From Sipunculus nudus (Eukaryota; Annelida; Sipuncula; Golfingiida; Sipunculidae): a stretch of DNA of 64,000 nt. The notes beneath the pieces were generated by a model. That model was given only the letters and a program-made list of their open reading frames with translations, had not been told where the DNA came from and ran no database searches. A program made the translations under genes and the position numbers. Of the stretch, positions 1 to 64,000 are shown piece after piece. The stretch is from contig CM049307.1 in assembly GCA_026874595.1 (NCBI GenBank), positions 32,475,862-32,539,861 of the forward strand, read 5' to 3'. Each line of letters starts with the position of its first letter. Position 1 is the first letter of the stretch.

Positions 1-129
1 CAGTAACACTGGCATAATACTATTTTTGGTTAGTTAAATCATAGTTAACTTTGGTTAGACAAGTCGTTCCTGTTTAAGTTGTTTTCGGTTCTGCAAACTT
101 CTCTTCCAGGGAAGTGAGTTCCGTTCTCT

Positions 130-907
130 CTTCTCCGTTTCCTTGTTTATTTTTATTTATTTATTTATTTATACATATATTTTACCAGGATGGCCCATTC
201 AGCATGTTCAGCTGTTTTTCGATGGGGTCCTGGAAATATCACAGAGAAATATACATTGACAAAGATATATACATTACATACTCATATTAGAATAGTCATT
301 GAAAATAAAATAAAATGTTTAAAACAACGATCTAAACATACACATATTTAAAACATATAGATTGCTACATATGACATTAATGTAATCATATACAATTATA
401 AAGGTCGATTATTTAAAAATCTGAGTTTAAAACATGGAAATCGTCATAAAAAGGATTTATATAGTTGTTTAAAACGCTTAACATCAGTTACGTGTCTTAA
501 ATTATTGGGAAGTTGATTCCAGTAATGCGGGCCTGAGTAAAGAAAGCTTGATTTAAATCTATCAGTTCTCGGTTTTATGATGGCAAGATTGCCAATGGTC
601 GTGTGTCGTGTATTGTATGGGTAACGTGCATATTTGAGACCATGTCTAAAAGTAGGAGGTGCATCACCAAATAAACATTTAAAAACTAAAAGATTTACAA
701 AATAGCGATATCTCTGTTCCACGGTCATCCAACCTAACTGAATTATTAATGATGCTGGAGAAGTATTTATATCGAAGTTTTTTGTAACAATACGGGCAGC
801 TTTATTTTGGAGTCTCTGGATTTTTGACTTGTACGTTTTCGAGCATCCACCCCATACAGAAATACAGTAATCAATATGGCTTTGAATAAGAGAATGATAT
901 ATAAGTT
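130..907 (-). mobile_element. 5'-truncated non-LTR retrotransposon (LINE) tail, reverse-transcriptase C-terminus
   Basis: On the minus strand a frame open from about 905 to 444 reads like the C-terminal end of a LINE reverse transcriptase. It contains IDYCISVWGG, then KIQRLQNKAARIV, then HYWNQLPNNLRH and a final FKQLYKSF. These match the usual end of Jockey/CR1-type pol proteins (family knowledge). A TAA stop sits directly upstream of the frame, so the copy is 5'-truncated. About 300 bp of 3' untranslated tail follow, ending in a TAAA-type simple repeat (150-172 on the plus strand reads ATTT repeats). It is a dead fragment. The exact clade cannot be fixed without the endonuclease and the full polymerase. 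Confidence 0.85.
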
Positions 908-929
908 AGAGAATGATATATATCCTTTG

Positions 930-1600
930 AATTGAAATTTATCTAATTTTTAATTTTAAACATTCCCATGCACCACTATTGGTCATTTAAATGATTCCTT
1001 TGCTTTGTCCTCAAGTACCTTATATTATGTTTTATCAGTGATATATAATCTGGATCATTCTGTAATGAAACGTTTAGTTTCCAATTGGACGGTCCTTGAG
1101 TTTGATCCGACACGGAGCATATGGAATACTGGGAGTTTCCTCGGTATCTTATCCTCCAAAAATCGATTAATCCATATTCAGATAAGATAGATTTTAATAA
1201 TTTTACTGATTCAGATTTTGACTTATAGTTTACTGTTAGCTTCAGGGCGGAAAAACTCTCAGGTGTTTATAGATCTGTCATTTATCTGTCTGTCTGTAGC
1301 TTCCAGCTCATACATTGCTTATCCAGCTTATTAACGCGTACCTTTTTATGCACTTTTATGTACACCCTTTACCGGATTCCTATATCGTCCGGACATTCCA
1401 TACAATTAGTAATTAATTTAACAGTTAAATTAATTAATTAATTTATTAATCAAATATGTCTTGAAATAAAACAAGTATTTTATTTTAAAACTTCCAACTT
1501 ATGTAATAATAAAGCTCGGAATATGGGCCAAATAAGTGAATGCAAACACGCTTTTGGGAGCATCTCACGATTGGGATAACCACATCGCGAAGTTTGTTTT
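930..1600. other. intergenic, nothing recognised
   Basis: AT-rich DNA with a short TTAATTAA-rich patch at about 1419-1452. No coding frame, RNA gene or repeat was recognised. Confidence 0.5.
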
Positions 1601-1607
1601 CAAATAA

Positions 1608-1845
1608 TTACTCAGGAACGAATGGATCGATTTCTCCGTTGAGGAATGGGCCACATTCAACTTGAACGGATTCGGGTAAAATAGCGCTAAATTTTCCGGG
1701 GGTATGCGCTCTACTTAGAAAGCCCCTATTTACAAGTCCTGCGTGAAGCCAGTCAGCGGTGGTCGGACCATATACCGTGATCCCTGTTGCCTCGGGGATG
1801 TATAAATCGTTCATTGGGTGTAAGGGCTTACATAAACGTATTGCT
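1608..1845 (-). other. unassigned coding-like segment (possible terminal exon or pseudogene)
   Basis: The minus strand is open from about 1858 down to a stop at 1608. It reads roughly QAELPAAIRLCKPLHP, then MNDLYIPEATG, then a stretch ending in GEIDPFVPE. Composition is balanced and base content is higher in GC than the surroundings, which is why I list it. An in-frame TAA lies just upstream. A weak acceptor (CTGCAG at about 1840-1845 on the minus strand) could make this a last exon. I do not recognise the family. It may equally be a relic of a mobile element. Confidence 0.25.
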
Positions 1846-2061
1846 GCAGGCAGCTCTGCTTGTCGTTAATGTGGCCGTAGAGTAGCTATTGGATACTGGA
1901 ACAGACTTTTAATGGCAGAATAATTATAGCTGTTCCGTTAGTCTCCCCCGCACCCAGACACAGACTATACCATACTGGCCGACCTAAGTGGCATCTCATT
2001 CTAGCCACTTACCAAATCGGCGACGATCATTAGATACGGCTAAAGACCCACGTCCAATATA

Positions 2062-3029
2062 CTGAAACTGTAATTATGGTAAATGACTGTTTTACTTATT
2101 CTAAGTATGTAACCGAAACGTTCTCAGCCCCAAACACCAGGACCCCGTCTTGTATAAACAGTATTTTCTAGGATAAATAGTCTCAAATAGGCAGGAGTGG
2201 GGTAGAATTTAGAGATTTAAAGCAATCTGACGGTCCTCCACTAAAGTGTTTTACGTCCCAACTCCCAATATTCCTTCAAGTTAGATCACGAGCAGACGGA
2301 GTGATTTGAGACCAAGACAAATAGCCAAAGCACGTGACATAAGAGCTCTGTATTTTTTTGGTCGCCAGTGGCTGATATGTTGTGGAGGAAATCTTATCTA
2401 AACACAAAGGACGTAAACTGATATTAGTGGCAACCCCTGAGACCTGAGCATTGAACCGCCAGACTTGCTCGCAGCGCCATCTGCTCAGATATCTATGTTC
2501 GTGACAGACGGGGTGCAAATTGAAAAATCACACGTAGTACGACGACCTCAAAAAATACCTTAAATATGCGAATAGTTATCATCAGAAGTGGTTCCTAGGC
2601 CACAGTCATGACGACGCAAACACGTCAGTTAATTTATTTAAACTTTATTTTGAATACTGAACATTTTGTCCATTAAATTTAAAGTACGTGACGGGCATGA
2701 AATGAATGAATGAACCAGTAATGATGACAAATACCCCGATACTAAAATGTAAAATGGAGGTTTATTTAATTTTTTCAATGGATTTAATGTGTAAGTGCTA
2801 TTCATTGCTATTTCAAATCAGTTCTGTGAAGTATGTATATGTGATGTTGATCCCTCGTTCTTTACGTGACGTTCGTTCTCTCCACAGAGACGAGTCGTTT
2901 GCATGTGGATTAATGCGGTCATTACCTGTTGGTCTAATACAAATGGGTTTTAATGATTTTCTTTATATTCCATACAAGTCACGGAGCATCCCCGCCGATA
3001 GGTAATCAAAGAGACGGCTGGGACGAGAA
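2062..3029. other. intergenic, nothing recognised
   Basis: Short frames occur on both strands (for example 2276-2518 minus and 2706-3005 plus), but none shows a recognisable motif. Confidence 0.4.
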
Positions 3030-3390
3030 TCACGAAATCCACAGAGCTCTCATAGAAACAACCTGTAGATGTCGCCCGGGTTCCAGGATGTCATAGAAAA
3101 AAAAGTCAGAATTCATGCTGTGGAGTAGTCTGAGCAGGCAGCAGTTGTCGTCCGTGTCACATGATTGTTTTAATTTCATCTTCTTTCCGTAATCTCTAAA
3201 GCTGAAGGAAACCTGAGGACCCGGAGAAAGCGATGCACTGACCTTGGACGTGCATGCCTCGTACAACCCTCTCTTATAGCCACCCCGGGGATCAAAACCA
3301 AATATCCAGCGGACTAGGTCGAGCGTTGTACCACTCGACTGTCCAAGCCATAGGACTCTACAGGGGCATATATCCATGTCAACCGGCTCA
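3030..3390 (-). other. unassigned coding-like segment
   Basis: A 115-residue minus-strand frame (3377 to 3030), also open upstream of its first Met. It has varied composition, with FDPRGGYKRGLYEACTSKV and DTDDNCCLLRLLHSMNSD, in DNA of higher GC than its neighbours. A run of T/A bases near 3096-3104 could hide a frameshift. In the alternative frame the sequence continues NPGDIYR and meets GTTGTT, a poor donor. I do not recognise the family. It could be an exon of an unrecognised minus-strand gene, perhaps shared with the island at 1608-1845, or a fossil. Confidence 0.25.
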
Positions 3391-3399
3391 AATACACCA

Positions 3400-5709
3400 C
3401 TATACTAATGTGATATTTAATATTTGATTACATCCAGTGGAGAAATATGACAGTAATAAATAGCTCTCACGGCATATTAACTTTCCTTCCCCGCCATGAT
3501 AGGTTAGCCTTCCTGTTGGACACCTCTGTTAACGTTGAGGTGTAATTTTCCAGGAAAAGTGGAAATAGGACCGTTATCCTGACCGTAGAAACTAACGCTC
3601 CACTTAGTCCGTTCAAGAGACTCTCTGTTGCCCTGCTTGCATTCGGCAAATATCATTAAAATATCATAAATATTCATGTACATTAACACTTAGATAAGGA
3701 GCAGTGAAAAGTTTTAGATGGCTTTGAGGAACCTCACGTCTATGTATAAACAGCTGCCTGGATTTCAGTTTAATGGATTAAGCAAAAGTGCTGGCACAAG
3801 GACATTTTTATACTTGATTACTTGTTGCAAGCTCTCAGCGTTCAGTGATAGCGCACGCAATATATCATTACTCGGCCCACTCCACAGTTGACAGGACAAC
3901 AACCATTTGTTTGGGTTTTATAAAAACTGACAGTACTTGGGCATTACTGTTTGAACTAAGAAATACTCATTATTATGATTAATATTAACAAAACTATCCA
4001 TGTAAGTTCTTTCTCATATATCCATTCCGTGTGAAAAATTTGCAATTTACGCCTGGAATTGTAAAATATGAGCATTCCAAGTATGAAGATTATAAAGTCT
4101 CGTTACCATATAAACAGCAAAAAAAAAATTGTAAAAGTGTTAATTAATACACAATCCATGAATAGAAATTGAGGGAAGGACGTCAACAGCATAAAGTCCG
4201 AGATTACCGATATACACGACGACGCAATACTTAATCAAATAAGTACTCAATCAACTAAGAACCTATGATATCAATTTAATTAAAGTCAAGAAGTTCATGT
4301 CGTCTTTTTAAGAATATGGTGTGTTTGATTGGCTCCTTCCTGGCGAGGTTCCATCAAATTAATTAAACGCACCTTCCGATGTATACAGCGAATATGAAGT
4401 CACAAAGAAAGGCCATAACGGGAGCCATTCAATTGCTTTATTAAACCAGGGGTCCTTTGTGAACGACTATATTAGTGTGGTTTATAGATCCTGGCGGTTT
4501 ATTGTTCTGCCGGGTAATGAATTATCTGTTCTTCCGAGCCTAATCACGCTAATGATGTATATGAAACGCTTGACATTTTATTACTTATTCTATATAAAGG
4601 ACATTATGGGATTATTCTTGTGTATGGGAATAAAAGAACGAAGAAAGACATATCAAATTTCTCTTATAACATATCATCATGAATTAAATTCATTTAGAAT
4701 ATTTGCTTCAAATGAATTATGGTTATTTGCCATTGTACACAGTCATTGTTGTAACTTATTTAATACCAACATGTATGTTATTTTACGGAATGTCTTACTT
4801 GGACCAATACTTTTTTACTCATTATATGCATTTTTTATCTTCAAACCAAATAAATCTTATGATGGGGTCTTAACACTTCTCTTCATGACGGTTTTCAATA
4901 TCCTTTTATTTGAAATTTCCCGTGCATGATGTTGTAATTGCATTCAGTAAAAGAAACATATATAATGATATATTTTGCCTCACGTATCTCACGTAAGCAA
5001 AATTTTCTATGAAACAAAATGTAAAACAAAAAGCTATAGTTTCCCTTTTATTGATTAATCGTTTAATTTCTTACGATAAAATTATTATATCTCCTTTAGA
5101 CCCAAAGATTTATTCTAGAAAGGATAGGGAGGTTTGCCATATGTTGAGCTTTTATATATTTCTATATTATGATATGATTAATGATATCATATGTAGCATT
5201 TCCCATCTTCTTATCACTGTTTAAGTTTAATTGTATGGAATGGATGATTTTAAGTCTTTATTTACATAAAAATGTAAATACCGTAAATACGACATGGCCA
5301 TAACTTACGTATTCTCATGCAGCCTTGACGTAAAGATCATGTTAATACATGCAAACCAAGGAAACCATGGGACAGTCATAAAAATTAACAGTATAATAAA
5401 TAGAACAAACTTTGCAAAAAAATATGCAAAATTAACGATATGAATTAATCCACAGCGCTGAGGTCCATGCTTCAGACGGATCAAATTACTGCAGTGATGG
5501 GTAGATGGTGTGGCTGCTGGGAGTATTATTTACAGAACTAAGTAATTATGTTAGCCGTCATTGTTTAATAATCACATTAACCGTGCATTAATCCAATAAT
5601 GTAATTGGTTTGAAGAGAGGATAAAGTTGATATTATATTATTTTCTAGTATTTTATTTTTGATGGCTTGAAATCATTAACTGCCACCTCTCGAAGAATAA
5701 ACATAATTA

Positions 5710-5711
<2 letters not shown>
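3400..5711. other. intergenic, nothing recognised
   Basis: Very AT-rich. The longest frame (4459-4929 plus) opens with GTG and has the hydrophobic composition expected of AT-rich noncoding DNA. No gene is supported. Confidence 0.5.

Positions 5712-5743
<32 letters not shown>
5712..5743. repeat. (TA)n microsatellite
   Basis: Uninterrupted TA dinucleotide run of about 32 bp. Confidence 0.95.
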
Positions 5744-5744
<1 letters not shown>

Positions 5745-7249
5745 TTTAGACCTAAAGGCTTAGTAATTTGTCACATTTCGCAGAAAAAAACAATATCCAC
5801 GAATTACCCGCAAGAGTATTAACATATTAATCTAACAAACTGTTCAGGTGGACAGGCCAAGGCTGTCTATATTACCTTTCTCATTACAACAGGGTCTCAC
5901 CATACCGACGTCATGATTAAATCCTACACAGAGCTTTAACTCAGTTACTAGAAGTAGATTTGTTGAGCTAAATCTATAGGTTCCCTTTGCTCATCATACG
6001 TCTTTGACTACATTATCCCAGCATTCAAACGAGAGGTGCTGGTCTTCTGACAGCTTATCTTAAAAATGAATGTTGAAATGTACTCTGGTTTAGCTCGTTA
6101 GTCCGTGAGCCGATGTACCGTACAGTGTGGTACTCATTTGTAAACTCCTTGCATGACACATCTACTTTCAAGATAGTGTCGATTCTTATTTTGTAACCTT
6201 GGTTGGGGGTACTGTTTCTTCCGCCATACTTTGCTAGTAATAGATTTGTTCAGCGTCTCTTGTTTTAAAACATTGTCTAGCAGCTAAACCACGACTGTCC
6301 AATACGCCTGTCCTTTTCTTCATTTTTTTTTTCTGGTTTGATGCAAGTGGATTTTGAAGACAAAACATGCAATACAAAGGACATTCTTTCAGTTTAGAAC
6401 TAATAGTCGATATACAATACAAATAAATAGTAGTACACAGACCGATAATAGATATAATTACAAGGTAATTAAATTCAGTTTTTATAATATATTACAAATA
6501 TTAACTTTATTAAGAATATCAGCTTTCAAAATACAAAGCCTTTTCAACACATAATTTATGCAGCAATTGAGCAGCCGTGGCGTCACTAGCTCTTTTAATG
6601 TGTTACTGGACCGTACAGAAAAGATACATAATTTCGTTAACTGGCCATTTTATAATCGAGGAATGATTAACAGAAATCTGACTTCCTATATACATCTCGC
6701 TTATTTTTCCATGTTTTTTTTTCACTGAAAATAATATGTATGGTTGGAGTTGAACAGTTAGAATTAATCAGTTATAGGTAATTAAAATTAATCATAACAC
6801 AAGCTGAGATAAATTACTTTTTTACTACCAAGACTAAATCATAACCTGTGACACATAACTTCTGTCCCTAACATTTTCTATATATGAAAACACCGATTCA
6901 GTAATGTGGAAACCCGACGACGATGCATCTCTACATATGACAGCTCGCATGGTAAATTATAAATGTGCTCCGGCTTTATTACTTTCGTTACTGTGGGGTC
7001 AGTTTGTATCCCCAAATATTTCAAATATTTCACTCTCGTGCATTTAGTCTTTGTCAAAATTGTTTTTCCTTTCTAGACATGTTAGGACATGGGAAACATG
7101 TTCTTTCTTAGTGCAAGAAAAAGATCGATTAAGAAACTCTTTTGCACTCTGTCACTGCACTACAATACCTCAAAGACCTTTGCTGTCTGTATCAACCCCG
7201 CAGAGCCTAGCGATCTTCATCTGGCCAGTAGAAGCTTGATGTCGCGAGG
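5745..7249. other. intergenic, nothing recognised
   Basis: AT-rich unique-looking sequence with no supported coding frame or repeat. Confidence 0.5.
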
Positions 7250-7595
7250 CATCAATCTAGTATGAGACTAGGTCATTCAGAACACTTGGTGCTATGTTAT
7301 GAAATGAGTTACCTTTAGCCATCCGGAAAATCAATATTTTAGAAAGCAATTCAAAACCCTCTTGCTCAGGTGTTTTCACTGAACTGTTTGTTATTAGTCA
7401 AACTTATATTTTAACTTTTTTTAAATGACGTATTATACTGTGATATAGTATCAGATTATGAATGTCTTTTATGTGTATGCTATAATACCTCAAATGGTAT
7501 TTTTTATGTGAAGCGCATAGAAGCTTGAAGTCAATTTGCGCTATATAAATGAATATAATAATAAGAATAAGAATTAGAATAAGAATAATTAGTTT
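7250..7595 (+). mobile_element. decayed LINE 3' end
   Basis: Translating the plus strand from about 7273 gives RSFRTLGAML, a stop, then NELPLAIRKI. This is the familiar WNELP motif of LINE reverse-transcriptase C-termini with the Trp codon changed to TGA. Downstream the sequence reaches GCGCTATATAAATG (about 7540) followed by a loose ATA/AAG-type simple repeat, a common LINE tail. The copy is heavily mutated and inactive. Confidence 0.6.
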
Positions 7596-8250
7596 TTGTA
7601 GTTTTTGCCGACGTGATAGCTGTCAAGTGTAAAAAACATGCATTAGACTGCAATTAAACGGTGTTTTTTAATATAGGAACTCTCTTACGTTTTCGCTGAC
7701 CATTATTATAAATCAAAATCATTTAGTGACTACTTATTTACATCATGCGCATACTTTTAGTATAACTTCATAAAGTTTGTAATCGGTTATATTGTTTTAA
7801 TGACGTTTCAGATTTGATAAGATATTAACCATCCTCAGACTTGGTAACTCACAGGTTAATGACATATATTTGTAAGTACAAATTATCAGGTCAACTGGTC
7901 TTCGAGGAGTAATGTTTTAATGAGGGTTTTAAAAGTTTGTCTTACATTGGTAAACAAGAACCATACATAAACAAGCAATGAAAATCTTCACTATACAGTT
8001 ATAGCACGATCGAGTTAATTGTCACCCGTGTTTTCTGCCTGTTTGTCTATCTCTTTTACTGGACTGTGTATCTAAAGGTGTCTTGTCTTTTGGAGGCATT
8101 TGGTATTTAGGGTTCACAGAGGATAATCTTAATCCAAAACATTGCTCCTTATTCAAAACAAGATTTGACACACAAGAACTTCCAAGCAGTTGTCATCAAT
8201 GAACGATGTCTCATATGTCTGCTCATAGATATATAACAGTTTCCCAGCAA

Positions 8251-8280
8251 CCCCCCCCCCCCCCACATACACACACACAC
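8251..8280. repeat. poly(C) plus (CA)n microsatellite
   Basis: A run of 14 C residues followed directly by ACATACACACACAC. Confidence 0.95.
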
Positions 8281-9789
8281 GTACTTACTTTCTCCAATGC
8301 AACCGTTGTTATAGCACTTTTTTGGGAGTGAACACTTTCAACCTGTGTCTGTTTACCGTAACAAGACTGCTTCACCAAAGGTCTGATCTTGGGCATGCGC
8401 GGTAACTCATAAATACTGAGAAGCATCTTGCAAGAAGATACATCGCAGAAACACTGGTTTGAAGCTTGAAAAATCTTGATTTGTGAAGTTGCAATGTACG
8501 ACCACCAGATAGAGTGCCTGCTTTATTTATGTTTGCACCACTGATCGCGCCCGGTATAACGTCATAGAATAAACTTTATTTAACACTCAAGACATAAGAA
8601 TTGTATCCTTTAAAAATGACCAGGGGAGAATAGGTCCGAAAGTTTCAGAAAATGGACAGGGGTAGGTAAATGGAGAGCACAATCAAGCATTCAACAATTA
8701 CCTTAAAGTTATGTATAATATAACATTAACCATATGACATAAACCTGCTGACGTTGTTAACAGAACTACAGATAAAATGCACAGCATTACAGTAATGGTA
8801 AAAAATGTGTAGTCAAACAGTTTTGCCTTTCCCAGAAAAAAGAACTGCTTTTCAGTCGACAATTATAGGTAAATAATCATGCACAGTATATATGTGACAA
8901 AAATGGTTGTGGAAAATATGTGATTCCCCTTTGATTGCTCAATCGGTAAAGCAGTAAGGTAAGGATTGAGAATAGTGTCTATGTCGGGGCAGCTGGACTT
9001 TTGTTGATCTGTTTTCTTGCCTGTAGGGGCGTGCGGTTTGTAGTTACCTTGGCGTGCTTCTCGATTGAACAAAGTAGTAGCAGGGGCATAGCAATTCCTT
9101 ATCATCGATTCAAATAAAAAATTAAAGAGGAATATTCAAATACTTCCGCTTTCAAGACATGGGTGATTAGCTCTTTTATATAAACCGTCCATGTAACATC
9201 TCGCCACCGACAGGCCTAAAAAACACACACTTTTGTATGTCGTATCGATGCCGGGATTTTCTGCAACATTGAAAGACTTACATCAATCCAGTCACAATAC
9301 TGCATCGACAGCCACAAAAGAGAACGCTAAACGTTCAGAGAAATAAAAAAGGGGCGCTTAACCATAAAAGGGTTCTGAAACAGAGCACTTCCTCTGAGCG
9401 AGATATTGAACACGTGTTTTAAACTCATGGATAGAAATGCTAAATGCGTCATTTGATATGTTCCTTGAGCATTACGTGGCAACAATATTAGGATAAAGGC
9501 CGATAAATTGTAAACGGGGCGTATCGATGCCAACGTTTTCCTGGTAAGCGTATAAGAGTTACAGGTCACGTGATATGCTTTAGTTTATGCAGCTGTTGAA
9601 TTCCTATACCTACCAGCGACCTCAGGACCGTCTTTCATTCATATATTTATTCATATATTTATTCCATTTTCAGCTCCTCAGCCTTTAAGCGTTATCCTAT
9701 TGAGACTGTGGGCTTTTTTTGTGTTTGTCAAAGTGTTAACCGTTCCTGTTTTCGTGATTACTTGAGGTAATTTCTTCGCGCGTGACAGG
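8281..9789. other. intergenic, nothing recognised
   Basis: Only short shadow frames. No domain, RNA gene or repeat recognised. Confidence 0.45.
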
Positions 9790-10056
9790 GGTTTTACTCG
9801 GTTATTCTGGTATCAACCAGGTTCGATGTGCCAGTCCTGGATGTGTGCCATCCCTATTGCTGGATCAAAACACCGAGGACCCCCAAAGGGGCACTCGTTT
9901 GTGAGTGAAATATGACTGTTATGCACAGTCTCCCCATTAAGCCTGCAGAGCGCTACCCTGGGTGGGGGCCGACCGTGAAAAATCTCACCATCTCGGCAGA
10001 TTTGAACTCCCGACTTTGAGTCCTGCGCTCTACCGCTGAGCCACAGAAGCATGTCA
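9790..10056 (-). mobile_element. tRNA-derived SINE
   Basis: The minus strand begins with a tRNA-like head. An A-box-like TGGCTCAGCGGTAGAGCG lies at 10042-10025 and a B-box-like GAGTTCAAATC at 10009-9999, with normal spacing for an internal pol III promoter. A non-tRNA body of about 200 bp follows. The cloverleaf is not intact, because the anticodon stem does not pair cleanly, so this is a SINE copy and not a tRNA gene. Its 3' boundary near 9790 is approximate. Confidence 0.7.
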
Positions 10057-10059
10057 GAT

Positions 10060-13000
10060 TATGCCGAGGTCTCTCCCATGTGATTTCAGCGTCCGCCAGA
10101 TATCTACACATCCTTTCGAAAATAGGTGACATGAGGACCTGTTTTTACACTTCATACATTGTTTCTTTGAAGTAATAATCAAATATCACGATGATTTTAA
10201 ACATTAATATTTTGTTCGCTTTTGACCACCTTTATCCAAGTGTACAGGGTACGGAATGTTGATATTTTATATTTGCCTAACATGAACAATATTGATTTAC
10301 ATTCAATCATTTCTAAAGAATATTTTCGGCGGCATTTCATATCAAGTAACCTCATTAGGGGCATGGTTTGGCGATAACGCTCAGATTGTGACAATTAGTG
10401 TCAGGCCTGACAGATTACAGATCAACAATTCCATCCCCAAATTGCTCTAATGACATACGCAATTAAACGTCCTTAGCTTCTCTATGGGTCTGCAAGGGAG
10501 GCCCTCAGGTAAAATCGGATAAAACTGATAAATAATTTACACTAGGCGATGTCCAACAGGCATCATTATAGGGACAGGAATGTCGTGATGTTGCACAAAG
10601 CCCGACTTCCATATGATAACTTGTGAAAACTCCATGTTCATTAATATCGATATAGGTTTTGCCAATTTGTTATCGTAAGCATCAGACTTAAGGAAAGAAA
10701 CACCATAACCTGAAACCTTAAAAGGGAAATGTAATATGTTAAAACACGAACTCGCGCTCTCGCTCAACAAACGCGGTTGTCAACCTGGCCCAGCTCATAA
10801 ATGTGGCAAAAACTTCAGACTTTCATGATTTCTCCAATTGTTGCGATAGTCATGACTTCATTTGTTTAATTTTTAATTTTTCGCACCAGATATCAGTTGG
10901 AAGTTGAGTCTTGTTGATTCAGGCATTCAGACATTGCGTCCCAATCTTTCAGACATCAGAGTTAGCAGCGTATCGCAGATTTTTTTACTTTTATGATTTT
11001 TATACTTTCACCTTTTATTTGAGACTCAGCCTTATGGGCCACGATATCATACTTCATACATTTTTGGTCAAACTGCAGGGGTGGTGAACTGAAACATTTA
11101 TGTATTCTTATTCGTTAGATGGACCTAAGGGAAACTAAACGAGTAAACAACGGGTCTATCGATCCTTAAACCCTTCGTTGATGTTTCGTTACTGCAATCT
11201 GTATTTTAAGTAACAAATTATCGTTAGTCTCTTTTGTTAGCATTTCTAGGAAGGGTCTAAGCAGCATCCAATGCTCCTTTTCCTATGCTCTTCTGTCGAG
11301 GAAGGTTGTTTTGAAAGATTATATTTCTTAGGTTGCGGATAGACAGAAACGACGAAGAGTGCTTTTTAACCAATCGTCTCCATGACGTGCACTTTGCCAG
11401 GCCGGTGTCAATCTTTACCCGTACGATTGCAACCACTGCACATGTACAGAAATCTGCATAAAAGCTTTATATGACACTATAAAAAAGCGGTTCTTTATTT
11501 TCAGAGTGGAGGTCTAACTAGGTATCCAGGTACCATATTTATGTTAACGCTTTTTCAACCAACTATAGACAGTTTAAAATTTTATTATTCTAATAAAATA
11601 TTGGTTTATAATTAGGTTTAAGGCTTAAAGCCTAACGAATACTTTACATAAGTTTTAGAGGGGACAATCCAGCTGATGAGATTATGGGTCAACATTCATC
11701 ACTTTGAATCTCATTATCATTTACTTGTTTGTTTGCCAATTTTGTTAAGACTTGTAGGATGACAAACAGAAACATTTATATCCTGCTGAAACATATGAAG
11801 TGATGGTCTAAGGCATAATATACGATGGTTGAGCATACAGGTGCTGATACTGTGAAGTGGCTGATACGTGTCAGTCTCAAAATACCCTAGCCGGTAAAGA
11901 TACAAAAAAGAAAAAAAAATTAGATGCCACATCTACGTGATTCAAAGGATAATGCTGTAAGGTCAACAACTATCACTAAGAAATTAAAACGTTGGTATGC
12001 TTTGTCTCAAAATTGCCTGATGGTTGAGACATTTCAAAACTGTTCGGTCGAATTACTTTTGAGGATCCCAAATTTATATGCAGGTTTACAGGAATATATG
12101 TTTTATTAATAAACATACTTTCAGTATGATATTCAAAAGCGAACTGTACAATTGCTTTATTAATACCCTGACAAGACTTGATTTTCTAATAATATTAGCA
12201 GACTTAGTGCTCATAGGGCAGTTAAAGAATTCACGGCTGAAATACTCACCAAGTTGCTGTTAATCGGCTGTTTTATCAACAATACAAGTACAATGCGATA
12301 TAAATGAATTCAAGATACAGCTTGCACCACCAGCCTTTAGCTCCCTATATATTTTCTAGAGTTAATGAGAATACACAGATTTAAGAAAACGGGAAACTCA
12401 TTTGCTCATTACCGAGAAACTACACAAAACATTTCTGTTATTTGACTGTAAACATGCGTTAAAGGATAGTAAAATTAGAGCTTGCACCGCTAGTCTTGTT
12501 CATCTCATTAACCATACCAAGTTTCTGTACTATAACTTATTGTACAGTTGAACCTAAAATCATGAATTAAACTTGGAAGTCTAGAAAAAAGTTAAAACTG
12601 ATCAAAATTACAAAAATATAGGTAACTATCAATGCTCAATCAGCATTTATGTTTCAGGATAATAAATAAACCCAAAGCTGAGAACACTCCACGTTTGCTG
12701 TGATTTGATAGTCCCATAAATACATATAAGAATATATATAAGAATAAATATATAACAGATGGTGCCACTTTTCTATATCAACCAAAAAAAACCAGAAGGT
12801 CAATGATGAAGTGCTCATCCGGCACCTCCGCATAATTAATAATGTCATTTTCACCAGGCACATGAAATTACCTTTTGATCAGAAATTTGGTATTTTGGGA
12901 GGTGCAGGTTAAAGTTTTGTGTAAAGTTTGAGAAGGCGGCTCGAAGACTAATCAGATAAAACAAGCATTTTTTGTTATTTAAAAAAAGCTTGCATAAATA

Positions 13001-13369
13001 TGCATAATCAATAAATTTCTGTCTAGAAGTTTAAAGCCATCGCCTGGCCCTAACAGTAAAAAAAACTAAAATGTGTCAAGAAATTAAGGAGAAGATGTGC
13101 TTTGTGGACGTCAGCCGCATGGAAATGACCTTATCTCATCGGGCTAATGGCTGGATGTGCTAAAAAATTGAAAAGGACATATTCCGATACCTGACGTGTA
13201 CAAAATAAAGATAATATATTGAAACTTTTATATAAATGAAGCAAATAAATATAACTTAGGGGATCATAAAGTGCACCGGCTGTCTGTTTTTGTTTATATC
13301 ATACAACGACTGCTGCGCATTCAGTCACCTGCAGTCACGTTGTTTTTCTGTTCGTCAACATTGGCACGT
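10060..13369. other. intergenic, nothing recognised
   Basis: About 3.3 kb of AT-rich sequence with scattered short frames. Nothing supported. Confidence 0.45.
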
Positions 13370-14150
13370 GTACCGCGTGTTTACTAACAGCATGTAGATT
13401 AACAGGTTATGCATCTGTCACAGGGCGTTATAAGAACTCTTCTGAGCAGGAATTAACTAGAGACTATAACTGTTAACCCAGAGTGTTTGTCAACCTGGGT
13501 ACCATGTTTACTAATAGCATGTAGATAAACAGGCTCATGCATCTGTCACAGGGCGTTATAAGAACTCTTCTGAGCAGGAATAAACTAGAGACCATAACTG
13601 TTAACCCAGAGTGTTTGTCAACCTGGGCACGGGTACCATGTTTACTAATAGCATGTAGATAAACAGGCTCATGCATCTATCACAGGGCGTTATAAGAACT
13701 CTTCTGAGCTGGAATAAACTAGAGACCATAACTGTTAACCCAGAGTGTTTGTCAACCTGGGCACGGGTACCATGTTTACTAATAGCATGTAAATAAACAG
13801 GCTCATGCATCTATCACAGGGCGTTATAAGAACTCTTCTGAGCAGGAATAAACTAGAGACCATAACTGTTAACCCAGAGTGTTTGTCAACTTGGGCACGG
13901 GTACCATGTTTACGAATAGCATGTAGATAAACAGGCTCATGCATCTATCACAGGGCGTTATAAGAATTCTTCTGAGCAGGAATAAACTAGAGACCATAAC
14001 TGTTTACCTAGAGTGTTTGTCAAAATGGGCACAGATACCGTGTTTACTAATAGCATGTAGATAAACAGGCTCATGCATCTATCACAGGGCGTTATAAGAA
14101 CTCTTCTGTGCATGAATTAACTAGAGACCATAACTGTTAACCCAGACTGG
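13370..14150. repeat. 134-bp tandem satellite, six copies
   Basis: The landmark GTTTACTAATAGCATGTAG and variants recur near 13376, 13505, 13639, 13773, 13907 and 14041. The period is 134 bp, with a slightly shorter first unit. Copies are nearly identical in the middle and diverge at both ends, as expected for unequal exchange. Overlapping minus-strand frames of 67-69 codons are produced by the repetition and are not genes. Confidence 0.95.
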
Positions 14151-14253
14151 TAGAGAAATGATAGGCTTACGAACGCTTCCAGTTTATCCCCGGCCGGGTG
14201 ATGGCACGCGATCGCCTTCAAAGCGGTTCTCAGTGATATTGAAAATAAACTAG

Positions 14254-14380
14254 AGTGTGGAGAGCACGGCCAGATTTCATAAAGTAGAGAGCACGTCCAG
14301 ATTCCAGAGTGTGAGGAGCATCTCCAGAGTCTATAGTGTACAGAGGACGTCCAGAAGTCATCGTGCAGAGAGCACGCAGC
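14254..14380. repeat. 27-bp degenerate minisatellite
   Basis: About five units built on GAGAGCACGTCCAGATTCCA with 27-bp spacing, starting about 100 bp after the 134-bp satellite. Confidence 0.75.
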
Positions 14381-14399
14381 TTTGGTCAGTACCATTTAT

Positions 14400-15178
14400 T
14401 GCTCATTCATGGCGGCACCTAGTGTGTAAATTAGGAATTATAAGCCAACATATTGGCACAATTGCTTGACTGGATTTGTAATTCGTTATACAAGTGGTTA
14501 CATCAGACAAAAACATATGTGCGACCATTTTAGTATTGACACGTCTTTTATCAATAATTATCTAATTAGTATATGTAAGAGACATGTGCATACTCACCCA
14601 CTACAAGCGATTTATGTCTGTTTCATTTATTTTCTCTCATGTTAACCATAGGTATGATGATACAATTAAGTAACTGTGGACCACTATTGCGAAGAAAAAT
14701 GGGAGAGAAAATATAAGTATATAAACTGAGTTTACTACTTCTACTTTAACCATTATTCACACTACTACGTACATACACTGTAACTATTGATATTACCATA
14801 ATTATCGTTATAAAAGTTACTTGATCTTCTCTCGTTACATTACAACAACAAAATAAGGGTTTCCTATGTAATCGCGCCACCTGTTCAGAACACTGAAATA
14901 AAATAAATACTTGTTTATACATTTTATCAAAAGAATTGTTAGATAAATAGGTAGGTGAAAATGAAATGTTTAATCCGTGTGCATTCAGTATGTTTCTATA
15001 CAATCATGTACACGTATACAGTACATCAGGTGTAAATGATTAGTACAGACTGATCTAACCACGGAGACCTGCAGTAAATCGTCAGACGCCCCCGATAAGA
15101 CACGCTTTTTTTGTTTGCAGCTTCAACCAGGAAGCAAAGCATACAGGAAGCAGCCTATCACGGCGTCACGTGCTCTAT
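14400..15178. other. intergenic, nothing recognised
   Basis: No gene or repeat recognised before the poly(G) tract. Confidence 0.45.
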
Positions 15179-15199
15179 GGGGGGGGGGGGGGGGGGGGG
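15179..15199. repeat. poly(G) tract
   Basis: Run of about 21 G. A second run of about 14 G lies at 15449-15462, just upstream of the predicted NLR promoter. Confidence 0.95.
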
Positions 15200-15493
15200 A
15201 CGAAGTCATAGGTCAAAGGTTCAGGTAGCCAGACGGTCTAAAAGAACTCCAGGAGATAATCACAGTTTTACTTAAGAAAACTGATTTGAAGATTTTTTTA
15301 AACAAGATTCAGTTTAAATAAGGACAATGGCAACCGTCTATCCTAGTCAAATGTACAATTAAACACTTATCATATTACCTAAGCTAAAATCAATCTTTAG
15401 AATGGCAAAGCCTAGTTACTGATAAGATAATTAAACAGCGGGTGACGTGGGGGGGGGGGGGGCGTGTTATAAGCATTACTGAGTATTGACAGC

Positions 15494-15545
15494 TGACGTC
15501 AGGTAATTGACCTATAAAACAGCTTGTGGAGAGCTCTCAGATTAG
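15494..15545 (+). promoter_or_regulatory. predicted core promoter of the CARD-NACHT gene: CRE, TATA box, initiator
   Basis: A perfect cAMP-response-element palindrome TGACGTCA (15494-15501) is followed by TATAAAA (15513-15519) and an initiator-like TCAGATT whose A lies at 15539, 26 bp after the first T of the TATA box. These elements and their spacing are what a focused RNA polymerase II promoter shows. The transcript would start about 40 nt before the donor of the predicted first exon. The start site itself is inferred. Confidence 0.5.
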
Positions 15546-15579
15546 TGAGTGCCAGGAGACAGTCGACAGGGCAAATAAT
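15539..15579 (+). other. predicted exon 1 of the CARD-NACHT gene (5' UTR plus first two bases of the start codon)
   Basis: About 41 nt from the predicted initiator to a good donor, AAT|GTGAGT, at 15579/15580. The exon holds no complete ATG. Its last two bases, AT, would join the G at 17385 to make ATG GAC CTG CTG, with A at -3 and G at +4. This is inferred from sequence; I have no transcript evidence. Confidence 0.45.
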
Positions 15580-17066
15580 GTGAGTCTATGTATAAAACTT
15601 TATATGTTTAAAAGTAGCTGGGTATGCGTGTATATATATGTGCGTTTGTTTGCTCAAAATGCAGTTAATAATTTTGATAAGAGGTACAAATCTGTAAGGT
15701 GTTTGGGTATTAATAATAACGTATAACTACTTAGATAAGAGGTGCTGATGTGTAAGGTGTTAGGGTATATGATAAAAAATAAGATATGAAATTCACCTTG
15801 CTTAAACGTGCTGAAATGTGTATCAAAGCGTGTGTGAGTTATTATATGAGAAAAGGGACAGGAAATCACATGATTGTTTATATTTATTAAGACGTACATT
15901 ATAATACCTAAAAAGTATTGTATGGGTGACTCGTGATGTTTAGCACAGATATCAGATGAAACTGATCCAAGAGTGTTTTATCTTGCTGAGCACGGAAAGT
16001 TTTAAATTCAGTTTTGTATCTTGTGCTGACATCTGGTGGAACAGTCATTACTACTGAGAACTTTGATCAAGTGTTTGTTTTTGGCGATTGGGAGAGGGCT
16101 GGTGATTACATGTAACGGCTTTGATTGTTATTGTATTTTTTTTTACCTGAGGGGTACCTAAAAACAATGACATATACAAAAATGTATTAAAGGTGCCCAT
16201 TCACCTAGCTTATGAAAAAGAATTTATGTGATATCTGGCTTCCTCTGTGTATATATTAATGATCTAAGGGAAATTTTGATTGTGGAAAGTTCTTATAAGG
16301 CCGTGGTAAAGGATGTAGGGACTTGATTATCAACAATATGTTTGTAAACACAGCAATGTTGACAAACGGCAAAATCATGTAACCTAAGGCGGTAGGTTGT
16401 ATATATTCGGAGGTAGAAAGGTCACTTGTAGCAAAATGCCATTTGCAAAGCTCTTCCTTATCTGACTTGCTGCCAGATGCCCTTGTTGAATTTGTTTTGA
16501 TTTTATTTTTGCGGGCCCCGCATATTTCAAACACGTTGATATAGACAAAACAAGCAGCTGGTGTGTGGTGATATCCATGTTTTCTGGCCTATTTTTTATA
16601 AAAGCTCCAAGGGATTACCTTTAGTTTATAAAGGTCAGATAGGGGATTTGGCCCCTTTAAGCGAAACATATCACTTTTTAACTTAACATTGATATGCTGT
16701 ATTAAAATTAGGATATGATATACCCTGAACAACATTTATTAATGTGGCCTTCATACACTTAGTACAAAGCTTGAAGATTACATCTTAAGCCTCTCAATAT
16801 TAAACTCCAGTGCCCTCAAGCCGATACAGATGTCTCGGGCTGATATAACCCGTAATAACTGGAACAGAATATATGAACCGGGCATCTTGCGTCGTGCCGC
16901 GTGAGCCAATATACAATTATAAGGTTGTTAAATGGAATGAAAGGGATGTTCTCTCTGATTCATACAAAGGTTTACAAAGACTGTTATGAAACTGTTCTTC
17001 ATTTATATAATTCACGAAATAAATACACTTTATTTTTAAAATAATTTGTTTTAGATATGTTTTGAT

Positions 17067-17120
<54 letters not shown>

Positions 17121-20100
17121 TTGCAATTATTAAAATTATAATTTTTTAATTGTAATGGAAAAAAAAACTATATCTTGTAAATGATTGTGGCACTAAATCG
17201 TTTTCTCGCAACATTTCTGTGTCTATGACTGGGAAATGCCCTTCCATTGTCTAAAAGAGTCGGAAATGATGGCAAATATGTCCTAACTGGGGCCATTTTC
17301 CATATCCTAATAGTCTATTTAAAGCACTATAGACATCACAGTCTCAAGTTATTATGAAGTTATTATAGTCATCTGCTTCTCAAGGGACCTGCTGAGCGAC
17401 AAGAGGCGACAGTGGCTGAAGAGAGTGAGAGTGAAACTGATGGAGACCATACAGCTTAACGCTTTGGTGTGGGCACACCTCAGACAGTATGGCGTCGTCA
17501 CGCAGATAGAGCAAGAAAAAATGGTGCATTACCACAACACCAGTCACTACAAAAAAATTCACATGGCTACACATGTTATAATACTACATTCACACGGCTA
17601 CATCTGTCACAATACCACATTCACAATACAACACCTGTCACCAAACCATATTAACTCGGCAACCACCTCTCATAGTTCCACTTTCACACGGCAACACCGG
17701 TCACCATACCACATCTACACGGCAACACCGGTCACCATACCACATCTACACGGCAACACCTGTCACCAAACATCATCCACATGGTAACACCTGTCACCAA
17801 ACTACATACACACGGTAACACCTGTCACCATACTACATCCACATGGTTACACCTGTCACCATACTCCATCACTTGTCACCATACTACATCCACATGGTAA
17901 CACCTGTCACCAAACTACATCCACATGGTAACACCTGTCACCATACTACATCCACATGGTAACACCTGTCACCATACTCCATCCACATGGTATCACTTGT
18001 CACCATACTACATCCACATGATAAGACCTGTCACCATACTACATCCTAACGGTATCACTTGTCACCATACTACATCCACACGGTAACATCTGTCACCATA
18101 CTACATCCACATGGTAACACCTGTCACCAAACATCATCCACATGGTAACACCTGTCACCATACTACATCCACATGGTAACACCTGTCACCATACTCCATC
18201 CACATGGTATCACTTGTCACCATACTACATCCACATGGTAACACCTGTCACCATACTACATCCTAACGGTATCACTTGTCACCATACTACATCCACACGG
18301 TAACACCTGTCACCATACTACATTCACATGGTAACACCTGTCACCATACTACATCCACATGGTAACACCTGTCACCATACTACATCCACACGGTATCACA
18401 GGGGCGGATCCAGGATTTAGGGGAAAGGGGGGGGGGGGGTTCCAACCAAGGAGGACTAATGAAAAACCCAAAAAAGATCACCAGGTCCGGAAAAGGGGAG
18501 TCCAGCCTGCAAAATTTTGTCTGAAACCAATAAAGAAAGCTTGCAGCGGACGAAAGGGGGGGGGGGGGGACCACTCCCGTGGATCCGCTTCTGTATCAGT
18601 TGTCACCATACTACATCCTCATGGTGTCACTTGTCGTCATACTACATTCACATTGCAGCAATTTTCACCAAGCAACATGCACACGGCTACACCTGTTACT
18701 ATCATATCAAACTAAAAAAACACAAGTTAAAACTTACACATTATAACATTCACAAATTACTCGTGTGTTTATTAATACATATTTGTCACTACAACAATTG
18801 TACTTTAATCACTCGTTATATTACATGATCTACAAGTCTTTTGTCCTTACCACATAATACCTGTTCCATGAACACTTCAATCATTAATTATCAGTAACCT
18901 ACTCTATGCCAAATCACATATTTTAGAGTAGTCTCCCTTTTTCATTACCACATATTAACCACATTCATTCGTTAGCCACCTGTAACCATACACAAACCGT
19001 AATGAATTCTTGGTTTCGTGACTTCATATATATGTTAGCGCTTTTCCCCTCAAAACCAGTCTTTCCCACTTACTTCATATCTTAAGTTATTATAACCTAA
19101 AATGAAGAGCAAGAAAATATATCTTTCTTTGGAGTACAGGGCCCCTGCAATTAATATAATATATGCAACATTTATCTCTTTTATCTTTCCAGCAAAAGGA
19201 GCCAAACTCGTGTCAGGTAGGGTGGCTGATTGATAGCATCCTGGGACGCACTAATTCGGATTATGACAAGACGTGTCAGGCGCTTGAATTGTCCAACCAA
19301 AAACACGTGGCTCAGATACTCCAAAACCCTGAAGGCAAGCAATCTGTTAAGGAACAATGTGTTACCAAAAAATGTGGCACAAATGACAAAAAATCCCATA
19401 TCTAGAATCAATCCAAAAAGTTGTCTTATATTCATAATATACCCAATAAAGTATACATTATTTAAAATTTATTACAGTGTTCTTTCTGATGACATATAGC
19501 TTTTCATTAATTTTGACATGATTTTGATAGAGGAAAAACAAAAACCCACTTGTGAGATAGTGTCATGTAGTTTAATACTGCTCCGCTAAAAGTAGACTTG
19601 CTTTTTTCTGGGTGATTAACGTCCATTTTTTTAATAAAAAATTGTTAAAATATCATATGAAAATGAATAAAATTTACATATGTATACCATCAGAAGAAAC
19701 ACTGTATCAGGTTTTAAACAGTGTATACTTCATGGTTTAAATATAGATTTAAAAAAATTTGATTGATTTTAGATACAACGGAATATGCCAGTTTTGCTAC
19801 TCAAACAACATAAATGCACTTACAGTCAGGGCTCGCTATTAATAAGCAACAGAGATTCTTAACATACGTTAAAGCATTTTGAGATAAATTTATCTGTATT
19901 ATTGTACGGAACTGCCATTGCAATTGGTTTTACCAATGCAATAACGAATCGGACGTTAAAATAAAAAATGGTTCAGATTTATTCAAGATCAACTTCTACT
20001 CTTTGAACCGTTAATATATTTTTCAACATAATCGTCATTAAATGGAGGTCCTGTGTTACCAGGGGTATTGTTGGATGACTGGCGCAATCTACTGGCCGAG

Positions 20101-23100
20101 CACTACATCGACCACTATGGAAGGATGCGAGTCAACACCCACGGCGACGATGAGAGGGAAGCCCCTATAGACGAACTCTATACAGACACGTGTCTGACTA
20201 TACATGACGCGACTCCAAGTGAACCGGTCGAAACCAAACTACTCAGCTTCTTATCCAAGGTAAACTGCTTAAAAAAATCCACGGTCACATCATAATACAC
20301 TGGGGCAGTTACAGACTCCTAAAAAACAAGGGGGGGGGGGGGATCCCTGGCACAGGTAATTAATGATTCTTAAATACTCTATATCACAGAGGAGTAACTG
20401 AAACATGATCAGTCTCCCTTCAGTTAGTTTCTGCAAAGTTTTTTTTACTGTGTATACACAATTTCAAGCAAACATAGTGAAAACTGTTGCTCAGTTTACC
20501 TTATATATCTCGATTTTAATATACAAGTTTCCCTATTAAATAAAAAGACTTGAATGTTAAAAGTACTTAACACATATCGACATTTGTTATTATATGATGT
20601 GTATTGAAAATTTTACAAAATTATTTTTCCTCACGTGTACGAGTTGTACGAGGGGAGTTTGCCTTGGACCTCAGATTAAATTGAATCTGTATATAGATGT
20701 TTATTCCATCAAAGGTTTGCTTTGTGATAACAATGAGATCGATCATACAATTGCCCGAGTACATGACTCATTCAGCTATGAGCAGCTATGTTTTAAGTAT
20801 TCACTTTGAAAAAAAAAAACAATATGTAAAATATCTATGACAACAGTTGGGTGGTACGGACAACAAAAACGTATAGAAAATTGCAAAAGGATTTTATGTG
20901 TATATGTACAAGTAACACAAGTCAGAGTGGACCTTGGACTGGTCCAAACTTAATTGAGTTTTACAAGTTGTCTTTTTAATATTTGTAGCACGCAGCTTGT
21001 TTCTCCAATAGGCTGTTAAGTACAAAATTGGAAAAACAAAACTTTATGGAAGACTTTTAATGAATGTATAAGAGAGTAATAATAGAGATACTAGGGAAAC
21101 AGATATAAAGCTGAAAATCGCTCATGATTTCAAACTCTAAGCAATTCGTTTTTGTGACGGACTAACAATTAACGTGCTTTGACATATGAACCAAATAATG
21201 ATTATTATTATTATTATTATTATCATCATCATTACAGGCGAACGGTAATCTCATATACATTAAAGGACCACCAGGAAGCGGCAAATCAACACTAGTAAAA
21301 CGCTGTTTAGTGTTGTGGTCGAAAAGTGTTCAGGAGAGTAACGCAGTAGAAACAATGTATGATCTGGTCTTGTGCACATGTGTTGATACAATGGAAAAAG
21401 GAAAAGATTTTACCATTAAAGACATTCTTTGCGAGCGATTCAACTCTGATACTGAAGAAGTCCTCAAATTCATGGAGGCGAACCCAGACCGGGTTCTGAT
21501 TATATTTGATGGGATACACCTTCTGGATCAAACAAGGTCGAAGGAGATAACAAGCATCATCCACGGACATACTCTGCGAGGTGTTTCCAAAATAGTCACA
21601 GCACGTGACATATGGCCGACCAATGAAATAGACAGACGTGTTACACGTGACTACACAGTCATGGAACTTCACGGATTCAATAAACAGCAATGTTCCACCT
21701 TTATAGGGAAATATTTCAGACCAACCATTGCAGGCACAGTTAATATGCCAAACCCTGATGAGGAAGTCAAACTAGGGGAGCTTCTTGATGCTGAATTAGA
21801 ATCAAGGAAACTTAAAGATTTGTATCAACTTCCGATCCATCTGAATCTTGCTTGTCAACTTTGGCACACAGAAAGAAAGATATTCCCCAGGCGTACAGAT
21901 CTATATGCTGCTGAACTGCAAATCATGCTGGATCAGGATCACCATGTCAGATTCAGACCAATTCAATTAAGCTTAGAAAACCTGAACAGATATGGTGCTC
22001 ATGTCATAAGCTTTGGGATAAGGGTTTTCATGCAGCTTATAGATTTATCAAAAATATCTGGAAGTGAAGAAAGAGACGAAGTACTGAGGTTTGGGGCCAA
22101 ATTAGGTCTCTTTGAAGAGAGTCAAGAGCATGGTATCGGACGACAGGTTATATACCTGAATATCCCGATGATAAGGTTTTTGGCTGCATATGCAATTGTT
22201 CATGTAGAGGGATATTTCAACAGGTTTATGTCTCATGTCCAGACAACTGAATGTCTTCATAATTTCCATGAAGTTGTTTTGTTTGTCTGTGGGCTTTCCG
22301 AGGCGTGTGGTAACAGAATCCTTGCGCATGCTATTCACCTGAGTTGTTATGACGCAAAGGGTGTTTCATCCAGTAAATTTCCTCACTTCTTACCCAAAAT
22401 CGGTAACGTATGGAAGGCTAGACTGAGATCATCAAGAAACATTAGCTTCTTTATCTCTCGGTGTCTTCGAGAATTCAACAACAAAACGCTGATCAACCTA
22501 CCGTTACCTGACAGGTTAACTATCGACCTGGGAGACTTAGATAACAGCCTCATAGCCTGGTTCAGGTCACAGGCTGGTCAATCTGCGGGTGTTCAGCATA
22601 TAACTATAAACAATGGACGGTTATCCCAAATGGTATGGAAAAGTATCTCAGCAGCTATAAATCTGACGGAGGTGAGAAATGTCTACCTGGAGCTCGATGC
22701 CATCGAGGACGTCAAGGATCTAGCTCACAGCATTCGAGAGACCCGACTAAGCAGCCTCCAGTATCATGTAACAGATGTGACGGAAGAGCAGACTACCGAT
22801 CTTGTACAATCTATAACCGAACCCAAAAGATTAATGCGGTTTAATGTTTCACACTTGAAGCTGAATCAGTGTGCTGATATATTTTGGCGAAAGGTTGCAC
22901 AGATGGACAGATTAGTGCGGTTGTCTGTGAGGAGCGTTGACTTGTCGTATCTAGGTGAAAACGTTAGCTCCCTCGCAAACTCAGCATGCTTGACTCAGCT
23001 TGTACTGGAAGATACAAACCTCTCTGATTCACAGGTACACGCCTTGTGTCATGGCCTGGTTAGAACCTCAAAGAATCCTCTATTACCAGCGGTTCCATCC

Positions 23101-23580
23101 CCAAACAAAACACTCGTCTGGTTAGACCTCAGTAAAAATGACTTGCGTCGTTCCATCAACGTCTTCAGTAAAACTTTGCCAAAGCTCTCCTGCTTGAAGA
23201 TGCTGCATGTTAACTACTGTAGAATCACAGAGGATTGTTTCAAAGATATTGTCCTGAATTCACCGTCATCGCTGCTTGCCTTGCACGTCGCACACAACCG
23301 AATACAGACAGCTCACTGGATGGCTAGTGGTCCGGTTCCGCTGCCGGAGAAACTTAGGTTTGTCCTGTGTAAGGAGAATCATATGTCCGACCATCAGGTC
23401 CAGCAGATGGAAAGGGCATGGAAAATGTTTCTGCCAAACATCACTTTTTTGTACAATGAAACGACACTGTCAGACTACCAGGACAAACTGAGGAGATGTC
23501 ATACAGAAATCATACGCAGTGACATCCAGGGTATGCTTAAAAAGGAAGATGCAAGAAAAAAGGACGAAGATTTCACGTAA
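15578..23580 (+). CDS. NOD-like receptor (CARD-NACHT-LRR protein), five-exon model
   Basis: This is a predicted cytoplasmic innate immune sensor. In this family LRRs sense a signal, NACHT oligomerises using ATP and CARD recruits a CARD adaptor or kinase. My model joins 15578-15579, 17385-17523, 19193-19334, 20063-20259 and 21238-23580, giving 941 codons including stop. Residues 1-92 match a CARD, with WLKRVRVKLMETIQL and LRQYGVVTQIEQEKM in helices 1-3 and LIDSILGR to VAQILQ in the second half. Walker A is GPPGSGKST (170-178). The Walker B position reads FDGIHLLD (250-257), so the acidic pair after DG is replaced by His-Leu. TARD (281-284) fits sensor 1. LPIHLNLACQLW (358-369) fits the GxP-type motif region. 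Degenerate LRRs span about 634-890, with LVWLDLSKNDL the clearest. A charged tail ends the protein. NACHT and LRR calls are firm. Exon 1 and the exon 2 donor are predictions. Confidence 0.85.
16191..16656. mobile_element. 466-bp MITE flanked by TTAA (copy 1)
   Basis: Flanked on both sides by TTAA (16187-16190 and 16657-16660). The ends are imperfect inverted repeats: left AGGTGCCCATTCACCTA, right complement AGGGGCCAAATCCCCTA. A second copy, clearly homologous along its whole length, lies at 38494-38957. TTAA target sites suggest piggyBac-type transposition. It encodes nothing and sits in intron 1 of the CARD-NACHT gene. Confidence 0.8.
17071..17118. repeat. (CT)n microsatellite
   Basis: Uninterrupted CT run of 48 bp in intron 1 of the CARD-NACHT gene. 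Confidence 0.95.
17385..17523 (+). CDS. CARD-NACHT gene exon 2: CARD helices 1-3
   Basis: Acceptor CTTCTCAAG|GGACC. The frame reads DLLSDKRRQWLKRVRV, then LMETIQLNALVWAHLRQYG and VVTQIEQEKM, the typical first half of a CARD. The only phase-0 GT at the expected place is ATG|GTGCAT, a weak donor. This keeps the frame into the next exon. Confidence 0.75.
17555..18700. repeat. 31-bp minisatellite
   Basis: More than thirty units built on ACACCTGTCACCATAC followed by TACATCCACATGGTA. The edges are degenerate. The array lies inside the intron that splits the CARD and is interrupted at 18399-18593 by a MITE. Apparent frames in it are artefacts of the repeat. Confidence 0.95.
18399..18593. mobile_element. 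195-bp MITE inserted in the minisatellite, 5-bp target duplication
   Basis: Begins CAGGGGCGGATCCAGG and ends with the complement of CAGAAGCGGATCCACGG, so the termini are imperfect inverted repeats. TATCA stands immediately before (18394-18398) and after (18594-18598). Removing the element and one TATCA restores a minisatellite unit. Two G-rich tracts lie inside. The terminal sequence resembles hAT-derived elements, but the duplication I see is 5 bp, not the 8 bp usual for hAT. Confidence 0.85.
18720..19192. other. remainder of intron 2, nothing recognised
   Basis: AT-rich sequence between the minisatellite and the next CARD exon, ending with the acceptor TTTATCTTTCCAG. Confidence 0.6.
19193..19334 (+). 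CDS. CARD-NACHT gene exon 3: CARD helices 4-6
   Basis: Acceptor TTATCTTTCCAG|CAA, phase 0. Reads QKEPNSCQVGWLIDSILGR, then SDYDKTCQALELSNQKHVAQ and ILQNPE, the second half of a CARD. The phase-1 end that matches the next exon is GAAG|GCAAGC, a GC donor with otherwise standard consensus. A GT alternative at 19346 would be out of phase with the next exon. Confidence 0.75.
19335..20062. other. intron 3, nothing recognised
   Basis: AT-rich intron bounded by the GC donor and the acceptor GTGTTACCAG. Confidence 0.55.
20063..20259 (+). CDS. CARD-NACHT gene exon 4: linker before NACHT
   Basis: Phase-1 acceptor TTACCAG|GGG and donor TCCAAG|GTAAAC, phase 0. Reads VLLDDWRNLLAEHYIDHYG, RMRVNTHGDDE and APIDELYTDTCLTIHD. 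The Trp/Tyr-rich helix followed by an acidic DELYTD segment resembles the stretch that precedes NACHT in other NLRs. Confidence 0.8.
20260..21237. other. intron 4 with poly(G) and ATT repeats
   Basis: Contains a poly(G) run at about 20331-20341 and an (ATT)n tract at about 21199-21224 just before the acceptor ATCATTACAG. Confidence 0.8.
21238..23580 (+). CDS. CARD-NACHT gene exon 5: NACHT NTPase, winged-helix region, LRRs
   Basis: A 780-codon open exon that opens ANGNLIYIKGPPGSGKSTLV directly after ATTACAG and ends at TAA 23578-23580. It holds the whole NTPase, a winged-helix-type segment (IPMIRFLAAY, residues 470-478) and LRR-like repeats. One large exon carrying NACHT plus LRR is common in animal NLRs (family knowledge). 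The antisense frame at 21307-21690 is a shadow. Confidence 0.93.
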   Translation, partial: ANGNLIYIKGPPGSGKSTLVKRCLVLWSKSVQESNAVETMYDLVLCTCVDTMEKGKDFTIKDILCERFNSDTEEVLKFMEANPDRVLIIFDGIHLLDQTRSKEITSIIHGHTLRGVSKIVTARDIWPTNEIDRRVTRDYTVMELHGFNKQQCSTFIGKYFRPTIAGTVNMPNPDEEVKLGELLDAELESRKLKDLYQLPIHLNLACQLWHTERKIFPRRTDLYAAELQIMLDQDHHVRFRPIQLSLENLNRYGAHVISFGIRVFMQLIDLSKISGSEERDEVLRFGAKLGLFEESQEHGIGRQVIYLNIPMIRFLAAYAIVHVEGYFNRFMSHVQTTECLHNFHEVVLFVCGLSEACGNRILAHAIHLSCYDAKGVSSSKFPHFLPKIGNVWKARLRSSRNISFFISRCLREFNNKTLINLPLPDRLTIDLGDLDNSLIAWFRSQAGQSAGVQHITINNGRLSQMVWKSISAAINLTEVRNVYLELDAIEDVKDLAHSIRETRLSSLQYHVTDVTEEQTTDLVQSITEPKRLMRFNVSHLKLNQCADIFWRKVAQMDRLVRLSVRSVDLSYLGENVSSLANSACLTQLVLEDTNLSDSQVHALCHGLVRTSKNPLLPAVPSPNKTLVWLDLSKNDLRRSINVFSKTLPKLSCLKMLHVNYCRITEDCFKDIVLNSPSSLLALHVAHNRIQTAHWMASGPVPLPEKLRFVLCKENHMSDHQVQQMERAWKMFLPNITFLYNETTLSDYQDKLRRCHTEIIRSDIQGMLKKEDARKKDEDFT

Positions 23581-24282
23581 AAAACATGTCTAAGCATAAT
23601 ATATTTTGCTTATCATGCAGTATTAGGGAACTGATCTATTAATGCATATCGCCAAACCGCTTCTACTTTTGTAGGAGTACTTTTGAGGTAAAGGGTAGTT
23701 ATTTTGTGGTCGAAGCGACTTCAGAAAGACAACACAGTCCTTTATTTTTGTCTGAGGTACACCCAACAAGTGCCCATTACAGTGGATGTTCACGTTTAAT
23801 TGCGGATCGGAGAAGACTTTGAAGTTTTGTTCCTGTTTATAAAATGACATGTTGTATTTTTACTTAATCATGCCATTTTAATATATAACTTTTAGTGACA
23901 ATATTACAGGCCATGGAAATACTTTTGGCTTCATTTAAGGTTGGTCGTGCCCAAGATAACTAAAGCAATTCTGAATGCCTCGTAGAGTTCATTTCCTTAT
24001 TTGAGGGAAAGATAATCGATTTTAAATGCTCTATAAAGTTATATATGTATTCAATTTATTTACTTTCACGAAAAGTCGGAGTTAATTGTAAAAGTAGTAT
24101 ATAGCATTGCCAAGGTAATGTCTTGATATTCTCTTAAACCTGAAATTGATATTAAAAGAATTATACAAGAAATAACAGGCCAATGTATTAAAAAAAACAT
24201 GTCCATCGCATAAAGATTGATCATAAAGATTTAAACATAGCATTTCCAGGATCATGTGGCATTCTAACTATTATACGCACAC

Positions 24283-24283
<1 letters not shown>
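23581..24283. other. 3' flank of the CARD-NACHT gene
   Basis: Probable 3' UTR, AT-rich. The first clear AATAAA lies at about 24403, after the TA tract. No close poly(A) signal is evident within the first 500 bp. Confidence 0.4.

Positions 24284-24363
<80 letters not shown>
24284..24363. repeat. (TA)n microsatellite, about 80 bp
   Basis: Uninterrupted TA run downstream of the CARD-NACHT gene. Confidence 0.97.
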
Positions 24364-24366
<3 letters not shown>

Positions 24367-24369
24367 TGC

Positions 24370-25239
24370 ATCTAAATGTGAAAGTGAATGCTAAAAAATG
24401 AATAAAACTGTAAATTACCGGCAAATATTTTGTCATATGGAGCACGTGTTTCTTGTCTGGCATGGTTAATATTTGCAGAATTTCATTGTTGAATATTCTA
24501 TTTTCCCCTTAGTGTATGTGGTTTATGACACTCCTGTTACGTTCCTTACATGTGTTTGTATAGATATTGCAAAGTACCTGATTTGCTTGAATTATTTGAA
24601 AATTACAATGTAAAAGTCCTTGTAAAAGTAATAACCATGCAACTTTAAATTTCGAAATATGTGTGCAGTAGTGGTGGGGTTGTTAATTGTTAATCAGGTT
24701 CCAAACCCCACCCGGTCTTGAGTAACATAGATAAGATACACTTCCTTCTCCCTCACCCCTCCTGCATGGACTGAAAAGATACCAGAAATTTGTGCGACTG
24801 GTGTTCAACCACTTCCCAAAGCCGAATAAAGTAAACTGAAATCAAATAGCATCAACATATATGTATCAAAGCAAGCTGCTTGATAAATGCGCTGAACGGG
24901 GCACATCCAGCTAAAGAGATGCGCTAAAAATGACTGTGTAAAGGAATGAAAATATTGTCGTGTGGCCCAAAAATCTTGGTTTGACTGCGGGAGTCAATTT
25001 TTATCCCTCTCATAACAAATTTTGATTTTCACAAGAAATTTACCGATTTTCAAGAAAATGATAAATCCGATAAAATTTCTGTTTTTAATGTATGTTCACT
25101 TGTTATTAAAAACAATAATGTTATTATCATATTGTCCCCTAATTATATGAAATTCTAGTCTACATTTATAATAAAAAGGTAAAAAAAAAAACAATTTCGC
25201 CCTCCCGCACTGATTTATGAAAAATGTACATTTTTAGCT
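24370..25239. other. intergenic, nothing recognised
   Basis: AT-rich sequence containing possible AATAAA signals near 24403 and 24826. No gene supported. Confidence 0.45.
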
Positions 25240-25345
25240 TAAAGCAGAAGGGGATTCAGGGGAGGGGCTCAAGGGGGTCCGGAACCCCCCCCCCTCCCTT
25301 TTTTTTCAACCAACGCCACTTTTTTTAAAGGGTTTCAGAATTTTT
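25240..25345. mobile_element. fragment of a MITE like that at 18399
   Basis: GCAGAAGGGGATTCAGGGG, then GGTCCGGAACCCCCCCCC and a T-rich stretch, resemble the left terminus and G/C tract of the 18399-18593 element. No second terminus or target duplication is clear. Confidence 0.35.
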
Positions 25346-26759
25346 TTGCGGCCTGGACCACCCTTTTCGCACCTATGGACCTTCATTAGATTTTCTCATA
25401 GGTCTTCCCGAAGTGGATCTCTCCTTTTTATAAATCATGGACCCGCCTCAGCAAAAGGTGGTTGTATTGGACGGCATGATACTGTTCCAATTATAATTTT
25501 AAATTCAATGACCCAAATTAGTAAACAAATTTACGGCGATTATTTGACTGTACTTTTTACGCCGAAGAAGCTCCCCAAAGCGACCCGTTTTAGTTATACC
25601 CAGTTTTTCGGCGCCGGGGTTAATCGAACGAATACTCTAATTACAATCAAACTGTCGAATTTAGGAAACTGTGGTGGGCGCGGTCAAGTAAACATTTATG
25701 TATACTTTATTTAGAAGCTAAATAGAACAGACAGCGCACATACACGCCTTCTGACGTTTCCGTATGCAGCAAGTGACTCCACCGAGGGCCAAATTGATAT
25801 GTCTCAATGTCCAGGACCAAAGCAATGCCCATGGACGTAGCACTATCTCAAAGCAGATTGTCCGAGTAAATATGCCGAGCAAACATTGCCTGGGTCTCTT
25901 ATATGCCCATCTCATATAACGTTTACCAGTGCATATAGACTCCCCACTCTTTTGTTAACTATATTACCTGTGTTAAGCTGCTTGTGCTATTATATTAGAC
26001 AAACATAAACTTGCGGCTATGTGTCCGGTAGGATTTAACTGAGTGGCTCCAGATTAAATCTATAGTTTCACATCCTGCTGGAGAGAGAAGTACTTGCCGT
26101 TATCTAATGGTCTTCTGAACAGCGTCTGGAGAAGCTGAGACCATTATTCAACAGCCGGAGGGTACGTAGCAGAGCTGAATATCCATGGCCCCTGCTCTCT
26201 ACCACTTGACTTGTATCTGGTCAGCTTTAGATACACTACGAAGGTACAAACAGATATACAGTTTATAGGTGTACAGTACCCCAGGTTAACAAATGCTGCT
26301 TCTATCAGATATATGACGTATTCCAATCACCCACGCTCCCGGCTCGTGGCGTTGTGTACAAACGATCTACACAAAGGAAGTTTGCATGAGTTAATTTTCT
26401 TCATTAAATATTTGGCAGACCTATAGGATATCTCAGTCAGACCGGCTACCAGCAGGTTAACATTACAATATCAAATACTTATCTAGCCACAGACCCTGAG
26501 CGGGACTTCCCGATAGTGCGTGAACAACCAGTAGGTTGGATACGAGGATACAACTTCAGTACTTCACTGTGGCTGTCTGTTCGAATGGTCAGTGTAGATC
26601 AGGGGGATGCTAAGTAACACTTGTCGATGGGAAACGCGGGTTTCTTTCAAGATTTGCCTTCGTCTGATCAGGTTTCGCCAACGAGGACAACTATTCTGCC
26701 GTATATTATATTGTTATTGGAGGAGGAGTGTTTAATATAGTTGCTTATAAGTTTTACCT
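25346..26759. other. 5' flank of the membrane-protein gene
   Basis: No recognised exon. An in-frame stop at 26748-26750 closes the frame upstream of the ATG at 26760. A promoter is not evident. Confidence 0.4.
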
Positions 26760-28064
26760 ATGGAGTCAAATTATAAAATAAACGCGTCTACACGAACACC
26801 AAACTGTACAGAAGACGATTCTTGTGTTGATCTGTATGACAGCCAGGGGGCGGTACTATACACTATTGTGGTGGTCATCTTCTATTCTTTATCTGTGGTA
26901 TTACTTTTGCTCACAATGTGTAGAAGGAGAACAAAAGGGAAGCTGTTAGATCATGAAGTTGAAAAATACTTTAAAGGTCTGGAGGATGTGAACAGACAAA
27001 TAATGGTTGAAAAACTTATTCACACCCGACTTCGTGTACCGGGCAATTATATGTGTAAAAGATTTGCCGGCCGCAAGTCCCGCGCTGGTGTGCCTCCTGG
27101 GATCAGACCTCGGTCAATCGTTATCTTAGATGACGTAGATGAGATACCACAAAACACACCAGGACCACAGCCTTCCGGGTTGGTACCAACAGCACAAGAA
27201 TCTGGCGAAAATTCTGAACAGTTAAGAGATGATAACAATCCGACGCTACAGTTACCAGGTTTTAACGTTTATAGGCCGCTAATTGGCGCGGATGTTGTGA
27301 CAGGAATGGAAGCATATAATAAAGATACCGATCAAGATGAAACAACAATGAGATATGGTGAAACCATACAGTCATGGACGTGTAACAATCATTCTTCGGA
27401 GAGTCTTCCTTCACAAGGCCCGTCTTTAGTGGAAAAGAAAGTAACTAACAGATATCGGCCACACAGCCCGAGGCCCTTGACTATAATGATTCCGGGAAAT
27501 GATATATCGAAACAGAGGAATGATGGCCCCCAGAATGAAAATCCGTATATACAGGTCGACATGGCTTCAGTGCATTCCTTTGCACAAAATCGTGCTAGTG
27601 ATGACGACCTTCAAATTTCTGAGACAACGGAACTGATGCCTCGTTTACGCCGCAGTGACGTCACTCAGTCGTTTGAATCGTTCCGAGAAGAACTGATGAC
27701 TTCAGCTTCACAAGCCAACACCCCTTTGTGTTCAACACCTGTTGCCACACACCTAAATAGTCATGAAACAATTAACGCTCTATTACTTACAGAGGGGCCT
27801 CGGATAAATATCCACAGACCATCTACGGTTGACAATTCACCACTGCATGTCCAAGAGGCATTAAATACTTCTAGCAATCCTAATGGTAAAACAGACTCGC
27901 CTACAAACACCTTGTTAACACTGGATGTCCCGGTGATCCGACGTGGGTCACGTGACTCCAGGAACAGTCGAAGGAGAAGACGCATGGGCGTGGCGTCAGG
28001 GGATTGGTCGGGCCCTCCAAAAGAGGAAACAGAGACACAAAATACCAAAGAAAACCCACAATGA
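26760..28064 (+). CDS. uncharacterised single-pass membrane protein, 434 aa
   Basis: Intact, apparently intronless frame. I chose the ATG at 26760 because an in-frame TAA lies 12 bp upstream and no other Met intervenes. The short N-terminus has two N-glycosylation sequons (N8 in NAS, N15 in NCT). One hydrophobic segment follows at about 31-53 (GAVLYTIVVVIFYSLSVVLL), then CRRR. With no signal peptide, this predicts N-outside, C-inside topology. The remaining 380 residues are polar, rich in Ser, Thr, Asn and Pro, and probably disordered. An Arg-rich patch (SRRRRRMG) lies near 405. The layout recalls KCNE-type potassium-channel subunits, but the tail is much longer and I see no diagnostic motif. 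I do not assign a function. It is not obviously related to the upstream NLR. Confidence 0.75.
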   Translation: MESNYKINASTRTPNCTEDDSCVDLYDSQGAVLYTIVVVIFYSLSVVLLLLTMCRRRTKGKLLDHEVEKYFKGLEDVNRQIMVEKLIHTRLRVPGNYMCKRFAGRKSRAGVPPGIRPRSIVILDDVDEIPQNTPGPQPSGLVPTAQESGENSEQLRDDNNPTLQLPGFNVYRPLIGADVVTGMEAYNKDTDQDETTMRYGETIQSWTCNNHSSESLPSQGPSLVEKKVTNRYRPHSPRPLTIMIPGNDISKQRNDGPQNENPYIQVDMASVHSFAQNRASDDDLQISETTELMPRLRRSDVTQSFESFREELMTSASQANTPLCSTPVATHLNSHETINALLLTEGPRINIHRPSTVDNSPLHVQEALNTSSNPNGKTDSPTNTLLTLDVPVIRRGSRDSRNSRRRRRMGVASGDWSGPPKEETETQNTKENPQ

Positions 28065-28432
28065 ACTAACTCAATATTTATTAATAAGCAACAAGTGTAA
28101 ATTCTGCTTCATTTTCACGAGCACTCATGCTGCATCTGTTCATCTGTTGTGTTCAGATTTATTGATTAAGCAATGTGGGGTTGTCAAGAGAAATCATATA
28201 CATGCTAAAGTCTTCTGCAGGAACAGAACAGCTAATGTAGTTTTCCACCTTGATTTGAGATATATAAAAATATTATCGCTAGTGACAAGGAAATGGTCTT
28301 TGGTATTAAATCAATGCCAAATAAGGACACAGGAACACAAAAAAGGTTGAGTGACCTAATTTCTGAGCACTCCTGTATTGAGGTAAATCTCTGAGTTCAT
28401 GTTTTCACCTGGTATTACTGATTAAGTATGTA

Positions 28433-28438
28433 AATAAA
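28433..28438 (+). terminator. poly(A) signal AATAAA of the membrane-protein gene
   Basis: First AATAAA downstream of the stop, 369 bp after it. A 3' UTR of about 390 nt is inferred. Confidence 0.5.
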
Positions 28439-28439
28439 G

Positions 28440-28952
28440 CATGAACAACTTATATCCAGAGAGAAGGTCCGAAAGAAACAATATAAATCTGCATTATTAA
28501 AATGAAAATCTGTTTACTGCATATTTAAGCTCTACGAATGGGCTACAACAGAACACGCTTTTTAGTCTGCTTCCTTCGGAAATACTGTTGTCATGTATTT
28601 TTTAAATAAAAAAAATTCGAATTATTCTATATTAGCTGTAATATACACCCATTATCTTAAACAAATTACCTTCCTCTAAGTTAGTATAGAAAAGATCGAC
28701 TTTTTTTTAGTTTGACTATTCTTGTTCGGTCTTGATCAATATCCATCAGAATGCTATTGGTACATTCCGGATATTCCTAGTTTTTAATTCAGTGATAGAT
28801 CCATTATAAAGTGAAATTTGATTTATTATACCAATTATACTTTGGTCAACTCTTTTTTTTACTCTGCTATCTCTGGAGTATATATATGCATTTAAACAGC
28901 GTATAGGATATTATAGTCCAGAGTACTCCAAACCCACGCATCCCTATCAAGA
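28440..28952. other. intergenic, nothing recognised
   Basis: AT-rich sequence before the first member of the repeat family. Confidence 0.5.
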
Positions 28953-30740
28953 AACAAGGGACCCGTGGGTCACGGCGCTCAGCTGATTGTGACAGTTATA
29001 ACTGCATCACCATTTTTTTTTTTAAGTTGCTATAAAAATACTATCCTCAGTGCTCAGGAACTAGGGATCAATGACTGGGAGGGGGGGGGGGGGGAGGAGG
29101 GGGGGGGGGGGAGAGAGTTACAACACCTTTGGTTATAAATACAGAATACGGAATTAAATTCAATGGTGCTTACTGGGACTTGAGGGAGTTACAGCACCTC
29201 TGCATATACGTAAAGGATAAAATCTAATTTAAATGAAATTATTTTTAAATATTTAAAGACAGGCAGAGAGATGGAAAACAAAGCAATAACTTTAATTTCC
29301 ATTCTTCGGAGACAGGAAAATAATGATCAAATATTTGCATTAGATCCTATTTTTTTCTTTTGATAAGTCATTTTTCAAGTTTATGAATTTGACTATATAT
29401 TTACAGTTTATCATATATATATGATTCACAAATCTAAATTGTATCAACATTTATACTTAATTTAGTCAGGTAACATCACATTATGAAAACAGATATATTT
29501 CTTATTTTTATCAAATATATTTTTTTATATTTGCAAAGCAAAAATATATAAAAATAACACTCCAGAATTCACACTTTTAAATTGCACCTTTATTTATCCA
29601 TGATTTGTTTCATATACTATCAAATTATGATTACTGATGGGTTAAATTATATTTTGTTTAATTATTTAAAAGGAAATAATTTCTTAAAAATGCTACATCA
29701 GAAGAACGTGGCATCTCTTGGATTACTTCTTGAATTAATATTTCAAGAAAAGTTGTGCACATTGGATCAAAAAACAGCTTTACATTTAAAGAAATACAGT
29801 TGGCATTAACAAACCATGTATTGCCATATAATTGGTGATTGTGGTGGGATTGGGGACCGGGGGGGGGGGGGGGGTGTTTGGGTAGGGCCCATGAGAATAA
29901 GTGTATGTTTATTACAGCAGGGGTGTTCTGCCAGTGCTGCATCACTAATAAGGTTACCTAGGAAAGGCTATAGTGAGCAAGAGTGGGGTCATTTGATATA
30001 CAAAATGCAAATACATTAGAGCATCTGAAAAACTTCAATAATTAGAATAAATTTTAAACTTTTACTTTGAAATTTCAGAATTCAACAGATGAAATCCACA
30101 TATATCCCGGCTGTGAAAAATAAATTAAATATACTTACGAGAACAAAACGTGCCATGGTCAAATTTGGGCAAAATTTAAGGTAGGCCTACAAATTTCATA
30201 GTTTTGCTAATATTTTAAAAACTTAAAAAGATTTTGATCTAATTTTGGGTATACAATTAAGTTTTGAATAATTAAAATTATATAACTGAAAAAAAGTCCC
30301 TAGTTTTAACATTTTTTTTTTGTGTTAAGTGACCAAATATTTTTCCTGATTTTTTACAAAGTGCAATATGTTTTGGCCCCTACCTTTTCTAAATTATATA
30401 ATACAGACCTTATTTCTGGCATGTACATAGGAACTATATAGAGGGATATTTATGGTAAATGTGAGGAAAAACAGATGAGTGGTTTTGATATTAGGCAGTC
30501 CTGAAGTGTGAAAATAGGTTTTTTTAAAAAAAAACTGAGGTTTTTCCTTAATTTCTCAAAGGAACGAAGTCGCCAAGACCCAGTTTTTGGTTTGGAAAGA
30601 CGTCTTGGGGACATCTAACATTATGCCAGGATTCCCAGGTCTCACGTTTTCAAAACGAGCCACATCTACGGACGGACGGACAGCTAGACGGACAGTGGAC
30701 CACGACTATAGCTCAGATGGCTTATAGTCAGCCGAGCAAA
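28953..30740 (+). mobile_element. dispersed repeat family E, copy E1
   Basis: Left end AACAAGGGACCCGTGGGTCA, then CGGCGCTCAGCTGA. Right end is a GACGGACGGACAG tract followed by GCTCAGATGGCTTATAGTCAG, near-palindromic. The interior matches 55054-57360 along most of its length, including a poly(G) tract at about 29860-29875. It also has a G-rich block at about 29083-29110. There is no coding capacity. This is a non-autonomous element of uncertain class. Confidence 0.75.
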
Positions 30741-31280
30741 ACATACGACGTAGCCGGGTAAGCTCATAGATCACGATGCACAACCGAATCACATTTCGCA
30801 TGCCAAAACAGACCATCAGCGGCGACAATTTATACTCTGGTTACAGGACACCAGTTAAATCTATGGTTACCAGACCCGCAGTTTCTTGCAAGCATGCAGT
30901 ATCTCATGAAACGACGAAAAAAAAACATATCATGGAGATTTCCCCTAGTCCCTGTGTAAGAAATCTCATTCAAGGCACTTTTTTATACGAAGAAGTTAAA
31001 ATATTCACAGAAGGTTTATGGGCGCAGATGAAACGAGGTATAATCATTGGTATGACTAGAACACTGCAAGGTCAGGGAGGACCCTGCAAAAGGCCTATAA
31101 TCTCTCATTGCGGGCCGAATGATGCTTAAATAAAGAACCTGTAGAGACAGACAGAACTGACCGAAACAGTATTTAAATAACTGAACAAAGATTTTAATAT
31201 TTGAACCACTCATAATCGTGTTTAAAGATCTAGGAGTGAAGCATCTCAAGCAAAGAGGCATAATTACATTTGATGTATTA
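30741..31280. other. intergenic, nothing recognised
   Basis: A frame at 30776-31129 has no recognisable motif and is not supported. Confidence 0.4.
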
Positions 31281-31960
31281 AACTCTAAGCCTGGTCAGCA
31301 TGTAAATCAGTAAAATGGTCCTGTAACCTTGACCTTCTGATGTTGAAATCAATGTGGTTATTGTCCTATTGTTAAGTGAGCCATAAGTGACGGATGGAAG
31401 CTTTGGATTGAAAACTTTTCTTAAAATGCGTCAACATACTTTTTTAAGAAGTGGGTTGTGTGATCAGCCTCTGGTGAATGTGGTGGAAGGTTTAGGACAA
31501 AAAAAAGGCTTGCTTAAAATGCATTCACAATCTTTTCAAAAAGATGGGTCCTGTGACCTTCATCTTTGACCCCAAATCAATAAAGTTCTTACTAAAGTAG
31601 TAGGGCAGTTTGAAACAAATCTGTAAAGCCATACAGGAGTTATCATATGGCAACTAATTTGTGGCTGGATGGGCTCTGTGACCTTGACACCCCGGAATCA
31701 AAATAGATCTTCCCTTGTTGGCACACAAGCTATATGTGAATAGATTGGGTTAAAATGCATCCACATTATTTAAATAAAGTGGGCTCAGTGACATTCACCT
31801 CTGACCTCATGATCCCAAAATCAAAACGTTTTTTTCTTTCATGGTGGCCTATACACAAGTCAAGTCTGAAAGCAATTCATAAATCCAAACAGAGAGTTAC
31901 CGTCCGGAAACAAATTTGTGGATGGACGGACAGGGTGCCTACTAGAGGGCCCCTGTTTAT
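31280..31960 (+). repeat. degenerate tandem repeat of about 115-120 bp
   Basis: The phrase TGTGACCTTGAC / CCCAAAATCAA recurs near 31320, 31550, 31675 and 31785. It ends in a GTCCGGAAACAAATTTGTGG plus GGACGGACAGG tail. It resembles transposon-derived repeats common in molluscan DNA (general knowledge). Confidence 0.55.
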
Positions 31961-31969
31961 TCAATTTGG

Positions 31970-34734
31970 GCCCTTAAAATCATAATCCTTTACCTTAAAT
32001 CTACTGCAAGGCTGTTTCCAAATCATTGAATTTGTGCACATGGCACAGAATTGGACTCACAATAAACTTTCATGCCCAGACAAGCCTAAGACAGTCTTTA
32101 AGTGAAACAAAGGCAGTGGTCAAAATGGAAAAGTGCTTATATATTCCACAAATAAAGGGCAAGGTCATCAAAATATTAATAATTTTGAGGACTTCATTCA
32201 GAGCCACTTAATTAACAATAAATATGGTCAAAAGTGCGTGTGACCAAAGGTCAAGGTCACAGCAACAGACCTCTGTAATATAGTATATCGCTAATTGCTG
32301 GCAGTATGTCTGAAAAATAAGCTTTAAAAAAGGAAACACAACCACTCACTCACACAAACAATTGATAAGACCCCCTATGGAGCACTTAAACATGGCACCT
32401 TGATATTAACCTCCTGTTAAGAGAAAAGAACAAGAATACCATTTATAATTTATTCTGTAAAATACTCATACATTTACAATTTGAACATATCAGTTGTACA
32501 ACAAATATACATATATGCATTCACTAATTAATTCTGAAATTGTCGTATCACTGACCTGGAATATGAATAATGTAGTTTATGACTAGATGAAAACATGAGC
32601 CATAAAACAACGGCTCAAAGTGGATGAACATAAATATTTTTTGTACAAACAGTATTTTCTCATTTTGGCTGATATTATTAAACCAAATTAACACATATAA
32701 AATTAGAATCCAATGCTTAAACCTACTGTAATTAAATAGTTAAGAACTTTTCAAAAACTAAGAGAGATCACAGGCAGATAACCTGTATCTTACAGGTGGC
32801 AACAATTGAAAATCTTCTAAACTAATAATACTCTGTTTCAGACGTACACATCGTCTGTAGCAATGAAGGTAGGTTGTTTTTATTTCTTGTGAAAAAGAGC
32901 ATTTGAACTGAACTTGCCCATTTTGTATATTTTTATATCTTTCATACTTGTTGGCTATGTGAATGAATTTTCCGTGTTATTCAGTGAAGAAGTGGGAACA
33001 AACAAAAAAATTATATTTTATATTCAGAGGTGATGTGAGAAGAAGAGGTGAAAGTCACAAAATATTGTAAGTTTAATCTCATCAAAAATTTCTTATCCAG
33101 GAATAATCTTTGGAATGAAAATACAATGCAAGGCTGTAATAATAATAATAATGCTAATAATAATATGGAAACACAACATGTTATTGGATTGCATAGCCAT
33201 CCTGAAAGTAATCATAACAATCAATACTCAAGACTTAACATTCTAATACATATCCATTGTTGCAGTTGTCTGTCAAAAAAGATAGACTTGACAGTCTGGC
33301 AGGATCTTTCCAGTTTTCTGTGGACTGGAACCCAAGAATGACCATGGTCCACTGGGCACAAACATAAGAAAAACAGGAAATATTCACACTTAGATAGTCA
33401 GTAAAATAATAGTGTTATCTTCCACATTAAAAGATTATCTTCCTGAAGTACATCTGTTCTCAGGCATACAAGTGGCACCAATGGATTTTTGATACCATCA
33501 ATTAGATTTGTTTCATTTCATCTTCATAAACAGTTACACAAGATAAATTAAAGCACTCAAGTTTAGGAAATTCTTTCTATACTGCATAATTTAAATTGAA
33601 CCAAATGAATAATTCCTAAGTCTCCATGTATAATGTTTCACAAATTTATCATTCCATATCAACACATAGTGTTATCCTTTACAAAGAGATATGAACTTTG
33701 TAATCCCCGGATAATTCTTGCAGGATCACATCAATGGCATTTTACACTGTAAGACCCATCTTTTTACTGCAACTAACATGAAAGATGAAGGAAGAAATAC
33801 CTTTAATCCCAATGTTATATCCCATCAAATTTCAATATAATTTTAACAATACTAAAAATCATTTTTTTATGACTTCAGATGTTTTGTGTGCCTGTGAAAT
33901 TAAGACAATTTTTTTCTTAAAGAATATAAAATGTGAATATGAGTTCCAGAGGTAAATCTGGTGCCCCACCTTGAAACTTTTCTTAATTGCATGACAAATG
34001 TCGAATGGTGTAAGAGGAATTGAAGGAAGGTCTTTGCATATTTGGATTTTTCAGCAGTTCATCCTGCTGTTATATTCCCAAACCCAAAAACCAATACTGA
34101 AACAGGCTCTGTCCCATTTTGATTAGAAGCACTGGCATCACCAGAAACATTATAGTTTGGCCAAAATAATTGCATAATCTAGAAATTTAATATATTTTCA
34201 AATTTGGTCAAAATCCATAAAAAGAAGTATATTGAATGCACAAGTCACACAAACAGATGGACACAAAGATGATCTCATAAAAGGATGGACACATCCCATT
34301 TGAATGGTCCTTCTTAGGTCCTGGGGGAACTGATCTGAACTGGAAAAAACATAACATGGATACATTTCTTGTAATTTCTATTTTTTAAATGTTCTCTCCT
34401 AATGTGGTTGGTCTTTAAGAATCAAAATAAACACCATTATGAATATCAAAATAGATCAGTCCACATTATTAGCTCATGACAAAAGCTCCAGATGGCAGCA
34501 CCAAAGGCATGGTTGTCAATTTTGGCTTCAACACAAGCATGTTTTCACAGGTATTTGATCTGCTTGAAAAGGTATTCATTTTTTAATTCAAGATAAAAAC
34601 TTCATTGGCATTGAAAGAAGAAGACATACCTGATCACTCAAAATAAGGCATACTAAAATATGAATGTATCATTGTGTGTATGTGTGTGTATGTTTATGTG
34701 CTAGGAACACCAATCACTGGAATCAGCAGTGAGG
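31970..34734. other. 3' flank of the PKG gene, nothing recognised
   Basis: Probably includes the kinase 3' UTR on the minus strand. A minus-strand AATAAA (TTTATT at 32449-32454) is a candidate signal, but it is 2.3 kb from the stop. A small AAT-type repeat sits near 33138. Confidence 0.35.
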
Positions 34735-34830
34735 CTAAAACTGCTCGTCCCATCCTGAGGTCTCATCTGGTGGTATGTCCATATCCTTTGGATAGCTGTC
34801 AAAGTTGCTGAAATCTGTCGGGCTTTTGAC
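34735..34830 (-). CDS. PRKG1: PKG last exon: C-terminal tail
   Basis: Acceptor TTTACAG, phase 0. Reads [16 protein letters not shown], then the acidic end SGWDEQF and TAG at 34737-34735. Confidence 0.97.
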   Translation of the reverse strand, partial: VKSPTDFSNFDSYPKDMDIPPDETSGWDEQF

Positions 34831-37800
34831 CTGTAAATATTTTCAAAAGTGTCTAAATAATTTCATGTGGACCTTCTGTACTGAATTACAAACTTTCAAC
34901 AGAGCCAATGGCAAATCAAAAAATTTGAGAACAATCGGGTAGCTTATGAAACAGGGTTAGCCGTAGATGGATATCAAGAAAATGTAATTTTAAATTGTGC
35001 ATTTCACTTTTGTGTGGGAAAAATTATATTTAAATTATATATATAAATATAATGTGCCTACATAGTATATTAATTATGCAATTTTAGGAAAAAAATTTAT
35101 GGTTCTCAGGCACAACCTGCATCAATTTTAACCCCCCTGCATCAAAATTTTTTATTTTAATTTTCAAAAGAAACTTATAAATATTGAGCTCAAGCCCCTC
35201 TGCTAGAGCTGTGGCTCAAAACATTCTGTTATTATCATGCTTTTCCCTGATCATATGACATTTTTATGAACACATACATGAGGAGGGTAAAGATACCCTT
35301 CACAGAAAAGATGAGGATTTCCTAATCCTCAACTCTATTCTATTAAATGTTTTTACATAATGTAGTCACACTTAAGGGCGTTATTCCAGGTGGTTTTCTT
35401 TAATATTTATATTCCTTCAACTTAGAATATGAACTGGTGATGTCCCCCTCTTGAATTGCCACTGAATAGTAGTTTCTAAAATAGTCAATAGGTGGCAGCA
35501 CACGTTAAATATTTTTCAAGAAACTGTTAAATTTCAATTTACATATTACATATACAAAATAGTTAAATCCTCATGACGCCTTCACCTGTTATCAACTTCA
35601 ACTATTCCTTTTATGGATAACCAACAATTTCATCATTTCACATGCGTATACATACATGAGTGTATATATACTGACGTGTGGGACAAGGATAATTGTTGTT
35701 TGTGTATGTTGTCTCTTGGCATGCTTTCAGGTACATCAAAAGAGCAAGAATATATAACATTATTTATTTTACATGGATTGTACAACCAGTTAAAGTAACT
35801 CATACAAGGAACTCTCCATAGCTCAGATGTTGCAGCTCGGTAGTTGGTAAGGGTGGAGAAAACCGGAGGACCCAGGGAAAACCACAAACCTTGGATAGGC
35901 CAATACAACCCAATCTCATACCCATGCTGGGAATCAAACCCCTTGGTCCCCAGCAGAGAGGGACGAGCATTTTAAAATTCTGCTCTCCAGGCTGAAATGG
36001 CATTCTTTTAAAGGTATACATTGCTAAGATGAATTTTTATGACCCTTCTTTAGCATAGTATGCCACATCAGGAGGTAGGCCAGAAAAGGTGCATATAATG
36101 CTATATTAAGAGTCTCAGTGAGCCTGTTGAGAACTTTAAAACACACACAGTTATCTTTACCTTAGGTATAATAGGTGACTGACAAACACACACAGTTATC
36201 TTTACCTTAGGTATAATTGGTGACTTACAAACACACACAGTTTCTTTACCTTAGGTATAATGGGCGACTGACAAACACACACAGTTACCTTTAACTGAGG
36301 TATAATTGGCAACCGACAAACACACAATTTCTTTACCTTGGGTATAATAGGCGACTGACAAACACACACAGTTACCTTCAACCTAGGTATAATTGGCAAC
36401 CGACAACCACACACAGTTTCTTTACCTTGGGTATAATGGGTGGCACCATTGTCTGGTTCTTCAAACCCTCCCAGTCAAAACCTTGGAACCATCTACAGTG
36501 ATAAAAGATTAAGGATAATTAGAAATCAACAGCAAACATTCCCCACTTTAAATACATGATTCAACTAAATCTCCTGTCTGTATTCAATGCAAATAAAAAG
36601 GTTTAGTGAATGCCTTGGTAGCAATATGTGACTCAAGCAATTTGGCTCCACTGATGAGCTTGAAAGAGGTTTGTGGGTAATTTTAATTCTGTCAGTGGTA
36701 TTATGCTTCAAATTAGGTTTTGTTTCACAGCGAACAAATTACAGATGACTATGAATTAATTTGGCATCTAGACTTGTCAGTATTTGTGGTTTATGATATA
36801 ACTGTCCTGCCAACATGTAACTGGGTTGACAAAATAGTAACTGTCAAAAACTGATGGCCACCTTATCATGACTAAACAACAAGAGCCAAATTTAAGATAT
36901 ATGAAAGTGTATGAAAATTTGTTATATGTGGCTTAAATTTGAAAATTAACACAAATTAGATAAAATATACACCTATGAATCACCATCTTTATTCAAAGTG
37001 TCATCTTACAGACGTGTAACTATAATGACAGTAGTTTGCTCACTTGTGCTTCTTAATATCGATGATGCCATTCTTGCCATAGCCGAGCCTTTCCGCTGGA
37101 TTGTCACGACACAGCCTCTTTATCAGAAGGTGAGCAGTTCTGCTAATCTTTTTAGGAAACTCGATCACATCGATGCCTTTCAGGATGATGTTATAGGTCT
37201 TCATTGGATCTGACCCAGAAAATGGAGGACTGGAAATGAAGAGAACACAGAAATAAGCCCCATTTACACTAGAAAGATTGGGGTCCACCTAACCAAATCT
37301 CAGAGCAAGTGCTCTCATGTTTACAAAATATTAAATGGATAATATGTCATTTGCCTTCAAACATAAATTTCACAGTGACAATTTCAAAATTTTAATAATG
37401 TGTGAATATTGTGCTTACCTTATATTTATTCTCTCAAGTTTTAACTGTATATGGAAATTTATTGACAATATTACTTATATTAATGATGTGCTCCAAAGGC
37501 CAGTAAACATGCAGTGTACTGAAGGGAACAGTTTTTAAGTAATTTTTTTTGTGACCCAGTAATGTATTCTCAACTGTTTGTTAACTGGAGAAGTTTAATA
37601 GATGACCTAAATAAAATAATAATTAATTTATAAGGTTGTATCTGCAAAGGGTTCACCTCTGAATCAGATTATACCAACCAGTTTACTTGAGTCTTGAACA
37701 TGTATGCTTTGTGTCAGCACTGTAGTTTACTTTACAAAAGCCTAATTGGACTTATTTTATAAAATGAGTTTGCTGTCTGCACTTCATTGTTAATCAAGTT

Positions 37801-40800
37801 GACTGTGCTGCAAAAAGTTATATTTTATGGGAAGGATAGGGTGAAATGATAGCTAAACTGGCCTCACAAAAAACTGCCTGTATGCACTAGAAACAAGTTT
37901 ACTGTAAACTGAACCTAAGTAAACTGAACTACTGTCGACCTTCCAAGCAGACTACTGTAGACTGTGCTGATAAGTGGGCTAGTGCATGCAGACAGGGTAA
38001 TCTGATTCATGATCTGGATTGTCTGCTACAGTCTTACATGACAACCCACCTTCCTGTTAGTAGTTCAAACATGAGGATGCCGAGTGACCAGAAGTCTGCC
38101 GCGTGGTCATGACCTTTGTTTAAGATAATCTCCGGAGCCACATACTCTGGTGTGCCGCAGAAGGTCCAAGTCTTACGACCAACACCGATCTTTTTGGCAA
38201 AGCCAAAGTCAACCTACAATCAGAAAGTCAACCTTAAGACACAGTGACACATCTGTTATGAACAAGGTAAACTTTAAAATTAACAATATATCAGTTTCAT
38301 TTTATTTTCACTTCTCCAGTCTTCTGTGCATCCTTGCATATGATACAAAACACTGAATGAAATAACTTTTGGTTGTTATTAATGTATTCATGACTGCATT
38401 CAAGAAAATATATATTTTATAAATTCTTTATCTTTTTTACATGTTTATTACTAAAGGTGTAACTGCTTTAAGACTTTTCCATTTCCCTCTTAAAGATGCC
38501 TATTCACCAACCTTTTGTAAAGAATTTATGTGATTTCTGACTTCCTCTGTGTATATATGAAAGATCTAAGGGTATTTCTGGTTAGGAAAAGTTTTTATAA
38601 CGCCCCCCTGGAGGTTGTATGAACTTGTTTATCAACAATGTGTTTGTAAACAAAGTTTTGTTGACAAACAGGAAAAACATGTACCGGTAACCTAAGTGGC
38701 AGGTTGCATATATGCAGAGGTAGAAAGTCATTTGTTGCAAAATGCCATTTGCAAAGCTCTGGCTTATCGGACTTGCCGCCAGATGCTTTTGTTGAATTTG
38801 TTTTATTTTGGCAGGCACTCACATAATAAAAAAACACGTTGATGAAAACAAAATCAAGCAGCCATTGTGAGGTGATATCCTTTTTTTCCAGCCTATTTTC
38901 ATAAAAGCTTAAAGGGATTACCTTTTGTTTATAAAGGTCTGATAGGTGATTGGCCCCTTAAACTTCTTATTTACTATAGACACAGTTCATCCAGACAAAT
39001 ATTTCTAAGTTATGAACTACAGATTCTCCCTTTGTGTACATTCTTATAGAATCATGTGTTTATCAATACCAAGTAGCCGGGAATATAAATGAATCTTGAG
39101 TTTTAATACTAGCTACTTTGATACTTGGATAAATCAGTGAGTGTTTTAATACCTACCAGTTTGACATATCCTTTATTGTTCAGCAGTAGATTTTCAGGCT
39201 TGAGATCCCTGTATATTATGCCCTTATTGTGTAGATATTGAAAGGCTTCTATAACACAGCCCACTGAGAACCGTGTCATCTGATCATCAAAGTTACCCCT
39301 GAAATAACAGTTCATGTTCAAATCATTGACAAAGACACTTGAAAGTAAATGTTACTTTGAAATTTGTAGCAATTAAAAGACAGTACACATGAACATGAAT
39401 CATATGCATGAACAGTGAAACCTTGAAATTTTGACCTCCAATGACATGGCAATATTTAATTTGTACTTAGTGGTAATATAATCAAAGTTCAGCTCACCTG
39501 TTTGGACCAAAATAGGGGCCCGCATAATGGATAAATCAGATGCCCACTACTGAGGTTTAAATATATGATGTAAAGAGTAAAATTAATCTGGACCATGAAA
39601 AGCTGGTTTTTATTTCAAGGTGGTCACAATACCAAAGTTGTCTTTAATTGTGTTAGTTTTTACTGTATATAACTGATACCAGTCAGATAAAAACAGGAAC
39701 AGGTTTCATGAGTTATGAAGAACATCCTATAATTATTTAATTTCCAGCCTGTTAAATTGAGATGTATGATGTACAATGATTATGATAATGATGAACTCAT
39801 TATAGTTGTGAAAGAATCCTGGAATTCATGAAGAATACAAAGTCAGAGTTGATCCAGCATGAAGACCACAGTATGTATAACAACACTGCAAATCTCCATA
39901 AATATATTCTTATACCATCTCTACGCTGCTAGGTCATTACAGATTCTTAACCTTTACTTCTCTTCCTACATTTGTATATAAATGTTTTTATTAGCTTTTT
40001 TTATTGAATGCCACATATACATGAATGCCAACTTCGAAATGTTGCTTAAAAAGGAAAATTACACAGTTGTAGCTAGATGAAACATGATGAGTTGTACATT
40101 GTAGAAGAAAAGACTTTACGTAAAAGTGTTAAAAATCACTGGAGGTACTGGATAGATCATTTTAGGGCCCTACCTTACATGGTAATAACCAGCTAGGTCA
40201 TTTACATTGCAAATTACTCATGGCATTTGCTCATGGGGAACAGGTTGGGTTGCTGCTTGTATATTAGTGTTTGGGTGGAGGTTTTTTACCTGTCCCTGAG
40301 AATGGTCCACAGTTCTCCACCCAGACACACCTCCATTAACATGTAGACATATTTCTTATCTCTGAACGTCTTGTACAACCTGAAAAACAGATATATATAT
40401 AGTTATGAGAAATGTTTAGGTCCAGGAACATAAGAAAACATTTGAATTCAATGTAGACATAATAAAATCATGAAAATAGGAAATATATTGCGGCCCATGT
40501 TTGCCAAATATGAACACAAGGGACCCATGGGTCACGGCGCTCAGCTGATCGTGATTGGACTATAAATGTTTCTCCACTGTGATACTATATCGAGTCGATA
40601 AAGCTTATGAATATCATGTACATGTTGGGCTATTATAAAGGAATGTAATGTAATATGTGAGTAAACGATAAATGAAATTACCTGACTGATGGATTAATTG
40701 AGTCAAATAAAGTGGTTTATTTTTTATTTATTTAGGAGGGGTTGAAAAATGTGATATATTTGAGCAAATATGAATGCAATGACAGCAGTAATAAGCAGTA

Positions 40801-43800
40801 GTAGAATGATGATAAGGCTATTTGTTGAAGGATCTAAAGTGTATGGTAGTCTGCAAGCGTTCAATTTGACAGATATGATGTTATGATTAACTATGCTGAT
40901 GAAGTGATTTATGAATATGTGACTGTATGACACAATATCTCTTTAGTCTTGACAAGGTACATTATTGTGATGCCCACTATGTCTACATATTACACAATAT
41001 TGACATAATTTCTGGCATGTACATAGGTACCTATGGACGAATAGTTATACAAAATATTAAAGTATGAATATATCTTATTCATCTTGTTCTTGCTTACTGA
41101 GGCTGACTTTTGGATGGGGTTCGGAGAAGGGAAAAGTGAGGGCAGCACGAAGGTGGATGTAGAAATATTCTATTGTTATGTTTTTCATTTATATAAGAAT
41201 ATGAAAAGCTAAGAGGAAAGGGGCCCTCCTACTTGGTTATAGTAAAGTTCTAAATATATGATTGCAAACTAATACTCTGACAAGACTGTCATGAAGAAAA
41301 ACAGTAAAAGTTTTGAGATACTGAGTTGCATACGAAAATTTACAGATGGACAGGCAAGTGGACAGAATGGACTAATACCTTTATTTCACTTTCAAGAGAA
41401 TAATGCATTTAAGTTTATATATAATCCTATTTTTTTAAGCAGATCCACTTTTTCATTAAGAAGTTTTTATCTGAATCATTTTTTTATTTACAGGTTTATA
41501 AATTTTTAATTAAAAAACCTGAAAATATAAGTTAAAATATTAGAATTGTTGCAAAAGTTGCAATCATTATATATACAGAGTAAAAAACATTGGGTCATAT
41601 TATGCATACACATATATTTTATTATTTTTATATCATAAATGTTTAAACTGATTTTAAAAGAAAATAATACCACAACATGGCATCTACAAGAATATTCCTT
41701 GCATCACTATTAAAAAGTTTTGCACATTGGAGTTTTCAGGACATGCTTAATTTTATTCACCAAAATAAAATAAAAAGTAAATTTGATAAAATAAAACATC
41801 TTTTCAAATAAAGTATACACACTGTTGGTTGAATGAGGGACAAACAATATCATTGTGCTAATTACTATCCCAGTTTTAATTAATTACTGGAATTAATAGT
41901 CAATTTCACACCTGGTGAAGTTTTTACTCTTCTGAAGTAAGGAATTACTTATCTCATGAACATCCACACTTTCACAGCAAAAGACGCAATTTGTGGACAC
42001 AATTAAATGTACACTTTAATCATTGTAACCCTGGTGGTTCAATACAAAATCTAAAATGTAGCATGTCCAAGAATAAAATAAAATACAGAAAAATTATAAC
42101 ATTCATCTAGTTTATGCACCAGCTGGGGGGGGGGGGGGGATGAGTGCAGTGCAGAGGGGAAGCCTGCTAGTAGTGGCCAAGCTGGGCCAAGGTAAGCTGC
42201 TTGGGGTGGGTTACATAATGCAAGTGAAGGCTGTACTACTAGGTGGGCTAGATGTAAACAACACTTGACATGGTGTATGAAAACATGAATAAATGCTATT
42301 CATTCCAATTAATTTCTTTTGAAAGTTCAGATTTTAAAAGATTAAATCCTTATGCATGTATGCTGGGAAAATTAAATCAACAGTGCCAAAGTTGGACAAA
42401 ATTTAAGGTATTGATTTTTCATTTATGCTAATAACTTGAAAAATTTGCAAAATTCAGATCTAATTTTGGGTAAACAATTGAATCTTGATTAAATAAAAGT
42501 TATATTCCTGAAAAAAAGTCTCTAGGTTCAGCAATTCTCATGTTAGGTGAGTAAATATATTTCCTGATTTTTTAAAAAATTGCATTATGTTTTGGCCCAT
42601 AACTTCAAAATAATACCCAAAACTGACCTAATTTTGGTATGTTCATAGAAAATGTATAAAAGAATGTGAATACTATATACAATCAAAAACAGATCAGTGG
42701 TTTTGATATAAGTCAGCCTTGAAGTGTAACAATGGCTTTTTTTTATGGAAAACAGAGTTTTTTTTCCTTAATATCTCGAAGGAACAAAGTCCTAATGACC
42801 CAATTTTCGGTATGGTAGGAGATTTTGGGGACATCTAAAATTATGTCAACAGCCTGGGGAGCATAGAGATGTGCACTGAATGACCTACAGTCATCAAAGT
42901 GGACTGCTTGACAATGTAATGGAATACAACAAGAGCCTCCAAAAAAATTCAATAACTAGCCTAATTTTGCAGCTTTTATTTTCAAATTTCAGATTTTAAC
43001 AGATTAAATCCTTATGTATACATGGTGTGAAAATTAAATCCACAGTACTTACAGGAAAAAAACGTGCCACGGTCAAAGTTGGGCAAAATTTAAGGTACCT
43101 ATTTTATATTTTTGCCAATATTTAAAAAAATTTAACAAATTTTGATCTAATTTTTGGTATACAATTAAATTTTGATTAATTAAAGTTGTATTACTGGAAA
43201 AAAGTCCCTTACCTTTAACACTTTTGGTCTTAAGTGACCAAATATCTTCCTGATTTTTTTACAAAGTCCATTATGTTTGGGCCCATAACTTTTTTAAATT
43301 ATATAATACTGACTTAATATCTGGCATGTACATAGGAACTATATAGAGGAATATTTATGGTAAATATGAAAAAAACCAGATGAGTGGTTTTGATATTAGG
43401 CAGTCCTGAAGTGTGAAAATAGATTTCTAATAAAAAAATTGAGGTTTTTCCTTAATATCTCAAAGGAACGAAGTCCTATTGACCCAATTTTTGGCATGGT
43501 AGGAGATTATGGGGACATCTAACTGTATGCCGAAATTCAGATTCGTAGGTCCAACGGTGTCGAAACGTGCCAGTCTTACAGACGGACATCCAGACGGACA
43601 GACAGACAGACTGACGGACGGACGGACGGACAGACAGACGGACGGACGACGGACAATGGACCATGACTATGAGTGGTTTTGATATTAGGCAGTTCTGAAG
43701 TGGGACAATAAGTTTTAAATGCAAACTTGGCAAACTTGAGCTTTTTGCTTAATTTCTCAATGAACAAAGTTGCAGTAACCTGGTTTGGTATTCAAACTTA

Positions 43801-46800
43801 TGGGAAAAAACAGGTTAAAGTGGAGATTTATAGTCTGATATCACCAACGATGTCAGTCTCATCTGATTTTACACTTTGCCTTCTTGGTCTTTCGGGCTTG
43901 TTCATTCTTGCAACTTTTCTCGGCTCCCTGGGGGAGCATACAACGCAAGCTGCCATATCAGACTCTAGAAGGTTATTCGTTCTACATTTGCCTTCCTCCA
44001 ATTACCAGTACCCATTCACTCCTGGGTCGAGAGAGCCCACAGTTGTGGAAAAGACTTTGCCTAAGGAGTCTTAGCGCAGATGGCGGTCAGAACGGGACGC
44101 GATATCTAATGATCTAATATTGAATTTAGGTCCAACATTGCCAATATATGCCAGTCTTAACAGTTAGATGGACAGACAAAAGCCCTCAAGTATAGCTCAG
44201 AAGACTTTGAACAGATTTTCTTAAATTTTCATTTTAACTCTATATTCTTACAATTATGGATGGGCTATCTTATGAACACTTAATGCTTTTTCAAACACAT
44301 TTAAGTATTAATTAGACCAAAAGTTTATCCACAGATCATGTAGTAAATACTGCAGATATGCTTAGATAATAAAATTATATAATATCAAATTCATAGTATG
44401 TCTCTTCAATTCCTCATTTTTTTAATAGTTGTATTTACCTTGCAATAAATTGTGACCTAGACTCCATCATTATCCTCTTCTCTGAGAAGATGTGTTCCTG
44501 TTGTCTTGTCTCTACGATGTGTTTCTTCTTCAGACATTTCAGAGCAAAGGATTTACTCTTGTCTGAAGCAAGATGAACCTGCAAAACATGAAACACATGA
44601 AGTGATGTTATAACACTTCAGCTGGTATTAACATCAACAGCCAGCAGATGGGGCTGTATATCAAATGCAACCAATTTCTTGGTTTATTTATGCCAATGTT
44701 TTCCTTTCATTCTACCTTTAGTTCAGACCATCAAGCATATTGCAGAAGTTTCTTTGTTCCATTCTATATTTTAACATGCAGGTGTCTTCATTTTTCTGCA
44801 GTTCTAAATGGAAATATGCAGTTTTAATTCTGTATTTTTGCAGTTCTCAAATTTGAAGTTCAGTTCCATCACAGACTGAAAAACAACTTTTATGTTCATG
44901 AGTAGATAAATTATTTTTTATATCAGTTATATTAAGGCTATACACCATATAACTGGTTCTGGTATGAAATTTAAAACATTATATTTCTGTTATATAATTT
45001 GTTATATTTTCATTCATTAGACTCATATCATATAAATAAGCTTTATATACAAACTCAAGATGAACTGGTAATGAATAGGCTCCTGTCTCTGATGACCCAA
45101 TCCCTTTGCTTTTAACTGTATGGGTTACATTTCATGTGCAATGCTTGATTAAAGGTGTGTGCAGTTCTAATTTCCTTAAAATATACCAAGCTGTATTCTT
45201 AAGATGTGAATTATTACAACAAGGTAGCTATTTTAAATTGAAAACCATTAAAGGTTGGTGGCAGCTCTTATTAAACAAGCTATCCATTAAGAAGAAAGTG
45301 TACACTTTGACCATGAAAAATACAGGGTCAAAACTCATGCAGGGTCAACCTGTGGGTTCCACCTGGCATCCCCAATTGTGCACACCGGTGAAGCTTTCCT
45401 CAGTATACTGTATTTGTCTTCATATTCATGAAGTTAAATTTAGCAAATTTCACTTTTTCATTGTTTTACAAGGGTTCCATTTTCGCAATCCAATATTAAA
45501 ATAACCTACACAGAGCTATATTCTTTATTATATAAATTAATTATATTAAATAATATGTACTCAACAGTGTAACAACTGGATGGAGACCTAAGTGAACATC
45601 AAACAAGCAGAAAGTATTGTTCATTACTGGCAGATACTATGAAAGATCTGATATCATTTATAAAGGCAATCTTTGATTCATGGGTAACTTACAAGATCTA
45701 TTGTTAGCTATCACTTGCTCTTAGACTGGCCCTTGATGACAGTGACTCTTATTTATGAAGGTCTAAGTTGGTGATAATTTCCCTTTCACAAAAATCACAA
45801 ATTCGTAACCATCGTGAACAAAAAGGCAACCACAGTACCATATTCATTCACTGTTAGATAACAGTTCATTATGAACTCTTGTAAGTTCTTTAAATAATAA
45901 ATTAAATTCCTCTCTGGAACAGGTTATGATAGATAGGAAGTGATTTCTACGTTGGGAACATTTATTCCCATGCTAAAGCATTTAGTTTTAACACCTGCCA
46001 CTAGATGGCACTTTATACCAACCAGTTCAACCCTTCCAAAGCCTCCCATGCCCAGTGTAGCTAGGACTTCAATCTCCTCCAGACGGACTGTTGCATATTC
46101 CTGGTCTAAGAGCTCAGTGCTTCCCGCAGAATCTGTGGCAGAGCTCTTCCTATAATCAGAAGATATCTGTGTATACATATGCTAGTCATATATACCGCAC
46201 TAAAAGATCCACCAAATTTGTTAGACAGAAAAAAAAACAACAATGGAAGGTATTTGGTACTAAATACTGTTGGTACTAAACAATATTGACACTAGGTAAC
46301 TAATGGCAGTTCAAACAGATTAAGTGAAGAAAGCAGTTAAAATAAGTGTAAATAAAAAAGAAATATCAAATCTAAGAAGAAACCAAATATCAGGATGACT
46401 GAAGCACTTACAGTTTATAACTAACAACAACAGAAAAAAAAGTTGTAACACTAAAATATTTAAATAAATCATGCCAAAATTATGAAAGATAAATCAAAGG
46501 AATTGACATAAAATTGTAAAATTTAAAATGAGAGACAATGAGTGTGAGCACTGTAAGATTAATATGGTAACTAAATAAATGATTTGGTCAGTTTATCTGA
46601 CATTTAATATGATTTGGTCTATTAGGCCAAATAAAAAGAAAGGTATGATTCTCAGGCACTGCCCACATCAATTTTTAAACCCCTGTATAAAAAAATTTTA
46701 TTCAGATTTTCAAAAGAAACTAACCAATTTTGAGCTCCAGGCACTTAGACATTTCTTTCAAGAAGATTGAATCATACAATGTTTATAAAAGTTCCTTTGT

Positions 46801-49800
46801 TATGTAGTGCTTTAACTTGTTTAGCAAAATACAACTGTGATTATCATGCTTTTCCCTTATAATTTTACATTTTTATTGAAACAAACAAAACATTTAACAT
46901 AAAAAACTGCCAGTCTGCATTGATTTAAGAAAAAAAGTGCCTGAGAACCAAACCTTATTTTTTTTGGCCTTACAGGTTAAAAGTCACATTCCAATTTTTC
47001 CCACTAGACATGATAATCAGATTCAAGGTAGAAGCATTCTGTTGGTGCAGGAACCAGATGTTCAATCAAAAGTGCACAATATTACAATATATATGTAAAT
47101 ATTGTTTTAAGAATTGATAAACATACAGTAAATATCTTGACCAATCACCATGTAATAATAGTCAACACTTTTGATTTTTTTGTTTAAAGTGCACTGATCA
47201 TTGAATATCCCAGGTACATTATATATTTTCAGTTCTGCTTTGAACTGAAGATCTTTATTTAATATATTGATTGGTGATTTAGGTGCAATCACAATATTCC
47301 CCTCCAAAAGTGAAGCACTGCAGCCAGGAAAAGCCAACTCTAAATTTCTTCATCTCCCTACCATTAACTCCATCAGCAACTTTATTTCTGAATTTCAGTA
47401 ACAACCACTGTTAACTGTGTTAGTAAATTTATGGGTTTGGACACCAAAAAAAATAAAATACCAGTCTTGTAAAGACAGCTCCTGTATGTTTCACTTTAAG
47501 GTTCTGGGGAAAATTTTTCAACCTTTTTCATTGTCAAAATTGATAGGAGTATATCTGATGTGTGCTCAGAAATTGATAGAGGTCATTTTTGCTAGAAACA
47601 TTCAGGCATGTTCATGGAAAAAGCCAGAGCAGCTCAATGAATCAAGGTCTCTGTAAGCATGGCTACCACAGACTTGGTGATATGAAAATGGTAAATACTT
47701 TTACAGCTGGTGCACTTGGCAGATAAGCATTTTTCAGACCTCTCATGGGTATCACCTGTACATGGTGGTTTTGTTACACATTGCACCATGGAACACAATT
47801 TTATCCATCTGTTCTCAATAACCTGGTGAAAAAATTCATGATTGGTTCAAGTTATATTTGGGGGAGTACTACTTTAACATCACCTGGTTTGAAATCAGGA
47901 ATATTTAAGATAATTAGCAATAAGTTTGCAATGCAATCCACTTCACTTTTAACAAGTGTCTTACATAACACTGCACTCTGAACAAAACTGCAACCAGTGA
48001 GACACTGCACATGTGCAGTGTATATTGGCACTGTAACACTGCAATGGACAACCACAATCACTATGAAAGAGTGTACTTTAGTGCATAACAGTGCATGCAC
48101 AACACTTGATTTTGAGACACTGCAACATGCAGTGAGTTTTTGTCATGTATTGCTTTGAAAGGTATCACTCCATTATGTAGCCATTGTTCATGTGAATTCT
48201 CATTTATTCACTTCTTATACAGTGTGCACCTCATAGTTAAAAGTTTCACATTTTTTATAATCAAACTCATTTGATTTTTTTTTATTCAATCAGTCTTGAT
48301 AGATCAGCATCGATTTAGAACTATCAAGAAAAACAGTAGTGCTGGCAATTGATATTTCTTTGAAGTAAATCAAGGGTAGGCAGAGAATATGCTTAGGTCA
48401 TTCATTCTACCAAACAAATTGTCAATTTCTTCAGTGTTATTGCATTCAGTAAGTGGTGTATGGTATACACAATCAAACAAGCCAGGTGTACCAGGATATG
48501 AGCAAGCATTAACCAGGGTTAGTCAAAGTGCACAAACATACTCTAGATGTTTAGACTTAACAGGTGTCCGAGGTTTGGGTGTTTCAGATTTTACAGGTTC
48601 TCTGACTTTTGTCCTGGAATAAACGAGTAATATAGTGATACAATAAAGGATATCACGAAACTGGTTTAAGAAAGTATTAACTATAAATTACTGTAAAAAG
48701 ATCTCTCTTAAACTGTTCTTTTCATAGATGGTCCCTACTTCAAAAGACTAGGTGGTCAGTCACCTTGTAATTTAAAGGTTTTTTTTCTGTTATCAGGGTG
48801 CATGTTTTAATAGCTCATGCTCCTCCAGCAAAAGCCAGGGTTAGAACAGAATCAATATTATCTATACTTAAATGAATCTTAATATCTTGTTTTCTGCAAG
48901 TTTATGGTGTCTCATTATAATAGTGATCGATATAGCATACACTGACTTTAGTCAGTCTCATAAGTCATAAGTTTAGCAGATGTCACAAACATAATGAACA
49001 GATATATAGAAAGTGGAAATAATGAGAAGTAAAGGATAAGTAAGTTTAGGCAGGAGCCTAGAAATAAAAACATCTCTTTGTTGCTATCTATATGCAACTA
49101 TATCCTTGACTCGAGAATCAAATGATAAGTGAAGTTCCCCAAGTTATAACTTCCCGAGTAGGCACTGCATTCCAACTATATGAACAAAAGTAACACTGAT
49201 ATCATTTAATTGGTTATTTACTGAAGTACTAACAATCTATTGTATGTTTAACAAGTGACCCATGGGTCATGACGCTCTGCTGACTGGGAAGAGATTCGCA
49301 AAAGGAAATTTTATCATCAGAATGGTAGTATATACCCATTCAACTGAAGCATCAAACAGATTAACCAACAGGCCAAGATTAAGTCTGTATTTATATATCT
49401 CGAAAATAGAGAAAAATGTGTAAACTTTTAAAACTAGAATACGGGTAACCGACAAGTGACTACATGTATCTGCCAAAATCGGATAGTGAGGCATGGATTG
49501 AGTGGCAAGGGGAAATAGAGTGAGGTATGTTGCATATTAGCATGGATGTCTGCAGCCTAAATGTGTATGTAGGTTGTGCCACCTACCACAAATCCAGAAA
49601 GCTGTCCAAGTTGTATACACCTGCAAGATTTTAGGCAGAAAAGTCAAACCACTACATGTATATGAGCGATTTTTGCCCATGGCAGACAAACAGACAAACA
49701 CTGTGCAAAAATCTTTGCAGGTAACCCCTCCAGTTTTGTGTATGATAAAGACCTATGTGAGATCTAATCACATGCACAATTTTGGCCCAATCAGTCAAAT

Positions 49801-52800
49801 GGTTCCTGAGATATGAGCTTGGATGTGTCCAGCGTTATCTAGAATGTAGGTGGCGCCACCTGTCATAAAATCAAGAAAGCTGTCCACGATGTATAAACCT
49901 GCAAAATTTTAGGCAGTTATGTTGAACCACTACAGAGAAATGAGTAATTTTAGGCCACGGCAGACTAACAGACAGACGCTGTGCAAACATTGTTACAGGT
50001 GGCCCCACCATTTTTTGTGTATGTTACAGAGCTATCAAAGGGCTACATTTGTATAAATTTTATTTCCTGATCGGTCAAACGGTTCCCGAGATATAAGCTT
50101 GGATGTCATCAGCGTGAACGTGAACGTAGGTGGCGCCACCTGTCATAAAATCAAGAAAGCTATCCTGGATGTATACACATGACGAATTTCAGGTGAATTA
50201 GTCAATTCACTGCAGAGATATGAGTGATTTTAACCCAAGGCAGATGAACAGATGGACACTGTGCAAACATGGTTACAGGTGGCGCCACCATTTTTTGTGT
50301 ATGTTATAAAGCAATCCAAGGGCTACATTTGTATCAATTTTATATCCTGATCGGTCAAACGGTTCCCAAGATATGAGGGTTTATGAGTGGAAACAGACCC
50401 ACAAATGGACACTGGATAGAGAGGAAAGGTCAGAGGTCAATGCAAATTGCTTAGGCACCAGTTCACATGTGACCCGATAATAGGTGTAAGTTTGGGAAAA
50501 ATCGGTCCATTAGTCTTCGAGGAGCTCTCTGGAAACGAACGCTGCCGCGGCGGAGGAACTCGGTCAAAAACATAGTATCCGCAAAACTTCGTTTTGGCGG
50601 ATACAAAAATACAGGTGGCTCCACCAGTCTGCAGAAACTAATAAAAACACTTAATGGTCAATATCCATGCAAAAAATCATGGTGATCTCTGCATTAGTTG
50701 TTCAGATACTTCAGTTTTTGTATCAAATTGTCCATTATTCTGAGGGATACTTCGGAGTCCTATAGCTTGAAGGATATGGGTAACAGAGACCTAATTTCAA
50801 GTTTCCACAGGCACCTTAAATGGGCCTCCTTGCATGACAAGAATGAAGATTCTAGGTCCAGTTGTTGCGATTTGTACCCTGTTGACAGATAACCACATCT
50901 TTAAAGGTCTCAAAAAAAAGAAAAAAATTCGTAAAAATTTGAAAAAAAAATAGAGGTGGCACACCCAGTCTGCAGAAACTGATGGAACAGCTCATGATCA
51001 ATATGTATGCCGAAAATCATGACCATCAGTGTTGTAGTTATTGAAATACTGCAGTTTTTGTATCAAATTTTCCATTATTCTGGGGGGGGGGGGGTACTTT
51101 GGACCCATACAGCTTAAAGAATATGGGTAACAGAGACCTAATTTCAAGTTTCCATGGAGACTTTTCATGGGTCTCCCTGTGTGTCAAGAATGAAGATTCT
51201 CGGTCTAGTTTTTATGATTTGTGCCCTGTTAACAGATGTTCATATCTTTAAAGGTCTCAAAAATACAGAAAAATTTCGTAAAAAAAACCGAACAAATACA
51301 GGTGGTGCCACCAGTCTGCAGAAACTGATGAAACACTCCATGATCAATATCCATGCAAACAATTATGGTTATCTCTGCATTAGTTGTTCAGATACTTATT
51401 ATTCAAATTTTCCATTATTCTGAGCTGTACTTTGAGTGCCATAGCTCAAAGGATATGGGTAACAGAGACCAAATTTCAGGTTTCCATGGAGACTTATCAT
51501 GGGTCTCCCTGTGTGTCAAGAACGAAGATTCTAGGTCCAGTCGTTAAGATTTGTACCCTGTTGACAGATAACTACATCCTTAAAGGTCTCAAAAATGGAG
51601 AAAACAATTCGTGAACATTGAAAAATACAGGTGGCGCCACCAGTCTGCACAAACTGATGAAACATCTCATGATCAATATGTATGTCGAAAATCATGACCA
51701 TCAGTGATGTAGGTAATGAGATATTGAAGTTTTTGTATGAAATTTTTGACTATTCTGGGGGGTAATTTTGGGCCCTATAGCTCGAAGGATATGGGTAACA
51801 GAGACCTAATTTCTGGTTTCGATGGAGACTTTTCATAGGTCTCTCAGTGTGTCAAAAATGAAGATTCTAGGTCCAGTCGTTACGATTTGTGCCACGCTAA
51901 CAGATGACAGCATCCTCAAAGGTCTCAAAAATAGAGGAAAAAATCGTAAAAAATCAAACAGTACAGGTGGCGCCACCAGTCTGCAGGAACTGATCCAACA
52001 TCTCATGATCAATATGTATGCCAAAAATGAAGACCATCAGTGATGTAGTTATTGAGATATTGAAGTTTTTGTATGAAATTTTTTACTATTCTGGGGGGTA
52101 CTTTGGGGCCCCATAGCTCAAAGGATATGGGTAACAGAGACCTAATTTCTGGTTTCCAAGGAGATTTTTCATGGACCTCTCAGTGTGTCAAGAATTAAGA
52201 TTCTAAGTCCAGTCTTTATGATTTGTGCCTTGTTAACAGATGTTCACATTTTTAAAGGTCTCAAAAATAGAGAAAAAAATTCGTAAAAAATCGAAAAATA
52301 CAGGTGGCCCCACCAGTCTGCAGGAAGTGATGTAACATCTCATGATCAATAAGTATGCCAAAAATCATGACCATCAGTCAAGTAGTTAATGAGATATTGA
52401 AGTTTTTGTATGAAATTTTTTACTTTTCTGGGGGGTACTTTGGGGCCACATAGCTCGAAGGATATGGGTAACAGAGACCTAATTTCTGGTTTCCAAGGAG
52501 ATTTTTTATGGACCTCTCAGAATCCCAAGTTACAAGGTTCTAGGTCCAGTGGTTACGATTTGTGCCTGGTTAACGGACGGACAGACGGACAAAGAGTGAT
52601 CGCTATAGCTCAGATGACTTTCAGTCAGCTGAGCTAATAAATTATACAAACATACTAACAAACAAATGTTAGCTTCTGGATACAAATGTTCTAGTACCAG
52701 ATATTAAAGGTTACAGGTTTGTTTTTTCTTAAAGTGGAAATATTTGGCATAAAATACTTATGAAAACTAGATATTTCTTGGCACCGCAGGTGCCACAGTA

Positions 52801-55800
52801 TACCCAGACAATTAATCCCCCTCCCCTTTAAGAATAGGCCCCCATCTTCAGCAACAATTAATATCAGACCACACTCATAGAAAAGGTCACTCTCACAGAA
52901 AAGGTCATGACCCCAATTTCAATATACATCATCCCCTAACCCATGTCTATGTATATGCATAATATAAAAGAAATCTGTCCATTAGTTTTTGACTTATAAT
53001 GCTCACAGTACTGTTAAGTGGCAATGATGGGGTATTAAACGGCACGAAAACAAGAAAAAGAATAACAGGTGGCTCTACCAGTTTCTGGTACATGACAACA
53101 CTATCCAAGATCTTAGGTCAAGTTGATTTTTGGACTAATCAATGCATCCCTTATTGAGATATTAATGATTTTGTGTGATTTTCACCATATATGGCAATAT
53201 TCAAGGTCAAGGCCACTCTCATAGGAAAGGTCACGACCCCAATTTAAATAAACATCATCCCATAACTTATATCTATGTATATTCATAATATGAAAGAAAT
53301 CTGTCCATTAGTTTTTGACTTATAATGCTCACAGTACTGTCTAGTAGCAATTTTGGGGGTATTAAACGGCAAGAAAAAAGTAAAGAAAAACAGGTGGTGC
53401 CACCAGTTTCTGGAACTTGACAACCCTATCCATGATCTTCCATCAACTTGATTTTGGGATCAATCCATGCAAGATTTCTTGAGATATTTAAGAATTTGTG
53501 TGATTGTCCCAAAAATTGGACCTATTCAAGGTCAGGGACACTCTCCTAGTCAAGGTCATGACCTCATTTTAAATAGGCGACGTCTTCTCACCCATATCTA
53601 TACATATACCAAGTTTGGTAAAGATCCGTGAAATATTTTTTGTGTTATCGTGCCAACAAGATTTATATGCGGCGGCGGGGGGACCAGTATGAAAACATAG
53701 TATCCCTCCGACTTTATACAATAATTACCTTACAGATAATGAAACCTAATTATTCATTGATTGAAGAAGTCCCTATCATTGTTACAATCTTGGGCAGTAC
53801 TTGAAGACTATATTTAATGTTTTTCTTTTTTTTGGTATCTGGGAGGAGTTATTTTCAGATGTTAGCTGACTTCCATAAAGGAATACAAGTATGGTCAATG
53901 TTTTTACAACTCCTGAAAATGACTGATCATATTTTATGTGGCTAACACTGTACAGTTCAACAGTGAAGAGAAAGTTCAGAATTGCAGCCTAAACCATATA
54001 AATCGTTGATGTTTTGGCATGCTTTTGAAAATTCCTTTTACAACTTCTTGTAGAAGGAGTTGCATTTTCAACTAGTCTGTCTCATGTAGAATTTTGCAAA
54101 TGATTACATACACATGCAAGCATCTTGTATTAAAATGTTACCATCAGGCAAAAAAAGTTAGTGATGACCTAGTATTTACAGACTGATTAAGAAATCCTCC
54201 TTGTTTTACATCCGAGTGTTACAGCTTTGACTCATGTCCCCTCAAAACACAAGGTGATCAGAGTATTCTTAACAAAACAAAAAGGTCAAAACAGCCATTT
54301 TTTTTATCAAAGTACCAACATTTCAAACATTTTCATTATTTACTCATCTGACTTTAACAATAACTTTGGTTTACTGTCCATTAATAACACTACTGGTGCT
54401 GCCTGGTGCTGTAACTAAAGCGACCATGACAGGTGTTTAAGTGTCTGGTGTATGTGCACCATACTAACCTCTGTACCCCTCTCTTCTCATCACCATAGTC
54501 TTTTTCTCTGAGTTCATTCAGATCTCCAATCAGCTGATTAAAGGAACTGTAACATGTGAAAAGAAAACATGTATACCATACAACAGAACTGTAAGTTGAT
54601 CTGTTTAAATCAACATAAGGATAAAGTTACTCCAAAGGAACACATGGAACATTGACCAATTCGAACTGAGGTTTCATGCTACATATAAGTGGACTGCTAA
54701 AAGATAACACAAACAAATCATATTATACAATCAACTGTATTTTTTAGTAACATAACTGAAATAAATGTGATTATATATAAAAAGGCTTTAAAACAGTATT
54801 CCATTTATTTGTTTTCTAAAATGTTACAAAATACCACTGTTCATCATAGTCCAACATATAGTCACATGATTCCTTTTGACATATAATGATGAATTACTGA
54901 TTGTCATGTACTTTGGCTATTCAAGAGTTAACAATTCATTATGGCATCTCAAGAGTTAAACAGCAGCACTCATTGTCACTTAAACATTTTCTGTTTTGGT
55001 TTTGGACTCATTCATTTTTCGTGCAAAACTACTGCAACTAAGAGACACTGTTAAACAAGGGACCCATGGGTCAGTGTGCTCAGCTGAAGTTGACCTTGAG
55101 GGTAAAATTCTAAAATAATATCAAATGGAGATAAAGTGTAAGAGAAAGAGGTTATAAAGGCCATGGTTGGTTTATATGATTGGTTTGTATTGATGAGCAA
55201 GAAATTGTTGCAAATAATATTTTGTGACCTGACCATGTGTTTCCTAATGTTGAAACTGAAGCATGTGAGCAGTTTGTGAACAAATGATCTGTACTATTAC
55301 CATGATCATTAGTTGGCCTATTGATTAACAGTTGACATTTCAGTAGTTTACACATTTGTTCAATTGAATCTATTTTTTTGTAAAATATATATTATTAAAT
55401 ATATATGTATGTTTTTATGAAATGTATACAGTTGAAATATAACTAATTAACAACATAAAACAGGGCAAACAAAGCCTGATCTCAAACTCTGCTGAGGCAG
55501 GAAAATAAAGAACAAATGTTTGTATTAAATCCTCGTTTTTTTATCACATCAATTTTTTAAAATTTAAATTTATATTTCTATACATTTCCAATATAACATA
55601 TATATCTGAATATAAAAGTTGATTCATAATTCTCAATTGCATTATCATAAATCTCAATCTTGTCAGATAACACCACATCATGCATACAAATGTTTATTTA
55701 TTTTTTACCACAAAAATATATCTTTAAAATCTGCAAAACAATAAATATCTAAAAATAATACTTGATTTTGATTTCACAATTTTTAATTGTGTCTTTATTT

Positions 55801-58800
55801 ATCCATAATGTGCTTCATATTTTATAAGTTTAAGCATACTGATGGGTTCAATTATATTTGTTAAAATCATTTAAAAGAAAATTGATTTCTTTAAAAATGC
55901 TACATTACACAACATTGCATCTTCTGGATTACACCTTGAATTACTTTTTCAAGGAAAGTTTTTGCATATTGGAGTGGAAACAGCATTACAATTAAGGAGA
56001 TACAGTGAAAACAATAACAGTTACTGCATAACACTTGGTGGGTTGGGTTTGCAGGGGGGGGGGGGGTGATTGGGGTGGTGATATTAGAATAACTGTACAC
56101 CTTTCACAGCAGGGGATCTCCCCCAGTGACTGTAACAAATCAGAAACCCTGGCACAGCTGATTTCCAGTGACCTGGAGTGTGACCCTGCATCTGTAATCT
56201 GTAATCAAAGCAAATGACTACAATAGAGCCTCAAGAAAAAAATTAATAACTAGCTTAATTTTCAATTGCTGATGACGAAAAACTTGCTAAAAACTTGCAT
56301 AAGCGGGGAAACCCGGTTAAAATGGTCCAATTGGCCGAAACTGCAAGTACAAGGGCTATGAGTCTTGAAGCAATGTCATTCACAGGATCGAGTTCAGTTC
56401 TCGAATGGCATGGCTGGGTCTCCGCTGCTGGGATCGGTGGAGGGAATGTAGGTTGCTTCTGGCTTTGTTGCTGTGGATGCTGTAGCTTTCTAAAAAGGAC
56501 AACAGCTCCAGATGGACAGTGGCGCCCTCTACGGCTCCCTGCTTGGCTTGGCGTGGCACTGTGACTGTTGGCTCGGAGAACATGCTTAAGGAGTGCACAG
56601 GGCTGAGGTCTTGACTGCAGCAACCTGTAGCTGCTCGATGAGCATATACTTCTTTTTGGCTTGCCTTAGCTTAATTTTCAAGCTGTTATTTTCAAATTTC
56701 AGATTTAAACAAATTAAATATTTATGTTTACATGCTGTGAAAATTAAATCAATGGTACTTACAGGAAAAAAACGTGCCATGGTCAAAGTTGGGCAAAATT
56801 TAAGGTACTGATTTTATTTTTATGCTAATAACATAAAAAATTTACAAAATTTAGATCTAATTTTGGGTGAACAATTGAATCTTAATTAAACATAGTTATA
56901 TACTTGGGAAAATAGACTCTAGTTTCAAAATTTTTCATGTTCAGTGAGTAAATATTTTTCCTGATTTTTTACAAAGTCTATTATGTTTGGGCCCATAACT
57001 TAAAGAATTTATACTTAACAGACTTTATTTCTGGCATGTAAATAGGAACTATATAGAGGAATATTAATGGTAAATATGAGGAAAAACAGATGAGTGGTTT
57101 TGATATTAGGCAGTCCTGAAGTGTGAAAATAGGATTTTAATAAAAAAACTGAGGTTTTTCCTTAATTTCACAGAGGAACGAAGTCGCAAAGACCCAGTTT
57201 TCTGCTTAGTAGGAGATCTTGGGGACATCTAACATTATGCTGAATTTTGGATTCCTAGGTCTTATGGTTTCAAAACGTGTCACATCTATGGACGGACGGA
57301 CAGACGATGGACAAATGGACCCAACTATAGCTCAGATGACTTATAGTCAGCTGAGCTAAAAATCTATAGTTGTGTTAAATTTATATGTGAAAGATAATCA
57401 AGTTTCCTGCATTAAACAGAATTAATCATATTCTTTAGTATTTATGATGAATATGATAAGACCACCAGGAATCAAAAGATACTTCACTTACTCTCTGTCA
57501 ACAGTCAGGCATTCAACACCAGGTGGCAGGGCGATCACATTAGCTGTACGACGGTCCTCACTGGACAAATACAAAATCATTTATTACTGACAGTTCATGA
57601 GTGCTAAATAATAAAAAAAAATAAATAAAATAAAATAAAAACAGAATATAATCTCTGATATGATAATTTATAGATGAGTGTTAACTTAAAAAGGCCACCT
57701 GGACATATATTGATGATACAAAGATGCATGTGTGAGACAAGGCAAAGATAAAACTTAGTCAAAATTATGCACTGGATTGCACTGGATTCATTTGTTTAAA
57801 ATAGTAAAACCTACACTGTTAATTTAAATTTTAAAACTGCCTGAAACTTGTATTGTATTTCCATATATACACAAGAATTCAACAGGTAAAAGCATAACAG
57901 AACTTAAAATATAAATAAACAGGTACACTGCCTATGCAGTGCAGCATATGACACTGGCATACACACTCTAAATATAAAGTTGATATATCTTTTTGTGCAT
58001 GTTTGCTGGGAAAAACATGGTGAATTATAATACAAACTTGAGGCTTGACTTACATCTACAACAAACTCATATTTATAAAAGATAAAATATACAATAATAA
58101 TAATGGAGAATGTGACATTAATCACTACCTGAGGAGAGCTTTCTCTCCGAAGTAGTCCCCTCGCTGCAGCTTCCTTATCTCTTTAGGATCATTAAACCCT
58201 TGGATTTTCTGGGTTACTTTTACCTGGAATAATTTAATATGGATCCTGCTTGAAAAAGATGTCAGCATGTACATCAATATGAGATGCTGAAATGCATATG
58301 TCATGCACTTTATAAAGTCACAAAAATTCAGTGCTTCCACTGAAATTATTGTTAAAATTATCAAAAAGCAAATCTAATAATTTAAAAAAAAAAAAAAAAA
58401 TTCTCAATTTGTTGTCTATTATCACACATGTAAGCTAGATTACATGACTTGCATGATTTCATATGTTCAAGCTATCGCACAGAATGTTAAGTTTTTGCAT
58501 GACTTGGCATGGGACACCTAGTTTGCAATATCAGTCAAGTTAATATTACATGATATCAAACACAAAATATGATGTAATTATCTAGATATCAAACAGAAAA
58601 TATGTACTGTACTTATATTGGAACCTGTATTATCATTAGTATGCTCTATAAGCAGTGTTTGTGCTATGCTCAACTATTTGAACGAAAGTGCAGTTGCCCA
58701 TCAAGTTTGGCCACCAGGAGGTGCTGTCTCTGTCGAATTCCCTCTACGTAACATTTAGCCACCACCCGTTGGTATATAACCTTTTAAGACAGCCTCTATA

Positions 58801-59989
58801 CTAATTTGCTGGTGTGGTCTGGGGCCATTTAATTATCATCCACTGTTTGCAAATTTCCTCTCTTGCAGTGCTGTACAACAAGCTATGCATGGAGACAGCC
58901 ATTGTTGTTAACATGCTGAGCTATTCAGATTTTGTTTTACTGGCTGCGTAATGGCCACAGTCAGCTTTGTTTAAATGCTGAGCCAATCAGATTTTATCTT
59001 ATCCAGAGTCAGTTTGCTGGGTGTTTGGCAGCTTGCCAAATCTGAAAAATCCTTCCATTTGTCACAGCGTGTGAGTGGAAGGTGACTCCAGGAGGTCACG
59101 CACTGTGTTCAGAGCATATATCATTAGTGGTTCAGAATAGAATTTTTGCTCATAACGCATATTATGGAGCCAGTATAAGATTTTAAAAAATTACTTTTCA
59201 TGGGAAACTACAATCGCCTGTTGTAAAAAAGAGTTGTTTGTAACTGAGAGGTGTCTGTTATACAGAGGTGTCCTTAATACAGAGGTGTCTGTAACAGAAA
59301 GGTGTATGTTATAGCAGGGGTCTAAAGAAGAGAGGTGCCTGTAATAGGTGCTGTAATAGTAGTGTCTGTAAATACAGAGGCAGTTTTATTTTGTATACAA
59401 CAAGATGCTTACCTCTCCCTTATTGAGTATGAAGAAGCTATCTCCGGTGCCACCCTCTCTGATGATATACTCTCCCTCATGGAAAAAGTCCTGGCAGTAA
59501 CAACACCAGACCATATGTATGCAATCACCAAGCAATTAATCCCCCATCACTCACTCTACCTAGCTCACCTATCCCCCACTCCTCATTTTTCATATATCAG
59601 TCTACTGTATAACCATTTTTACCCTTTCATCAATTTTAATTCTTGTTTTACTTGTTTTTATTTCCAACCTAGCATAGTACCACTTAAATCAGTGTGAAAA
59701 TAAAAATTATATGTGAGTTAAATTTAAAACTGCATGTACAGGCCAATAAAACATTGGGCATTTTAAATAATTTGTGAATATTCTGAGACAAAAATATGTC
59801 AACATATTCAGAAGTATAATTTTATTATATATAACTTTACAGCATCAAAGATTTAAGTCAAAATCAAATTTATTATTAATAAATGTCGTCATCTGACCAA
59901 TAGTGCAGGCTACCACATGACTTACCACTTCCAGGACATCAGCTATTTTGGCAAGCTTATCTGCAGGCAATCCCCGGAGCAAAGGCACA
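34735..59989 (-). CDS. PRKG1: cGMP-dependent protein kinase (PKG, foraging/PRKG1 type), 3' part of gene, 13 exons
   Basis: Serine/threonine kinase activated by cGMP in the cytoplasm. Exons run from 59926-59989 down to 34735-34830. All junction phases agree and give 465 residues plus TAG. Numbering from the first visible Ser, residues 1-128 are cyclic-nucleotide-binding domain B, with the phosphate-binding cassette [16 protein letters not shown] (73-88; E75, R84). The kinase follows: Gly loop LGMGGFGRV (161-169), ATP-anchoring K185 in [12 protein letters not shown] (277-284), DFG (297-299), activation-loop T312 in [13 protein letters not shown] (321-323). The C-terminal tail ends SGWDEQF, as in PKGs. 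The N-terminal leucine zipper, autoinhibitory segment and most of domain A lie beyond position 64000. The kinase looks fully functional. Whether it is the PRKG1 or PRKG2 orthologue cannot be settled without the N-terminus. Confidence 0.97.
35095..35280. mobile_element. left-half copy of the MITE at 46625
   Basis: GGTTCTCAGGCAC, CATCAATTTTAA, TTTTCAAAAGAAACT, TGAGCTC and ATTATCATGCTTTTCCCT occur in the same order as at 46640-46860. No right terminus is present. It lies in the last PKG intron. Confidence 0.65.
35800..36020 (-). mobile_element. possible SINE remnant
   Basis: The minus strand has GGGTTTGATTCCC (B-box-like, about 35930-35942) followed by a GC-richer body that ends near a CTCCACCCTTACC stretch. 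No A box of good quality was seen. Low-confidence call. Confidence 0.35.
36148..36425 (-). repeat. 45-bp minisatellite built from the PKG exon/donor junction
   Basis: Seven units, counting the genuine junction, with spacing of 41-47 bp. On the minus strand each carries an ATTATACC(C/T)AAG|GTAAAG-like block followed by ACTGTGTGTGTTTGTC. The genuine PKG donor is at 36425/36426. Four further intact AAG|GTAAAG donors lie at 36336, 36249, 36205 and 36160 (GT side). Two units have lost or shifted the donor. Confidence 0.9.
36426..36492 (-). CDS. PRKG1: PKG exon: start of AGC-kinase C-tail
   Basis: Acceptor CACTGTAG, donor CCCAAG|GTAAAG. Reads [18 protein letters not shown], then IIPK, after a split Lys codon. 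Confidence 0.96.
36493..37043. other. PKG intron, nothing recognised
   Basis: AT-rich intron. Confidence 0.7.
37044..37229 (-). CDS. PRKG1: PKG exon: kinase C-lobe, helices after the activation loop
   Basis: Acceptor TTTCCAG, donor CACAA|GTGAGC. Reads [27 protein letters not shown] and [11 protein letters not shown]. Confidence 0.97.
37230..38049. other. PKG intron, nothing recognised
   Basis: No repeat or additional exon seen. Confidence 0.65.
38050..38213 (-). CDS. PRKG1: PKG exon: DFG to APE, activation loop
   Basis: Acceptor GATTGTAG, donor GGAAG|GTGGGT. Reads [36 protein letters not shown] and [13 protein letters not shown]. It holds the Mg-binding Asp and the activation-loop Thr. Confidence 0.98.
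38494..38957. mobile_element. 464-bp MITE flanked by TTAA (copy 2)
   Basis: Homologous to 16191-16656 over its full length, flanked by TTAA at 38490-38493 and 38958-38961. Termini AGATGCCTATTCACC and complement GGGGCCAATCACCTA. It lies in the PKG intron between the activation-loop and catalytic-loop exons. Confidence 0.85.
39157..39298 (-). CDS. PRKG1: PKG exon: catalytic loop
   Basis: Acceptor TTATTTCAG, donor AAACTG|GTAGGT. Reads [30 protein letters not shown] and [13 protein letters not shown], which includes the catalytic Asp. Confidence 0.98.
39299..40289. other. PKG intron, nothing recognised
   Basis: AT-rich intron. Confidence 0.65.
40290..40379 (-). CDS. PRKG1: PKG exon: hinge region
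   Basis: Acceptor GTTTTTCAG, donor GGACAG|GTAAAA. Reads [20 protein letters not shown] and GELWTILRD, the hinge between kinase lobes. Confidence 0.97.
40515..44213 (+). mobile_element. dispersed repeat family E, copy E2 (rearranged)
   Basis: Left end ACAAGGGACCCATGGGTCAC (CGGCGCTCAGCTGA follows). Right end near 44199-44213, TATAGCTCAGAAGACTTTGA. The family's 3' half occurs more than once inside, at about 42370-42850, 42960-43660 and a partial third from 43676. This suggests internal unequal exchange. A poly(G) tract lies at 42126-42139 and GACGGACG-type repeats at 43570-43650. It occupies most of a 4.06-kb PKG intron. Confidence 0.7.
44439..44578 (-). CDS. PRKG1: PKG exon: ATP-anchoring lysine and helix C
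   Basis: Acceptor TTTTGCAG, donor GCAAG|GTAAAT. Reads [20 protein letters not shown], then [14 protein letters not shown]. It contains the conserved Lys and the helix-C Glu. Confidence 0.97.
44579..46022. other. PKG intron, nothing recognised
   Basis: A plus-strand frame at 45106-45504 has no motif and is rejected. Confidence 0.6.
46023..46149 (-). CDS. PRKG1: PKG exon: linker and glycine-rich loop
   Basis: Acceptor GATTATAG. The phase that fits the next exon requires the donor GAACTG|GTTGGT, a weaker site than the others. Reads [20 protein letters not shown] and [10 protein letters not shown]. Confidence 0.95.
46625..46969. mobile_element. 345-bp MITE with TTA target duplication
   Basis: Inverted termini of about 36 bp: left GGCCAAATAAAAAG, then TTCTCAGGCACT; right complement GGCCAAAAAAAATAAGG, then TTCTCAGGCACT. 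TTA stands on both sides (46622-46624, 46970-46972). A 3-bp TTA duplication with GGCC termini fits PIF/Harbinger-type MITEs. It lies in the largest PKG intron. Confidence 0.75.
46980..49249. other. PKG intron, unique-looking sequence with a 20-bp palindrome
   Basis: No exon seen. A perfect palindrome lies at 48002-48021 in a patch rich in CACTGCA/TGCAGTG motifs (47960-48135). Confidence 0.6.
48002..48021. repeat. perfect 20-bp palindrome
   Basis: ACACTGCACATGTGCAGTGT equals its own reverse complement. Related half-sites occur several times within 150 bp. Confidence 0.9.
49250..52638 (+). mobile_element. dispersed repeat family E, copy E3, with internal tandem arrays
   Basis: Left end AACAAGTGACCCATGGGTCA. 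Right end has GGACGGACAGACGGAC and a terminal hairpin at 52607-52635 (13-bp arms, one mismatch, loop TTC). The interior differs from E1, E2 and E4. It has three units of about 279 bp (starts near 49574, 49850, 50129) and six units of about 335 bp (near 50612, 50951, 51298, 51628, 51963, 52300). The junctions carry GGTGGCGCCACC-like palindromes. Confidence 0.75.
50612..52565 (+). repeat. 335-bp tandem array inside E3
   Basis: Six units, each opening with a form of AGGTGGCGCCACCAGTCTGC and containing GGATATGGGTAACAGAGACC and GATTCTAGGTCCAGT. Spacing is 330-347 bp. Confidence 0.9.
52755..53725 (+). mobile_element. repeat element with two 325-bp internal units
   Basis: Begins near GGCACCGCAGGTGCC (6-bp hairpin) and ends GCGGCGGCGGGGGGACCAG, then CATAGTATCCCTCCGAC. 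Internal units start near 53066 and 53391 with ACAGGTGGCTCTACCAG and ACAGGTGGTGCCACCAG. It is related in style to E3 and lies in the same PKG intron. Confidence 0.55.
54469..54546 (-). CDS. PRKG1: PKG exon: end of cyclic-nucleotide-binding domain B
   Basis: Acceptor TGTTACAG, donor CAGAG|GTTAGT. Reads [20 protein letters not shown] and KRGVQ between split codons. Confidence 0.95.
55054..57360 (+). mobile_element. dispersed repeat family E, copy E4
   Basis: Left end AACAAGGGACCCATGGGTCA. Right end has GGACGGACGGACAGACG and a terminal hairpin at 57329-57357 (AGCTCAGATGACT, loop TAT, AGTCAGCTGAGCT). The interior is collinear with E1, including the poly(G) tract at about 56055-56066. A GC-richer insert at about 56285-56640 is absent from E1. 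It fills most of a 2.9-kb PKG intron. Confidence 0.8.
57492..57560 (-). CDS. PRKG1: PKG exon: phosphate-binding cassette, second part
   Basis: Acceptor TTTGTCCAG, donor CAGAGA|GTAAGT. Reads [20 protein letters not shown] and DR. The cassette Arg is R84 of the visible protein. Confidence 0.97.
57561..58128. other. PKG intron, nothing recognised
   Basis: AT-rich intron with an A-rich AATAAA-type patch near 57610-57640. Confidence 0.65.
58129..58223 (-). CDS. PRKG1: PKG exon: phosphate-binding cassette, first part
   Basis: Acceptor ATTCCAG, donor CTCAG|GTAGTG. Reads [20 protein letters not shown] and [11 protein letters not shown]. Confidence 0.97.
58224..59221. other. PKG intron, poly(A) tract only
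   Basis: Poly(A) run at about 58384-58400. No exon seen. Confidence 0.6.
59222..59400. repeat. degenerate minisatellite next to a PKG exon
   Basis: Imperfect units of about 20-23 bp built on ACAGAGGTGTCTGTAATA, ending about 12 bp from the donor side of the exon at 59413-59490. Confidence 0.65.
59413..59490 (-). CDS. PRKG1: PKG exon: domain B beta-barrel
   Basis: Acceptor TACTGCCAG, donor GGAGAG|GTAAGC, phase 0 at both ends. Reads [20 protein letters not shown], then ILNKGE. Confidence 0.97.
59926..59989 (-). CDS. PRKG1: PKG exon: start of domain B (first exon visible)
   Basis: Acceptor CTTGTTTCAG, donor GGAAGTG|GTAAGT. Reads [20 protein letters not shown] plus V after a Ser codon split across the upstream intron. 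The preceding exon must end with two bases of that codon and is not in the window. Confidence 0.95.
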
Positions 59990-60399
59990 CTGAAACAAGG
60001 AATCCTTGCTATTATAAATACATACAACTACCACAATAATTCCTGAATATCTGTTCCCCAGTGAGATAAAAGAAATTATCAATATTATCCATACTGCTAT
60101 GATGGTTTGTGTTAAAGCTGGTCTATGATAAGTTCTTGAGTTAAAACCTTGTGAAAAGGTTTCTAAAGAATTTGAGAAAATAACCTTGGTATTTTATACA
60201 TCAGATATAGCAGGACTGGTTTGCCTTTAGTTCTGGCTTAAATCAAAATTCAAATACATGACTGAAAAAAAAAACAGGTCATCAATAGCTCCCCTGGCTG
60301 TTATACAAACAACCACTACACGAGCAGTTCAGAAATTCAAAATGACAGCCCTTGTCCTTGGGATCATTTTCTTTCCTTTTACTTTGTTTGAACATTTAT

Positions 60400-60790
60400 A
60401 GGCAGTTCACAGATATTATCACACCAGTTCACAGACATAAGTTCACAGATATAACCTCACAAATTTCACAGATATAACCTTACTAGTTCACAGATATAAC
60501 CTCACCAATTCACATGAAGATGTAACCTCACTTATTCACAGATATAACCTCACCAGTTCACATGCAGATATAACCTCACCAGTTCACAGATATAACCTCA
60601 CCAGTTCACAGATACAACCGCACCGGTTCACAGATATAACCTCACCAATTCACATGAAGATCATAACCTCACCAATTCACATGAAGATTTAACCTCACCA
60701 GTTCACAAATATAACCTTACCAGTTCACAGATATAACGTTCCTCAGCAGTTCACAGATATATAGTTCCTCACCAGTACACAGATATAACC
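60400..60790. repeat. 22-bp minisatellite
   Basis: About sixteen units of AGTTCACAGATATAACCTCACC with small changes, in the PKG intron that runs off the right edge. Confidence 0.95.
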
Positions 60791-60799
60791 TCACCAGGA

Positions 60800-61524
60800 A
60801 CAAATCCAATATACTGCCAGTCATTAAGTAAAAGCATGTCATGTGTTTTTTCATGTATCAAAATCTGGGACATTTAATGGTATTTCAGGATTGTGGGGAG
60901 TGCTTTATAGACTTTTATGGTAATTGGTGAATTTTTACATTTGATTTAAATTATGACATGTGATTTAAATGATTTTTGGTGACAAAAATTCACAGCTTTA
61001 TAGGCCTCAGTTAATAAATAAACTATCTTCATAACCATGGAAACCAGTATAACTGAGGTCAGATACATTCTTCATGGTGTCAAACCAACATTTCCATAAG
61101 GCTTAAACTGTATCCATGGTTATTTCTTGGCATACATTTTTACTTTTCTTTAAATTAACAAGTGAATTTTGTCCTACTTTAATAAACTGTTTGGAACATA
61201 ATATTTGTGTACAAGCAAAATTCAATTAATATTCATATAAAAGAAAGTATGGTTGCCACAGTAAAATTAACAGTAGTTTGGTGACACAGAATATGATACA
61301 TTGTTATCTTGTTTATTTGATTTAAATAGAAGAAGTGAAAATCAGAAAGTCTAAATGTAGAAACGCAAGACAATTAAGTTACAGGCCTACCAAAGGTTAA
61401 TGACTGAAAAAAAGAGAAGACTTCTTTGAAAAAAAAAGACTGAATAAGATTAAAATTACCATCAATACCCCCATTTTTTTTATATCAAACTGAATAAAGA
61501 TGTGCTTTGCATACCACAACTGTG

Positions 61525-61528
<4 letters not shown>
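60800..61528. other. PKG intron, nothing recognised
   Basis: AT-rich sequence without a supported exon. Confidence 0.5.

Positions 61529-61578
<50 letters not shown>
61529..61578. repeat. (AT)n microsatellite
   Basis: Uninterrupted AT run of about 50 bp. Confidence 0.95.
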
Positions 61579-61580
<2 letters not shown>

Positions 61581-61599
61581 TTCTCAATGTCAGAAAGTC

Positions 61600-64000
61600 A
61601 GAAACAACATGGTGCACATCCCCATTCATGAAGATAAGAGCATTTTCCACGTATTGTGACACATGTTGGACATTTGCACACAAACAAATCTGTTATGTCC
61701 CATTTTTGTTCTAACTGGACTGTTAAGGCAGGAGAGAAATACCATATATTGGAATAATTTCACATAAAAAAAAAGAAAAAAAAGTGCTGCTGCAAAAAAG
61801 AATGAAACAATTGTTGTTAGCATCATTTTTAGGAAATCCTTAAAAAAGTGGGACTCTTTTAAAAAGAAGTGATTAAGCAGGCCTGAGTTTTACATAAGTT
61901 AAACATTGCACTATAAGTGTAAATACAAAATTCCCAATAAAAGTACTACAATATGTTCACTTATTACTAAACAGTCAACCTAGAAAGAAGACACATTGGT
62001 CAAGTTAAAATGTGACACATATTTTTATCATATTAGCAAATCTAAGGAAAAACACTGCAAACCTTGATCAGCCCCACCACAGGTAAACAACTGGAAAAAG
62101 AGCAAATGCTCCAGAAAAAAAGATTAGCTGCTTTAAAATTAGAAGTGATATGGGGTAAAATCAGCAATGTAGCCAAAACAAGTCTGTAAAATTTAATTTG
62201 ATCACAGACTGAGAAAAGATATGCTTCAGATACAAAAAATGTACATATCTTGCTCCACATGTCAGAAACATGCATGGTCTTCATGCCTCTACTTGTGGAT
62301 ATGGGTGTTTTGAACATGTTTCAATACATGCTGGCCATCTGCAGATATGAAAACTGTAAAGTGTCCAATACCTGTTCTTACTGGACTGTACATGCATGCA
62401 GCAGGATAGTAATATTATGTTCCAGAACTATTATACTGAAATAGGTTTTTTCATCATTTCCAGTTAATTTTATATTACATAAAGAGTGACCCTTTTAAAA
62501 CTTTTTTAATTAAGAGTGATTTGGAAGGCCTGCAAAAATTGCTTCTTACCTCCAAATTTCTACAACATTCTATATTTAAACCTAACTGAATGGTATACAT
62601 GAAGTGTTCATGAGAACTGTAAATTTCCCCTTCAGTGATGATTATAATATGAATGAATCAGACACAACACTTATTCTGCATGCATGTACAAATCATCACG
62701 CAGCACAACAGATATCCAATCAGCCCAAAGGTCAAAACAGCAGCACAAGATTAGAAGCTACTGATATTCATAGATCACACCCATATATGCCACTACATCT
62801 CATCGTATTACAGTATTGCTCGGCTGTTAATCCAAGGATTCCTAGCTACTTAAGCTGTATTTGCCCTCAGGGCCACATTAAGCCTACCAGCTACTGAGGG
62901 TTCCTGTTCTCACATGTTCTACTGGATTCCTTGACCACAATGGTACCCCAGGCTCCTGGTAAGCACAGGTATGAAGGGAGTAGGTCCTGTTAATTATCTG
63001 TTGTGGGTGTTGTAAAACCTATCTACTTCCTCTTGGTTTTTTTTTTTTCTGGAGCACTAAATGACCTTCCCTTTGGTTTGTTAAGGAACAATGCATCAGA
63101 TCTCTCTCAGACTGCTCCCACAAGACACCATGATTAAATGACTATTTTCCCTTCTATGCAGAATATGACCTCACGATGTCCCAAGAAACATGTATGCAAA
63201 GAAGCCATGATTCTTGTTTGAAAATGCTTGTCTTTGTTATGTTAAATCTATATAACCAATGCACACTATCACAAACTTCAATGTCTTGTAAGTCACCTGG
63301 AAGTTATTGAATAATCAGGACATGTAAAACCACTCAGGCACAAACAGTGCTGTACAGGACTTCCTGGAAACCAGCAGATGTGTAGCGGGGTCACTTCACA
63401 CGCTAGTTGGACCAGGGCTGTTGAAGACTAGATCTGTAGATCAGTGTAAGCCCTACATTTGTGACAACACCTGTCCTGGCTAAGATGTCCGGCGTTTAGT
63501 TTAATCAGGCCACAGATGTACACCATTGGCCACAATTGCTGTTCATTGTAATTAATTATAGCTGGCTGTGGTTAACAAGTGACTGTCAACCGGGACCTAA
63601 ATATTGATTTATTCAGGTAATTGGTATCTTGGTAATTGTCCCTCAGCTTAGTGAGTGCATGGGGATCCCCTACACAATGGTCTGCTGCAAGAAATACTGG
63701 ACACAGAGGGCAAGAATATTGGATCTATACAGACAGGCGAAAATTCTCTGAATGATGCCAAGAGAATTATTAACTATATATATTCACTTCATTGGTTTAC
63801 AAATGCTTTTAGAGTAACAGCTACTAATCAGTCCTTCCTGGTTTATAAAATGTTTCAAATATACTATTAATGTAATCAACACTTACCAACATTACCTGAG
63901 ACAATCTATTTATAATTTTTGTGTGTTTTCCTTTACCACCTGTGGCTTTTGAATAAACAGAAACTTTTGCATTTAATAAACATAAATCATTTTCTTCACA
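61600..64000. other. probable PKG intron, nothing recognised
   Basis: I looked on the minus strand for an exon of cyclic-nucleotide-binding domain A ending two bases into a Ser codon and found none. The stretch 63300-63720 is richer in GC and unique-looking, but shows no motif. Confidence 0.45.

What the first reader, a model, noticed from the sequence alone, without database searches (positions are those of the whole stretch)
15539..17400. Start codon assembled by splicing; unspliced RNA reads ATG-TGA
The predicted first exon ends AAT at a GTGAGT donor and the first CARD exon begins G GAC CTG CTG. Splicing AT to G creates the first ATG of the mRNA, with A at -3 and G at +4, exactly in the CARD frame. 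If the intron is kept, the same AT followed by GTGAGT reads ATG TGA, a start-stop pair. Translation of this immune receptor would therefore depend on removal of intron 1. No other in-frame ATG lies upstream of helix 1 in the CARD exon.
Basis: partly seen in the sequence, partly recalled or inferred. Interest (0 to 1): 0.75.

Follow-up and report, generated by a model that had tools for sequence, protein, structure and literature searches.

The report
Start codon possibly rebuilt by splicing
An animal immune-receptor gene seems to have lost the start codon that most compared relatives keep in one exon, and the predicted splice junction would rebuild it at the same place; the start-stop seen in unspliced RNA follows automatically from normal splice-site sequence and is not a special switch.

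Summary
The sequence facts are right. Joining 15579 to 17385 gives ATG GAC CTG CTG in the CARD frame, and the unspliced reading is ATG TGA. The gene is a predicted five-exon CARD-linker-NACHT gene in a 1.43-Gb animal genome.

Paralogs add the key evidence. In 13 of 19 CARD first-half exons compared, the likely start ATG lies inside that exon. The split ATG falls in the same place: 15 codons before a conserved Arg, against 14-16 in six of the 13. A paralog on C3 reads ATG GAC CTG CTG AGC GA. The window has AGG at that triplet, so one T-to-G difference removes the start and supplies the AG acceptor; exon 1's terminal AT would restore ATG.

Against this: the acceptor is AAG, which I assigned nowhere else in the family, and lies 43 nt from the Arg, against 52-76 in paralogs. 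The TAG acceptor for 17369 (59 nt) fits the family place but leaves no start. A phase-compatible coding exon can be drawn at 16830-16900. The promoter and AT signals are common by chance. No RNA data were available.

ATG-TGA is automatic: any AT before GTRAG reads ATG-TAA or ATG-TGA. Split start plausible (0.5); dedicated switch unsupported.

The parts
15513..15519 (+). TATA-like box (TATAAAA) of the predicted promoter
   Evidence: prediction only, 13 comparable TATA/initiator pairs on + strand of the window
15537..15543 (+). initiator-like TCAGATT, A at 15539
   Evidence: only TATAWA + YCANWYY pair on + strand in 10001-17385
15539..15579 (+). predicted noncoding exon 1, ends AAT; last two bases = AT of the split start codon
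   Evidence: donor AAT|GTGAGT has 32 of 3485 GTs in the window scoring higher (generic recalled weight matrix)
15580..17384 (+). predicted intron 1 (1805 nt), GTGAGT...AAG
   Evidence: no RNA evidence
16830..16900 (+). rival coding exon MSRADITRNNWNRIYEPGILRRA with phase-2 donor GTGAGC, open into the CARD frame (acceptor 16811 also possible)
   Evidence: exons as good in 10 of 69 other stretches of the same length (recount)
17367..17368 (+). rival, probably ancestral acceptor TAG; exon from 17369 would start 14 nt before the AGG triplet
   Evidence: 59 nt from the conserved Arg; CAG/TAG acceptors at 52-76 nt in 11 of 13 paralogs with an in-exon start; but 9 pyrimidines of 17, against 12 of 17 for 17385
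17383..17385 (+). AGG triplet at the homologous place of paralog start ATG; its AG is the predicted acceptor
17385..17523 (+). CARD exon a (first half of CARD), donor ATG|GTGCAT (weak)
   Evidence: donor place from alignment by eye to L002
19193..19334 (+). CARD exon b, GC donor AAG|GCAAGC
   Evidence: GT donor at the corresponding place in paralog L002
20063..20259 (+). linker exon
   Evidence: like a linker exon of L002, compared by eye
21238..23580 (+). NACHT and C-terminal exon, stop at 23578-23580
   Evidence: PF05729 E=4.1e-19

Best explanation
This is a CARD-NACHT receptor gene whose start codon formerly lay inside the CARD exon, a few bases after the acceptor of a 5'-UTR intron, as in 13 of the 19 paralog exons that I compared (11 of them with such an acceptor). 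In this copy the homologous triplet is AGG instead of ATG. That change removes the start and places an AG where a new 3' splice site can be used. Splicing from the noncoding first exon, which ends in AT, to this site puts AT next to G and rebuilds ATG at the ancestral first codon (MDLLSDKRRQ...). Shown: the sequences, frames and paralog comparison. Inferred: direction of the change, use of the AAG acceptor, use of exon 1, translation. The ATG-TGA of unspliced RNA is a by-product of the donor consensus.
For: Joined reading and favourable start context. CARD matched over profile positions 1-83 of 85 with the split start (33.4 bits) against 21-83 (23.5 bits, cut-off 23.9) if Met20 is the start; the match begins at residue 9, so it shows that coding must begin upstream of Met20, not where. 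Start inside the exon in 13 of 19 paralog CARD-a exons; distance to the conserved Arg 14-16 codons in 6, 18-20 in 6, 34 in 1; window 15. L029 reads ATG GAC CTG CTG AGC GA with an in-frame stop between its acceptor and the ATG; L020 also has a stop just before its ATG GAT. In the NACHT tree the C3 gene of L029 lies across a supported split (96/96) from the window and from other genes with in-exon starts, so the in-exon start looks old; the root is midpoint only. The C3 pair L029/L030 shares a conserved upstream block with a GTGAGT donor, intron 1409 nt in L029, a similar layout. The stretch before 17385 is richer in pyrimidines than that before 17369 (12 against 9 of 17).
Against: No RNA evidence. 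The acceptor is AAG; the six internal acceptors of the window and L002 that their alignment fixes are CAG or TAG, and so are those I assigned in other paralogs by eye, though there I looked for such. It is closer to the CARD core (43 nt) than the 52-76 nt of paralogs, whereas 17369 is at 59. 24 of 84 AGs in 15650-17400 score higher on a crude scale. The AT donor and the TATA/initiator pair are each expected about once in 7 kb by chance. The CARD-a donor GTGCAT is weak, so the gene may be decaying. The window branch in the NACHT tree is long and unplaced, and L011, which pairs with the C3 gene there, has no in-exon start. The nearest CARD relative (L002) starts in a separate upstream coding exon. 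The C3 pair shows no TATA box, and its upstream block holds ATGs within 230 nt of the donor (one in L029, two in L030), so its exon 1 is uncertain. Exon 1 of the window has no copy in the genome at E 0.001.
Confidence: 0.5

Rival explanations
1. The family's usual acceptor (17369, TAG) is still the one used. The AGG change simply destroyed the start codon, so the transcript starts at Met20 inside helix 1 or the gene is a recent pseudogene, and the AT of exon 1 is coincidence.
For: 17369 is 59 nt from the conserved Arg, inside the 52-76 nt range of 11 of 13 in-exon-start paralogs; TAG rather than AAG; crude score 7.79 against 7.06; weak CARD-a donor; an AT-ended GTRAG within 7 kb is expected by chance.
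Against: The 792-codon NACHT exon and all other coding exons are open. A Met20 start leaves profile positions 1-20 of the CARD unmatched. Fewer pyrimidines precede it, 9 of 17 against 12.
Confidence: 0.25
2. The CARD exon is joined to an upstream exon with a complete ATG, so no split start exists. Candidates include 16830-16900 (MSRADITRN..., phase 2 to 17385) and 10484-10508 (MGLQGRPS, phase 1 to 17369).
For: Such a coding exon precedes a phase-2 intron in the C17 paralog L002 (MGKTQSKSGQ), and a like exon is in L026 (MGKTCSKSRR). The 16830 exon has an acceptor and a phase-compatible GTGAGC donor and is open.
Against: Equally good exons occur in 10 of 69 other stretches of the same length. 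By eye it does not resemble the MGKT exons. Only two MGxxx[STC] readings exist in the forward frames of 1-17384 (4606, 11684), and no donor scoring 3 or more opens from either in the phase-2 scan. 13 of 19 paralogs carry the start in the CARD exon.
Confidence: 0.2

Closest known systems
Invertebrate CARD-NACHT-LRR receptors (NLRC type), e.g. in oyster and Lingula (PMC11508797, passages read)
   Same: CARD and NACHT recognised by Pfam, in this order in the predicted exon chain; 57 scored genomic matches to the NACHT exon (capped)
   Different: LRR match weak here (LRR_4 E=0.087); start codon apparently split by intron 1
Mammalian olfactory receptor genes whose initiator ATG is recovered in an upstream exon (PMC7055050, passages read)
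   Same: A multigene family in which copies without the usual in-exon start regain one through an upstream exon
   Different: In the passages read the initiator ATG lies in the upstream exon; here the upstream exon gives only AT
Engineered split start codon rebuilt by ribozyme splicing in a plant reporter (PMC12363958, one passage read)
   Same: A start codon in two halves that splicing joins
   Different: Engineered, with reconstitution of two halves by a ribozyme device; here a natural predicted cis intron
Start-stop elements in 5' UTRs (PMC11057154, passages read: 5.0% of 18,764 human MANE 5' UTRs hold one or more)
   Same: ATG followed directly by a stop
   Different: Here it exists only in unspliced RNA and follows automatically from AT before a GTRAG donor
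Start codons split by an intron in other eukaryotic genes (recalled, no call)
   Same: Initiator codon spans an exon junction
   Different: Here paralogs suggest how it arose: ATG to AGG making the acceptor

Membership tests
CARD-containing NLR (NLRC-like) | N-terminal CARD | tested here: met
   PF00619 E=4.6e-8, 33.4 bits over cut-off 23.9, on the joined exons a and b
CARD-containing NLR (NLRC-like) | NACHT NTPase with P-loop | tested here: met
   PF05729 E=4.1e-19; GPPGSGKST
CARD-containing NLR (NLRC-like) | C-terminal leucine-rich repeats | tested here: inconclusive
   LRR_4 E=0.087, below cut-off
Gene with intron-split start codon | Donor after A or AT and acceptor before TG or G, in frame with the ORF | tested here: met
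   (sequence level)
Gene with intron-split start codon | The junction is used in mRNA | not testable with these tools
   no transcript data
Gene with intron-split start codon | Initiation at the junction ATG | not testable with these tools
   no ribosome or protein data

The most novel reading that the evidence does not exclude
The two acceptors 16 nt apart (17369 and 17385) act as a switch: choosing 17385 gives a translatable receptor mRNA with a junction ATG, choosing 17369 gives an mRNA without a start for the whole CARD, so a splice-site choice sets receptor dose.
Probability: 0.06. Interest if true: 0.6.

Novelty: new variant of a known kind. Interest (0 to 1): 0.32.

Why it matters
If the junction is real, it is a concrete case of one substitution that both deletes a start codon and supplies the splice site by which the neighbouring exon restores it, inside a diverging immune-receptor family. 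Gene prediction may miss or truncate such genes (inference). If it is not used, the gene has probably lost its start or starts elsewhere.

Tried and rejected
A hidden coding exon like the MGKTQSKSGQ exon of the C17 paralogs: two MGxxx[STC] readings in the forward frames of 1-17384 (4606, 11684); no donor scoring 3 or more opens from either in the phase-2 scan. Weaker donors from 4606 were not tested.

DNA copies of exon 1 (15440-15640) and of the rival exon (16780-16940) elsewhere in the genome: each search returned only itself at E 0.001; that tool skips very common words, so this is not proof of rarity.

A NACHT tree to place the window: long branch, unplaced.

Literature on split start codons: searches listed no paper whose listing describes one in a natural nuclear gene. 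The terms were narrow, one search showed 25 of 29, and most papers listed were not opened, so this says nothing about absence in print. Opened for passages and found beside the point: PMC12513839, PMC7200024, PMC10849350. PMC12363958 describes an engineered split start codon.

A dedicated start-stop regulator: rejected as automatic; the 10 AT-preceded GTRAG sites counted read ATG-TRA by construction.

Mended on checking: the control count for the rival exon is 10 of 69 other stretches, because one search's 11 of 70 included the exon's own stretch; the tandem array starts 36 nt after the CARD-a donor, not at it.

Full report
What is there. The window lies in a 1.43-Gb, 153-contig genome at C2:32475862-32539861. 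The species was not tested; an animal is clear from the gene family, a mollusc is a guess from recall. The gene runs on the + strand through five predicted exons: 15539-15579 (noncoding), 17385-17523 (first half of the CARD), 19193-19334 (second half), 20063-20259 (linker) and 21238-23580 (NACHT and C-terminus). Joined, they give an open reading frame of 940 residues and one stop. Pfam finds CARD (E=4.6e-8) and NACHT (E=4.1e-19); LRR is only hinted at (E=0.087). The internal boundaries were set by eye against a paralog on C17 (L002): the CARD-b donor is GC here (AAG|GCAAGC) and GT there, and the CARD-a donor here (ATG|GTGCAT) is weak, with 513 of 3485 GTs in the window scoring higher.

The observation. 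The donor AAT|GTGAGT is outscored by 32 of 3485 GTs in the window by a generic, recalled weight matrix. Chance controls are sobering. AT precedes 10 of 71 GTRAG sequences on the + strand, and 2 of the 10 in 10001-17384 (14575, 15580), so one such donor in 7 kb is expected. TATAAAA at 15513 with an initiator-like match is the only such pair on the + strand in 10001-17385, but 13 occur on the + strand of 64 kb, so it too is expected about once. The unspliced ATG-TGA needs no explanation: AT followed by GTAAG or GTGAG reads ATG-TAA or ATG-TGA.

Paralogs. I compared 19 paralog CARD-a exons with the window. They were taken from the fetched hits and are not all the hits: alone listed 35 matches, of which 10 were cut out as loci. 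L032 and L033 are identical in the stretch shown, and L026 and L024 look damaged (in-frame stops). I take as the start the outermost in-frame Met downstream of the candidate acceptor with no stop between it and helix 1. It lies inside the CARD-a exon in 13 of 19: L006, L007, L020, L021, L022, L025, L029, L030, L032, L033, L034, L035, L037. Five have no in-frame Met there (L002, L011, L016, L023, L024). L026 has one 27 codons up but no candidate acceptor passing the filter, and has an upstream MGKT exon. Measured from the conserved Arg of helix 1 (His in L030, Lys in L023 and L024), the start lies 15 codons upstream in L029 and L020, 16 in L007 and L030, 14 in L022 and L025, 18 in L006, 19 in L032, L033, L034 and L035, 20 in L037 and 34 in L021. 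The junction ATG of the window lies at 15. In 11 of the 13 a CAG or TAG acceptor with at least 10 of 17 pyrimidines sits 52-76 nt before the Arg, which is 4-19 nt before the ATG; L006 and L021 have none in that span.

The most telling paralog is L029 on C3. Its gene has the CARD-a exon (PF00619 E=0.00033, 21.1 bits for the half domain, under the cut-off of 23.9), a linker-like exon and a NACHT exon (tblastn E=5.8e-15 with the window NACHT); LRRs were read by eye. The exon reads ..aacag TCTTTAAAAAAAACTATAC ATG GAC CTG CTG AGC GAA CAA CGC AGA CAA, with an in-frame TAA between acceptor and ATG. The window reads ..tag TCATCTGCTTCTCA AGG GAC CTG CTG AGC GAC AAG AGG CGA CAG. The two share GGACCTGCTGAGCGA. 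Overall similarity of this pair is weak (42%, E=4.9) and L002 is the nearest CARD relative (48-49%), so the 15-base identity may partly reflect shared codon choice. In the NACHT tree of nine rows the C3 gene and L011 are split from the window and six others at 96/96 (midpoint root; L011 only 20% filled). In-exon starts occur on both sides of that split, which makes them the likely ancestral state, although L011 itself has none. The window's own branch is long and unplaced. The C3 gene and its relative L030 share a conserved upstream block with a GTGAGT donor (intron 1409 nt in L029), a layout like the window's. There is no TATA box within 300 nt, and ATGs lie within 230 nt of the donor (one in L029, two in L030), so their exon 1 is inferred from conservation only and its start is unknown.

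Mechanism. Best reading: the ancestral start ATG became AGG; the new AG serves as acceptor; the noncoding exon 1, which ends in AT, restores ATG at the same codon. Shown: sequences, frames, homologous position. Inferred: direction of change, splice use, translation. I give it 0.5 because three results pull the other way. First, the acceptor would be AAG. The six internal acceptors of the window and L002 that their alignment fixes are CAG or TAG, as are those I assigned elsewhere by eye, though there I looked for such sites. Third, a phase-2 coding exon with a complete ATG can be drawn at 16830-16900, though exons as good occur in 10 of 69 other stretches of the same length. If 17369 is used, the first in-frame ATG is Met20, and the CARD then matches only profile positions 21-83 at 23.5 bits, under the cut-off of 23.9.

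Comparison. The gene is a CARD-NACHT receptor of the kind described for oyster, abalone and Lingula (PMC11508797, passages). A family in which copies recover a start from an upstream exon is described for olfactory receptors (PMC7055050, passages). Start-stop elements are known 5'-UTR features (PMC11057154, passages). An engineered split start codon is described in PMC12363958 (one passage). Natural split start codons in other genes are recalled, not found by my searches. The new part is the likely route by which this one arose. It is a variant of a known kind and of modest interest until RNA data exist.

Noticed in passing
L002:967-999, L026:2400-2432 (C17 37.98-38.01 Mb); also L024:2412: CARD-NLR paralogs on C17 carry a separate small first coding exon reading MGKTQSKSGQ or MGKTCSKSRR (a like MGQAGSKRR reading in L024, donor not checked), which resembles an N-myristoylation signal (motif recalled) and suggests membrane-anchored CARD receptors.
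   Followed up: partly
G000 genome-wide, e.g. C5:42523300-42532400 (L047, L048): About 50 dispersed, near-equal-scoring copies of a pair of opposite-strand ORFs roughly 3 to 3.6 kb apart, both matching CARD, some with a further CARD ORF (a capped list: 150 of 650 candidates scored): a high-copy repeated element that carries CARD genes. Two of the three L047 ORFs scanned have no Pfam match over a curated cut-off; the third is CARD.
   Followed up: partly
window 17560-18399: Tandem array of 31-bp units, about 27 copies, starting 36 nt after the weak CARD-a donor; it may have altered the donor's surroundings.
   Followed up: partly
window 18402-18593: G-rich stretch (..GGATCCAGGATTTAGGGG..) with a 75% identical copy beside the C3 paralog, so probably a dispersed repeat.
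   Followed up: no
window 19334-19340: GC donor (AAG|GCAAGC) in CARD exon b where paralog L002 has GT.
   Followed up: partly
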